Source: a virus. Taken from it: a stretch of 46,470 nucleotides of DNA. Position 1 is the first letter of the stretch. Each line of letters begins with the position of its first letter. The position numbers were made by a program, and so were the translations under genes. Positions 1-46,470 of the stretch are shown in pieces. The stretch spans positions 1 to 46,470 of the IMG/VR virus record IMGVR_UViG_3300030389_004074; one strand, 5' to 3'. Under the pieces are notes generated by a model that saw only the letters and a list, made by a program, of their open reading frames with translations, had not been told where the DNA came from and ran no database searches.

Positions 1-46
1 CTAATATCCGAAGATAAATTGAAAAAGCCGAAAGGCAGGAGATAAA
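1..46 (+). promoter_or_regulatory. Early leader with -10 box and GNRA mini-hairpin (promoter cut by window edge)
   Basis: A -10-like TAATAT lies at 2-7; its -35 would lie before the window. The matching copy at 45977-46005 shows the whole promoter. Bases 27-36 form GCC-GAAA-GGC, a three-pair stem with a GNRA loop, directly before the AGGAG ribosome binding site of the gene at 47. The same hairpin recurs at 46025-46034 and, with loop GGAA, before the minus-strand gene starting at 37533. Confidence 0.6.
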
Positions 47-487
47 ATGAAAGACTATGAAGAAAGAAAATACAAAGGCTATACCATTTGTATTGAATAT
101 CACGGGGAGACCCCTTTCAAAGACAGACGCATCTACGTCAAGGACAGCGAAGGTAACCGAGTAGAATATTTCATTCGTACTTATTTTTATGATTCTATAG
201 ACCAGGCTAAATGGGTCATAAATAGTGTCATAGAGGAAGCCGACTGGAATAATTATAAGAATAGAGAACTTGAATACAGCGACGTAGAGAGCTTCTTAGA
301 TCAGTACGATTACTACGGAAGTACTGGCTGGATTCTTGAAATCATGTCGGGTAACCTAGACTTAGAGCTTCTAAAGAGGGCTATGCTTAATCACAGGAAC
401 GGAAACCTTGAAGAGTGCCAGAGAGACATGGACGACCTCTTCTCTGACAAGAGGAACTATGACTACTGGAAGGAGAACGTAAAATGA
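47..487 (+). CDS. Hypothetical early protein, long allele (146 aa)
   Basis: I do not recognise this protein. It is soluble, rich in Tyr and acidic residues, with no signal peptide or membrane segment. AGGAG five bases before the ATG supports the start. Residues 1 to about 63 are nearly identical to the 69-residue protein at 46045..46254. This copy then carries about 77 extra codons, a Tyr/Asp-rich tail ending in YWKENVK, which the other lacks. It overlaps the next gene by ATGA, so the two are probably translationally coupled. It is the first gene of an early operon running to 2545. Confidence 0.8.
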   Translation: MKDYEERKYKGYTICIEYHGETPFKDRRIYVKDSEGNRVEYFIRTYFYDSIDQAKWVINSVIEEADWNNYKNRELEYSDVESFLDQYDYYGSTGWILEIMSGNLDLELLKRAMLNHRNGNLEECQRDMDDLFSDKRNYDYWKENVK

Positions 488-858
488 AGAAGACTAAGAT
501 CGTAAGAGAACCTAAGCCCTTTGATTGGGAAGACAACGGTAAATCATTTGCGGGCATGTTCTACGAGAACGAAAGATACGTCTACTATGACTACTATCCT
601 ATTGAGAAACGTGAACCGCAAAATCCCGAAAGATTCAGCTATAGCTTCGTAGACGAAAAGTACAACGACTATACGACCTTGGTCGTAACTCCGAAGATTC
701 TAGACCTCCACTGGAACGAGACTAGCTTATCTGACGAGGAGCTCTTAGAGTACATCGCCGTAGAGATTTTCAGAGAAGAGAACGAGAGTGCTAGGCAGAA
801 AAACAACGCTAGGAGAGCCGAGACGAGACTTAAGAGAAAAGCGGAAGGGGGAAGATAA
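484..858 (+). CDS. Hypothetical early protein (124 aa)
   Basis: Function not recognised. The first 80 residues are aromatic and acidic (many Tyr, Asp and Glu); the last 25 are strongly basic (ARRAETRLKRKAEGGR), which could bind nucleic acid, although that is inference. It starts at an ATGA overlap with the upstream gene. A second, truncated copy begins at 46251 and is almost identical after its first ten codons, so this gene is the conserved member of the repeated end. Confidence 0.8.
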   Translation: MKKTKIVREPKPFDWEDNGKSFAGMFYENERYVYYDYYPIEKREPQNPERFSYSFVDEKYNDYTTLVVTPKILDLHWNETSLSDEELLEYIAVEIFREENESARQKNNARRAETRLKRKAEGGR

Positions 859-1829
859 TGAATAAGATGATATTAGAGAAGCTTCTTCACGGACACAACC
901 TAATAAATAAGGACTTGAAGAAGACGAAGTTCACGGACCACTTTACGGCTGCTAACCACATGATACAGCCAGACGCAGAGGGTCCGATTAAGCCTGAGAA
1001 GATGTACTCCTATATGAGAGCGCTATCTCAAGGAATCTCGCAGTCGGCGAAGTTTTTTCTCCCGGTTTCCGACGAAGGCACCGATCTAACTTTGGACGAG
1101 AAGGACAAACTTTCTAAAGAGCTAGAGCTCTACATGCCCTACGACTCTATTTACGTACAGTACGAGAGTCCGGTTTCGGACGTAGTCTACAATCTCTGGG
1201 CCGTAGACTCGGGAGCGCAGACGGAGCCGGAAGGAAGTCCTTACGAGCACGAGGGACCGAAGTCCTGCGTGCAGGTAATGCTCATGCCATTTAGCCAGAA
1301 ATTCAAGAAGTTCTACATGGACTTCAACTGCTACTCTATAACCTGGCACAACGACGGCAGCTACACCTACTGGCTTAACGAGGAGAACCTATTCAGGGAT
1401 TGGATAGATACCTCCGCAACAGAAGGAGGCATGTACACTAACGAGAGTCTGAACAACTACATGGCTGTCTGCAACGAGATTCTCGTAGAGCTCAACCTGA
1501 GGCTACAGTTTCCGCAGATCACAGAGACTACGCAGAAGCCCGGGATAGAGCCAAGCCTAAGACCTAGCATAATCAATCCCAGAAAGTTCAAGTACTCTAC
1601 TCTCACGCAGAAACCTGCTTGGGAACATAAAGTTCTGAAAGTCAATATGTATGCGAACAAGGAGAATTCCAATAGGAACCTTGGCAACAGGACTGCCGGA
1701 ACCAAGCTGCATAGCGTAAGGAAGCACCTAAGACGTCTTCCCAACGGAAGGCACACTTTCGTCAAAGCGCATTTCAGAGGTAGTAGTGAAGTCGGTATCA
1801 TTACTAAGGACTATGAGGTGGCTAGATGA
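858..1829 (+). CDS. Hypothetical protein, possible AcrVA2-like fold (323 aa)
   Basis: The start overlaps the previous stop (TAATG) behind a GGGGGAAG ribosome binding site. The protein is soluble. Its last 45 residues run H-x3-HLRRLPNGRH, then FVKAHFRG, then G-x3-KDYEV. That pattern, a basic His/Arg stretch followed by a short beta-rich tail, resembles from memory the C-terminus of the AcrVA2 anti-CRISPR family, whose founding member is about 322 residues. A central segment (YDSIYVQY then YNLWAVD) could match the AcrVA2 core. The resemblance is by eye and weak; no CRISPR system is in view. The early operon position would suit a counter-defence protein. Confidence 0.75.
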   Translation: MNKMILEKLLHGHNLINKDLKKTKFTDHFTAANHMIQPDAEGPIKPEKMYSYMRALSQGISQSAKFFLPVSDEGTDLTLDEKDKLSKELELYMPYDSIYVQYESPVSDVVYNLWAVDSGAQTEPEGSPYEHEGPKSCVQVMLMPFSQKFKKFYMDFNCYSITWHNDGSYTYWLNEENLFRDWIDTSATEGGMYTNESLNNYMAVCNEILVELNLRLQFPQITETTQKPGIEPSLRPSIINPRKFKYSTLTQKPAWEHKVLKVNMYANKENSNRNLGNRTAGTKLHSVRKHLRRLPNGRHTFVKAHFRGSSEVGIITKDYEVAR

Positions 1830-2257
1830 GTGCCTGGCTATGCAGCGCTGAGCACATAGCGGAGATCGTCAGGCATACCGGAAATATTATGGGAGAAGAA
1901 GCGGGAGCCCGGGGAGTGAACCCGGTAACCAAACAGCCCTACAGATACGGCGCAAAGGTTCTAGCGGAAATCCTAGCTAGGGAAAACCTCAGATCGCTAA
2001 TGGCGAGATACCCGGAACACTACAAGGGCTGCAAGGACTTCACCGAGTACTTCGCGGACTGCAGAAGCAAGGCTAAGGGAAAGACAAGAGTCTCCACGGA
2101 AGAGCTGGTAGGTCTCCTAAGGTCTTACAGGTACCAATCATGTGAGCATGAGGAATGGATATTCTCTGACGCCTACTGGATTACTAGGCGAATGCTTGAT
2201 AACAGATACAAAACCCTAGTTCCCACCGAGCTATGGTCCTACGAGGGCGAGGAATGA
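1826..2257 (+). CDS. Conserved phage hypothetical protein (143 aa)
   Basis: No known function. The segments YGAKVLAEILARENLRSL, LRSYRYQSCEHEEW and the aromatic tail resemble a family I have seen in many phages and plasmids (a Tyr-Gln-x-Cys-Glu-His-x3-Trp core), never assigned a role to my knowledge. The start is the ATGA overlap with the preceding gene, with GAGGTGG upstream. It sits mid-operon among unknown early genes. Confidence 0.8.
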   Translation: MSAWLCSAEHIAEIVRHTGNIMGEEAGARGVNPVTKQPYRYGAKVLAEILARENLRSLMARYPEHYKGCKDFTEYFADCRSKAKGKTRVSTEELVGLLRSYRYQSCEHEEWIFSDAYWITRRMLDNRYKTLVPTELWSYEGEE

Positions 2258-2397
2258 ACGATAAAGATAAGACGCTCTTCCGGATAATAAAGGAACTTGA
2301 GCTCATAATAGAGAACGACGCCAGATACAAGCGGAACAATCTTGACGCCGTCCTCAACTTCTGCAGAGACATAAACGGAGTTGAAGAAAATGGATAA
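2254..2397 (+). CDS. Small hypothetical protein (47 aa)
   Basis: A 47-residue reading frame starts at an ATGA overlap with the upstream gene behind GAGG and ends eight bases into the next gene. The protein is mostly charged helix (LFRIIKELELIIENDARYK). Tight packing between two genes on the same strand is the main reason to call it. Function unknown. Confidence 0.6.
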   Translation: MNDKDKTLFRIIKELELIIENDARYKRNNLDAVLNFCRDINGVEENG

Positions 2398-2545
2398 CGA
2401 CATAACGGACAACGAGAGGAAGATACTCTACCAGGCGCTTAGCTTCGTAATGGACGACCCGAACGCCGTTTCCGATCTTAACCAGATACTAGAGGTCCAG
2501 ATAACTGAATTGGACATAAAGCTTCTGCTACTCAAACTTAAGTAA
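2390..2545 (+). CDS. Small hypothetical protein (51 aa)
   Basis: A 51-residue frame overlaps the preceding gene by eight bases and is the last gene of the early operon. Its sequence suggests a helical protein with a leucine-rich end (LDIKLLLLKLK). No motif is recognised. Support comes from coupling and codon use like its neighbours (AGG/AGA, ATA, CTA). Confidence 0.55.
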   Translation: MDNDITDNERKILYQALSFVMDDPNAVSDLNQILEVQITELDIKLLLLKLK

Positions 2546-2567
2546 CGACTAAAGGTCACCCACAAGA

Positions 2568-2615
2568 CTTACCTCAGCGGGTAAGATTGTTTATTATTCC
2601 GTAAAAGGTTATATT
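2568..2615 (+). promoter_or_regulatory. Promoter of the structural operon with operator-like motif and small hairpin
   Basis: TTGTTT (2587-2592), a 17-base spacer and TATATT (2610-2615) make a sigma70-like promoter 22 bases before the terminase gene. The spacer contains TTATTCCGTAAAAGG, a variant of the motif in the other main promoters. Upstream, CTTACC-TCAGCG-GGTAAG (2568-2585) is a six-pair hairpin followed by a T-rich stretch, possibly a weak terminator for the early operon. Confidence 0.55.
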
Positions 2616-2636
2616 ACCGAGAAAATCTGGGAATTA

Positions 2637-3131
2637 ATGAGCAAAAAAACACAGAAGAAAAAACTAACGCAAGACCTCAAAGAGAAAACAAAGCATAACG
2701 TAGCTAAATCAACGCTTTACAGAGTAGCCAACAAGGATAACTGGCGTCTTGAAAAAGAAAGATTCCAGCAGGAATACCTACTCACTATAGACCGCCAGAG
2801 AATAAAGAACCTAGCAGAGGAATCCAAGAGGTTTGACAATACCAGTCTCACTTTGGCTAGGGCACTGATTCAGACCATAGGCGCGAACATAAGAAAGAAT
2901 ACCGAAGACATGAACGCCGGGAAGAAGTCGCTGCAGCCGACTCAGGTAAATGCCTTGGCTAACGCAGCACTCTCCACACAGAAACTAGCCAAGATCGCGC
3001 TAGGCGAGACAACCGAAAAGGTAGAACTGAATGGAAATATCACAGAAGAAACAGCCTTCCGAGAGGCTATGGAACTGCTTGACGAAGTTGCAAGAGGAAA
3101 GCAACAAGCAGACGATAGCGCTGTACACTAA
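2637..3131 (+). CDS. terS: Terminase small subunit
   Basis: Position directly before the large subunit and its composition identify it: a basic N-terminus with a helix-turn-helix-like segment (VAKSTLYRVANKDNW, residues 22-36), then long helices suited to oligomerisation. Small terminases bind the packaging site and hand DNA to the large subunit. 164 residues is usual. GGGA upstream serves as ribosome binding site. Its 3' end overlaps the large-subunit frame by about 100 bases. The family assignment rests more on context than on sequence. Confidence 0.75.
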   Translation: MSKKTQKKKLTQDLKEKTKHNVAKSTLYRVANKDNWRLEKERFQQEYLLTIDRQRIKNLAEESKRFDNTSLTLARALIQTIGANIRKNTEDMNAGKKSLQPTQVNALANAALSTQKLAKIALGETTEKVELNGNITEETAFREAMELLDEVARGKQQADDSAVH

Positions 3132-4329
3132 CTGGCTAAAGACGGCCCGAGACAAGCAGATTGCCCCCGACGAGGAATACTACATCTGGTTAATACTAGC
3201 CGGAAGAGGTTGGGGAAAGACGAGGACCGGTGCACAGGACATAGCTCTCTACGCCCTCAGGAATCCCGGAAGTAACTGCGCAGTAGTTGCCCCGACCCAC
3301 GGAGACCTAAGAAGAGTTTGCTTCGGCGGCCCGTCCGGACTGCTCTCAATCATTCCCAAAGAGTGTTTCTCTAGATCGGCTTACAAGGGCTACTCATCAT
3401 CTACCTCGGAGATAAGACTGCAGAACGGGTCCAAGATTTCAGGATTCGCCGCGCAAGAGCCGGACAGACTCAGGGGACCGCAGTTCCACAGAGCTTGGTG
3501 TGACGAGTTAGCCGCATGGAGATACCCGGAGACCTTTGACCAGCTTATGTTTGGACTTAGGCTAGGAGACAAGCCGCAGTGCGTAATCACGACCACGCCG
3601 AAGCCCTCCAAGATAATCAAGTCTCTTATGGAAAGGGAAGACTGTTTCGTGACCAGAGGGAATACATTTGAGAACGAGGGCAATCTAGCGGAAAGCGCAT
3701 TGACCATGCTCAAGGAGAGGTACGAGGGAACTACTCTAGGAAGGCAAGAGCTCTACGCCGAGATAGTAGATAACGTAGAGGGAGCGCTCTGGACTAGCCA
3801 GATGATAGAGGAGTCCCGGATTCATGACGAGAGAGAGCTTACTCAGATAATAGTAGCTATAGACCCGGCAGTCACGGCAAACGCGAATTCCGACGAGACC
3901 GGGATAATCGTAGTCGGTAAAGATGCCCATAATTATTTCTACGTTCTTGAAGACCTTTCCGGTAGGTATTCTGCAGATAAATGGGGTAGAATGGCTATCA
4001 AGGCTTTCTATGAGTGGGAAGCCGACAGAATAGTTGCTGAGGTAAACAATGGAGGCGACCTGGTGGAAAGACTTCTAAGAAGTATAGACAGCGATATACC
4101 TTATAGGTCAGTTCACGCAACTAGAGGCAAGCTCGTAAGGGCAGAGCCAATAGCTGCGCTCTATGAACAGAGAAGAGTACACCACGTCGGAATGTTTCCG
4201 GAGTTAGAAGCGCAGATGTGCAGCTATGTAGGTGATATTAAAAGCAGTCCCGATAGATTGGACGCGCTTGTCTGGGGCATGACCGAGCTAAGCAAGTCAA
4301 GGGGCAGAGTAGACTGGAGAATAAGTTAA
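3031..4329 (+). CDS. terL: Terminase large subunit, ATPase-nuclease
   Basis: This is the packaging motor. Walker A is GRGWGKT (near residue 58), Walker B is RAWCDE (near residue 152), and the TTTPKP motif is near residue 184. The RNase H-like nuclease shows its acidic residues in VAIDPA (near 275), AEVNNGGD (near 335) and SPDRLDAL (near 412). Length (432 aa) is typical. The annotated ATG lies well inside the small-subunit gene, with AAGG nine bases upstream; TTG codons at 3079 and 3088 are alternative starts, because homologues usually begin nearer the YTNWLKTA segment. Confidence 0.93.
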   Translation: MEISQKKQPSERLWNCLTKLQEESNKQTIALYTNWLKTARDKQIAPDEEYYIWLILAGRGWGKTRTGAQDIALYALRNPGSNCAVVAPTHGDLRRVCFGGPSGLLSIIPKECFSRSAYKGYSSSTSEIRLQNGSKISGFAAQEPDRLRGPQFHRAWCDELAAWRYPETFDQLMFGLRLGDKPQCVITTTPKPSKIIKSLMEREDCFVTRGNTFENEGNLAESALTMLKERYEGTTLGRQELYAEIVDNVEGALWTSQMIEESRIHDERELTQIIVAIDPAVTANANSDETGIIVVGKDAHNYFYVLEDLSGRYSADKWGRMAIKAFYEWEADRIVAEVNNGGDLVERLLRSIDSDIPYRSVHATRGKLVRAEPIAALYEQRRVHHVGMFPELEAQMCSYVGDIKSSPDRLDALVWGMTELSKSRGRVDWRIS

Positions 4330-6458
4330 TGGCTTTACTAGACGACATCAGAAGCTTCTTTGGAAACGCCGAGACCAAGCTAGAGAATAGCAACATGGTC
4401 GGATACTTCGGCGTAAGTTCCGGGAGCGCAAAAAACTACAAGTACCAAGACCTAGCAAAGGAAGGATACCTAAAGAACGCTATCGTCTACAGATGCGTGA
4501 ACGAGATAAGCAAGGGTGCCGGGAGCGTAAGCTACATGGTCAAGAACGGAGACATGCAGGTTGAGAACCACCCTCTCATTGATCTTCTAGACAGACCTAA
4601 CCCGCTGCAGTCCAATACAGAGTTTTTCAACAGCCTCTTCGGATTCCTTCTTCTCAGCGGAAACGCCTACATTCTCAAGATAGGAAGCGACGTGGGAACG
4701 CCCAGAGAGCTACATCTCCTAAGACCCGACAGAGTGAACATCAAGGGAGCGGGAAAGCCGATACCGGACAGATACGAGTATATGGTAAACGGAAGAATAC
4801 AGAACATATTCCCTATTGACCCGGATACCGGGAACTCCGAGCTTAAGCACATCAAGCTCTGGAATCCACTAGACGACTACTACGGACTCTCGCCATTACA
4901 GGCAGCGGCGGAAGAGGTGGACCAGCACAATCTAAGCAGTCAGCACAACATCAACCTCCTAAACAACGGTGCGAGACCTAGCGGCGCGGTGGTCTTCAAG
5001 CCTAAAGACGACCAAGGTTTCAGCGTAAATCTTTCCGAATCGCAGAGGCAGCAGCTTCTCACCGATCTTAACAACAGGTTCGCCGGTTCACAGAACGCGG
5101 GCAGACCGATGCTTCTGGAAGGGGACTTTGACTGGAAGGAAATGGGACTTAGTCCAAAGGACATGGACTTCATAAACCTTAAGCACATGAGCGCTACAGA
5201 TATCGCGCTGTGCTTTGGCGTGCCTAACCAACTAGTAGGTGTCCCAGACAGCCAGACCTACAGCAACGTAGCCGAGGCAAGGCTTGCTCTCTACGAGGAG
5301 ACAATTATCCCGCACTTAAAGCTAATACAGTCCGACCTCAATGAGTGGCTCGTGCCTATGTTCTCAGACGAACTTGAGTTCTGCTACGACTTTGAGGCCA
5401 TACCTGCTCTTGCCGAGAGAAAGAGAAAGACCTACGAGAACATTACTAGCGCAGTAAACACAGGAATAATGACGAGGAACGAGGCTAGAGAAGTCATTGG
5501 TTTAAGTCCGGTAGAGGGTGGAGACGAGATATACATAAACGCGGCTCTAATGCCTATAGGCTCGCCGATAGTCCCGGAGCCGGAAGACCCGATAAACGAA
5601 GAGGACAAGGAAGAGTACGATCTTCCTCTATTTGAGGACGAGGAGTGGCTGGACGAGGAGATTACACTGGAAGAGGGTAAGGACGAACTTACCAACTTCC
5701 CGAACAAGGGCGACAACAAGAAGGTCTCGCTAAGAAACTCGGAATACCCGCAGTTTGACTACGACTTCGCTAAGAACGTGAAGGAGGTCGGAGTCGGCAA
5801 GCAGATTTGGAAGGCTGGTGGAAACATAAGAGGCAACGAGGCTTTCATGCTCTGGGGAAGGGCGAGAGAGGGCTCGGAGTCACCGGCTGTTATAAAGTGG
5901 ATAAAGGAAAGGGAAGCCTGGGCTGCTAGGCACAGCGTCGTGGACGGAAACCAGTTCGTGGGCGGCAAGGAGCCCAACATGTCTAACGTAGCCGGAGTAG
6001 TTGCGCTCATGAAGTGGGGAGTGGTAAATCCTAAACTCGGACAGCAGGGAATGAAGGACGTAATCCTAGAACTGACCAAGAAGCTAGAGGGAAGAAAAGA
6101 CCCAGACGATAAAGGTCTAGAGATAGAGGAGATATACGCCGACGTAGTAGAGGACGAGAAGCAGGTCTCCGAGAAGGTAAAGGCCGCATTGAAGAAAAAG
6201 GTGGACGACCACAACGAGAAGTACGGAGACGACCCGAAAAAACGTGCGACTCTGAGAACGCTAGAGGCAGTTTTCAGGAGGGGAATAGGCGCTTACAACA
6301 CGAACCCGGGAAGCGTGCGACCTAGGGTAAGTGGACCCGACCAGTGGGCTTACGCTCGCGTGAATAGCTATATGGCGGCTCTCAGGACTGGAAGATTTCA
6401 AGGCGGAAAACATGACACAGACCTATTCCCAAAAGGACACCCTCTCTCTTCTAAGTAA
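4329..6458 (+). CDS. Portal protein, HK97 family, with long C-terminal extension
   Basis: Residues 1 to about 410 are an HK97-type portal: YRCVNEISKGAGS near the start, the LLRPDRV segment, YYGLSPLQAA, and the conserved FGVPNQLVGVPDSQTYSN stretch. Portals form the dodecameric ring at the capsid vertex. About 300 further residues follow: an acidic linker (roughly 412-465) and a domain with two blocks, AFMLWGRAREGSESP and KKRATLRTLEAVFRRG with GKHDTDLFPKGHPLS at the end. I associate the latter with a domain of unknown function (DUF5824-like) found beside phage head genes. At 709 aa it is far longer than the usual 400-450. TAATG couples it to the terminase; its end overlaps the next gene by 47 bases. 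Confidence 0.9.
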   Translation: MALLDDIRSFFGNAETKLENSNMVGYFGVSSGSAKNYKYQDLAKEGYLKNAIVYRCVNEISKGAGSVSYMVKNGDMQVENHPLIDLLDRPNPLQSNTEFFNSLFGFLLLSGNAYILKIGSDVGTPRELHLLRPDRVNIKGAGKPIPDRYEYMVNGRIQNIFPIDPDTGNSELKHIKLWNPLDDYYGLSPLQAAAEEVDQHNLSSQHNINLLNNGARPSGAVVFKPKDDQGFSVNLSESQRQQLLTDLNNRFAGSQNAGRPMLLEGDFDWKEMGLSPKDMDFINLKHMSATDIALCFGVPNQLVGVPDSQTYSNVAEARLALYEETIIPHLKLIQSDLNEWLVPMFSDELEFCYDFEAIPALAERKRKTYENITSAVNTGIMTRNEAREVIGLSPVEGGDEIYINAALMPIGSPIVPEPEDPINEEDKEEYDLPLFEDEEWLDEEITLEEGKDELTNFPNKGDNKKVSLRNSEYPQFDYDFAKNVKEVGVGKQIWKAGGNIRGNEAFMLWGRAREGSESPAVIKWIKEREAWAARHSVVDGNQFVGGKEPNMSNVAGVVALMKWGVVNPKLGQQGMKDVILELTKKLEGRKDPDDKGLEIEEIYADVVEDEKQVSEKVKAALKKKVDDHNEKYGDDPKKRATLRTLEAVFRRGIGAYNTNPGSVRPRVSGPDQWAYARVNSYMAALRTGRFQGGKHDTDLFPKGHPLSSK

Positions 6459-7257
6459 AGAGCTCGCAACCTTCAAGCGCGGAAGGGTATCCGTGGCTCA
6501 GGAGATCAGGAGACAGACAAATTTTAGGAAGAGGTACGAGTCCTTCATAAACAGGAGGCTTAGAACAGTCTTCAATAGGTTTCTGAACACGACTCTTTTT
6601 CTCTACCGGGAGACTGGAGTCTTCACGCCGGAGACAGCCAGTAACAGACTGCTGGAAGAGCTCAGTCCAACGCTGCTTTCCTTCTACAGAAGGGTATTCC
6701 TCGCGGTCTACGAGGCTAACGAGGGTTACTACGACAGATTCAGAAAGGACGACGCCTTGGTGTTTGGCAGGAACACCGACATAGAGTTGTTGGTAAACGA
6801 GTATTTCAGAACGAAGACCCTCATACTATCCGGGATAGCGCAGAGGCAGGCTAACGCAATCCAGAGAGAGATAAGAAGGCTCAGGGCGCAAGAGCTCACA
6901 CTCCCGGAGATCGCTAGGGGCATAAGCGAGAAGTTTAGTGTCATATTCAGGAACCGGGCGGCGCTCATAGCCAGAACCGAGACCCACAACGTGGCGTCCT
7001 TCGCGAATCACAAGTACCACTTGAACGTTGCCGACAACCTCGGCATAAACATGAAAAAGCGCTGGTGTGCAGTAGCAGACGGCAGAACTAGGTCTTTCCA
7101 CGCAGACGCGAACGGGCAGACCGTTAACATGGACGGTGACTTCATAGTGGGCGGAGTGCCCATGAAGCACGCCGGAGACCCTGCGGGCGGGGCTAAGAAC
7201 GTCATAAACTGTCGTTGCGTAATTTTGTACGTAGACGAAAATGATGTTGTCACGTAA
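6412..7257 (+). CDS. MuF-like minor head protein
   Basis: The C-terminal 110 residues match the phage Mu F / SPP1 gp7 domain: ALIARTETHNVASF, then WCAVADGRTRSFHADANG, then GGVPMKHAGDP and NVINCRCVI. These proteins sit inside the capsid near the portal and help assembly or DNA injection. The N-terminal 170 residues are helical and basic. 281 residues is normal. It overlaps the portal gene in another frame by 47 bases. No toxin domain is fused. Confidence 0.9.
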   Translation: MTQTYSQKDTLSLLSKELATFKRGRVSVAQEIRRQTNFRKRYESFINRRLRTVFNRFLNTTLFLYRETGVFTPETASNRLLEELSPTLLSFYRRVFLAVYEANEGYYDRFRKDDALVFGRNTDIELLVNEYFRTKTLILSGIAQRQANAIQREIRRLRAQELTLPEIARGISEKFSVIFRNRAALIARTETHNVASFANHKYHLNVADNLGINMKKRWCAVADGRTRSFHADANGQTVNMDGDFIVGGVPMKHAGDPAGGAKNVINCRCVILYVDENDVVT

Positions 7258-7283
7258 GCCCTTATAATTATATAATCAGGAAA

Positions 7284-8363
7284 ATGCCGATACCGAAACC
7301 AAAGAACAGCGAAAGTAGACAGGCATTTATGAGTAGATGTTTAGGAGATAGCACCATGGTAGATGAGTACAATCCACAACAAAGAATGGCTATCTGTGCA
7401 AACGCATACGAGGACTCCAAAGGGGGCGATGAGGAAAAGGAAGAGTTAAGACGTGACGTCTTTACCACACAGGCGGAAGCCGAAAGGAGAGCGGACGAGA
7501 TCGGCTGCTCCGGGTTCCACCAGCACGAGGAGAACGGCGAGACCGTCTTCATGCCATGTTCCTCGCACGACGCCTACATAGCAGCGGAAGGAAGAGACGT
7601 TTCCGGTTACGGTTACGATAAGGATAAGAGAAAGAAGAAGCCAAAGAAGAAGTCAGATTGCGACTGCGATGAGGAGAAAGAGTACGAAGCCTTCGTTGAG
7701 ATAGCCGCCGAGCTCAAAATGGAAGATGATAACGACGAGGAAGATCAAGGAGTCTTTGAAGGTTACGGTTCGGTTTTTGACAATACAGATTTAGGAAACG
7801 ACGTCATAAGAAAGGGCGCATTCCAAAAGAGCTTACGACGTAAGGGTCCTAAGGGCATAAAACTGTTATATCAGCATAAGTCAGACATGCCTATCGGCGT
7901 GTTTGAGAAAATTACTGAGGACGACAAGGGTCTTTACGTCAAAGGACAACTGGCACTGCAGACCCAAGCAGGAAGAGAAGCGTACGAATTGATGAAAATG
8001 GGCGCGCTCTCCGGTCTATCAATAGGTTTCAGAACCAACGAAAAAGGATATCACTATGACAAGCGAACAAAGAAGCGAATCATAGAGGACGTAGAACTTA
8101 TGGAAGTATCTCTCGTGACCTTCCCCATGAACCCTAGAGCGCAAGTGGACATGGTGAAGTCAGAGGATATCACGATAAGAGAATGGGAAAACGGAATGCG
8201 AGATGCTTTCAATCTTTCTCGTTCAGAGGCAAAGGTAGCGGCAAAAGCCGTACACCATGCGTTTGAAGAAAAAAGGTCTGACGAGATGTTAGAAGACTTA
8301 TCAGATAGCGCAGAATTGGTAGACGCCATAAGAAACTTAACTAAAACCCTAAAATCTATATAG
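7284..8363 (+). CDS. HK97-family prohead protease with N-terminal accessory domain
   Basis: Residues from about 155 to 300 form a U35-type prohead protease: FEGYGSVFDNTDLGNDVI, then LLYQHKSDMPIGVF (probable catalytic His), then GALSGLSIGFRT (probable catalytic Ser) and EVSLVTFPMNPRA. It matures the capsid by cutting scaffold segments. An unusual first 120 residues contain MPIPKPKNSESRQAFMSRC and a Cys/His-bearing segment, followed by a Lys-rich linker (KKKPKKKSDCDCDEEK). The former recurs in marine phage head proteins in my memory but has no known role. Confidence 0.92.
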   Translation: MPIPKPKNSESRQAFMSRCLGDSTMVDEYNPQQRMAICANAYEDSKGGDEEKEELRRDVFTTQAEAERRADEIGCSGFHQHEENGETVFMPCSSHDAYIAAEGRDVSGYGYDKDKRKKKPKKKSDCDCDEEKEYEAFVEIAAELKMEDDNDEEDQGVFEGYGSVFDNTDLGNDVIRKGAFQKSLRRKGPKGIKLLYQHKSDMPIGVFEKITEDDKGLYVKGQLALQTQAGREAYELMKMGALSGLSIGFRTNEKGYHYDKRTKKRIIEDVELMEVSLVTFPMNPRAQVDMVKSEDITIREWENGMRDAFNLSRSEAKVAAKAVHHAFEEKRSDEMLEDLSDSAELVDAIRNLTKTLKSI

Positions 8364-8375
8364 CGAGGTAAAACT

Positions 8376-9593
8376 ATGGTAGATGAAGTAAAAGAGGTTC
8401 TAACGGAATACGGACAGGCTTTTGAGGAATTCAAAAAGGCTAACGACGAGAAGTTGGACCGATTAGAGAAAGGTTTAGAAGTTGATGCCAACTTGAACTC
8501 AAAGATTGAAGTCATTGAAGAAAAGATGAATTCTCTTGAGGACATAAATCAGGACATCACTCAAGCCAAGGCTCAGCAGGACAAAGTTAATGAAAAGCTA
8601 GAGAATCTAGAGACTATGTTGAAAAGACCACAGTTCGGATTGGACGGCAAGGAAATTGACGAGAAGGCTGCTGCATTTGAAGCTTACTGCAGAAAGGGCG
8701 CGCAAGGTCTAGAGGACTTTGAGAAGAAGGCACTTACTGTAAGTAACGACACAACTGGTGGATATCTAGCACCGCCCGAGTACGTGAGAGAGCTGTTGAA
8801 AACAGTAACGGAAATCTCGCCAATCAGGTCTATCGCTAGAGTCCGTTCAACTGGACAAAGAAGCGTCCAGGTTCCTAAAAGAACCGGGCAATTCGCTGCT
8901 CAATGGGTTGCTGAAACAGGAACTCGTTCTGAGACTACTGGGTACACCGTTGGACTGGAAGAGATTCCGGCTCACGAGTACTACGCATTAGTAGACATTT
9001 CCGAGCAGGACTTAGAAGACACGGTCTTTGATCTAGAGGCAGAAATGCAATCCGAGTTTGCGACTCAGTTCGCTAAAGCGGAAGGTACTGCCTTCGTATC
9101 AGGAGACGCTATCGGAAAGCCTGAGGGAATACTTACTAACGGCAGTGTTAGCTCAGTTAACTCTGGAAGCGGTACTGCTTTGACAAGTGACGGTATCATC
9201 ACTCTTGTGCACTCAATTAAATCTGAGTATTCAAGAAACGGTACTTTTATTTTCAACAGAACCACTCTAGCAGACATCAGAAAGCTAAAAGATACTGCAG
9301 GTCAGTACATCTTTCAGCCCGGCATGATGCTTACAGGCGGAGCGACTAACACAATCCTAGGCTACCCTTACGTAGAGGCTACTGACATGCCTGACGTTGC
9401 GGGTTCAGCAAAACCGATTGTGTTCGGAGACTTCCAAAGAGCATACATGATTGTTGATAGAGTCCAAATGGCAGTGCTTCGTGACGAGTACACCCAGGCT
9501 ACAACTGGTAATGTTAGATACATTGCGAGACGTAGAGTCGGTGGACAGGTCGTCCAGGCAGAAGCCATTGTTAAACAAAACATTAGCGCGTAA
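8376..9593 (+). CDS. Major capsid protein, HK97 fold
   Basis: Residues 1 to about 95 are a coiled-coil delta (scaffold) domain, expected to be removed by the protease encoded just upstream. The fold begins near residue 118 with TVSNDTTGGYLAPPEY and continues through SPIRSIARV, QWVAETGTRSET, ALVDISEQDLEDT, GDAIGKPEGIL and LGYPYVEATDMP, all landmarks of HK97-type capsids. 405 residues is typical. The ribosome binding site is GAGG nine bases before the ATG. Expected to be a very abundant late product; a terminator follows one gene downstream. Confidence 0.95.
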   Translation: MVDEVKEVLTEYGQAFEEFKKANDEKLDRLEKGLEVDANLNSKIEVIEEKMNSLEDINQDITQAKAQQDKVNEKLENLETMLKRPQFGLDGKEIDEKAAAFEAYCRKGAQGLEDFEKKALTVSNDTTGGYLAPPEYVRELLKTVTEISPIRSIARVRSTGQRSVQVPKRTGQFAAQWVAETGTRSETTGYTVGLEEIPAHEYYALVDISEQDLEDTVFDLEAEMQSEFATQFAKAEGTAFVSGDAIGKPEGILTNGSVSSVNSGSGTALTSDGIITLVHSIKSEYSRNGTFIFNRTTLADIRKLKDTAGQYIFQPGMMLTGGATNTILGYPYVEATDMPDVAGSAKPIVFGDFQRAYMIVDRVQMAVLRDEYTQATTGNVRYIARRRVGGQVVQAEAIVKQNISA

Positions 9594-9603
9594 GGAGGCA
9601 TAA

Positions 9604-10053
9604 ATGAGAGATTTAGCAAATAGTATTTCAGTAGCTCAATCTTTGGCTCCCGCTGTAAGAACTTCTGATGCTAACGGCACAGGTATTGACTTACAGGGAT
9701 TTGAAGGCGCAACTGTTGTTGTAGACACAGGTGCAGAGGGCGTAACGCTTTCTGGTTCTGTCAAAATTGATTTCAAACTGGAAGAATCATCTGATGATTC
9801 TACTTACACTGCTGTAACCTCAGCGACTGCGGTCACTGACGGGACAGTGGATTCCAACGGAATCTTTTTGACTTTGGACGACAATGCTGAAACTCCACAG
9901 GTAGCCACTATTGGTTACGTCGGAGGTTCTAGATACATCAGAGTCGTAGCAGACTTTACAGGTTCCCACTCAACTGGGACTCCGGTCGCTGCTTCTGTGA
10001 TTAAGTCACACCCAAGACACAACACAGATGCGGACTCAAGCTCTACTGTGTAA
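9604..10053 (+). CDS. Probable head accessory/decoration protein
   Basis: 149 residues, rich in Thr, Ser, Val and Gly with predicted beta strands (GATVVVDTGAEG, VKIDFKLEESSDDSTYTAV, SRYIRVVADF). Proteins of this type and place, immediately after the capsid gene with AAGGAGG in front and before a terminator, are often decoration or head-completion proteins. The role is inferred from position. No membrane segment or catalytic motif. Confidence 0.65.
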   Translation: MRDLANSISVAQSLAPAVRTSDANGTGIDLQGFEGATVVVDTGAEGVTLSGSVKIDFKLEESSDDSTYTAVTSATAVTDGTVDSNGIFLTLDDNAETPQVATIGYVGGSRYIRVVADFTGSHSTGTPVAASVIKSHPRHNTDADSSSTV

Positions 10054-10059
10054 TTAAAC

Positions 10060-10094
10060 AAAGCTGGGGTGGGTATATGCCCGCCCCGCTTTTT
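10060..10094 (+). terminator. Rho-independent terminator after the capsid genes
   Basis: AAAGC/GCTTT, GGGG/CCCC and GGG/CCC pair around an ATAT loop, with one bulged T and two G-T wobbles, followed by five T. This is a strong intrinsic terminator, placed to limit read-through from the highly expressed capsid gene. Confidence 0.9.
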
Positions 10095-10106
10095 AAGAGG
10101 TAAAAC

Positions 10107-10466
10107 ATGGCAAAGAAAACATACAAGCAGATAGTTCCGAAACCAGCGGCGGCAAACGAACTAGGAACGGACACTAGGCTATACTTAGCAGACGAGATCG
10201 TCACAGTTGACGAAGACGACTGGCAAGACTCAATTATGAAGTCATTCGTAGAGAATGGCTGGGCTCAGGAAGTCAAAATGGACGACGTAACCGATCTAGA
10301 GACCGGAGAGCCGGTAAGGGCTAGAAACGACAAAGGCCACTACGTGGCGGACGACCCTTCTACCCCGGACGTAAACGAGGCTTACGAAGGCGGAAAGGCG
10401 CCGAAGAAGAAGACAACAAAGAAGACCACAGCCAAAAAAACAACTAAAAAGGCGACAAAAAAATAG
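10107..10466 (+). CDS. Hypothetical protein with Lys/Thr-rich repetitive tail
   Basis: Unrecognised 119-residue protein. The first 85 residues are acidic and soluble; the last 25 are an almost pure Lys/Thr/Ala repeat (units of KKTT), likely disordered and able to bind nucleic acid or acidic surfaces. It follows the terminator behind AAGAGGT. Probably a minor head or head-proximal protein, judged only from its place. Confidence 0.65.
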   Translation: MAKKTYKQIVPKPAAANELGTDTRLYLADEIVTVDEDDWQDSIMKSFVENGWAQEVKMDDVTDLETGEPVRARNDKGHYVADDPSTPDVNEAYEGGKAPKKKTTKKTTAKKTTKKATKK

Positions 10467-10467
10467 G

Positions 10468-10521
10468 CTCATCTGATAAGATGAGTTGAGCAGAGGCTCA
10501 AGGATAAATGGTAGACACCAT
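10468..10521 (+). promoter_or_regulatory. Three adjacent perfect hairpins in the fibre-operon leader
   Basis: Three stem-loops with four-base loops stand nearly end to end between two genes: CTCATCT-GATA-AGATGAG (10468-10485), TTGAGC-AGAG-GCTCAA (10486-10501) and ATGGT-AGAC-ACCAT (10508-10521). Stems are 7, 6 and 5 pairs with no mismatches. No T-run follows, so they are not ordinary terminators. They lie 27-80 bases before the next start codon and could be an mRNA processing or stability element. Confidence 0.55.
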
Positions 10522-10547
10522 GCTTAACTTAGTAAAAGGAATTTTAT

Positions 10548-10901
10548 ATGGCGGCAGGGTTTCATCATTTCATAATAGAGCAAGGGGCGACTTTCGGGCG
10601 CACTCTTACACTAAAGGACAGCAGCGACAGTCTAGTGAACCTGACTGGATACAGTGCTGCCGAAATGGACCTTCGCTACAACGCGGACGATAGTGCCGAA
10701 GTTCTAACACTTACAGTAGCAAACTCAAGAATTACGCTAGGTGGAGCGGCAGGGACTGTAGTTCTCACAATAACGGCATCTGACACAGCTTCTATGAGCG
10801 TGGGCGACGGGGTCTACGACATCAAGCTAACAGCAGGCGACGGTACGGTTTCTAGAATCATGGAGGGCACCTTCTCAGTAAGGGGCAGCGTGAGCAGATA
10901 A
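10548..10901 (+). CDS. Probable tail fibre-associated structural protein
   Basis: 117 residues with the pattern FIIEQGATFGRTLTLKD, LVNLTGYSAAEMDLRY and a Gly/Thr-rich beta C-terminus. Small proteins with QGA-x-F and LTGY-x-A motifs lie next to baseplate or fibre genes in many phages and may join the fibre to the virion. AAAGGA precedes the ATG. It shares its final A with the next ATG, so it is coupled to the giant fibre gene. Confidence 0.65.
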   Translation: MAAGFHHFIIEQGATFGRTLTLKDSSDSLVNLTGYSAAEMDLRYNADDSAEVLTLTVANSRITLGGAAGTVVLTITASDTASMSVGDGVYDIKLTAGDGTVSRIMEGTFSVRGSVSR

Positions 10902-13900
10902 TGGCAGTAAGCAAGATCACAGTCTCCGACGTAAGCGCCGTAAACACTATAACCGTATCGGATACGAACCAAATATCGGTAGTTACTGTAGGGATTCAGG
11001 GTCCGGGCGGACCAAACGCAATTCTTGGTCGTTCAATCAGAGAAGGTTACACTGCAGGTTCAAGCGATAACGGGGCAGGTATTATTTATGACCATGCCAA
11101 CGTTAGGTGGCTCTCAACGGTAGATTCTGACGCTTCAAGTCTTAACTTTAAGATACCGAACCTAACTTTCCTATCGGGTCAGACAGTAACTTCAATTCTT
11201 GATGAAGATAACATGGGCAGTAATAGTGCTACAGCACTTGCAACCCAACAATCAATCAAAGCGTATGTAGATGCCGAACTTACTTCACAAGATTTAGACT
11301 TTCAAGGGGATAGCGGAGGAGCTCTCTCAATAGACCTAGACTCGGAGACACTAGACATAGCGGGCGGAACCGGGATAGACACTAGCGGTTCAGGGAACAC
11401 TCTCACAGTAGCGATAGACAGCACGGTAGCGACCCTTACAGGGATTCAGACACTCACCAACAAGACTCTTACAAGTCCGGTCCTAAATTCGGTAGACATA
11501 AACGGAGGCGACATAGACTCCGCAACCACAATAAACAAGTCTCCGGTTATAACCCTAGGCGGAGACCTCTCGGGCTCCGTTACCTTAACAGAACTAGGAA
11601 ACGGAACGCTAACTGCAACAATAGTAGCGAACGCTGTAGCCTTAGGCACAGATACCACCGGAAACTACGTATCCACGATTTCTGCTGGAGAAGGAATAGA
11701 CGTAAGCGGCTCAGGCTCGGAGACCGCAACTGTAACTATATCGGCGGAAGACGCGACCGATTCTAACAAGGGCATAGCCTCCTTTGATTCAACAGACTTT
11801 GCGGTCAGTTCAGGCGCCGTAACATTGGTGCCAGAAAGAATCCAAGACCTAGTAGGCGCAATGGTGTCCAGCAACACGGAGAGCGGAATCTCTGTTACTT
11901 ACCAAGATAGCGACGGAACACTTGATTTCAACGCAGACGACTTCACTATATCCCTTGCAGGAGATTTATCTGGAAGCGTAACCATTTCCGATTTGGCGAG
12001 CGCTTCGTTGACTGCCACGATAGTTGCCAACTCCATAGCACTGGGAACTGACACAACGGGCAACTACGTTTCCGAGATTTCCGCAGGGGAAGGGATAGAT
12101 GTCTCCGGGAGCGGCTCTGAAACGGCAACCGTAACAATATCCGCAGAGGACGCTACGGCAAGCAATAAGGGTATCGCGAGTTTTGACTCTACAGACTTTA
12201 CAGTCTCTAGCGGCGCAGTAACGGTGAATGCAGAGAGAGTTCAGGATATTGTGGGGGCAATGGTCGGCTCAAACACAGAATCGGGCATATCAGTGACCTA
12301 TGAGGACTCCGACGGCACACTGGACTTCAACGTAGCAGACCCGGTAATCACTCTAAGCGGTGACGTATCCGGAAGCGCTACCATGACCAACCTAGGAGAC
12401 GTGACTATCTCCACGACCGTGCAGGCTAACTCTGTAGCTTTAGGGACCGACACTACCGGGAACTACGTACAGGACATAAGCGCCGGTGAGGGTATTGACG
12501 TATCTGGGAGCGGTAGCGAGACAGCCTCGGTTACTATAAGCGCGGAAGATGCTACAGACTCCAACAAAGGTATAGCTAGTTTTGACAGTACGGACTTCAC
12601 AGTAAGCTCAGGAGACGTAACTCTGAATGCCGAAAGGGTCCAAGATATCATCGGTGCAATGCTTTCAAGCAACACGGAAAACGGTATTTCAGTTACGTAT
12701 CAAGATTCAGACGGAACAATAGACTTTGACGTTAACGACCCTACGCTCACTTTCACGGGAGACGTCACGGGCTCCGGAACTATAACCGATCTTGGCAACA
12801 CCTCTATAGCACTGACGGTAGCCGCCAACAGCGTAGCTCTAGGCACGGACACTACCGGAAACTACGTTGCAACGATAGCGGACGCGGGCAACTCTAGGAT
12901 AACGGTCGCTAACTCAGGCAGCGAAACCGCAGCGGTTACTCTAGACATAGCGGACGATGCTATAGGTACAGATCAGATAGCAAATAATGCAGTGACACTC
13001 GGAACGCAATCTACCGGGAACTACGTAGCTACAGTAGCGGGAACAACCAACGAGATAGAAGTATCCGGGAGCGGCAGCGAGACAGCGGCTGTAACTATAG
13101 GGCTGCCCGACGACGTAACAATAGGAAACAACCTGGTAGTGACAGGCAACTTGACCGTAAACGGCACGACCACAACGATAAACACTACTAACCTGGACGT
13201 TGAGGACTCCACGATAAGATTCGCGAAGAACGCCACGACCCTTTCGGCTACTAACGGCGCTGGACTGGAATTCGGAGGCAGCTCAAGCAAGCCTACTATT
13301 CTCTGGAACAACTCGGACGGAAGGCTGGTAGCAAACAAAGTATTTGCTGCTACTAGCTTCGTAGGTGACGTAGCCGGGAACGCGACGACTGCCACGGCCT
13401 TAGAGACTGCGAGAACCATACACGGCGTTTCCTTTGACGGTTCGGCGAACATTGACCTGACCGAAGTGGTGCAAGACACTGTGGGCGCCATGTTCAGTTC
13501 TAACACTGAGACCGGAATCACAGCTACTTACCAAGACTCTGACGGCACGCTTGACCTAGTAATAGGTTCAGGAGACATAACCAACGCCATGCTCGCGGGC
13601 TCAATAGCTAACGATAAGCTAAGCAACTCCGCGATAACAGTTTCGGACGGAAGCAACTCAACAGCAACCTCTTTAGGAGGCACGATTACCTTCTCCGGAA
13701 CTTCAAACGAGGTAGAAGTAGCAGAGAGCTCCGGGACCATTACGGTAGGTCTGCCAAGCAGCGTAGACATAACAACCGATCTAAGCGTGAGCAACGTAGA
13801 CATAGCAACTGGCTCTATAGTCCTGAAAAACTCAGGCTCAAAGTCCAAAATAGATTTCTACTGCGAATCCTCTAATGCACACTATACGAGACTTGAAGCG

Positions 13901-16900
13901 GCAGCACATGCCTCGTACAGCGGAAACGTGACAGTCACACTACCGACCACCACCGGGACTTTAGCCCTCACTTCAAGCAACATTACTGGTAACGCTGCAA
14001 CCGCGACGGCCTTGCAGAACGCTAGGACTATTCATGGGGTCTCGTTTGACGGAACAGCGAACATAGATTTATCAGAGGTAATACAGGATACGGTCGGGGC
14101 GATGTTCTCTAGCAACACGGAGACAGGCATTGCTGCTAGTTATGAGGACGGTGACGGGACAATTGACTTGGTCATAGGCTCCGGTGTAATCACGAATGCG
14201 ATGCTTGCCGGGTCTATTTCAAACGACAAGCTCGCGGGGTCCATAGCGAACAGCAAGCTTGCGAACTCATCTATCACCGTAACGGACGGCAGTAACTCAA
14301 CCGCCACTGCTTTGGGCGGAACAATTACTTTCACGGCAGGCGAAGGTGTAGATGTCACAGAGTCTTCCGGGACAATCACAATCGCGGGAGAGGACGCAAC
14401 TTCAAGCAACAAGGGTATAGCCTCCTTCACAGGCGACTTTTCAGTATCTAGCGGTGCAGTATCATTAGGTGCCTCCGGGGTCTCAGCGGCGAGCTATGGC
14501 TCTGCTACGGCTATCCCGGTACTGGCTATAGACGCAAAGGGCAGAGTTACGTCTGCGAGTACGGCAAACATCTCTACTAGCTTCACGCTTTCCGACGGGA
14601 GCAACACCCAGACAGTCGCGGGCGGCGACACACTCACAGTTGCTGGCACGAGTAACGAGGTAGATGTCGCAGTTAGCGCAACTGATACACTAACCATAGG
14701 TCTTCCTAATGACGTTACAGTTTCAAACAATCTTACTGTCTCCGGGAACTTGGTCGTAACAGGAACAACAACACAGACCGGTTCAGTGGTAACGGACAAC
14801 AACTTCACGGGTCTTGCCAACGCTAATACCGGGAACAGCACTGACTTCGGATTCTACGGGAAGTACGTAGAGTCTAGCACTACAAAGTACGCGGGTATCT
14901 TCTACGACGCCTCCACCGACAATACTTTCAGGTTGTTCGTAGACACGCAGACTGTCCCCTCTACTACGGTTAACACTGGGGCTACAGGTTATGCGGCAGG
15001 TAATCTGGTAATAGGCGCACTTACTACTTCTGGAATTACTATTGGCAGTACTGCTGTAACTTCCACTGCGGCAGAGCTCAATATCTTAGACGGGGTAACT
15101 TCAACTGCGGCAGAACTAAATATCCTTGACGGAGTTACCTCTACAACAGCCGAGTTGAATATTCTTGACGGGGTAACGGCAACTGCCACAGAACTTAACA
15201 TCATGGACGGTAACACAAGTGCAAGTTCCACTACATTAGCTGATGCAGATAGATTGGTCGTGAATGATAACGGCACCATGAAACAAGTTGCCCTTACTGA
15301 TTTAGAAACTTATGTAGAAAGTGCTATAGATACTTTAGCTAACTTAACTGCTGTAGGCGCAGGAGGGCAAACTCTAGCTGTAACAGGAAATCAAACTTTA
15401 AGTGGTAATTTAACTGTTAATACTAATTCTTTCAAAGTAGATGCTTCAAATACCAGAATAGGTATTGGACAAGCCACACCAACAGTAGCTATAGACGCAG
15501 GCTCCAAGACCGATGCGATCTTACTTCCCAAAGGCACAACAGCACAAAGACCTACAGGTGCGGCAGGCCAGTTCAGGTACAACACAACACTAGGAAAGTT
15601 TGAGGGCTACACCTCGGAATGGGGCGAGATCGGCGGTGGTACTAGCACTAACACCTTTCAGGTGAATACTTACACAGGTGACGGAAGCACTACTGCCTTT
15701 ACCCTCTCCCAGGCTCCAGACAGCGAGGACAACATCATAGCCTTCATAGAGGGTGTGTATCAAAATCCGAATGATTTTATTCTGAATGGCACAACACTAA
15801 CCTTTGACGTAGCGCCCGCAAACGGCAGAAAGATAGTCGTCTACCACGTGAAAGGCGCGGTGGCGGGACAGAACCTCACGATCTCCACAATGACCGGTGA
15901 CGGCTCAGACACAACGCTTACGTTATCCATAGACCCGATTTCAGAGAACAACGTTCAGGTTTACATAGACGGTGTCTACCAGAACAAAGACACGTTCAGT
16001 GTCTCAGGGACCACCCTTACTTTCTCAGAGGCACCGCCAAACGGCTCTAAAGTAGAGGCCATGACTCTTACCCAGACCGACATCAATACCGCCACAATCC
16101 TTACCGATGCAGACGGAGATACCAAAGTTCAGGTAGAAGAAAGCTCAGATGAGGACAAGATAAGGTTTGATACAGGCGGAACGGAACGCATGGTTATTGA
16201 CTCTACAGGTGTTGGAATAGGACAAGTACCGACAAGAGATTTATCTTTACATGCAGGTGACGCTAGTAGTGTGTTTGCTCATTTTACTAATACGGATACA
16301 GGCACAACATCAAGTGACGGTGTAATTATTGGTTTAGGATCTTCAGAAGATTTAGTTATAAATAATCAAGAATCTAGCAAAAACATTATTATTGAAAACG
16401 GCGGCTCAGAGAGGATGCGTATTGATTCTTCAGGACGAGCAATGATTGGTACAACCGATGCAGGTTATCCTGATTATGGCGATAGCTTAACTCTTGGCGA
16501 TGTTGACGGCGGCGGCGGTAACTCTGGAATGACCATAAGAAGTGGCACATCAAGTTATGGTACTTTTTATTTTTCTGATGATACAGGAACAGCAGCAGGC
16601 ACTTACGCAGGAAAAATGCAATACAACCATAGTAATAATTCTTTGATATTTGCGACTAATAGCGTTGATAGATTCACTATAGACTCTTCTGGCAACGCTG
16701 TTTTTTCTGGCGCTACCATAACAGTTGGTGACGGTCATACTTTCGGCAACGGTGGAGGAGATAATCTACATATAGAAACAAGTGCAGGCGAAAACTTAGT
16801 TTTCAATGCAGCAGGTGGTATTACAGTTTTTCAAGGCGGTGGAACAGAAAATGCAAGAATTGATTCTACAGGTGCTTTGTTAGTAGGAACAACAAGTCAG

Positions 16901-17386
16901 ATAACAGCAAGCACAGAGGAATGCGTTCACATAAAAAATGGGGACGGAGCAGGGCAACTATTCCTTGATAATACTAGAAGTAGTGGAAGTCAATACATGG
17001 TTCAAATTCACAGATTAGGAACAAGAGTTGGCTCTATACAAACAACAACAACGACAACATCTTATCTTACAACTTCTGATTATAGAGTAAAAGAAAATGT
17101 TGATTATGAATTTAACGCTTTAGAAAGAGTAGCACAACTGAAACCTGCAAGGTTCAATTTTATAAAAGAACCTGATCTAATAGTTGATGGATTTTTAGCA
17201 CATGAGGTTTCTCCTGTAGTGCCACAAGCGGTAAGCGGAGAAAAAGATGCTGTTGATGAGGAAGGTAATCCTGATTTACAAGGTTTAGACCACAGTAAAT
17301 TAGTACCTTTACTCACAAAAGCAATACAAGAACAACAAGAACAGATAGAAGCAATGAAAAAAGAAATAGAGGAGTTAAAAGGATAA
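10901..17386 (+). CDS. Giant modular tail fibre with C-terminal S74 chaperone domain
   Basis: 2161 residues, low in Cys and very rich in Ser, Thr, Gly, Asn and Asp. In order: a short N-terminal segment with GIQGPGG; LATQQSIKAYVDAE near residue 120; four long repeats of about 132 residues (roughly 245-700) containing LGTDTTGNYV; a second repeat pair with ARTIHGVSFDG (roughly 845-1150); four 14-residue AELNILDGVT units (about 1388-1435); two strand-rich repeats with GDGSTTAFTLSQAP and DGVYQN; several VGIG-type modules; and a terminal peptidase S74 intramolecular chaperone starting at SDYRVKEN (residue 2059), expected to trimerise the fibre and cut itself off at that Ser. It binds the host surface. 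Base composition turns visibly AT-rich after about 16200, suggesting a swapped distal part. Confidence 0.9.
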   Translation: MAVSKITVSDVSAVNTITVSDTNQISVVTVGIQGPGGPNAILGRSIREGYTAGSSDNGAGIIYDHANVRWLSTVDSDASSLNFKIPNLTFLSGQTVTSILDEDNMGSNSATALATQQSIKAYVDAELTSQDLDFQGDSGGALSIDLDSETLDIAGGTGIDTSGSGNTLTVAIDSTVATLTGIQTLTNKTLTSPVLNSVDINGGDIDSATTINKSPVITLGGDLSGSVTLTELGNGTLTATIVANAVALGTDTTGNYVSTISAGEGIDVSGSGSETATVTISAEDATDSNKGIASFDSTDFAVSSGAVTLVPERIQDLVGAMVSSNTESGISVTYQDSDGTLDFNADDFTISLAGDLSGSVTISDLASASLTATIVANSIALGTDTTGNYVSEISAGEGIDVSGSGSETATVTISAEDATASNKGIASFDSTDFTVSSGAVTVNAERVQDIVGAMVGSNTESGISVTYEDSDGTLDFNVADPVITLSGDVSGSATMTNLGDVTISTTVQANSVALGTDTTGNYVQDISAGEGIDVSGSGSETASVTISAEDATDSNKGIASFDSTDFTVSSGDVTLNAERVQDIIGAMLSSNTENGISVTYQDSDGTIDFDVNDPTLTFTGDVTGSGTITDLGNTSIALTVAANSVALGTDTTGNYVATIADAGNSRITVANSGSETAAVTLDIADDAIGTDQIANNAVTLGTQSTGNYVATVAGTTNEIEVSGSGSETAAVTIGLPDDVTIGNNLVVTGNLTVNGTTTTINTTNLDVEDSTIRFAKNATTLSATNGAGLEFGGSSSKPTILWNNSDGRLVANKVFAATSFVGDVAGNATTATALETARTIHGVSFDGSANIDLTEVVQDTVGAMFSSNTETGITATYQDSDGTLDLVIGSGDITNAMLAGSIANDKLSNSAITVSDGSNSTATSLGGTITFSGTSNEVEVAESSGTITVGLPSSVDITTDLSVSNVDIATGSIVLKNSGSKSKIDFYCESSNAHYTRLEAAAHASYSGNVTVTLPTTTGTLALTSSNITGNAATATALQNARTIHGVSFDGTANIDLSEVIQDTVGAMFSSNTETGIAASYEDGDGTIDLVIGSGVITNAMLAGSISNDKLAGSIANSKLANSSITVTDGSNSTATALGGTITFTAGEGVDVTESSGTITIAGEDATSSNKGIASFTGDFSVSSGAVSLGASGVSAASYGSATAIPVLAIDAKGRVTSASTANISTSFTLSDGSNTQTVAGGDTLTVAGTSNEVDVAVSATDTLTIGLPNDVTVSNNLTVSGNLVVTGTTTQTGSVVTDNNFTGLANANTGNSTDFGFYGKYVESSTTKYAGIFYDASTDNTFRLFVDTQTVPSTTVNTGATGYAAGNLVIGALTTSGITIGSTAVTSTAAELNILDGVTSTAAELNILDGVTSTTAELNILDGVTATATELNIMDGNTSASSTTLADADRLVVNDNGTMKQVALTDLETYVESAIDTLANLTAVGAGGQTLAVTGNQTLSGNLTVNTNSFKVDASNTRIGIGQATPTVAIDAGSKTDAILLPKGTTAQRPTGAAGQFRYNTTLGKFEGYTSEWGEIGGGTSTNTFQVNTYTGDGSTTAFTLSQAPDSEDNIIAFIEGVYQNPNDFILNGTTLTFDVAPANGRKIVVYHVKGAVAGQNLTISTMTGDGSDTTLTLSIDPISENNVQVYIDGVYQNKDTFSVSGTTLTFSEAPPNGSKVEAMTLTQTDINTATILTDADGDTKVQVEESSDEDKIRFDTGGTERMVIDSTGVGIGQVPTRDLSLHAGDASSVFAHFTNTDTGTTSSDGVIIGLGSSEDLVINNQESSKNIIIENGGSERMRIDSSGRAMIGTTDAGYPDYGDSLTLGDVDGGGGNSGMTIRSGTSSYGTFYFSDDTGTAAGTYAGKMQYNHSNNSLIFATNSVDRFTIDSSGNAVFSGATITVGDGHTFGNGGGDNLHIETSAGENLVFNAAGGITVFQGGGTENARIDSTGALLVGTTSQITASTEECVHIKNGDGAGQLFLDNTRSSGSQYMVQIHRLGTRVGSIQTTTTTTSYLTTSDYRVKENVDYEFNALERVAQLKPARFNFIKEPDLIVDGFLAHEVSPVVPQAVSGEKDAVDEEGNPDLQGLDHSKLVPLLTKAIQEQQEQIEAMKKEIEELKG
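11638..12950 (+). repeat. Four protein-level tandem repeats of about 132 codons in the giant fibre gene
   Basis: LGTDTTGNYV recurs at about 11640, 12040, 12440 and 12835, spacing close to 400 bases. Between copies a 40-residue block (SAGEGIDVSGSG through FDSTDF) is nearly invariant in protein in the first three copies, yet synonymous positions differ at most codons, including Ser switching between TCN and AGY. The repeat is thus conserved in protein and scrambled in DNA. Confidence 0.85.
15055..15215 (+). repeat. Four short tandem AELNILDGVT repeats
   Basis: Four consecutive 14-residue units (TSTAAELNILDGV with small changes, the last ending NIMDGN) are encoded in 42-base steps. This motif is common in phage fibre shafts. 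The four DNA copies again differ at many synonymous positions. Confidence 0.85.
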
Positions 17387-17387
17387 T

Positions 17388-18560
17388 ATGGCAAACACAA
17401 AGATACCCGTAGAACTGTCAAGTACGCCTGGAATCGTAGATAACAGCGATGCTACGGCTATCACGATTGACAGTAGTGAACGAGTAGGTATAGGGCTTAC
17501 AAGTCCTGCCTCTCCTTTACACGTAAGAGTAGCAAGTGACGCGAACTTTGAGGTAGAAAATGCAAGTGGCTCAGTAAGACTTGCCGCACTAAATGACGCA
17601 AGATCAGTAAATGTAAATATGGAATTTACCTCTACTCATTTTGGTTTCTTGACAGGAAATTTAGGATTAGGCACAACAACAATAAACTCAGGTACGTTAG
17701 GTACTGCAAATAAATTTCTAGAGGTTGCAGCAGGAACAGCAAATGGCTCAGGAACTATCGTTCTTTCAAGAACAACAAATGGGAATAACAATGAGATAGG
17801 TGGTTTAAGATTTGTTAATTCTGATAATGCAGACGATGACGGTTTAGACTCTGACGGAAAGTTAGTCGCTGCGGTATCTGCAAGGTCAGTAACCTCTGAC
17901 TCAAATGCAGGAGATGACTCAGGTGCAGCTTTACATTTTTATACAAAACCAGAAGCAGGTAACTATGGAGAAAGAATGAAAATTGCTTCTGACGGCTATA
18001 TAAGTATGACAAGGTCGGCAAGTGAATACGGACTACAGCTTAAATCAACAGGAACACGCTCTGGTCTTGTTGTGATGAAGCCAGGCACAGATACAATCAT
18101 GGGCTCGGTATTGTTAATAGGCTCAAATGAATACTTCAGTCTTGGCACTGCTAGTTATTATCATGTCCAATGTTTTCAAAATGGTCGTACTCATATAGTT
18201 GGTGATTACTCTTTTGGTGGAAGCAATGTTTCAGACAGAGATATGAAAGAAAATATTATTGAAGTTGAAGGCACATCTTTAGAAAAAATATTGAAGCTCC
18301 CTATAAAGTCATTCAAATATAAAGAAACAGATACAGAAGCTCACCATATTTCTGGCAATGTAGAAGAAAGAAAACAGAAAACAGGTTTTATTGCGCAAGA
18401 GGTTCAACCGCATCTTCCTGATGTAGTAACTGGAACAGACGGAAAAGGGGATATGGCTTTAGACCCTATGGGCATTACTGCACATTTAGTACGTGCACTC
18501 CAAGAACAACAAACAATAATAGACGACTTAAAGTCTAGGATAGAAACACTAGAGGGATAA
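17388..18560 (+). CDS. Second tail fibre, S74 type
   Basis: 390 residues. The N-terminus (DNSDATAITIDSSERVGIG, residues 18-36) is a module shared with the third fibre gene, followed by a variable Gly/Ser-rich body, and from residue 282 an S74 chaperone domain (SDRDMKEN, then KTGFIAQEVQPHLPDVV, ending in a coiled coil). The S74 domain is expected to cleave itself after trimerisation. It starts two bases after the giant fibre stop with AAAGGA before the ATG. The DNA is AT-richer than the head genes. Confidence 0.88.
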   Translation: MANTKIPVELSSTPGIVDNSDATAITIDSSERVGIGLTSPASPLHVRVASDANFEVENASGSVRLAALNDARSVNVNMEFTSTHFGFLTGNLGLGTTTINSGTLGTANKFLEVAAGTANGSGTIVLSRTTNGNNNEIGGLRFVNSDNADDDGLDSDGKLVAAVSARSVTSDSNAGDDSGAALHFYTKPEAGNYGERMKIASDGYISMTRSASEYGLQLKSTGTRSGLVVMKPGTDTIMGSVLLIGSNEYFSLGTASYYHVQCFQNGRTHIVGDYSFGGSNVSDRDMKENIIEVEGTSLEKILKLPIKSFKYKETDTEAHHISGNVEERKQKTGFIAQEVQPHLPDVVTGTDGKGDMALDPMGITAHLVRALQEQQTIIDDLKSRIETLEG

Positions 18561-18561
18561 T

Positions 18562-19605
18562 ATGGCGCTAACAAAGATCACAAGAGCAATATTAGACACA
18601 GGAATATCAGACAGTTCCAATGCAACCGCAATCACAATAGACAGTAGTGAAAACGTGGGTATCGGCGCCACTAGTCCACAGTCACGTTTAGAGATAGCAC
18701 CGCCAGATAACTCTACCGCTAATAAAATTATTTTTAGCCATTTTCCTGCTAGAGCAGATGCCAATGACGTTATTGCAGGTGGTATTGAATCACAGTTTAG
18801 AACGAGAGATGCCAATGTAAATACAGGTGCATTTATCCGTATTCTTGATGTGAATACTAATTCATCTTTTCCAACCCAGATAAGAGGTGGAGAAATCGTT
18901 TTTGGAACGATAGACGGTGCTACAGGATTTGCAAGTAATCCAGCAGTTGAGAGAGTGAGAATTACAACTGACGGAAAGTTGGGTATTAATACAACTTCTC
19001 CTTCTTATATGCTTACAGTTAAATCTAGTAGTGAAAACCATTTAAGGTTAGAAAATGGTTCTGAATTAGGAGTCTTTGTACTTAATACTGACGGAGATAT
19101 TAAAATTTGGGCTCATGGTGCTGATGAACGCATACAGTTTTTAAATGGCACAGGTTCAGGCACAAGCATAGCTGCTTTTGATTCTCATGGTTTAAAGTTT
19201 GGCTCAGATACCGCAGCAACAAACGCCTTAGATGACTATGAAGAAGGTACTTGGACACCCACAATAGCTAGTGGTGGTACTGTCTCTTCTACATCAGCAC
19301 GTTACACAAAAATAGGTGATACAGTTCGTGCAACCGCAAGACTATCAAATTTTAGTTTTTCTCAAGTAGACGGTACAGCTTTGCAAATTGGTGGATTGCC
19401 TTACAGTATGCACTCAGATTCAAATGTAGGTTTTGCATGGGGAAATACAGGCACACAAGGCAAAGCAGTTTATTTTTGGTCTGGGTCTGGCGGTGGTTCT
19501 AGTATGTATGCTTATTGGAGTGGTAGCGGTTATGATTCTACAACACATAATGAAGTACCCTCTGGTTTTAACTTATTAATAAACCTAGTATATGGACACG
19601 GATAA
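18562..19605 (+). CDS. Third tail fibre, receptor-binding type without S74 domain
   Basis: 347 residues. It begins with MALTKITRAILDTGISD and the shared module AITIDSSENVGIG, then a variable shaft, then NALDDYEEGTWTPTIASGG (near residue 225), a motif that marks the start of a small C-terminal receptor-binding domain in many marine phage fibres. The Gly/Ser/Tyr/Trp-rich tip (FWSGSGGGSSMYAYWSGSG) probably makes host contact. It lies two bases after the second fibre. No S74 domain, so it should fold without self-cleavage. Confidence 0.85.
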   Translation: MALTKITRAILDTGISDSSNATAITIDSSENVGIGATSPQSRLEIAPPDNSTANKIIFSHFPARADANDVIAGGIESQFRTRDANVNTGAFIRILDVNTNSSFPTQIRGGEIVFGTIDGATGFASNPAVERVRITTDGKLGINTTSPSYMLTVKSSSENHLRLENGSELGVFVLNTDGDIKIWAHGADERIQFLNGTGSGTSIAAFDSHGLKFGSDTAATNALDDYEEGTWTPTIASGGTVSSTSARYTKIGDTVRATARLSNFSFSQVDGTALQIGGLPYSMHSDSNVGFAWGNTGTQGKAVYFWSGSGGGSSMYAYWSGSGYDSTTHNEVPSGFNLLINLVYGHG

Positions 19606-19628
19606 AAATTTTTTTAAAGAGGTAAAAA

Positions 19629-19922
19629 ATGGCATTAATAAAAGAAACAGTAATTGATAAGATAGAAGTTCTTGAAAAAGGACAAGTACAGGTCAGGACA
19701 GCAACTGTCATAAAAGAGGGAACAGATGCAAAAGGGTACACTGAGCTTAACCGTACTTTTCATAGGCACGTAGTAGAACCTTGCACTAAAGCAAGTGGTG
19801 ATTGGGAAGATACCGATATATCTGCAGAGGACGCAAAGGTTCAAGCTATCTGCAATGCAGTATGGACAGACCAAGTCAAAACAGACTACAAGGCAATGAT
19901 TGATTCAAACCCAACGCCTTGA
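19629..19922 (+). CDS. Small protein after the fibres, possible fibre chaperone
   Basis: 97 residues, soluble, beginning MALIKETVIDKIEVLEKGQ and ending with an AVWTDQVKTDYK helix. Small proteins of this appearance often follow marine phage fibre genes and may help fibre assembly, but I cannot name a family. AAAGAGG precedes the ATG. It closes the AT-rich fibre cassette. Confidence 0.7.
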   Translation: MALIKETVIDKIEVLEKGQVQVRTATVIKEGTDAKGYTELNRTFHRHVVEPCTKASGDWEDTDISAEDAKVQAICNAVWTDQVKTDYKAMIDSNPTP

Positions 19923-19960
19923 TATGATGAAAGCATAAACTTTAGACAAAGAGGAAAGAT

Positions 19961-20248
19961 ATGGCAGAAGCTAACACTGATGAAAGAACTCTCGTCATAA
20001 AGGACGAAGAGGAAAAAGAAACTGTTTACAAGGTTTCGGAAATGACGGAAGAAGCACAGGTTCTTTACGCTAAACTGGAACTGATAGGCAAGGACTCGCA
20101 AACAGTTAAGGCAAATGCAGAGTTCAAGCTAGAACAGAACGACATATTGCAGAAGCACTACCTAGAGGCACTGAAACCTCTACTATCTTCAGATGAAGAA
20201 AAAACTGAGGAAGTAGAGAGTGACAAGCCGAAAAAGAAAAATAACTGA
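19961..20248 (+). CDS. Hypothetical acidic/lysine-rich small protein (95 aa)
   Basis: Unrecognised. It is mainly helical and charged, with VSEMTEEAQVLYAKLELIGK in the middle and a Lys-rich end (DKPKKKNN). The SEMTEEAQ-type segment recalls a short phage/bacterial family (DUF6447-like) only faintly. AGAGGAAAG provides the ribosome binding site. It overlaps the following gene by 29 bases. Confidence 0.65.
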   Translation: MAEANTDERTLVIKDEEEKETVYKVSEMTEEAQVLYAKLELIGKDSQTVKANAEFKLEQNDILQKHYLEALKPLLSSDEEKTEEVESDKPKKKNN

Positions 20249-20426
20249 TCTAGGAAAAGACACAGCACATTCGCTAGAGCTGCACGAGGAAATCTGCGCC
20301 TTCCGATACGAGAACATAGAGAAAAGACTAGACTCCGGGAGCAAGAGGTTCGCCCGGGTTGAGGGCATGATAATAGGCATATACGTGCTCATCATAGGAA
20401 CCCAAGTAATATCACAGGTGATCTAA
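20220..20426 (+). CDS. Small membrane protein, holin candidate (68 aa)
   Basis: Residues 1-47 are charged and helical (EICAFRYENIEKRLDSGSKR); residues 48-68 form one hydrophobic segment (GMIIGIYVLIIGTQVISQVI) ending at the C-terminus. Similar short proteins with a KRLDSGSKRF motif before a terminal membrane helix occur in marine phages. It may be a holin-type or tail-anchored protein; distance from the lysozyme argues against certainty. Its stop overlaps the next start. Confidence 0.65.
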   Translation: MTSRKRKITDLGKDTAHSLELHEEICAFRYENIEKRLDSGSKRFARVEGMIIGIYVLIIGTQVISQVI

Positions 20427-21079
20427 TGGCAGGAATAACCGTAGCTACCGAACCGAACCAAGAGCCTCTATCTCTGCAAGAGGTCAAGGACTACCTAAGG
20501 GTAGAGAACAACTCCGACGAGAGAGTCCTGCAGTCCATGATTGAAACCGCTAGGAGATTCGCCGAGGAGCATCTAGGAAGGTCTCTAATGCAGCAGACCA
20601 TACACCAGTTTATAGACGGCTACGACGAAATGGAAGACCCCCTCTTTGAGGGTTTCAGGAAGGGACCGTTCCTGACTTACTACAAGAACTACATAACGCT
20701 CGCTAGACCCCCGGTTCAGTCCGTAACGTCAGTCAGCACGTTCAACGACTCGGACACAGAGACTACATTCGCGGCGAGCAAGTACTACCTAGACAACGTC
20801 CGGGAGCCAGCAAGAATCGTCCTGAGAAACGGTGAGACCTTCCCAACGAGCCTTAGGGTAGCAAACGCAATCAAGATAGTGTACGTATCCGGTTATTCAT
20901 CTCCATTCTCTATACCGGAACCAATACGTCTAGGAATGCTGCAGCACATAGCACATCTCTACGAACACCGCGGAGACATGTACAGCGCTGCTGCTTACCC
21001 CCCTTCATTACACAAACTATATTCCCCCTATGTCGTGATGAAGGGACTGTCTTCCTCAACCCTGCTCTCTATCGGCTAA
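20426..21079 (+). CDS. Head-tail connector, HK97 gp6-like
   Basis: The N-terminus LSLQEVKDYLRVENNSDERVLQS, followed by an Ala/Arg-rich helix (IETARRFAEEHLGRSL), is the hallmark of gp6-type adaptor proteins, which form a ring under the portal. Strands follow (PVQSVTSVSTF) and a helical end (GMLQHIAHLYEHRGDM). 217 residues is in range. It is coupled to its neighbours by start/stop overlaps on both sides and begins the connector-tail run. Confidence 0.88.
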   Translation: MAGITVATEPNQEPLSLQEVKDYLRVENNSDERVLQSMIETARRFAEEHLGRSLMQQTIHQFIDGYDEMEDPLFEGFRKGPFLTYYKNYITLARPPVQSVTSVSTFNDSDTETTFAASKYYLDNVREPARIVLRNGETFPTSLRVANAIKIVYVSGYSSPFSIPEPIRLGMLQHIAHLYEHRGDMYSAAAYPPSLHKLYSPYVVMKGLSSSTLLSIG

Positions 21080-21402
21080 TGAGTATAGGAATGTTGAGGC
21101 ACCAAGTGTCCTTACAGAAGCCCACTAACACCACTGATGCCGGAGGCGGGGCAGCAAAGTCTTATACGACCTTGGCTACGCTCTGGGCTAACATAAAGCC
21201 GGTGAGCGGTTCCGAGAAGTACAGGCAAGGTCAGGTTCAGGAGACCGCGACTCATCAGGTAACAATAAGGTTCAGGAGCGATATAGGCACTAACTACAGA
21301 ATCGTTTACGACGACAGGAACTTCAACATAAAGCACATACGGAACGTGGACGAGCGCGACAGGTATCTTCTTCTAATCTGCAACGAGGGCGAGGCGACAT
21401 GA
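21079..21402 (+). CDS. Head-tail joining (stopper) protein
   Basis: 107 residues matching the SPP1 gp16 / phage head-tail joining family: IGMLRHQVSLQKP at the start, then TTLATLWANIKPVSGSE, HQVTIRFRSDI and the IKHIRNVDERDRYLLLICNE end. It seals the capsid exit after packaging. TAATG couples it to the adaptor gene. Confidence 0.9.
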   Translation: MSIGMLRHQVSLQKPTNTTDAGGGAAKSYTTLATLWANIKPVSGSEKYRQGQVQETATHQVTIRFRSDIGTNYRIVYDDRNFNIKHIRNVDERDRYLLLICNEGEAT

Positions 21403-21842
21403 ACATCAAGTTCTCATTGAAGAATCTCAAGAGCTTCAACAAGAGGCTTGAGAAGCGGCTCAAGAGAGACGCCATGACCCAGATCAAGAGAAACGTAACG
21501 AGAGGAGTCATGTTGGTAAGAAACACCGCCGTAGAGGAGATTCAGAGAGGCACTAAGACCGGAGAGACATACGAACTCTACAGTCCTAGGCGAACCCACA
21601 CGTCCTCCGCTCCCGGAGAGTTCCCAGCTACAGACACCGGGTTTCTCGTTAGTCAGATATCAACCGACGTGCACACGAAGGGAAATTCTGTCGTGGGCCA
21701 GATAATTAGTTCTGCCCCTTACTCAAAACACCTTGAATTCGGCACTACTAAGATGTCGGCTAGACCCTTCATGCAGCCGAGCCTTGAGAAGAACAAGAGA
21801 AAGATAAGAGAGATATTCAGGAAGGGAGGCTACGTAGATTGA
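21399..21842 (+). CDS. Tail completion protein, HK97 gp10-like
   Basis: 147 residues. A basic N-terminal helix is followed by RRTHTSSAPGEFPATDTG, YSKHLEFGTTKMSARPFM and PSLEKNKRKI, the standard signature of the gp10-type family that lies between stopper and tail terminator. It starts at an ATGA overlap with the preceding gene. Confidence 0.9.
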   Translation: MNIKFSLKNLKSFNKRLEKRLKRDAMTQIKRNVTRGVMLVRNTAVEEIQRGTKTGETYELYSPRRTHTSSAPGEFPATDTGFLVSQISTDVHTKGNSVVGQIISSAPYSKHLEFGTTKMSARPFMQPSLEKNKRKIREIFRKGGYVD

Positions 21843-22249
21843 GCACAGGTCAGTTCGCGCTTCAAAGCGCCATATACACAAAACTAAACAGCGACAGTAA
21901 CCTGACCTCTACTCTGGGCGCCGCAGTCTACGACGAGGTTATAGAGGGGAGCTCGTATCCCTTCGTCCAGATAGGAGAGGATACTGTAAGCGAGTTCGGA
22001 ACCGTAGACCTAGACGGAGGGGAGTTCACGCTGAATATTCACGTCTGGTCGCAGTACACGGGCGCAAAAGAATGCAAGAATATAATTGACCGAATTCACG
22101 ATTTACTTCACAATACGAGCATAAGCGTATCGGGCTTCAATCTGGTAAATATTAGGTTTGAGTTCAGTGATATACTTAGGGACCCAGACGGGATTACCAG
22201 ACACGGTGTCATGCGATTTCGTGCAATAATTTTAGGAACTTCATCATAG
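21839..22249 (+). CDS. Tail terminator protein (DUF3168-like)
   Basis: 136 residues matching DUF3168: FALQSAIYTKLNSDSN, AVYDEVIEGSSYPFVQIGED, FTLNIHVWSQYTG and an IRFEFSDILRDPDG end. It caps the growing tail tube. The start appears to be TTG overlapping the previous TGA; no ATG fits the conserved N-terminus. Confidence 0.85.
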   Translation: MSTGQFALQSAIYTKLNSDSNLTSTLGAAVYDEVIEGSSYPFVQIGEDTVSEFGTVDLDGGEFTLNIHVWSQYTGAKECKNIIDRIHDLLHNTSISVSGFNLVNIRFEFSDILRDPDGITRHGVMRFRAIILGTSS

Positions 22250-22259
22250 GAGAAAAATT

Positions 22260-22664
22260 ATGGCAGCACAGAAAGGTTCAGCAGTACTCATCAAGGCGAC
22301 TGTGAGCGGTAGCAAGGTCACGGTAGGTGGTCTGCGATCTTCATCTATAACCTTGAACGACGAAATGGTGGATATAACCAACAAGGACTCTTCAAACAAA
22401 CGAACTCTCTTACCGCAGGGTGGAATTCAATCACTAACTATCAGCGGTTCTGGCGTATTCACGGACAGCACTTCGGAACAGCAACTTAGAACTTCGGTTG
22501 GTGAATCGGTGTTCAACACTTACGATTTCGTTATCCCGGACCTCGGAACTTACACAGGCAGTTTTCAGGTAACTTCCCTAGAGTTCGCGGGCGAGTACAA
22601 CGGAGAAGCCACATACTCAGTCACTCTAGAGTCAAGCGGTGCGGTAACATTCTCAGCGGCATAA
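22260..22664 (+). CDS. Major tail (tube) protein
   Basis: 134 residues of the TP901-1 / GTA gp9 tail-tube family: KGSAVLIKATVSGSKVTVGG, then TNKDSSNKRTLLPQGG and the strand-rich end EYNGEATYSVTLESSGAV. It polymerises around the tape measure to form the tail tube. A clear AGGAG stands six to seven bases before the ATG, in line with high expression. Confidence 0.9.
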   Translation: MAAQKGSAVLIKATVSGSKVTVGGLRSSSITLNDEMVDITNKDSSNKRTLLPQGGIQSLTISGSGVFTDSTSEQQLRTSVGESVFNTYDFVIPDLGTYTGSFQVTSLEFAGEYNGEATYSVTLESSGAVTFSAA

Positions 22665-22665
22665 G

Positions 22666-22902
22666 ATGAAGACCGTTGAAATAAAGAAAGGCAAAGACAC
22701 AATTCTAGGAACGCTCCACAAGGGCGTTCTGTCGGTGCCTAACGTACTGGGAAAGGAGCTCTCTGAAATCTCCTTTGACGGGAAGACACACGGCGTCTCA
22801 GAAGCCAGAATAGATGAGCGAGACGATATTTTGTATCTAACATTAGAGCTTCCAAAGGGAAGTTCAGGAGCAAAGTCAAATGACGAATCCTCTAAGGGGT
22901 GA
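22666..22902 (+). CDS. Hypothetical small tail-region protein (78 aa)
   Basis: Unrecognised. It starts one base after the tube gene and shares 23 bases with the next. The predicted structure is a small beta protein with a Ser/Gly/Lys-rich disordered end. It might be a tube-associated or assembly factor; only position supports this. Confidence 0.65.
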   Translation: MKTVEIKKGKDTILGTLHKGVLSVPNVLGKELSEISFDGKTHGVSEARIDERDDILYLTLELPKGSSGAKSNDESSKG

Positions 22903-23230
22903 GGTCAAGGTAGAGCTCGGAAGCGAGACTTACAAAGCTAGGCTCAACATAGACGCGCTAGTTCGTATAGAGACCGAACTAAACCAAGGCATACTCATGC
23001 TAGCAAGCCGTATTTCCCGGGCAGACGTAAGAATATCGGAACTAATAGTCATACTAAAGTCTGCTCTAAGGGGCGGAGGAAACGACCTTACGGACAAGGA
23101 CATAGGAAGAATAATAACAGATATAGGAATTGTAAAGGCAAGCACAGAAGTTGCTAAGCTTCTAGCCACGACTCTCAGCGACCCGGAGGAAAAAGAGGAG
23201 CGCGAGGGAAAGCTAGAAGAAGTGAATTAG
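22880..23230 (+). CDS. Tail assembly chaperone, GTA gp10-like (zero frame)
   Basis: The opening PLRGEVKVELGSETYKARL followed by NIDALVRIETELNQGI is the signature of the GTA gp10 family, which lies between tube protein and tape measure and has the role of lambda gpG. A G GGA AAG heptamer at 23206-23212, in phase with this frame, lies 15 bases before the TAG stop. Slipping by -1 there would join residues 1-111 to the downstream frame, giving a protein of 181 residues. The short form is 116 residues. Confidence 0.9.
   Translation: MTNPLRGEVKVELGSETYKARLNIDALVRIETELNQGILMLASRISRADVRISELIVILKSALRGGGNDLTDKDIGRIITDIGIVKASTEVAKLLATTLSDPEEKEEREGKLEEVN
23206..23212 (+). promoter_or_regulatory. Probable -1 ribosomal frameshift site (lambda-type GGGAAAG)
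   Basis: The heptamer GGGAAAG reads G GGA AAG in the frame of the upstream chaperone gene, the same heptamer and phase as in lambda G-T. The -1 frame is open across it and continues to 23424. A six-pair hairpin AGCCGA-AAAGA-TCGGCT (23229-23245) begins 16 bases downstream and might stimulate slippage. Confidence 0.75.
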
Positions 23231-23424
23231 CCGAAAAGATCGGCTGGTTAGATTATATGCAGGTATGCATAGGCACGATGCAGATGAGACCCGAAGACTT
23301 TTGGGAGCTCTCGCCGGTGGAAATGTACAGCGCTATTAAAGGATTCAGAAGATTCCACGCCTCCGAGCCAGATACCATGTCTAGGGACGAGCTAACGGAA
23401 CTTATGGAGTTGTATCCCGACTAA
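23212..23424 (+). CDS. Tail assembly chaperone extension (TAC/DUF2376-like), -1 frame
   Basis: This frame encodes about 70 residues with IGWLDYMQVCIGTM and RPEDFWELSPVEMYSAI, a match by eye to the tail assembly chaperone family once called DUF2376 (GTA gp10.1-like). The only internal ATG near the front is 23257, but conserved-looking residues (GWLDY) lie before it, which favours production by frameshift from the gp10-like gene. A separate 55-residue product from 23257 is the alternative. Its TAA overlaps the tape measure ATG. Confidence 0.75.
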   Translation, partial: ARRSELAEKIGWLDYMQVCIGTMQMRPEDFWELSPVEMYSAIKGFRRFHASEPDTMSRDELTELMELYPD

Positions 23425-25070
23425 TGGCAAAGACAGTAGACCAGTTAATAGTAGAGATTAAGGCGGACACCAAAGACCTGCAAGCGCAGCTCAGGAAAGT
23501 GGAAGGCAGAATAGCGGGCGCAGGCAAGACCGGTGGAACAGCATTCGTGCCCATGATTGGAAGCCTAAGAAGAATACTCCCTCTTCTAGGTGGGGTCGCA
23601 GCCGGTCTCGGCTCTATAGCAGCGATACAGGGAATAGCCCGGGTAGGTTCGGAGTTTGAGGACATGCGGGACTCCCTTAACCAAGTATTCGGTAGCGTGA
23701 ACAGAGGGAACGCGGCCTTCAACAACATTCTTACCTTCGCCCAGACGACACCTTTCCAGATAGAGGACGTAACTAGGGCGTTCATATCCCTAAAGGGAGC
23801 GGGCATAGAGCCGAATATGGGTATGCTGCAGACCTTCGCGGATACAGCTTCTACGTCAATAGACCAGCTAGGCGCTTTCAACGCTATGGTAAGGCTTGTG
23901 CAAAGATCGGCAGCAGGTGGCCTTGGGCTAGAGGAGATAAACCAGCTAGACGACAGAGGAATACCCGCAACGAAGATATTAACCGACGCCTTAGGCGTAA
24001 CAAGGCTAGAACTTAGCAAGTTTGGTCAGACAGCAGAAGGCGCCGCAGAAATGGTTCAGATGCTCATAGACGGAATGCAGGAGCAGTTCGGTGGAGCCAT
24101 GATAAACAAAATGGACAACCTCTCCACAAAGACTTCAAACATGACGATTGCGTTCAAGGAACTGCAGAACGCGGTCTTTGAAGGTGGTCTAGGCACGTTT
24201 CTAGGCGATCTAGCCGACAAGCTAGGAGCTCTGGCCTCAAATGCCGCACGTACCGTAAGGGCGATTACCGGAAACGCAACAGCCTTTGACGTTACCGGGA
24301 CAATGGACCCGTCTGAGCAGCTTGACAGGCTCGCGAAGCTTACTGAGGACACGCAGAAAAGAATAGAGGACAGAATAGCTACCGGAAAGGTTAGAGGGGG
24401 CGGTTCGCGGAATCAGCAAAGAGACAGGGAACTACTCGCAGACCTAGAGTTTATGACTATTGACGCAGAAGAATCTCTTTTCAGCGAGGCTATGCGAGAA
24501 AACATGAACAAGTCAACGGAAGAAACTACAAAGCTAACGGGCGCCATGAAAGAACTTGATAACGTAATGCAGGAAGGCGCACAGACCCTAGCAAGGGAGT
24601 TCACCGACGCGCTTCTAGACGGAGAGAGCGTACTAGACAGTTTTAGGAACTTCACTAAAGGAGTTATATCCGACATTCTCGCAACCTTTCTTAGACTGGC
24701 TGTGATAGAGCCGATGCTTAAAAGCCTCTTCGGAGGTTTCGGTTTCAGCACTACCGCAATTCCTGCAGGGGCGGGAGGAGGACTAGCAACGCACGGAAGA
24801 CCCATGTTAGTCGGCGAGAGAGGACCGGAGTTATTTGTCCCGCATTCTCCCGGAAGCATAGTGAATGCTGCGGACACAAGGTCTACTATGAACAGCGGAG
24901 GGGTTACAGTGAACCAGAATATAAGCTTCTCCACCGGGGTCGTACCTACAATAAGAGCCGAAGTAACGAAAATGCTCCCCCAGATAGCAGACGTATCCAA
25001 AGCAGCAGTACTAGACGCAACACTCCGCGGAGGCTCGTTCGCTAGAGGAGTGAGGGGTAGAAATGGCTAA
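23424..25070 (+). CDS. Tape measure protein
   Basis: 548 residues. The N-terminal segment VDQLIVEIKADTKDLQAQL with a following helix, a hydrophobic stretch (about residues 44-75), long helices, and the C-terminal GRPMLVGERGPELFVP motif are typical of lambda H / GTA gp11 tape measures. It sets tail length and is ejected with DNA. At about 0.15 nm per residue the tail would be near 80 nm, short for a siphovirus; this figure is an inference. Confidence 0.92.
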   Translation: MAKTVDQLIVEIKADTKDLQAQLRKVEGRIAGAGKTGGTAFVPMIGSLRRILPLLGGVAAGLGSIAAIQGIARVGSEFEDMRDSLNQVFGSVNRGNAAFNNILTFAQTTPFQIEDVTRAFISLKGAGIEPNMGMLQTFADTASTSIDQLGAFNAMVRLVQRSAAGGLGLEEINQLDDRGIPATKILTDALGVTRLELSKFGQTAEGAAEMVQMLIDGMQEQFGGAMINKMDNLSTKTSNMTIAFKELQNAVFEGGLGTFLGDLADKLGALASNAARTVRAITGNATAFDVTGTMDPSEQLDRLAKLTEDTQKRIEDRIATGKVRGGGSRNQQRDRELLADLEFMTIDAEESLFSEAMRENMNKSTEETTKLTGAMKELDNVMQEGAQTLAREFTDALLDGESVLDSFRNFTKGVISDILATFLRLAVIEPMLKSLFGGFGFSTTAIPAGAGGGLATHGRPMLVGERGPELFVPHSPGSIVNAADTRSTMNSGGVTVNQNISFSTGVVPTIRAEVTKMLPQIADVSKAAVLDATLRGGSFARGVRGRNG

Positions 25071-25929
25071 AGAAATCTCTATGCCTACCACTCCCAACTT
25101 CTTATCTAGTGAGTTTTCATTGGTAAGGACAATCGGAAACACAGTCAGCCCATTTACAGGTCAGCAGAAGACTCAGGAATTTGACAACGTCTTTTGGCAG
25201 GCTCAGGTTACTTTGCCGCCCATGAACAGGACGACAGCGGTCAACTGGCAATCCTTTCTCTCTAGACTTAAAGGTACAAGCAACGTCTTCCAATTCGCCG
25301 ACCCCGACGCGCTTACTAACTCCGGAACCTATGACGCCTCCGATCTAAAGGCAAACGCAAGAATAAGCGACACCAGCACAACACTGACATTTAGCGGAAG
25401 CACGATTACATCTAGCGACTCTGCCTTCACAAACGCTAGGGTAGGGGACTACTTCGTCGTGACAGGCGCGAATAACGAGGCTAACAACGGCACGCATAAG
25501 ATAACTACGAAGACTAGCGCCACTGTAGTGGTCGTAGACAGCCTTCTGACAGCCGAAAGCAGTACGAGTGGCTGTAAGGTCCAGCAGAACATAAAAGGGG
25601 CACAAGGGCTTTCTCTGCAGGCGACTAGCAACTCAGCGCAAGGCTCTATCGCCGTAGGTGACTATCTCGGGGTACTTTCTGGGACACTGACGACTAACCA
25701 GCCCGTACAGTTGGTTTTAGTAACTGAGGTAGCGACGGAAACATCTGGGTCGCCTAACGAATACGCGGTAGGCATAGAGCCGAAACTCAGGGCAAACCTC
25801 GCAGACAACACTCTCGTTAAGTTCTCCAGTCCGAAAGGACTGTTTAGACTGCAGTCAAACGAAGTGTCTTGGTCCGCAGATCGTAACAGCATTTACAGAA
25901 TCTCCTTCTCTTGCATGGAGGCTCTCTAG
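25063..25929 (+). CDS. Distal tail protein, GTA gp12-like
   Basis: 288 residues beginning at an eight-base overlap with the tape measure. The early part (FWQAQVTLPPMNRTTAVNW, then FLSRLKGTSNVFQFADPD) matches the distal-tail proteins following tape measures in GTA-like phages. A Thr/Ser-rich insert sits in the middle (about residues 100-170), and the end (SWSADRNSIYRISFSCMEAL) is a strand-rich closing segment. It should form the ring at the tail tip. Confidence 0.75.
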   Translation: MAKEISMPTTPNFLSSEFSLVRTIGNTVSPFTGQQKTQEFDNVFWQAQVTLPPMNRTTAVNWQSFLSRLKGTSNVFQFADPDALTNSGTYDASDLKANARISDTSTTLTFSGSTITSSDSAFTNARVGDYFVVTGANNEANNGTHKITTKTSATVVVVDSLLTAESSTSGCKVQQNIKGAQGLSLQATSNSAQGSIAVGDYLGVLSGTLTTNQPVQLVLVTEVATETSGSPNEYAVGIEPKLRANLADNTLVKFSSPKGLFRLQSNEVSWSADRNSIYRISFSCMEAL

Positions 25930-26561
25930 TGGCTACAAGACAGGGCATTGACACCAGCATTGTAAACGCGCTCAGCGAAGACAAGACGTTTCCTTTCATA
26001 GCGGTAAAGGGATTCTTTGACTCAGGCAACGTAAGGGTCTGGTCCGGGAACTCGGATATCACTATCTCAGGTGAGACATACCTAGGCTCAGGCTCCCTGA
26101 TACAGGTCGGGAACATCAAGGAGACCGCGGAACTATCAAGTAACGGGGTTACAGTTACTATCTCGGGCATGGACTCTACTGTCCTCAACCTAGCCTTAAC
26201 AGAAAACTACCAGAACAGAAAGATAATCATACAGGTAGGCTTTCTTGACGGAGGCACAGACGAAGTAAAGGGGGTGATGAACATGTTTACCGGGAGAATG
26301 GTCTCAATGAACATTATAGATTCAACAACTACGTCTACTATCGTCATAAACGCGGAGAATCGCCTAGTGGACATGAGGCGTCCTTGCAAGCTTAGATATA
26401 CAAGTGAATCGCAAAAGTTTATATCTAGTACCGATACTTCGTTCAATAGGGTGATGCAGATGCAGGACAAGGAGATATTCTGGGGCAGGAAGTCTAACAA
26501 GAAGGAAGGGTCTCTAGACACAGATGATGATGTTTTTGGTATTCACGAGTCGGGCTTTTAG
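25929..26561 (+). CDS. Tail hub/baseplate protein, GTA gp13-like (DUF2163-like)
   Basis: About 210 residues. The strand-rich body contains FDSGNVRVWSGNSDI, YLGSGSLIQVGN and MDSTVLNLALTENYQNR, followed by MFTGRMVSMNI and RRPCKLRYTSESQKF, fitting DUF2163-type hub proteins. GTG at 25929, sharing a base with the upstream TAG and with GGAGG placed ideally before it, is preferred over an ATG at 25911. It lies between the distal-tail gene and the peptidase gene, as in RcGTA. Confidence 0.78.
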   Translation: MATRQGIDTSIVNALSEDKTFPFIAVKGFFDSGNVRVWSGNSDITISGETYLGSGSLIQVGNIKETAELSSNGVTVTISGMDSTVLNLALTENYQNRKIIIQVGFLDGGTDEVKGVMNMFTGRMVSMNIIDSTTTSTIVINAENRLVDMRRPCKLRYTSESQKFISSTDTSFNRVMQMQDKEIFWGRKSNKKEGSLDTDDDVFGIHESGF

Positions 26562-26984
26562 ATGAAAAAACTACCTCAGTGGGAAATACGGCTTTTTGAC
26601 TTCATAAGCAGTAACAAGGATAAGTCTTTCAAGTGGGGTAAGTGGGACTGCTGCATCTTCGTGATAGAGGCGGTAAGGGCTATGACCGAAACCGAGATTT
26701 TGAAGCCTTCTTGGAACAACAAGCTAGAGGCGCTTTTCTTCATCAAGGAGAACGGTAAGACGATAAATTCTGCTACGACAAAGTTTCTGAAAAAGTCAGG
26801 ACTAAAGACTATAGATAAGAATTTCATTACTGCGGGAGACGTAGTCTTACTCAAGGATATTCATAACAATAACGAACAGATCATGGGAATCTGTACCGGG
26901 AACCTAATTGCCTGCGTAAGCGAAGAAGGAATCTCTTATAGAGAAAACCAGAGCGCGGTTAAGGTTTGGAGAATAAATGGCTGA
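26562..26984 (+). CDS. Tail tip peptidase-like protein (DUF6950/NlpC-type)
   Basis: 140 residues. FKWGKWDCCIFVIEA near residue 25 fits the active-site region of the DUF6950 / NlpC-P60-like tail proteins (Cys nucleophile near residue 30), which open peptidoglycan during DNA entry or remain as structural relics. The usual catalytic His region could be near GICTGNLIACVS but is not clear. It starts right after the previous stop and overlaps the J-like gene by eight bases. Confidence 0.75.
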   Translation: MKKLPQWEIRLFDFISSNKDKSFKWGKWDCCIFVIEAVRAMTETEILKPSWNNKLEALFFIKENGKTINSATTKFLKKSGLKTIDKNFITAGDVVLLKDIHNNNEQIMGICTGNLIACVSEEGISYRENQSAVKVWRING

Positions 26985-29964
26985 CGCAGTAAAGGCAGCT
27001 TTAGTCGCAGCAGCAATAGCTGGAATCATAGTAGCTACAGGGGGAGCAGCGGGTTTTATCGGAGGCTTCGCTGCTTTTGGAGCGACTCTAGGTGTAGGGG
27101 CAGCAGGTGGTTTCATTGCATTCAGCGCAATGATGGCGTTTGTCTCTACCGGTCTGAATATGATGTTGGCACCCTCTATACCGAGTGCTACTAACCAGAA
27201 CTTTGGTCAAAAGGTCTCAGCTAGGTCTCCGAATGCGCCCAGAAAAATAGTCTATGGACAATGCAGAGTCGGTGGAACCATAACCCATATAGAAACTACC
27301 GGGACCACTAACGACGTGCTTCATCTTTTCATAGCGGTTGCAGGGCACACTATCAATAGTTTGGAAAAGGTTATAATAAACGAGACAGAGCTTACTTTGG
27401 GCTCCGACACTTCCTCTGCGACTGTAAACAGCACTACGGTCCATACAGTAACCCACACAAACTTTACGAATACAGAAAACGAGCAGAACTTCGGCTCTGG
27501 GCGATTGGTAAGATTCACTTTCAATGACGGTTCGCAAACTACCAAAAATGCTTTCGCCCAGGCACAACTAGGCTCTACTTCAGTTCCTAATACTCACGTT
27601 TTCAAAGACGTTGCTTACGTCTACATGCAATGCGTCTACGACCCTGAATTCCTAGCAAACGTGCCAAACATAAGTTTCGTTGTTAAGGGAAAGAATGTTT
27701 TTGACCCACGGACAAATGCAGCCGCTAATTCCGATCTACAGAGGTCTAACCCTGCTCTTATAATCAGGGATTTCATAACGGACACAACTTACGGACTAAA
27801 GGCCACGTCGGACGAGATAAACGATACTACTTCTGCAGGCGGTTTCGCCGCCGCCGCAAACACCTGCGACCAAGACGTTACACTAGCGGACGGAAGCACA
27901 ACTGAGACAAGGTACACTGCAAATGGCTTCTCGGACATGGCAGCCGACGGAGAGGACATTATCGGCGGACTACTCAGCGCCATGGCAGGAAGCCTTACTT
28001 ACGCAAACGGCAAGTTCAACGTTTTTGCAGGGGCGAACCAGAGCCCGTCTCTTACGATAACTGACGACGATCTTTTGCAGGCGCCAACGATAACTACGAA
28101 AACAGCTACCGGTGAGATGTTCAACACAGTCAAATCTGCTTTTGTAGACTCTGCCAACAAATTCATTGCTACTGATGCACCCGTTTTCCAGAGCAGCACC
28201 TTTCTTACTCAGGATACTCCTAGCGGTGAATCCTCCGCAAACTTTGTGAAAACAATGGAATTAAAACTACCTTTCACAACGACACATACTGCCGCTCAGC
28301 GCTTGGGCAAAATCGCCTTGTTGCACAACCGCCAGACTATATCTATAAAACTGATAGTTCCCCTAGAGTTTATGCAACTACAGGCTAAGGACTATGTCCG
28401 TGTCACCAATGAAAGAATGGGCTTTGATAGTAAGTTGTTTGAAGTGCTTACAGTAGGCTTTCAGATAATCGGAGAAACAGACGAGCAGTTTCTTGCCTGC
28501 GAATTGGATTTAAAGGAGATAGAATCCGCGGTCTATGACTTTGCTACAAACGAGTACTCAACGCCTATAACACAGGGCACAGTCGTCAATACCGGTGATA
28601 ACTCGGTACCTACCCCTTCTAGCGCAAGTGCTTCTCAAAGTGCAACTGTAGAAGGCACAACAACAAAAATAAATATAACTGTTACTTGGACAAACTCTAC
28701 AGAGATTGGAATACAGGGAACAGAGGTGCAGTATAAATTAAGTGGGGATAGTAATTATAGTTCTTTGCTTGTAGGTAAATCTCAATCTGTAGCAACTATT
28801 CCAAACGTTACTGTAGGTCAAACTTACAACATAAGATTAAGACATTTTACTTACGATAATGTTTATTCAAGCGTAGTTGCTCTAAGTGATCTTACAATTA
28901 CAGCAGTTACAGCAATTCCAGCTACACCGACTAATTTAGCAGTTGCTTCTGATAATCCTTTATTGATAGGGGTAAGTTGGACGAACCCAAGTAATACTGA
29001 CCTTCGTGCAGTAAAGGTTTATAGAAAGACGGTAGATAACACACCGACAAGCGACAGTGACGGACTTGTGGAAACTATTTATGGTGAGCCTGGTCAGAAA
29101 TCCTTGTTCTTTTTTGGTAAACAAGACGGTCTTTCTGCAGGCACAACATATTTCTTTTGGTTAAGAGCAGTAAATCACTCTGGGGTAAATTCTGCCTTTA
29201 CATCTTCGGTTTCTGGTTCATTTAAGAATATTGTTGCAGGAGATGTAGATACCACGTTCAGCAACACCATTGCCTTCAAGTCAAACCTTACGGACGGTGC
29301 AACTGTTATATCAGGAAGTAACATACAGACAGGCACACTTAATGCAGATAGAATCGGCACAGGAACTCTGAATGGAAGCAATGTAACTGTTACAAACCTT
29401 AGTGCTTCTAACATTACAGGGGGAACACTTTCTGTAAATAGGATAGGGGCAAATAGTCTTAATATAGCAAGTAAGGGTGTTCTAGGTTCTGCAGGAAACA
29501 TTAAGTCTGGTCAAGGTCAAATTCAACAAACTACTAACAGCACAGGGGCAGTAAATCAGTTTTTTGGTTCTGGTTCTCTGACTTCATTTTTTGCAAGTAG
29601 TCCTTTTCATAAATCTGGAAGCACATCTTTGGGAGAGATTGCCTCGGTATCTTTTTCAACACCAAGCAACACAGCAACTTATAACTTCTTAGGTTTTCAT
29701 GGTGTGACTGGAACTTTTAATGGAGATGAAGAAAAATTAATTGTAATCTCAATTCAAAATACAAGCGGAACAGTTATTGCCGATTCATTCCAATTTGTAA
29801 ATAACGCACAAGCAACCGATATATTTGGTATTGCACTCACACAATCTTTGTCAGGTGGCAATAACTTTGTAGCTCGTTTATATGCAGGTACTAAAAACGT
29901 GGACACGAACGGCGGTGTACTGAGAATAACAGGAACAGTAATGGCTTTTGGTTTAGGATTGTAA
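26977..29964 (+). CDS. Tail tip attachment protein, lambda J / GTA gp15-like
   Basis: 995 residues. A Gly/Ala-rich hydrophobic N-terminus (10-62) is followed by SARSPNAPRKIVYGQCRVGG (near 81-100), the signature of J-type hub proteins, then a strand-rich hub domain with TDTTYGLKA and GGLLSAMAGSLTYANG, fibronectin type III repeats (about 545-750), and a variable C-terminus with GTGTLNGSNVTVTNLSASN. It forms the tip and contacts the receptor. From about 28600 the DNA becomes AT-rich like the fibre cassette, suggesting exchange of the distal part. Confidence 0.9.
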   Translation: MADAVKAALVAAAIAGIIVATGGAAGFIGGFAAFGATLGVGAAGGFIAFSAMMAFVSTGLNMMLAPSIPSATNQNFGQKVSARSPNAPRKIVYGQCRVGGTITHIETTGTTNDVLHLFIAVAGHTINSLEKVIINETELTLGSDTSSATVNSTTVHTVTHTNFTNTENEQNFGSGRLVRFTFNDGSQTTKNAFAQAQLGSTSVPNTHVFKDVAYVYMQCVYDPEFLANVPNISFVVKGKNVFDPRTNAAANSDLQRSNPALIIRDFITDTTYGLKATSDEINDTTSAGGFAAAANTCDQDVTLADGSTTETRYTANGFSDMAADGEDIIGGLLSAMAGSLTYANGKFNVFAGANQSPSLTITDDDLLQAPTITTKTATGEMFNTVKSAFVDSANKFIATDAPVFQSSTFLTQDTPSGESSANFVKTMELKLPFTTTHTAAQRLGKIALLHNRQTISIKLIVPLEFMQLQAKDYVRVTNERMGFDSKLFEVLTVGFQIIGETDEQFLACELDLKEIESAVYDFATNEYSTPITQGTVVNTGDNSVPTPSSASASQSATVEGTTTKINITVTWTNSTEIGIQGTEVQYKLSGDSNYSSLLVGKSQSVATIPNVTVGQTYNIRLRHFTYDNVYSSVVALSDLTITAVTAIPATPTNLAVASDNPLLIGVSWTNPSNTDLRAVKVYRKTVDNTPTSDSDGLVETIYGEPGQKSLFFFGKQDGLSAGTTYFFWLRAVNHSGVNSAFTSSVSGSFKNIVAGDVDTTFSNTIAFKSNLTDGATVISGSNIQTGTLNADRIGTGTLNGSNVTVTNLSASNITGGTLSVNRIGANSLNIASKGVLGSAGNIKSGQGQIQQTTNSTGAVNQFFGSGSLTSFFASSPFHKSGSTSLGEIASVSFSTPSNTATYNFLGFHGVTGTFNGDEEKLIVISIQNTSGTVIADSFQFVNNAQATDIFGIALTQSLSGGNNFVARLYAGTKNVDTNGGVLRITGTVMAFGLGL

Positions 29965-29965
29965 T

Positions 29966-30196
29966 ATGGCAATTTACACAGACCTTCACCCACCCGTAGA
30001 CACTCTTACTTTTCTAAGGGAATCAAGGGCGGACTTACTCAAACAGTCAGATTGGACGCAATCTGCAGATAGTCCTTTATCTGATAGCAAAAAGGCGGAA
30101 TGGGCGAGTTACAGGCAAGAGCTTCGTGACTTGCCTTCTAAATATTCAAACTCAGACTCTATAGAGGATATTGTCTGGCCCACGAGACCCACATAA
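29966..30196 (+). CDS. Small tail assembly protein (Phage_tail_APC-like)
   Basis: 76 residues. RESRADLLKQSDWTQSAD, then WASYRQELRDLPSKY and a Trp-Pro end, match the short phage tail assembly chaperone-like family with the R-x2-L-x2-SDWTQ and YRQ-x-LRD-x-P motifs. It sits one base after the J-like gene, and its stop overlaps the next start. Confidence 0.85.
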   Translation: MAIYTDLHPPVDTLTFLRESRADLLKQSDWTQSADSPLSDSKKAEWASYRQELRDLPSKYSNSDSIEDIVWPTRPT

Positions 30197-30546
30197 TGGA
30201 CGACATAGTAAGACTTATAACAGAACTTGGTTTCCCGGTAGCCGCCGCATTAGGACTCGGTATATTTGTCTGGAAGCTCATAAATCGTATAATTGACGGC
30301 ATGGAATCTAAGATAGACGTCGTTGACGATAAGGTTAATGAGCAATTGAAAGCTATGGAAGACAGATTGCAGACAAAGCTAGACGCCCAGCAAGGAATAT
30401 TGGTTGCGCTAATTGATAGAGTCAGAAGCGTTGATAACGAAATAATTAGGCAAGATACATTACTTAAAACCATGTTAGGTGTTCCCCAATTAGTGCAGAA
30501 GGATAAGATCGCGAAGGCAGATAGAGATGACCAGAGAAAAGATTAA
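30196..30546 (+). CDS. Membrane-anchored coiled-coil protein, holin candidate
   Basis: 116 residues: a short amphipathic start (MDDIVRLITELGFP), one hydrophobic helix (VAAALGLGIFVWKLI, about 15-30), then a long coiled coil (31-95) and a basic tail. This layout recurs in marine phages between tail tip and lysis genes and is often left as hypothetical or holin-like. It overlaps the CsgF gene by 20 bases, which ties the curli cassette to the tail operon. Confidence 0.7.
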   Translation: MDDIVRLITELGFPVAAALGLGIFVWKLINRIIDGMESKIDVVDDKVNEQLKAMEDRLQTKLDAQQGILVALIDRVRSVDNEIIRQDTLLKTMLGVPQLVQKDKIAKADRDDQRKD

Positions 30547-31069
30547 GAGAAAAAGGGGCAGACCCTCAAAAGCGGAGTTGAAGGCAAGGAAGAGGGCAGA
30601 AGATAAGGACCTGGCTCTCCTTATTTGCATGTATGTAGGCTTGTTTATATTTATCGGTATCGGTGTCAATTATGCGCTTGCAGACGAGATGTCCTTCAAG
30701 TTCAAGAGTCCTAGTTTCAGTGGTTTGAATACATCACAACATTATCTAACCATTGAGAATCAAGAGTTCTCAAGAAACAAGACGTTGATAGAAGAAAAGA
30801 AAGCAATAACGGAACAGTTGGCAAGAGAAGCAAACAATACAACTCTAGCTAGATTTATCAGGAACTTAGAATCAAGAGTTTATGCGCAATTATCTAGACA
30901 GTTAGTTGAAAACCTTTTCGGGGAGACTGCTTCGTCTTCCGGGACGCTTACTCTGGAAGGAAACCTAATTGAATACTCCTCGGACGAAACTTCTATTACC
31001 CTAAAGATCACTGATGAAGAAGGACAGACTACGACTATCACTTTCCCTATTGATAGTTTTGCTTTCTAG
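30527..31069 (+). CDS. csgF: CsgF-like curli assembly protein
   Basis: After a basic N-terminus (KRKRGRPSKAELKARKR) comes a hydrophobic segment (29-51) with a likely signal cleavage after YALA, then MSFKFKSPSFSG, the diagnostic CsgF N-terminal motif that inserts into the CsgG pore. A helical middle (LARFIRNLESRVYAQLSRQL) and a strand-rich end (SSDETSITLKITDEEGQ) also match CsgF. In curli systems CsgF sits on the cell surface, capping CsgG and attaching the amyloid nucleator. The 28-residue basic extension before the signal is not usual; an internal ATG at 30629 would remove it. It overlaps the CsgG gene by 56 bases. Confidence 0.88.
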   Translation: MTREKIKRKRGRPSKAELKARKRAEDKDLALLICMYVGLFIFIGIGVNYALADEMSFKFKSPSFSGLNTSQHYLTIENQEFSRNKTLIEEKKAITEQLAREANNTTLARFIRNLESRVYAQLSRQLVENLFGETASSSGTLTLEGNLIEYSSDETSITLKITDEEGQTTTITFPIDSFAF

Positions 31070-31817
31070 TTGCGGTACCATACCTACCGAGAGGCTTACT
31101 AACTTTGAGATAACCAAGGTTCCTCATGTCAATGCGATAATAAATACAGAACTCTTAGAGGTTAAAGAACCCAACGAGAAACTTATAGTAGCCGTCTACC
31201 CTACAGGATTCACAGACCAGACTGGGCAAAGGCGCTCAAACAGTACGTATGCCTCTTTTAGTTCCGCTATCACGCAAGCGCCATACAATCTACTGATTCG
31301 GTCCCTGCACGAGGCGGGCATGGGTAAGTTTTTCACTGTGGTTGAAAGAGTCTCCCTAGAAAACCTAACAAAGGAAAGGCAGATAATAAGAAGCACTAGA
31401 AAGGATTTTGATGAAGAGCAAAAGCTTAAACCGTTGCTTTTTGCCGGCATGCTCTTTGAGGGCGGGGTCGTTGCATACGAGAGCAATGTACGCTCTGGCG
31501 GGAACGGCGCAAGAGCCCTAGGGATAGGCGTAAGCACTCAGTACCGTCAGGATACGGTCACCGTCAGCCTGAGACTGGTCTCAGTTCTTTCCGGCAGAAT
31601 ATTGGTGGAGACTACAGTAACTAAGACCATACTTAGCACTAGCACGAACGGCGATTTATTCAGGTTCGTGAAAAACAACACCGAGCTTATTGAAATTGAG
31701 TCCGGAAACGTGGAAAATGAGTCTGTAACTATTGCACTGCAATCAGCAATTGAATACGCTGTTCTCAGAATCATAGAGAAGGGACATAGAAAAAAACTAT
31801 GGAGTTTCAAGGAATGA
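31014..31817 (+). CDS. csgG: CsgG-like outer membrane curli secretion channel
   Basis: 267 residues. A lipoprotein signal ends in LLSSC (Cys20 lipidated). The core follows CsgG closely: AVYPTGFTDQTGQ, SFSSAITQAP (constriction loop), FTVVERVSLENLTKERQIIR, AYESNVRSGGNGARALGIG, TQYRQDTVTVSLRLVSV, then a TKTIL segment and FRFV. CsgG forms a nonameric outer membrane pore for unfolded curli subunits. By eye the constriction Phe is kept (F82), while the positions of Tyr51 and Asn55 in the E. coli channel hold Ser. No CsgE gene is seen. The ATG lies inside the CsgF gene. Confidence 0.93.
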   Translation: MKKDRLRLSLSLLIVLLSSCGTIPTERLTNFEITKVPHVNAIINTELLEVKEPNEKLIVAVYPTGFTDQTGQRRSNSTYASFSSAITQAPYNLLIRSLHEAGMGKFFTVVERVSLENLTKERQIIRSTRKDFDEEQKLKPLLFAGMLFEGGVVAYESNVRSGGNGARALGIGVSTQYRQDTVTVSLRLVSVLSGRILVETTVTKTILSTSTNGDLFRFVKNNTELIEIESGNVENESVTIALQSAIEYAVLRIIEKGHRKKLWSFKE

Positions 31818-32530
31818 AGAGAATAACAGTAATATTTTTTATATCTTTTTTTTCGGGGTACCTGTTTATCGCAGACAACGAGGTATCTATTGACCAGAGC
31901 GGAGCCACTTTCAACTTAGATGTTGAACAACTAGGCGCGGGTAACCTGGTCGGTGGTTCTGACGCCGTAGCAGGAACAATGACCGCTCTTGATCTAGACG
32001 GGGCTACGATGACTCTTGACATAAACCAGATCGGTGATGCCAACAAGTTTAGAGGGGATATAACAGCAGACACTTTCACGGGTTTCTTTGAATTTGACGG
32101 TAACTCTAATGTTTTTGACGTACAGATAGACCCGAACAACACCTTCGGGGCAGACAGTTCTAATCTTCAAGTGAACATCACCGGTAATAGTAATGACATG
32201 TCTCTAGACCAAGCCGTTACATCTATGGCTAGTTCTCTAGACTTAGACTGGACAATACAGGGAGATACAAACACCATTGACGCCGACATAGATATTGACG
32301 GGGCTACTAACTACATGAACATAGACGGAGACGACAATACCGTAAATTACAACGGAGACGGTTTCGCGGGCGGTTATTTTCATTTAACACATGACGGAAA
32401 CAACAGAGAAATTACAGTTACACAGGCATCTACACAGGATAACGATTGGCTCAAGATTACTTCTGACGGTAATAATGGTACTTTCTGTATCATTCAAAAC
32501 GACCAAGGCACAAGCACAAGCTGTCCTTGA
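31814..32530 (+). CDS. Secreted curlin-like repeat protein
   Basis: A signal peptide (MKRITVIFFISFFSGYLFIA) precedes about 215 residues of short strand repeats. Several fit the curlin pattern (hydrophobic-x-hydrophobic-x-Q-x-G-x2-N): FNLDVEQLGAGN, MTLDINQIGDAN, LDWTIQGDTN, MNIDGDDN and ITVTQAS. The protein is rich in Asp, Asn, Gly and Thr and has two Cys near its end. Following CsgF and CsgG, it is the likely cargo, an amyloid-forming subunit or nucleator; amyloid formation itself is inference. The start at 31814 has GGAG nine bases before; 31799 is the alternative. Its last 140 bases are also read in the next gene's frame. Confidence 0.82.
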   Translation: MKRITVIFFISFFSGYLFIADNEVSIDQSGATFNLDVEQLGAGNLVGGSDAVAGTMTALDLDGATMTLDINQIGDANKFRGDITADTFTGFFEFDGNSNVFDVQIDPNNTFGADSSNLQVNITGNSNDMSLDQAVTSMASSLDLDWTIQGDTNTIDADIDIDGATNYMNIDGDDNTVNYNGDGFAGGYFHLTHDGNNREITVTQASTQDNDWLKITSDGNNGTFCIIQNDQGTSTSCP

Positions 32531-33563
32531 TATTGGTTCTGTAGAGGAGGTATCGGGCTACGCCCAGATAAAAAGAGACGGTACTTTTGAAGTAACGCAG
32601 AACTTCAACATTCAATCTTACGACCAGGCGCAAACAGAGGCGGGTCGTATGGGTATACGCTTTATAGACGACACCACCATAAAAATAACAGAGCACTCTC
32701 AGGTAATAATAGACGAGTTCGTTTTTGACCCAAATCCCGATAACTCTAAACTCGCTGTTAGTTTCGTGAAAGGGACCGCTAGATTCACGAGCGGGTTACT
32801 AGGCAAGATAAACAAGAAGAACATGGTCGTAAAAACTAATAGCGCGGTCGTAGGCATAAGGGGTACGGATTTCACGGTAACGGTTGAGGCAGACACGGGA
32901 GAGAGTCTTTTCATTCTCTTGCCGAACCCGGACGGAACTGCTTCCGGGGAAATAGTGGTAAGCACTCTGTTTGGCGAAGTAGTCCTAAACCAGCCCTACC
33001 AGGCTACGACGACCACTACCTTTGAATCTCCGCCCTCCAAGCCTGTTATCTTAGACCTGACCCTAGAGTTCATAGATAACATGCTGATAGTCAATCCGCC
33101 TAGGAAAGTAAAAGAAGAAGAAGAAGCCATTGACTCACGCCAAGGCGACATTCTTGACTTTGACGAGTTGGAATACGACGCACTGGCAGAGGACGAACTT
33201 GAGAACCGGGAGCTTGAGTTCACAGAGCTTGATTACGACGCCCTTAACGTAAATTTTCTTGAAGACCTTCTGGACATAATAAATGAACTAGACCGGGTAG
33301 AGGAAGAGGAAGAACTTAACAGAGTAGCTACTTCGGTAGACGTGAAGGGAACTAACGTCGGGCAAGACACCAGTACCCAGATAACAACGGTAGTCTCCGG
33401 ACAGACCATAAGCATGAAGAGAGAAGTGAGCGACAACGCTAACATAGTAATAGACAGCAACAGTTCGTATACCGTGATACTTGAACAGGACGGGATAATG
33501 AACGAGGTCAAGGTAAACGGGGGCAGCTCTTCTACTATTGTCATTAGACAGGGAAGCGGATAA
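32391..33563 (+). CDS. Secreted FecR-domain protein with acidic repeats and curlin-like end
   Basis: A signal sequence (RLLLTVIMVLSVSF then KAQAQA) starts within the curlin gene. Residues about 45-200 form a FecR domain: GYAQIKRDG, MGIRFIDDTTIKITEHSQ, SFVKGTARFTSG and the VVGIRGTDFTVTVE motif. An acidic segment follows (about 240-310) with repeats of LEYDAL / LDYDAL type. The last 70 residues hold strands such as VILEQDGIMNEVKVNGG and IVIRQGSG that resemble curlin units, so it may co-assemble with the upstream protein. The start is uncertain: ATG 32391 gives a complete signal but no clear ribosome binding site; ATG 32475 cuts the hydrophobic core. Confidence 0.8.
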   Translation: MTETTEKLQLHRHLHRITIGSRLLLTVIMVLSVSFKTTKAQAQAVLDIGSVEEVSGYAQIKRDGTFEVTQNFNIQSYDQAQTEAGRMGIRFIDDTTIKITEHSQVIIDEFVFDPNPDNSKLAVSFVKGTARFTSGLLGKINKKNMVVKTNSAVVGIRGTDFTVTVEADTGESLFILLPNPDGTASGEIVVSTLFGEVVLNQPYQATTTTTFESPPSKPVILDLTLEFIDNMLIVNPPRKVKEEEEAIDSRQGDILDFDELEYDALAEDELENRELEFTELDYDALNVNFLEDLLDIINELDRVEEEEELNRVATSVDVKGTNVGQDTSTQITTVVSGQTISMKREVSDNANIVIDSNSSYTVILEQDGIMNEVKVNGGSSSTIVIRQGSG

Positions 33564-33574
33564 GATGTCTCAGC

Positions 33575-33982
33575 ATGGGACTAAAAATATCTTTAGTTTT
33601 AGGCGTTCTTCTGCTTGCCACAGCTAGTGGCTCTGCATTCTACATAAAATACCTTCTGAACCAGAACGCAATCCTAGCCGCAAACCAGCAACAGCTAGAA
33701 ACCAAAATCTCCGAGCAAAACGACTCCATAAAGAGCTACCTAAAAAAACAGAACGAGGTTTCCAAGACGCTTAACGCCATGGAGATAGAGAAGAACAAGG
33801 CGCTTAGAGAGAGCCAAGAGCTACGGAACAAGTTCGCAAGGCACGATCTAGACAATCTTGCTCTGATGAAGCCGGGTCTAATAGAAAAGCGCGTAAACAA
33901 GGGCACCCAGCAGGTAATGAACGACCTGGTAGCCCTAACCAACCCAAACCAGTTTGATGAAGAAGATAGTACTGATAATTAG
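33575..33982 (+). CDS. Inner membrane spanin (Rz-like)
   Basis: 135 residues: a single N-terminal membrane anchor (ISLVLGVLLLATASGSAFYI, 4-23), then a periplasmic coiled coil (about 30-95), then LMKPGLIEKRVNKGTQQVMNDL, a motif I know from Rz-like proteins of marine phages. Spanins fuse inner and outer membranes at lysis. The 3' end overlaps the lipoprotein gene, the nested layout typical of Rz/Rz1 pairs. Confidence 0.82.
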   Translation: MGLKISLVLGVLLLATASGSAFYIKYLLNQNAILAANQQQLETKISEQNDSIKSYLKKQNEVSKTLNAMEIEKNKALRESQELRNKFARHDLDNLALMKPGLIEKRVNKGTQQVMNDLVALTNPNQFDEEDSTDN

Positions 33983-34313
33983 CCTTTTCTGCGTGTCTTG
34001 CGCCTCTATACCGAGGGCAACTCCTGTAGACGTCAGGACGATTGCGGAAAGACCGCCGATGTACCACCCGCCGCTCCCGGTAGAGCTTCAAATGCTTGCA
34101 GTGAAGTTTGAGGTACTTACTCCGGAAATCATGGGCGAATACCTAAGACTAATAGAGTCAGGAGATGAGCAGGAGAGGGCTTACTACTCCCTAACTACTC
34201 AGCAGTACGAGAACCTCTCAAACAACATGGCGGAACTAAAGAGATACTTGAACAACATACTTCTGATAGTCCAGTACTACAGAGAATACGACGAGGTGAA
34301 AAATGGCGACTAA
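33957..34313 (+). CDS. Outer membrane lipoprotein, putative o-spanin (Rz1-like)
   Basis: 118 residues. MKKIVLIISLFCVSC is a lipoprotein signal; the Cys is followed by Ala-Ser, which allows outer membrane sorting. The mature part begins with a Pro-rich stretch (AERPPMYHPPLPVE), as in Rz1, and ends in helices. It overlaps the Rz-like gene by 26 bases. Longer than lambda Rz1, which is common outside coliphages. ATG at 33957 follows a TTG that a longer call would use. Confidence 0.78.
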   Translation: MKKIVLIISLFCVSCASIPRATPVDVRTIAERPPMYHPPLPVELQMLAVKFEVLTPEIMGEYLRLIESGDEQERAYYSLTTQQYENLSNNMAELKRYLNNILLIVQYYREYDEVKNGD

Positions 34314-34674
34314 ACAACCCTTCTATTACAACTGCACTCTAGACAGAGTGATAGACGGAGACACTATAGACGTGCACATAGACCTAGGCTTTGAGGTCCA
34401 GCTTACAAAGCAGCGGGTAAGGCTCGCGGGCATAGACACTCCGGAATCTAGAACTAGGAATCTAGAGGAGAAGAAACTGGGGCTTGCTGCGAAAGAGAGG
34501 CTTAAGGAGCTCTGCGGCGAGGAATTGCAACTACTATCATTGGGTAAAGGTAAATATGGCAGGATTCTGGGAATACCTCACACGAAAGAAGGAAAAGACA
34601 TCTGTCAAATCCTTATCGGAGAAGGCCACGCAGTTGAGTACTGGGGTGGCAAGAAGACTAAGGTTTGGGCGTAA
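34303..34674 (+). CDS. Thermonuclease (SNase-fold) family nuclease
   Basis: 123 residues. VIDGDTIDVHIDLGF, RVRLAGIDTPESR and GKGKYGRILGIP carry the staphylococcal nuclease motifs: the Asp pair binding Ca, the catalytic Arg in RLAGIDTPE and the second Arg in YGRILG. No signal peptide, so it acts in the cytoplasm, perhaps on host DNA or RNA, or is freed at lysis. It sits between spanins and lysozyme, overlapping the former by 11 bases. Confidence 0.9.
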   Translation: MATKQPFYYNCTLDRVIDGDTIDVHIDLGFEVQLTKQRVRLAGIDTPESRTRNLEEKKLGLAAKERLKELCGEELQLLSLGKGKYGRILGIPHTKEGKDICQILIGEGHAVEYWGGKKTKVWA

Positions 34675-34675
34675 G

Positions 34676-35119
34676 ATGAGGACTTCGGAAGAGGGAATAG
34701 CCCTACTTAAGAAGTTTGAGGGCTGCGAACTAAGGGCTTATCAGGATAGCGTAGGCGTTTGGACCATTGGCTACGGGCATACTAAGAACGTTAAGGAAGG
34801 AATGGAGATCACCAAAGAGGAGGCAGAGGTAATGCTCAAGGAAGAACTCCCGGAATACGAGGATTACGTGGATAAGCTGGTTGAGATACCCTTAAGCCAG
34901 AACGAGTTTGACGCTCTTGTCTGCTGGGTCTACAACCTCGGACCTACGAACCTAGCGAGCTCTACCCTTCTAAAGGTTCTTAACAAAGGCGACAAAGACG
35001 GAGTTCCGTCACAGATAAGAAGGTGGAACAAGGCTGGTGGCGAGGTTCTCAACGGCCTAGTAAGGAGAAGAAACGCCGAGGCTCTGCTTTTTGAAGGTAA
35101 GGACTGGTACGATATCTAA
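34676..35119 (+). CDS. Lysozyme, GH24 endolysin
   Basis: 147 residues of the T4/P22-type lysozyme family: LLKKFEGCELRAYQD with catalytic Glu near residue 14, SVGVWTIGYGHTKNV with the Asp/Thr region, then FDALVCWVYNLGP and VRRRNAEALLFEG. It cleaves peptidoglycan at lysis. No signal or SAR anchor, so it needs a holin. The frame is open upstream to 34484, but the ATG one base after the SNase stop gives the normal family N-terminus. Confidence 0.93.
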   Translation: MRTSEEGIALLKKFEGCELRAYQDSVGVWTIGYGHTKNVKEGMEITKEEAEVMLKEELPEYEDYVDKLVEIPLSQNEFDALVCWVYNLGPTNLASSTLLKVLNKGDKDGVPSQIRRWNKAGGEVLNGLVRRRNAEALLFEGKDWYDI

Positions 35120-35346
35120 TGCCCCTTTCTAAGACGCAGAACAGAAAACTAGGTGTACTTCTTGCCGTCATGTTTGCCGAGGAACTCTCGGAAGACGACC
35201 TCTCAAACGTTATAGAGGAAGGTTTCGTAGAAGAAAGCGGCGAGCACTACAGGCTAACGGCGAAAGGGCTTGACGAGAAAAACAGGCTTTGCACTCTAGC
35301 CGGACTTAACATCAAGTATCAGTCCGAGAGCAGTAAGGGTGAATGA
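35119..35346 (+). CDS. Hypothetical protein after lysozyme (75 aa)
   Basis: Unrecognised, acidic and helical (KLGVLLAVMFAEELSEDDLSN). The segment FVEESGEHYRLTAKGLDEKN reads like the wing and last helix of a small winged-helix domain, but it is too short to be sure. The start shares a base with the lysozyme stop, so it belongs to the lysis operon. Confidence 0.65.
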   Translation: MPLSKTQNRKLGVLLAVMFAEELSEDDLSNVIEEGFVEESGEHYRLTAKGLDEKNRLCTLAGLNIKYQSESSKGE

Positions 35347-35518
35347 TCTAGACCCCGATCTAGTAAAAGTAGTAATACTTGCGACTTTTCTCATATTTGC
35401 TTCGGTAGGTCTTAGAATCTACTTGTCCTACTGGGAAGTGAAGCAGGCAAAACGTTACCTAAGACACCTTAAAAGAGAGAGAAAAAAGAGAGAAGGCTTG
35501 CTGTACGAAAAAAATTAA
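35339..35518 (+). CDS. Small single-span membrane protein, holin candidate (59 aa)
   Basis: A GTG-started frame overlaps the previous gene by eight bases. A short acidic start (MNDLDPDL) is followed by one membrane helix (VKVVILATFLIFASVGLRIY, about 9-28) and a strongly basic tail (KRYLRHLKRERKKREG). Charge distribution and size suit a small holin or antiholin, and it closes the lysis operon. GGG stands only a few bases before the GTG, so the start is the weakest point. Confidence 0.6.
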   Translation: MNDLDPDLVKVVILATFLIFASVGLRIYLSYWEVKQAKRYLRHLKRERKKREGLLYEKN

Positions 35519-35732
35519 ACTGCAGCAAGCCTCCCCATTGTCTTGGAAACAGAAGCCGTTGTTAGGTTGGGAGAACTCTAGGAGAGTCGGCTTCTATGAC
35601 TATTTTAACCTTTTTTTAACGATAAAAGTAAATATTGGTGGGGATAGTTAGATTAGACGATATTTGGAGAATCATCAATGTAAGCTAACCACCCCCTCAG
35701 AACGTTATAAGTACCAGAAATAACGTGTCTGA
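35519..35732. terminator. Structured convergent intergenic region, candidate two-way terminator
   Basis: The plus late transcript and a minus early transcript meet here. AGAAGCCG (35551-35558) pairs with CGGCTTCT (35588-35595), enclosing a second hairpin ACTCT-AGG-AGAGT (35575-35587); seven T follow at 35611-35617. A longer imperfect stem joins 35637-35651 with 35685-35695 (GTTAG/CTAAC and G/C runs). No open frame is convincing. A terminator is the simplest reading, but the T-run is 15 bases from the stem. Confidence 0.4.
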
Positions 35733-35981
35733 TTATATCCAACATTTATAGCCCTTGCCCGATCTTTGCTCGCACTCGTTTAGCGTATTACCGCAGTCAA
35801 TGCAAGTCTCTATGTCCCACTGATCTATCCCGAGAATGAAGGCGTCGCTCAGCCTTATGTAGTCAAAGGTAGTAAGCGTCTGTTTCAGTTGGTTGTCGCT
35901 GAGGGTAAGCACGTTGAAACCGTAGGTCTCGTTAAGATGCTTTACCACTCGCTCAACTACTCTATTCTTGTCTTCTACCAT
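35733..35981 (-). CDS. Hypothetical protein with Cys-rich end (82 aa)
   Basis: Last gene of the second minus operon. Residues 1-55 look helical; the end holds CIDCGNTLNECEQ and YKCW, four Cys that could bind zinc. Function unknown. It overlaps its upstream neighbour by seven bases, which supports translation. Confidence 0.7.
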   Translation of the reverse strand: MVEDKNRVVERVVKHLNETYGFNVLTLSDNQLKQTLTTFDYIRLSDAFILGIDQWDIETCIDCGNTLNECEQRSGKGYKCWI

Positions 35982-36187
35982 AGCCTTTCGTAACTCCTCT
36001 CAATTTTCTCCCTCTTGTACACGACCTGCCTACAGAGCTCCTCGTCCCAGAAATAGACATGCGTCTTGCTAGATGAGGTGTAGCCCTCAAATCTCCCGAA
36101 GATGCACTGACCTTTGACGCGGCACCTGCAGCCGTATTCCAGGCTTTCTTCCTTCCCGGAAAGGGGAACGTTTATTACCTCGTACAT
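35975..36187 (-). CDS. Hypothetical protein (70 aa)
   Basis: Unrecognised. A small protein with predicted strands (YEVINVPLSG, CRCRVKGQCIFGRFEGY, KTHVYFWDEELC) and a basic end. Four Cys are spread through it. Coupled to the genes on either side on the minus strand. Confidence 0.65.
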   Translation of the reverse strand: MYEVINVPLSGKEESLEYGCRCRVKGQCIFGRFEGYTSSSKTHVYFWDEELCRQVVYKREKIERSYERLW

Positions 36188-36189
36188 GC

Positions 36190-36435
36190 CTAAAACTTAA
36201 CTACCTTGAGCTTGGTTCTCTTGCGAAGCTTGTTCACCGCCCTTTGCTCAATATCGGCGACCGCCTGCTGAGTTCTCCAGTATGCCTTGCAAACCACCTT
36301 GATATCCTCGTCCTCGGTGGAGTTGTAGACCTCCCTAAGGTACTCGCTCGTCTCCTCGTTGTCTAGGAACTCGCATTCCCTCATTAGACCCAGATACTTC
36401 TCTAACTGGGTGCCTGTAAATTTGATACCTGCCAT
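36190..36435 (-). CDS. Hypothetical helical protein (81 aa)
   Basis: Unrecognised. Mainly charged helices (TQLEKYLGLMRECEFLDNEE, DIEQRAVNKLRKR) with a basic C-terminus (KRTKLKVVKF). It starts directly after the stop of the zinc-finger gene, so both are on one transcript from the 37.6 kb promoter. Confidence 0.7.
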   Translation of the reverse strand: MAGIKFTGTQLEKYLGLMRECEFLDNEETSEYLREVYNSTEDEDIKVVCKAYWRTQQAVADIEQRAVNKLRKRTKLKVVKF

Positions 36436-37374
36436 TTAATTTGCCTCCGTATGGTTATATGGTAATCCAAAATTGTCTGCGCAAGTAGGACCGTATCCTC
36501 TCTTCACAGACTCCTTGACCGTAAGTCTTCTGGAACAGAATCCGCACTTACCGGTAGTATCACCGTAAAGCTTGAGCTCTGCTACTGGGTCTTTCGCAAA
36601 CTTCTCAAGATAGTCTATCTGTTGCTTAGAAGCCTTATAAGGAAAGTAGTCGCCGTTTTCTGCGATCTTGCCTATATAGTCTTCGTGATGCTTAACGTAG
36701 ATGAAGCCTTTGTTCTTACCTTCCTCCGGGGCGAAGCTAAACTTGAAAGTATCTCCTGCCCTTATGATAGGCTTTTTAAGGTTTTCCTTTCCTTTAAGAA
36801 GTCTTTCTCTTACAACAGAAAGGTCTAGGTTAGTCTTAGGCTTGCCTTTTTCCTTCTCCCACTGTTTAGACTTGACTATGCTCTTTTCTACACTAGCAAT
36901 CTGGTTTTCAGTCAGATCGCCGAACTTAGCTACGCCTTCTAGAAGAGAGTCACAGAAAGAACTGTAATTAGAGAACCTACCCGGAATAGTCTTGTTTTTA
37001 TTCAGGTGTTCCCATATTTCAGGTCTTAGCTCCGCAAATCCAGTTAGATTATCAAGCTTCTCATTCGCCTTTTTTTGCTTTCGGGCAATCCTTGCCTTCT
37101 CTCTCTGTTCTGGAGATGTTGAAAATCCACCTCTTCCATTACACTTGAAGCACTTGTTCTCAAAGGTCTTGACTTCCCCGCTACTGTAGAAGTAGCGCTT
37201 TTTGTAGGTACCCTTACCCCCACAGTGCTCGCAGTCGTAGTTGTTCTCCCTCTTTGGTTTAGAGAAGGGAGCAGCGCTTTCTAGATAGTTGGAATGATCT
37301 TTAGACTCTACCTTAGGAGAGGTGTGTAAGTCCTCTTCTAGACCTTCAAAGGGATTGAATTTGTTGTCGCACAT
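36436..37374 (-). CDS. Zinc-finger protein with DnaJ-type and DUF6011-like motifs
   Basis: 312 residues. The N-terminal third has CEHCGGKGTYKKR and CFKCNGRGGF, a DnaJ-like C-x2-C-x-G-x-G pair that should bind zinc. A charged helical middle follows, and the C-terminus CGFCSRRLTVKESVKRGYGP followed by TCADNFGLP matches the DUF6011-type treble-clef motif. Multiple zinc sites suggest binding of nucleic acid or single-stranded DNA, perhaps in replication or host takeover; no enzyme motif is seen. It begins right after the TAA of the 52-residue gene. Confidence 0.85.
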   Translation of the reverse strand: MCDNKFNPFEGLEEDLHTSPKVESKDHSNYLESAAPFSKPKRENNYDCEHCGGKGTYKKRYFYSSGEVKTFENKCFKCNGRGGFSTSPEQREKARIARKQKKANEKLDNLTGFAELRPEIWEHLNKNKTIPGRFSNYSSFCDSLLEGVAKFGDLTENQIASVEKSIVKSKQWEKEKGKPKTNLDLSVVRERLLKGKENLKKPIIRAGDTFKFSFAPEEGKNKGFIYVKHHEDYIGKIAENGDYFPYKASKQQIDYLEKFAKDPVAELKLYGDTTGKCGFCSRRLTVKESVKRGYGPTCADNFGLPYNHTEAN

Positions 37375-37533
37375 TTATAGTTCCTCTACTTCTTTTAGAG
37401 AGCCTTTATCCTCAGACTCCATGTAGTCTTCACCAAAAAAGAAAGCAAAGACTTGCTTTTTTTCTTCTTTAGTGCACTTGTCTATACGACCTTCTGCTTG
37501 TATTTCAAGCATTTCCTTTTCAGTTAATTTCAT
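37375..37533 (-). CDS. Small acidic protein leading the second minus operon (52 aa)
   Basis: 52 residues (starting MKLTEKEMLEIQAEGRIDK), acidic and helical with a hydrophobic patch (VFAFFFG). The ATG stands behind AGGAG in a leader nearly identical to that of the gene at 47. TAA abuts the next ATG. Function unknown; its promoter suggests early, regulated expression. Confidence 0.75.
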   Translation of the reverse strand: MKLTEKEMLEIQAEGRIDKCTKEEKKQVFAFFFGEDYMESEDKGSLKEVEEL

Positions 37534-37545
37534 TTTATTTCTCCT

Positions 37546-37620
37546 GCCTTCCGGCTTTTCAATTTATTTTTATATATTGCGCTAAAAAAGAATTAGCGTA
37601 CACCCCTTTTGGAATAATTA
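37546..37620 (-). promoter_or_regulatory. Promoter, operator and hairpin leader of the second minus operon
   Basis: Read on the minus strand: ATTATTCCAAAAGGGGT (37602-37618), -35 TGTACG (37597-37602), a 17-base spacer and -10 CAATAT (37574-37579), then a GCC-GGAA-GGC mini-hairpin (37546-37555) before AGGAG. The upstream block is almost identical to that at 45961-45984. GAATAATTATTC, a perfect palindrome, spans its 5' edge and the Vsr stop codon. Confidence 0.65.
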
Positions 37621-38013
37621 TTCAAGTATCTTACTGACCATTTTATCAAGAAACTTAGGCTTCTCTATCTGACATTCCCAGATCGTAACGACCTTCCAGC
37701 CCTGATTGCGAAGTATTCTCCTGTTCCTACGGTCCCGTTCCCGGTTCTTAAGGAACTTGTTTTCCCAGAAAGGCTTGTTGGTCTTGACCTTTCTCTTTCC
37801 CTTTCTGCAATTATGGCTATGCCAGAAGCAGCCGTTGACAAAAACACAGGTCTTATACTTAGGAAGAACAACGTCCGGTCTCCCGGAGAGCTCCTTCTTA
37901 TGAAGGCAAAACCTGAAACCTAAAGAGTGCAGGTACCTTCTGACCTTGATTTCAGGTTTGGTGTCCTTGCCCTTTATTGAGGACATCACTCTGCTTCGGG
38001 TCTTCTTATCCAT
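37618..38013 (-). CDS. vsr: Very short patch repair endonuclease (Vsr)
   Basis: 131 residues, standard for the family. MSSIKGKDTKPEIKVRRYLH, GFRFCLHKKELSGRPDVVLP (catalytic Asp47), VNGCFWHSHNC (His65/His67 and zinc Cys) and ERDRRNRRILRNQGWKV with WECQI match Vsr throughout. Vsr nicks beside T in T:G mismatches made by deamination of 5-methylcytosine, usually paired with a cytosine methyltransferase. Such an enzyme is encoded at 42537..43565 in the same phage. The gene ends the first minus operon. Confidence 0.95.
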   Translation of the reverse strand: MDKKTRSRVMSSIKGKDTKPEIKVRRYLHSLGFRFCLHKKELSGRPDVVLPKYKTCVFVNGCFWHSHNCRKGKRKVKTNKPFWENKFLKNRERDRRNRRILRNQGWKVVTIWECQIEKPKFLDKMVSKILE

Positions 38014-38336
38014 TAGAAAGGCAAGGTTTCGCTGTAGGCGTCTAGGTCCAGAAGTTCATCTACCAGTTTAAGAAGCTCTTCCTCGGTGCCGTAAGTCTTT
38101 TCAAATCTAGCCTTGAAGGGGTGCCTGCTTATCGGCTCCTTCCCGCTTCCCATTCTATGGTGCTCAAAGCAGAGTGGTAGGACGTAGAAGTGTGCGCCAG
38201 GCTTCGTCTTGCCGTAGACGTGGTGTATCTCGCAGGGTCTCCTACCCTTTCCCTGCTGTCTGCAAATCACGCAGCCGATCTCTCTGACCCGGTCCATGTG
38301 GTCCTTCTCCTCTGCTGTAGGTCTTCTTCCTTTCAT
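38013..38336 (-). CDS. Ref-like RecA-dependent HNH nuclease
   Basis: 107 residues. GCVICRQQGKGRRPCEIHHV gives the zinc Cys pair and HNH-type His pair, followed by LPLCFEHHRMG and the SRHPFKARFEKTYGTEEELL end characteristic of P1 Ref-type nucleases. Ref cuts DNA within RecA-made displacement loops. The position beside exonuclease, annealing and Vsr genes fits a recombination or repair role. RecA must come from the host. Confidence 0.85.
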   Translation of the reverse strand: MKGRRPTAEEKDHMDRVREIGCVICRQQGKGRRPCEIHHVYGKTKPGAHFYVLPLCFEHHRMGSGKEPISRHPFKARFEKTYGTEEELLKLVDELLDLDAYSETLPF

Positions 38337-38524
38337 TTTCCACAGACTACAAAAACATCATCTACTGTTTCGCAGTTCTCCCCGGGTTCTATGGTTATAG
38401 AACCTTCCTCAGGCATTCCCTTTTTCACAACAAAGTCCTTCTTTTCTTGGTCGTAAGTTACGTAGGTCTCGCAGCCTAATAAGGCTAAGAACAAGATAGA
38501 GAGAATAAATCTAGCCCCAGCCAT
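38333..38524 (-). CDS. Small lipoprotein, possible superinfection-exclusion factor (63 aa)
   Basis: MAGARFILSILFLALLGC is a lipoprotein signal with lipidated Cys18, followed by 45 residues containing two more Cys (ENCETVDDVFVVCGK) that could form a disulphide. Short lipoproteins expressed early by phages (T5 Llp type) can mask receptors; that role here is inference. It overlaps genes on both sides, inside the early minus operon and away from the spanins. Confidence 0.72.
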   Translation of the reverse strand: MAGARFILSILFLALLGCETYVTYDQEKKDFVVKKGMPEEGSITIEPGENCETVDDVFVVCGK

Positions 38525-39263
38525 AGAGCTTCTTCTCCCTAACAGTACCGAAATGCCAGATCGCCTTGTTTAATCTGTTTATAGTGCCAGATAGTGTAAG
38601 AGGATTGCCCGTCTGTCTGTTAGGGCAGTATCCCCTTAGATCGGCTATGCTTATGTTATTCTCCCGGAATCTATCAAGGCACTGTAAATGGAGAGCTTTC
38701 ATTCCCCTCTGAAACTTACCGCTGCAGTTCTTTACCGTGTCCGGATTGTCCCCGAAGACGTTTCCGAGCAGCGATAACTCCTCGTATGTACATGACGCGA
38801 AGTTTCTGTAATCTAGCACGTCAAGCTCTTTTTCTTCTTCTACTTTCTTGTTCTCATGGATATTGGTTATGTGTCCTATGTTCACGACCTTCTTGTTTTG
38901 CTTAGCTTGCGCCTCTTCCATGGCTATCTGTATCGCAGTCGCGGGCTCCTGCTTGCCTTTCTTCTGGCTTGCCTGTTTAGGCGGGTCAATCAGCTTCTCG
39001 GAGAGAACTACTATTCTGTTGTCGCTGTCTAGAAAAACCTTTCTCTTGACGTACTGTGTCTGAATGTCCGAGTCGGAGAGAAACTTCCAGCTTTCGTCTA
39101 TTTTAGCCTGGGGCATGCTTATAGCCTCGTTCGTCTTAAGGCAGCCCATAACGACCTCCTCCCTTTTGAATCCTTGGACATTGGTTGTCACCACGTCTAG
39201 AACCTTGTATAGCTCTCTCTTAGAACCTTGTAAATATATCTGTCCTACTTTTAAATTTTTCAT
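38511..39263 (-). CDS. Hypothetical protein (250 aa)
   Basis: Unrecognised. The first 75 residues look like a strand-rich small domain (VGQIYLQGSKRELYKVLDVV), followed by a long charged helical linker rich in Lys, Gln and Glu (85-150), and a C-terminal domain with YEELSLLGNVFGDNPDTVKN and LRGYCPNRQTGNP. The last part, containing SGTINRLNKAIWHFGTVR, resembles a helix-turn-helix, so it could bind DNA. Mid-operon position suggests early DNA metabolism. Confidence 0.75.
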   Translation of the reverse strand: MKNLKVGQIYLQGSKRELYKVLDVVTTNVQGFKREEVVMGCLKTNEAISMPQAKIDESWKFLSDSDIQTQYVKRKVFLDSDNRIVVLSEKLIDPPKQASQKKGKQEPATAIQIAMEEAQAKQNKKVVNIGHITNIHENKKVEEEKELDVLDYRNFASCTYEELSLLGNVFGDNPDTVKNCSGKFQRGMKALHLQCLDRFRENNISIADLRGYCPNRQTGNPLTLSGTINRLNKAIWHFGTVREKKLYGWG

Positions 39264-39596
39264 TTACGCTCCGTATCTTTTTGCTTCTTCTCTAGCGTTT
39301 ACCATTTTGGTACGCCACTCCTCAAACCCTACCTTTAGGGAATCTAGCTTTACCTTCAACCCTGCAAGCAGTCCTTTCTTAGTTCCTACCTCAAGTCTAG
39401 CGAGATACATCTCCTCTTTGTTCTCAGCATAGACCTCCTGAGCGGAAACAGTCCGGCAGCCCTTAGAAGTAGCCTCCAACTTTAGACGTGCCATAAGCCT
39501 CTTCACGTTAGCCTCCGCTTCAAAGACCTCGTACTCCGCCTTTTGAATTGGCTCTGCTAACGCGCGAATACGGTGATGCCAGACTTCCTCTTCCAC
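39264..39596 (-). CDS. Coiled-coil protein of the recombination operon (110 aa)
   Basis: Almost wholly helical: EYEVFEAEANVKRLMARLKL, then LARLEVGTKKGLLAGLKVKL and FEEWRTKMVNAREEAKRYG. Proteins with this helical hairpin and an FEEWRT-x-RA end are frequent next to phage recombination genes; their function is unknown to me. Starts directly after the upstream stop. Confidence 0.72.
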   Translation of the reverse strand: MEEEVWHHRIRALAEPIQKAEYEVFEAEANVKRLMARLKLEATSKGCRTVSAQEVYAENKEEMYLARLEVGTKKGLLAGLKVKLDSLKVGFEEWRTKMVNAREEAKRYGA

Positions 39597-40007
39597 TTAG
39601 AACGCAGGGTCTTTACTTTCCTTTTTGTCAGGTATGACTAGATTCCCCTCGCTATCGTACCTAGTGAACTTCAATCCGGTGTAATCAACCCCGGACTGCG
39701 TTGTGTTGGCATAGCCTCCGCACTTGAAAACCTTGTTGTCAGGGTCCGAACTATCAACCAAAGTTATCTTGCCCCCGATGTCTGGAGTCATAGGGTTCTT
39801 CTTCTCCTCAGGCGGATTGTAGTGAAGAAGACCTAAAGACTGAACGAGCTCGTACTTTTCCTTTCCGTCTCTGTCTTCGTACTTAAGAATAGCGCCGTAT
39901 CTTTCTATCCCGTTGATCTTAAACTTGCCCTTTCTAGGCACAGTTACCTTAGTCTCGTGGAAAAGACTTCCACTGTTATCTTTCATTTCATATTTTTCTT
40001 TAGCCAT
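39597..40007 (-). CDS. Hypothetical strand-rich protein, possibly DUF736-like (136 aa)
   Basis: SGSLFHETKVTVPRKGKF with INGIERYGAILKY, and later MTPDIGGKITLVDSSDPD with KCGGYANTTQSGVDYTGLKF, read as two related strand modules. Each recalls the SG-x-LF ... PD-x-x-G-x-I ... Y/F pattern of small DUF736-like proteins. A single-stranded DNA-binding role in the exonuclease operon is conceivable but not shown. It overlaps its neighbour by eight bases. Confidence 0.72.
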   Translation of the reverse strand: MAKEKYEMKDNSGSLFHETKVTVPRKGKFKINGIERYGAILKYEDRDGKEKYELVQSLGLLHYNPPEEKKNPMTPDIGGKITLVDSSDPDNKVFKCGGYANTTQSGVDYTGLKFTRYDSEGNLVIPDKKESKDPAF

Positions 40008-40269
40008 TTTCTACTCCTTTTAGCTTGTATTTGTAACCTCTTCCGTTGTTTATTCTCTTTTTCTCCACTATCTCCCCGGAGAGAGGAAGGCCGTACTTAT
40101 GCCTGTACGGTTCCTTCCTCAAATCCCGGATAGCTGCGCTGATTGACGGCTCCCCATAGAAGTTGCCTGTCTTGAACTTAATCAAGTTCTGCAACTCCCA
40201 GAAGGTCCACCAGTTATTGTCACGCATGCAGAGGAATACGTAATCGGTAAGACTATTCGCCTTGCTCAT
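40000..40269 (-). CDS. Putative winged-helix DNA-binding protein (89 aa)
   Basis: NNWWTFWELQNLIKFKTGNF and EPSISAAIRDLRKEPYRHKY form a winged-helix pattern (helix 2, turn, recognition helix), followed by a wing (LSGEIVEKKRINNGRGYKY). This type is common in phage early operons. The start at 40269 has GAGGG eight bases before it and a 17-base overlap with the annealing-protein gene; an in-frame ATG at 40290 would add seven residues. Confidence 0.75.
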   Translation of the reverse strand: MSKANSLTDYVFLCMRDNNWWTFWELQNLIKFKTGNFYGEPSISAAIRDLRKEPYRHKYGLPLSGEIVEKKRINNGRGYKYKLKGVENG

Positions 40270-40921
40270 CTTCCTCACCCTCTCCTTCATAGAGGTCTAT
40301 AAGTTTAGCGTAGGCTTCTATATCTTTCTTTAGTGTTGCGTGCTCGTAAGCCCTTCTGACCTCGTTCATATTCACTTCGTAAAGCTCTTTATGATCTTCA
40401 TTTTCCGGGTCGCCTAAGAACTTTCTCAAGGTCTTAATGAAAAGTTTCTCGTCAATGCTGTGCGAAATTACGGTCCCGTTTGACCTTCTCAGGACGTAAC
40501 CGCTCTCAAGACTAGGCGCTTCTTCCTTGTTGTTAATGGCGTTGTCCACCTCAAAGGAAGACGCATATTCTCCGCCACCAAGACCGCAGGCCGCTAGGGC
40601 TCTTCCGATAGCAGAAGTGCAGCAGTTCTCAAGAGCCGAGGTCTTATTTACCGGTCCTTGGCTTCGGAACTCTTCGGCGAAATCGTTGCCGACAACTTCC
40701 CAGTCGTTATTCCTGCAGATAGAGATTGAAGCCTCTACCACTACTCTTTCAAGATCGTTGTGCTTCACGCATGTCGTTATTCTTCCAAGACTACCAAAAT
40801 GTTTCCTAAACACTTGTACGCGCTTATCAACAGTCGTGTAGAACTTGCCCCTTATGTTTACCTTATCCTCGTTAGGAAGATTGGCTATTTCATTTATACA
40901 TTCAATCAAGTCGTCCTTCAT
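40253..40921 (-). CDS. Putative single-strand annealing protein (ERF/Rad52-like)
   Basis: About 222 residues. The core KTSALENCCTSAIGRALAAC followed by GLGGGEYASSFEVDNAI is a family motif (ETSAIGRAL-x-G) seen in phage proteins adjacent to recombination exonucleases; ERF proteins have a similar TSA...YA block. It would pair with the exonuclease just upstream as an annealing recombinase. The C-terminus is acidic (DLYEGEGEEDEQGE), as often in single-strand binding partners. The start at 40921 makes an ATGA overlap with GGAG six bases before; 40933 is possible. Confidence 0.72.
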   Translation of the reverse strand: MKDDLIECINEIANLPNEDKVNIRGKFYTTVDKRVQVFRKHFGSLGRITTCVKHNDLERVVVEASISICRNNDWEVVGNDFAEEFRSQGPVNKTSALENCCTSAIGRALAACGLGGGEYASSFEVDNAINNKEEAPSLESGYVLRRSNGTVISHSIDEKLFIKTLRKFLGDPENEDHKELYEVNMNEVRRAYEHATLKKDIEAYAKLIDLYEGEGEEDEQGE

Positions 40922-41709
40922 TTTATGCTCCATATTTGCTCCGCGAACCTCTTCTCGTCGTCGCCCCACTTCCAGTCGTCAAGGTTCGGATAGAAGAGTT
41001 CCGCTATAGCTTGTTTATCATTTGAAAAAGACAGAAGGTTCATTATCGCTAACGCCACCTGTCTTACCACTTTAATATGCGCTTCCACTCCCTCAACTGG
41101 CTGGGTGACTACCTCGCTTCCCTTGCTAGAGACGCAGATGTAATCTAGGAGAGGAACGCAGCCCTCCGCCTTTGCGTAGACAGAGACCTGCCTAGCATGA
41201 GCGTCGGACACTTTACTAGGCATACGACCTGTAGTCTTGATATCCCTAATAATGTCCTCGTATTGAAGGTCTATGAAACCGGTTATAGGAACCGGCACGT
41301 CCTCCAAGCTTAAACTTATTTCCTTTTGGTAAGAGCTCGGCTCTCCGAGCTTAGAATAGAATTCTAGTGCAGCCTTCGTGTAAGAAGATACCATTCTGCC
41401 TTCCCTGTTGTACTTATCAACATCTATTATCTGCTCAGGGTACTGGGTATTACAGTAGTCAAGAAGTCTTTTGTATTCAGAGTCGGACTCCTTTATAGCC
41501 TCGGGCAGCGAGAGCTTCTTTCCGTTACAGCCGAAGAAATTTCCGACTGCGTGATCTACGGCGGTTCCTCTCCACATTGCGGGTCCGCCGCCGTTTCTAT
41601 AGCCGAAGAGGTACCTCATAATCCAGAGAGGCACATCATCTATGTAGCAGTTTATAGAAGACGGCGAGAGATGATCTATGCCATGTGTTTCAAAGGGGTT
41701 ATTCTTCAT
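40918..41709 (-). CDS. PD-(D/E)XK exonuclease (Cas4/RecB-like)
   Basis: About 263 residues. MWRGTAVDHAVGNFF gives the motif I His, ITGFIDLQYED the first Asp, IIRDIKTTGR the D-x-K catalytic core, and ARQVSVYAKAEG the Q-x3-Y motif, together defining a RecB/Cas4-like nuclease as in phage recombination exonucleases. It should resect double-stranded ends for the annealing protein. First gene of the leftward operon from the 41.8 kb divergent promoter. ATG 41709 is preferred over a TTG 24 bases upstream. Confidence 0.9.
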   Translation of the reverse strand: MKNNPFETHGIDHLSPSSINCYIDDVPLWIMRYLFGYRNGGGPAMWRGTAVDHAVGNFFGCNGKKLSLPEAIKESDSEYKRLLDYCNTQYPEQIIDVDKYNREGRMVSSYTKAALEFYSKLGEPSSYQKEISLSLEDVPVPITGFIDLQYEDIIRDIKTTGRMPSKVSDAHARQVSVYAKAEGCVPLLDYICVSSKGSEVVTQPVEGVEAHIKVVRQVALAIMNLLSFSNDKQAIAELFYPNLDDWKWGDDEKRFAEQIWSIK

Positions 41710-41766
41710 AGTTCCCCCAACTTTTGTTTCCAATTTGTGTCATTTTAAAACCTCAATTTATTTCAT

Positions 41767-41817
41767 TTGACTAACTGACTTCAAACCATTATATTCATAT
41801 TTGGAATAATGTAAACA
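41767..41817. promoter_or_regulatory. Overlapping divergent promoters with shared operator
   Basis: Rightward: TTGACT (41767-41772), 17 bases, TATATT (41790-41795). Leftward, read on minus: TTTACA (41815-41810), 16 bases, TATAAT (41793-41788). The -10 boxes overlap. TTGGAATAAT (41801-41810) lies just after the rightward -10 and inside the leftward spacer, and matches the ATTATTCCAA motif of other promoters. One bound repressor could shut both directions. Confidence 0.7.
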
Positions 41818-42051
41818 ATGGAACTCAAAGAATATCTACAAGAAAAAGAATTGACGCAATCTTCTTTCATAGAAGATGTCAGAAAAAGGAAAGGGGTAAG
41901 AATACCCCAGGGCACTCTAGCTAAGTGGATTACTGGGGTAAGGATTCCCCGAAAGACTGAGCTGTTGCTAATCAACGAAGTAACCGAGGGCAAAGTGCAG
42001 CCCAATGATTTTTTCGGAGTCAAAAATGAAAATAGAAAACAAAAAGCTTGA
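41818..42051 (+). CDS. XRE-family (Cro/cI-like) helix-turn-helix regulator (77 aa)
   Basis: 77 residues: LKEYLQEKELTQSSFIEDV, then RIPQGTLAKWITGVRIPRK and TELLLINEVTEGKVQPNDFF, the standard five-helix XRE domain with the recognition helix near IPQGTLAKWI. Cro-sized, with no dimerisation or cleavage domain. It lies at a divergent promoter carrying the genome-wide TTATTCC motif, so it is the prime candidate to bind those sites. It overlaps the ParB-like gene by 26 bases. Confidence 0.88.
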   Translation: MELKEYLQEKELTQSSFIEDVRKRKGVRIPQGTLAKWITGVRIPRKTELLLINEVTEGKVQPNDFFGVKNENRKQKA

Positions 42052-42544
42052 CGAGCTCAACGCCGACGTAAACAACTCAAGGGTCCATAACGACGAGCAG
42101 ATAGAGCAACTAGCGAACAGCATAAGAGAGTTTGGCTTCACTAACCCGATAATAATAGACGAAGACAATTCAGTACTGGCGGGCCACGGAAGACTTAAAG
42201 CAGCAGAGAGAGCCGGTCTTGAAAAAGTTCCTACTCTAAAACTTCTCGGACTATCCGATCTACAGAAAAGAGCTTACATAATTACTGATAACAAGATAGG
42301 TCTAAACGCGGAGTGGGACGACGACATTCTGCAGAGAGAACTAAGAGCCCTTACTGAGGGCGACTTTGACATAGCCGCGCTGGGCTGGAACCAGAAGGAG
42401 ATGAAATCATTCGTAGGTCTTGACCCTCTAGAAGGCTTGGACATGGAAAAGGAATTTGAAGCAGATCAAGAAATACTGCTTGAAGACATAGACAATTTCA
42501 AAAACAAGTGCCCTAGATGCGGCTTTGAGTTCGGAGATGCCTGA
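42026..42544 (+). CDS. ParB-domain protein linked to DNA methyltransferase
   Basis: 172 residues. HNDEQIEQLANSIREFGF, TNPIIIDEDNSVLAGHGRLK and AAERAGLEKVPTL form a ParB/Srx-type N-terminal domain, with RAYIITDNKIGLNAEWDD after it. The end holds CPRCGFEFG, half a zinc ribbon. In phages this domain is usually next to, or fused with, DNA methyltransferases rather than acting in partition; here the methyltransferase gene starts inside its 3' end. GGAG six bases before ATG 42026 decides the start. Confidence 0.87.
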   Translation: MKIENKKLDELNADVNNSRVHNDEQIEQLANSIREFGFTNPIIIDEDNSVLAGHGRLKAAERAGLEKVPTLKLLGLSDLQKRAYIITDNKIGLNAEWDDDILQRELRALTEGDFDIAALGWNQKEMKSFVGLDPLEGLDMEKEFEADQEILLEDIDNFKNKCPRCGFEFGDA

Positions 42545-43565
42545 GCTACCTGTATCTTGGTCCCTTACCGATCTAAAAAAAACGAAGAAAAACGGCGTTA
42601 ATGTTTTCAGTACCTTTAGCTGCGGTGGCGGTTCAACCATGGGCTACAAACTTGCGGGCTGCGAAGTAGTAGGCTGTCTAGAGATTGACGAAAAGCTTAT
42701 GGAGATTTACAAGACGAACCACAATCCTAGGCACTCTTTCAGAATGGGAATACAGGATTTCAACAAGATTGATGACAGAGACCTCCCGGAAGAACTTTTT
42801 AACCTAGATATACTAGACGGCTCTCCCCCTTGCTCTGTCTTTAGCATGGCGGGCAGCCGAGAGGCTAAGTGGGGGGAAGAGCATTTTTTCAGAGAAGGGC
42901 AAGAAGTGCAAAGACTGGACGATCTTTTTTTCCACTACATAGATACAGTTAAGAAACTTAAACCGAAGGTAGCGATTGCTGAGAACGTTACAGGAATGCT
43001 TAGAGCGAACGCAAGAGGCTACGTAAAAGAAATCTTTACAGGTCTAAAAGAGGCAGGTTACGACGTGCAGCTCTTCCAGTTTAACTCAGCAAGAATGTCT
43101 GTACCTCAGGCTAGAAGGAGAGTCTTCTTCGTAAGCCGTCGCAAAGACCTAGACTTGCCTAAGATAGAATTTAGCTTCAATGACAAGGTAAGAAACTACT
43201 TTGACATGATGAAAGGTTTGAACGACTACGGGGAAAGGAAAGAGCTATCGCCTCTACAAAAAGAAATATGGAGAGCTACCAAACCGGGAAACAACCTCGG
43301 TACAGCGCATAAGAAGGGCTACTTCTTCGGAACGTTCAAGATAAATCCTTACCACCCGATACCTTCGGTTTTAGCTACAGGAGATACTCTTACTCTATGG
43401 GATAAACCTTGTTACTTCTCAGACGTAGAACTCGTTAGGGCGCAAACGTTCCCGGACGATTTTGACTTCTGCGGGCAGAGAGTACAGTACGTTACGGGCA
43501 TGTCCGTTCCGCCTTATATGATAAAAAAGATAGCGGAAAAAATAATTAGTTTCTGGAAACTTTAG
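42537..43565 (+). CDS. DNA cytosine-C5 methyltransferase
   Basis: 342 residues with the C5-methyltransferase motifs in order: I (VFSTFSCGGGSTMGYKLAG, SAM binding), IV (DGSPPCSVFSMAG, catalytic Cys), VI (AIAENVTGM), VIII (QARRRVFFVSRR), and X (GMSVPPYMIKKIA). The target site cannot be read from sequence. It probably protects phage DNA from host restriction or marks strands, and it makes the Vsr gene meaningful. ATG 42537 follows GGAG without spacing; TTG 42525 is an alternative start. Confidence 0.95.
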   Translation: MPELPVSWSLTDLKKTKKNGVNVFSTFSCGGGSTMGYKLAGCEVVGCLEIDEKLMEIYKTNHNPRHSFRMGIQDFNKIDDRDLPEELFNLDILDGSPPCSVFSMAGSREAKWGEEHFFREGQEVQRLDDLFFHYIDTVKKLKPKVAIAENVTGMLRANARGYVKEIFTGLKEAGYDVQLFQFNSARMSVPQARRRVFFVSRRKDLDLPKIEFSFNDKVRNYFDMMKGLNDYGERKELSPLQKEIWRATKPGNNLGTAHKKGYFFGTFKINPYHPIPSVLATGDTLTLWDKPCYFSDVELVRAQTFPDDFDFCGQRVQYVTGMSVPPYMIKKIAEKIISFWKL

Positions 43566-43612
43566 GAATATTCCAAAAAAGGTTTTACTAAAAAAACCTT
43601 TCGGATTATTAT
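43565..43612 (+). promoter_or_regulatory. Promoter and operator of the replication genes, with inverted repeat
   Basis: GGAATATTCC (43565-43574), a perfect palindrome, begins on the last base of the methyltransferase stop. It is followed by AAAAAAGG, -35 TTTACT (43584-43589), 17 bases and -10 TATTAT (43607-43612). An inverted repeat AAAGGTTTT / AAAACCTTT spans the -35 and could also work as an attenuator for the upstream transcript. Confidence 0.6.
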
Positions 43613-43634
43613 TGCCTAAATCTTTGGAGACAAC

Positions 43635-44255
43635 ATGTCAATTGAATACTTAAATCATGCCTTGAAGGTAAACGGTTTGACGCCTACGAAAAAGTTCATT
43701 CTAGTGATACTAGCAAACTACGCAGACGAAAACGGAAGCTGTTACCCCTCTTACAGGCACATAGCGGGTCTTATAGGTCTCAAGAGCTTCAAGGGAGTTC
43801 AGAAGGCCATAAAGGAATTTGAAGAACTTGGTTATCTTACTATAGAGCACAGAAAGCTTGATAACGGCGGAAACACCAGCAACAGATATCATCTCAAAAT
43901 AGGGGGTATGGTCTCTGGAAACCATAGGGTGCCTGCAGACGGGAAGCTGGGTGTCCTAAAGACCACTAATACTAAAGAAGACAATAAAGAAAGAGAATAT
44001 ATGTTTGACCTATTCTGGAACTTCTATCCTAGAAAGATCAACAAGGCACAGGCAAGAAAAATCTTTCTAAAGAACGCAAAGAACATGAAGCAGATAGTCT
44101 ACGCAGCCAAAAGATTCGCGGAAGAGAACAGAAGTTCCGATCTAAAATACATTCCCCACCCTACGACCTGGCTTAATCAGGAGAGGTGGAACGACTATCT
44201 AGAAAACGACACAGAAGTGCACAGAACCAAAAGCATAAACAACCTAGCGGGGTAG
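43635..44255 (+). CDS. Replication initiation protein, O/DnaD-like
   Basis: 206 residues. The N-terminal half is a helix-turn-helix (KKFILVILANYADENGS with YPSYRHIAGLIGL), as in phage replisome organisers. The C-terminal half (LFWNFYPRKINKAQARKIFL, then YIPHPTTWLNQERWNDYL) matches the helicase-loader-type tail common in phage replication proteins. It probably binds the phage origin and recruits the helicase encoded next. GGAG nine bases before the ATG. No iteron array was seen inside the gene. Confidence 0.85.
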   Translation: MSIEYLNHALKVNGLTPTKKFILVILANYADENGSCYPSYRHIAGLIGLKSFKGVQKAIKEFEELGYLTIEHRKLDNGGNTSNRYHLKIGGMVSGNHRVPADGKLGVLKTTNTKEDNKEREYMFDLFWNFYPRKINKAQARKIFLKNAKNMKQIVYAAKRFAEENRSSDLKYIPHPTTWLNQERWNDYLENDTEVHRTKSINNLAG

Positions 44256-44257
44256 AG

Positions 44258-45961
44258 ATGAACAAGAAGCCAGAAGAAGAAGGAATAAGACTGAGAAAAT
44301 TTGAACACGGAACCCAGAAGACTAAATGCCCTAAGTGCCAGCCCCATGACCACAATCCGGCGGACAATCCGCTAAGCGTCACTATCAACGAGGAAGGCAC
44401 AGTTTGGCTATGCCACCACTGCGACTGGCGCGGGAGCTACTTCAATAACAGCGACAAGATGTACAGACCCAAGAAAAAGGAGTACGTAAAGCCCGAACCG
44501 CCGAAGGAGAACGTGAACGACAGAATGTACCGTTATTTTGAGAGAAGAAAAATCTCCCGGAAGACAGTAGATTTCTTCAAGGTCTTTGAGGAGAACGGCT
44601 GGTACGGTCTACAGTATTTCAACCTACAGGGCGAACTAGAAAACATAAAATACAGAAACGAGTCTAAGAAATTCAGGCAGACCCAAGGCGCTAAGCAGAT
44701 ACTCTTCAACTACAAAAATGTTGCGAATAGCGAGTCCATAGTTTTCGTGGAAGGAGAAATGGACGTGCTTAGCCTTCACGAAATAGGCGTAGACGCGACA
44801 TCGCTTCCCAACGGAGCTCCCAAAGAGGCAAAGTTCAACGACAACGACGCAAGATTCAAGGCGCTGCAGAACTGCCCGCTGAAAGCTAAGAAGGTAATCC
44901 TATTCACGGACAACGACCAGCCCGGGAAGGCGCTACATAAAGAGCTGCTCCACAGATTCGGCAAGGACGTCTGTTGGTTCGTCAGGTACCCGGAAGGAAC
45001 TAAAGACGCAAACGACATTCTTGAAAAGCACGGACACGAAAAATTGAGAAAGGTAATTGAAGAAGCCGAGCCCTACCCGATAGACGGACTCTACATGGCA
45101 AACGACTACTACAGCCAACTCCAAGACCTTTACGACGGGAACTACGAAAAGCCGATTGAGATAGGTCTCAAGGGTCTAGACGACATCTACAAAATAATGA
45201 CTGGAACTTTCCACACTATCACCGGAATACCGAACCACGGAAAGTCAATCTTCCTAGATCAGATTCTTCTGATGTTAGCAAAGAACCATGGCTGGAAATT
45301 CGCGATCTATAGCCCCGAGCACTCTACCCAGATGCACGTCAGGAGGTTGGTCCAGATGCATAGCAGGAAGGCGTTTGACGAGGGCTTTGAAAACAGAATG
45401 ACTAAAGAAGAGCTAAACAGGTCATTAGAATTTATAAATAGGCACTTCTACTTCATAGAGACGAGGGAGAGCGTTCCGACTATAGAAACTATCTTGGACG
45501 TCGCTAAGTCCAGCGTCTTCAAGTTCGGAATAAACGGATTGGTCATTGACCCTTACAACGAGGTAGACGCAAAGCGTTCCGGGAACACGAGAGAGGACGA
45601 GCATATCAGGGATTTCATCTCCCTATGCAAAAGATTCTCACGGGTCTACGAAGTCGTGACCTGGTGTGTGGCCCACCCGACGAAACTACCGAAGGGTAAC
45701 GACGGGTCTTACCTTCCTCCGACCGCCTACGATATCTCGGGAGCAAGCCACTGGCACAACCAGAGTGACGCCGTCCTAACAGTCCACCGGGACTTTGACG
45801 ACAACACTACCAGCGTGATTACCAGAAAGATAAGAGAGCAAGACCTCTACGGCAAGATCGGTGAGGTTAAGTTCAAGTACAGTTTCAAGACCCGGGACTT
45901 CCAGCCATACGAAAAAGAGGTGGACCACATGGACTGGTCGGACGTTAGGTTCAAGGATTGA
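44258..45961 (+). CDS. Primase-helicase, T7 gp4-like
   Basis: 567 residues. A zinc-binding domain (CPKCQPHDH, then CHHCDWRGSYF) is followed by TOPRIM (SIVFVEGEMDVLSLHEIG, then KKVILFTDNDQPGKAL) and a RecA-type helicase domain with Walker A ITGIPNHGKSIFLDQ and Walker B GLVIDPYNEVD, then CVAHPTKL and DISGASHWHNQSDAVL. It makes primers and unwinds DNA at the fork. No DNA polymerase gene is present, so host polymerase is presumably used. ATG 44258 follows the upstream stop by two bases; the longer frame from 44186 overlaps the replication gene. Confidence 0.95.
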   Translation: MNKKPEEEGIRLRKFEHGTQKTKCPKCQPHDHNPADNPLSVTINEEGTVWLCHHCDWRGSYFNNSDKMYRPKKKEYVKPEPPKENVNDRMYRYFERRKISRKTVDFFKVFEENGWYGLQYFNLQGELENIKYRNESKKFRQTQGAKQILFNYKNVANSESIVFVEGEMDVLSLHEIGVDATSLPNGAPKEAKFNDNDARFKALQNCPLKAKKVILFTDNDQPGKALHKELLHRFGKDVCWFVRYPEGTKDANDILEKHGHEKLRKVIEEAEPYPIDGLYMANDYYSQLQDLYDGNYEKPIEIGLKGLDDIYKIMTGTFHTITGIPNHGKSIFLDQILLMLAKNHGWKFAIYSPEHSTQMHVRRLVQMHSRKAFDEGFENRMTKEELNRSLEFINRHFYFIETRESVPTIETILDVAKSSVFKFGINGLVIDPYNEVDAKRSGNTREDEHIRDFISLCKRFSRVYEVVTWCVAHPTKLPKGNDGSYLPPTAYDISGASHWHNQSDAVLTVHRDFDDNTTSVITRKIREQDLYGKIGEVKFKYSFKTRDFQPYEKEVDHMDWSDVRFKD

Positions 45962-46044
45962 TTATTCCAAAAGGGGTTTACGCTAGTAGAAAAACAGTCT
46001 AATATCGGAAGATAAATTGAAAAAGCCGAAAGGCAGGAGATAAA
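45961..46044 (+). promoter_or_regulatory. Promoter, operator and leader of the repeated early operon
   Basis: ATTATTCCAAAAGGGGT starts on the last base of the primase stop codon, followed by -35 TTTACG (45977-45982), a 17-base spacer and -10 TAATAT (46000-46005), then the GCC-GAAA-GGC mini-hairpin (46025-46034) and AGGAG. Positions 45999 on match the window start with one early difference, so this is the full form of the promoter cut off at position 1. Confidence 0.7.
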
Positions 46045-46254
46045 ATGAAAGACTATGAAGAAAGAAAATACAAAGGCTATACCATTTGTATTGAATATCA
46101 CGGGGAGACCCCATTCAAAGACAGACGCATCTACGTTAAGGATACTCAAGGTAACAGAGTAGAATATTTCATTCGTACTTACTTTTACGAGTCTATTGAT
46201 ATGGCTAAATGGGTCATTAATCAAGTCTTAGAAGAAAAGGGGTTTGTTAAATGA
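46045..46254 (+). CDS. Hypothetical early protein, short allele (69 aa)
   Basis: 69 residues, nearly identical to the first 63 of the protein at 47..487, with changes such as TQ for SE and ESIDM for DSIDQ, and ending EEKGFVK where the other goes on for 77 more. It starts behind AGGAG and overlaps the next gene by ATGA, as in the first copy. Function unknown. The short form shows that the extension is dispensable or variable in the population. Confidence 0.8.
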   Translation: MKDYEERKYKGYTICIEYHGETPFKDRRIYVKDTQGNRVEYFIRTYFYESIDMAKWVINQVLEEKGFVK

Positions 46255-46470
46255 AAAAGACAAAGATCAAGGCAGACCCTAAGCCCTTTGACTGGGAAGA
46301 CAACGGTAAATCATTTGCGGGCATGTTTTACGAGAACGAAAGATACGTCTACTATGACTACTATCCTATTGAGAAACGTGAACCGCAAAATCCCGAAAGA
46401 TTCAGTTATAGTTTCGTAGACGAAAAGTACAACGACTATACGACCTTGGTCGTAACTCCGAAGATTCTAG
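46251..46470 (+). CDS. Hypothetical early protein, second copy, cut by window end
   Basis: Partial: the frame runs off the window. It matches the gene at 484..858 from its start to codon 73, differing in the first ten codons (KADPKPFDW against VREPKPFDW) and at scattered synonymous sites. Nearly all later residues are identical, which points to purifying selection on this protein. Confidence 0.8.
   Translation, partial: MKKTKIKADPKPFDWEDNGKSFAGMFYENERYVYYDYYPIEKREPQNPERFSYSFVDEKYNDYTTLVVTPKIL

Follow-up and report, generated by a model that had tools for sequence, protein, structure and literature searches.

Next to its lysis genes, a marine siphovirus carries a cassette that combines a curli-type outer-membrane secretion pore with an amyloid-like cargo. 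The stretch analyzed (the window, 46,470 nucleotides, IMG/VR record IMGVR_UViG_3300030389_004074) belongs to a lambda/HK97-like siphovirus, and the features of the locus are listed in Table 1. The csgF, csgG, repeat and fecR open reading frames overlap head to tail, by 56 nt (csgF/csgG), 19 nt (csgG/repeat) and 140 nt (repeat/fecR), and together make up a single late run, with the tail-tip gene J on one side and Rz/Rz1 on the other. The original prediction of four overlapping genes for CsgF, CsgG, a repeat protein and a FecR protein at 30527–33563, located between the tail tip and the spanins, is borne out by the reading frames and by Pfam matches to CsgF, CsgG and FecR, with J and a tail assembly chaperone directly upstream, as also in relatives, and Rz/Rz1-like spanins downstream. 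The motifs quoted in its support (MSFKFKSPSFSG, AYESNVRSGG, TKTIL and the lipobox LLSSC) are all present. Promoter and terminator counts are at chance level, with no excess of terminator-like sites, which, like the gene overlaps, favors the reading preferred below. Rfam and tRNA scans gave no matches. The true start of the endolysin probably lies downstream of the start of its reading frame.

Table 1. Features of the cassette and its flanking genes in the window
Feature	Position	Strand	Evidence
Tail tip / central fibre J	26977..29964	+	phrog_5616, E 5.1e-72; phrog_31, E 6.8e-51; siphovirus context
orf116, small protein	30196..30546	+	phrog_18771 (unknown function), E 1.2e-16
CsgF homologue	30527..31069	+	Pfam CsgF, E 2.9e-17; phrog_35372, E 4.9e-39
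CsgG homologue, outer-membrane lipoprotein pore	31014..31817	+	Pfam CsgG, E 5.7e-48
Curlin-type repeat protein, candidate cargo	31799..32530	+	Profile comparison, structure model, BFVD
Secreted FecR-domain protein	32391..33563	+	Pfam FecR, E 2e-10; phrog_37870, E 1.1e-64
Rz-like inner-membrane spanin, flanking lysis gene	33575..33982	+	phrog_739, E 2.4e-13
Rz1-like outer-membrane spanin, flanking lysis gene	33954..34313	+	phrog_812, E 3e-14
Endolysin, flanking lysis gene	34484..35119	+	phrog_7, E 7.5e-65, from residue 38

The two pore components are clear members of their families. CsgF scores 63.5 bits against a Pfam cut-off of 25.8 and has a basic N-terminal extension followed by a signal sequence; the mature protein, as judged by eye, begins near DEMSFKFKSPSFSG at about nt 30683, which corresponds to GTMTFQFRNPNFGG in Escherichia coli, so that the conserved N-terminal docking peptide is retained. 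CsgG has the lipobox LLSSC with Cys-20, and the structural comparison suggested for it matches residues 7–265 to solved E. coli CsgG structures with an E value of 1.3e-38, as expected of an outer-membrane lipoprotein pore. It is 44% identical to the CsgG of pelagiphage HTVC008M, and the phage CsgG sequences form one viral clade in the tree. A csgG match in Salmonella phage S.Kent was set aside as E. coli-like host contamination. The prediction that no CsgE homologue is visible holds, with no match at E ≤ 10, and neither CsgC nor CsgD was seen; both results count against the reading preferred below. The absence of CsgE is not disqualifying, because published phage modules and alphaproteobacterial systems likewise lack it (PMC9599517).

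The assignment of the repeat protein is less direct. Only two exact copies of the predicted Q-x-G-x2-N repeat are present, and on its own the protein does not reach the curlin cut-off of Pfam (its best local E value is 0.04), which counts against the assignment. Its membership of the curlin family is nevertheless established through relatives that exceed the Curlin_rpt cut-off of 20.7 bits (21.8 bits for relative L061 and 26.0 bits for Methylophilales phage Melnitz), through profile comparison with canonical phage curlins (97.7% probability, E 1.5e-12), and through a structure model (pLDDT 87.1) whose best viral-structure matches in BFVD are named "Curlin associated" with a probability of 1.00. 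The protein has a signal peptide, all-beta repeats and two conserved C-terminal cysteines. At the family level, then, a curlin-repeat cargo is linked to the pore. Two further results weigh on the other side: a fold search of the model against the PDB gave no convincing match, solved curlin structures not being matched, and no second curlin was found in the cassette.

The gene set and its order are highly conserved among the sampled relatives. The check proposed with the prediction, co-occurrence of the cargo with csgGF, finds fecR preceded by csgF, csgG and the repeat gene in 39 of 39 loci with room, and csgG followed by both the repeat gene and fecR in all 76 loci; together with the family models and the fold, this supports an export cassette with a linked cargo. 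The four genes are under strong purifying selection, with dN/dS of 0.01–0.05 where dS can be estimated, and are 81–95% identical where the adjoining Rz is 57–66% identical, indicating that selection retains the cargo no less firmly than the pore. In relatives that carry J the order J, cassette, Rz, Rz1, SNase, lysin is fixed, some of them having a cyclase ahead of Rz; many relatives have a cyclase after fecR, and in many others fecR runs straight into Rz. The Rz gene lies within about 400 nt of fecR in 51 loci, follows the cyclase in 13 and is just upstream in 11 loci of the myo-type scan. Metagenome-assembled contigs L164–L167, considered as cellular carriers of the cassette, are most likely phage contigs in bins. 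Among 385 genomes of one alphaproteobacterial class, csgGF occurs in five loci, all with curlin genes nearby, so that the pore-plus-curlin unit is the cellular norm.

The FecR-domain protein scores 41.4 bits against a Pfam cut-off of 24. Its signal peptide, located by eye, is encoded inside the 140-nt overlap and is followed by the FecR beta domain, an acidic linker with helices and a C-terminal beta segment. The fold matches the PupR cell-surface signaling domain with a probability of 1.00. Only the FecR domain was matched in the Pfam and fold searches, with no cytoplasmic anti-sigma half, whereas FecR-type transmembrane anti-sigma regulators combine a cytoplasmic part, a transmembrane helix and a periplasmic FecR domain. 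Being secreted, with a PupR-type fold and no cytoplasmic half, the protein is not a regulator of this type, and a role as iron regulator was rejected because the cytoplasmic part is missing. No cognate ECF sigma factor or TonB receptor appeared among the scanned proteins. The C-terminal segment reads Y-x-V-x-L-x-Q-D-G-x2-N-x-V-x-V ... I-x-I-x-Q, and this tail, with its terminal Q-D-G-x2-N ... I-x-I-x-Q, is conserved in relatives. The pattern is suggestive of a curlin-like tail. A motif scan of FecR proteins with a matrix of the ten E. coli CsgA/CsgB repeats was not significant for the tail (window p 0.20), and its top-scoring segment fell within the FecR domain. When the tail was compared by profile with phage curlins, the probability was no more than 8.9% (E 0.0037). 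It is a speculative possibility that the protein is a new curli component, in which a PupR-like envelope domain, an acidic helical linker and a curlin-like C terminus replace CsgB as nucleator and anchor, giving a phage-built, self-contained fiber system tied to the lysis genes.

The original prediction held that a linked curlin-like cargo and FecR protein had not been reported with phage curli genes, which is incorrect. Between 2020 and 2022 such a gene set was described in phages that infect SAR11 and OM43 bacteria. Its layout is short gene, csgF, csgG, curlin, fecR, to which another curlin and an adenylate cyclase of the CHASE2 type are often added, and it has been published for pelagiphages of the myo- and podo-type (PMC9599517, PMC7029224), in the form HK-CsgF-CsgG-CsgA/B-FecR(-CsgA/B-AC) (PMC9599517). 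GenBank annotates "CsgB" in HTVC008M and both "curlin associated repeat protein" and "FecR domain protein" in Melnitz, although the Melnitz paper discusses the pore alone and calls csgA/csgB absent (PMC9004378). The window shares genes and order with the pelagiphage type VIII module (HTVC008M and HTVC023P-type podoviruses), including the lack of csgE, csgC and csgD. In contrast to that module, it belongs to a siphovirus, has one curlin and no CHASE2 cyclase, the downstream cyclase being frequent rather than universal, and abuts Rz/Rz1; no CHASE2 protein was found in the window or genome record, and Rz follows fecR. Melnitz likewise shares csgF, csgG, the curlin repeat protein, the FecR protein and their order, and differs in having a second curlin and a cyclase. 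Bacterial type VIII secretion (E. coli csgBAC-csgDEFG and the alphaproteobacterial csgFG-curlin loci) has the CsgG pore, CsgF and curlin cargo in common with the cassette, which lacks CsgE, CsgC and CsgD. The five alphaproteobacterial loci contain neither FecR nor cyclase, and FecR and orf116, constant in the viral cassette, are absent there within about 7 kb of csgG. Cellular FecR relatives have no csgG nearby; in several bacterial loci FecR adjoins CHASE2 cyclase-type proteins. The FecR domain and PupR-type fold are shared with FecR/PupR anti-sigma regulators and LysM-FecR/CHASE2 biofilm operons (PMC5192318), whereas the window protein is secreted, has no cytoplasmic half and ends in a conserved beta segment.

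The short gene upstream, orf116, encodes an N-terminal transmembrane segment followed by a coiled coil. An orf116-type gene is present in 38 of 39 FecR-anchored and 57 of 59 CsgG-anchored loci with room, making it a constant upstream member in one or two copies. Position, size and copy number indicate that it is probably the gene labeled "histidine kinase" in PMC9599517. Pfam and PHROG searches of orf116 and its relatives gave no HisKA/HATPase match and no kinase domain, in contrast to that label.

We favor, with moderate confidence, a reduced type VIII (curli) cassette that exports and displays a curlin-like fiber shortly before lysis. CsgG would form the pore in the outer membrane, and CsgF would sit at the outer mouth of this pore. 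The curlin-type protein would cross the inner membrane by Sec and leave through CsgG, then fold or polymerize at the surface as a curlin-like beta-solenoid fiber. The FecR protein would be an exported envelope partner of the fiber, as anchor, nucleator or plug. Late expression is suggested by position, and the cell surface would be remodeled shortly before lysis because the cassette genes run directly into the spanins and endolysin. The fiber may aggregate neighboring hosts or block competing phages, which are the most plausible benefits, or may weaken the envelope. Metatranscripts of pelagiphage versions favor this reading (PMC9599517), whereas the Melnitz authors' observation that infected OM43 cells do not clump counts against it (PMC9004378).

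The same neighborhood could point to a lysis aid, in which the CsgG-CsgF pore permeabilizes the outer membrane or times lysis, with the curlin and FecR proteins as plug or gate. Rz/Rz1 adjacency in several arrangements, the missing CsgE gate and the "pinholin/gated secretin" idea proposed for Melnitz (PMC9004378) speak for it. We consider it unlikely, since a lysis pore needs no CsgF, conserved curlin or FecR, none of which is ever lost in the sampled loci, and a full spanin pair and endolysin are already present; moreover, the HTVC008M cassette adjoins the tape-measure gene, and the 12.7 kb read there contain no annotated spanin. Somewhat less probable is the regulator view (PMC9599517), a signaling module in which FecR and a CHASE2 cyclase sense the envelope and control the cassette or host second messengers. 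It draws on the FecR/CHASE2 cyclase neighbors in bacterial loci, the pairing of FecR with a neighboring CHASE2 kinase in biofilm operons (PMC5192318), the cyclase that follows fecR in many relatives and the PupR surface-signaling fold, but a CHASE2 protein is missing from this genome record, many relatives run fecR directly into Rz, and the FecR protein, which has a signal peptide, lacks the cytoplasmic anti-sigma half. Uptake of nutrients or cofactors through CsgG during infection has been proposed (PMC7029224, PMC9599517) and would suit a pore without the CsgE gate; it is nonetheless very improbable, as it leaves the conserved secreted curlin and CsgF unexplained and the lysis-gene neighborhood suggests that the gene is expressed too late to bring in nutrients. 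Least probable of all is that the curlin and FecR proteins are tail adhesins in the virion. The cassette does come directly after the genes for J and the tail assembly chaperone, in the window as in relatives, but all four proteins have signal peptides, CsgG and CsgF would serve no purpose, and the cassette lies away from J in loci of the SNase-first and myo-type arrangements.

What is new here is the siphovirus as carrier, the repeated adjacency to spanins, the missing cyclase, an orf116 without a kinase domain, and a FecR protein that is secreted and does not belong to the FecR-type anti-sigma regulators. These findings call into question the labels "histidine kinase" and "iron-dependent regulator" given in the literature. 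The window presents a compact version of the cassette, with five genes, one curlin and no cyclase. Its occurrence in a siphovirus, the inseparability of pore, cargo and FecR protein, and the repeated spanin adjacency are arguments for a unit that works as one, late in infection. A secretion system that is missing from the known SAR11 and OM43 hosts is repeatedly carried, and kept under strong selection, by phages of abundant ocean bacteria.

The head genes in the window (46.5 kb) are of HK97 type, and together with a tape measure protein, a tail tip protein J like that of lambda, spanins, and an endolysin they identify the virus as a siphovirus. A separate feature is a 2161-aa fibre-like protein (10901-17386) that carries an S74 endosialidase-type chaperone at its C-terminus and is encoded between the genes for the capsid and those for the head-tail connector, where tail fibres are not usually found; a second S74 protein (17388-18560) comes next. 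Five overlapping genes sit between J/the tail chaperone and the spanin genes Rz/Rz1. The original prediction had placed a curli-like export cassette here, and its four genes are present as claimed, with CsgF, CsgG, and FecR exceeding the Pfam curated cut-offs and the repeat protein being curlin-type at the family level. CsgG aligned with solved E. coli CsgG structures over nearly its whole length (E 1.3e-38), and CsgF keeps the pore-docking start (DEMSFKFKSPSFSG vs GTMTFQFRNPNFGG in E. coli).

Genes of the curli-like cassette in the window
Gene	Position	Remarks
orf116	30196-30546	short gene, first of cassette
csgF	30527-31069	above Pfam curated cut-off
csgG	31014-31817	above Pfam curated cut-off; matches solved E. 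coli CsgG
curlin-type gene	31799-32530	candidate cargo; basis is family-level tests
fecR-domain gene	32391-33563	above Pfam curated cut-off

Because the repeat protein of the window falls below the Pfam curlin cut-off, it was tested through its family. With a scoring matrix built on the curlin repeats of E. coli, and shuffled versions of each protein as controls, 97% of 31 diverse relatives beat their own shuffles (p<=0.05), with the signal at an N-terminal place common to 27 of the relatives' proteins; the window protein itself gave p 0.04. The relatives from L061 and the Methylophilales phage Melnitz pass the Pfam cut-off, and profile comparison matched the family to the canonical second curlin of myophages (97.7%, E 1.5e-12). 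The AlphaFold model is all beta (pLDDT 87, pTM 0.85), and in its second half strand pairs recur at intervals of about 24 residues. Its best viral structure matches are proteins named 'Curlin associated', and structure searches matched no solved curlin structure. The myophage second curlins carry variable N-terminal heads before the curlin repeats (Pelagibacter phage HTVC008M, L012:8501-9823, and relatives), as if different binding heads had been swapped onto a common fibre; the HTVC008M head is a PA14 domain, and those of other relatives gave no identification.

The FecR protein begins with a signal peptide, identified by eye, and its FecR domain has a fold similar to the cell-surface signalling domain of PupR (structure search, probability 1.00). 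In contrast to FecR-type regulators, it has no cytoplasmic half; the domain leads into an acidic linker and then a conserved beta segment at the C-terminus (pLDDT about 72). In close relatives the tail contains Q-D-G-x2-N and ends in I-x-I-x-Q, and strand-Q motifs likewise end the myophage versions, reminiscent of curlin repeats and of the end of the E. coli nucleator CsgB, a resemblance that scored only weakly in the matrix scan and in profile comparison. The 140 nt shared by the two genes (32391-32530) encode this signal peptide in one frame and the conserved di-cysteine end of the curlin protein in another; similar overlaps in relatives have a median of 113 nt, measured from the most upstream start codon.

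The predicted linkage of cargo and pore is borne out among the best-matching relatives, so that the counts describe the viral family of the window rather than all viruses: csgF, csgG, and the curlin gene occur in 39/39 FecR-found loci with at least 3 kb upstream, and CsgG-found loci have csgF in 59/59 and curlin plus fecR in 76/76. The cassette dN/dS was 0.01-0.05 in comparisons without saturated synonymous change, and the adjacent spanin is less conserved than the cassette genes. J-bearing loci have the order J - (chaperone) - orf116 - csgF - csgG - curlin - fecR - (cyclase) - Rz - Rz1 - SNase - lysin; in other loci SNase comes first, then the cassette and lysis genes, and in a myo-type scan Rz lies immediately upstream of the cassette in 11 loci. 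The window capsid protein was shared by 2/20 carrier records tested (88% and 56% identity). The orf116 protein is 100% identical in the window and two other viruses (L004:1398-1745 and L011:4141-4488); since the neighbouring L004 csgF is only 81% identical, this probably represents a recent recombination patch.

In a CsgG tree the viral sequences form one group, comprising a myophage branch and a branch holding the window, separate from five alphaproteobacterial sequences and E. coli. Close CsgG was found in 5/385 genomes of one alphaproteobacterial class, all five loci with csgF adjoining and curlin genes nearby; no gene for FecR or a cyclase lies closer than about 7 kb to csgG in any of the five. 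Bacterial FecR beside CHASE2 cyclase-like genes occurs without csgG, and LysM-FecR/CHASE2-kinase biofilm operons are known (PMC5192318). Judged by these cellular loci, the viral cassette looks like a curli core joined with a FecR(-CHASE2) pair; a CHASE2 search of the window found no cyclase, FecR being present. Four GTDB contigs with the viral cassette, labelled Maricaulis, Neomarinimicrobiota, Pelagibacter, and Planctomycetaceae (L164-L167), are probably phage contigs binned into those genomes. The csgG of a 1.5-kb Salmonella phage S.Kent 1-2-1 record (L014, OR851715) is near-identical to that of E. coli and was set aside as probable host contamination.

The kind of system originally predicted stands, but not its novelty, as the full order including curlin, FecR, cyclase, and a 'histidine kinase' has been described (PMC9599517), with the module reported ocean-wide and transfer between phage families proposed. 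The 'histidine kinase' label most likely refers to orf116 and its paralogue, which are short, in the same place, and in one or two copies; Pfam found no kinase domain in orf116 and relatives. The phages of PMC9599517, PMC7029224, and PMC9004378 are myo- and podo-type, whereas the window is a siphovirus, for which no description with the cassette was found in the literature searched, whose coverage was incomplete. For csgF/csgG in pelagimyophages, sibling capture was proposed (PMC7029224). The main rival explanation is pore-assisted lysis: a lysis role was proposed for the Melnitz pore in a study that considered csgA/csgB to be missing and observed no clumping (PMC9004378). The best-supported reading is that a curlin-like fibre would be exported and displayed on the cell surface late in infection, with the FecR protein as its exported partner.
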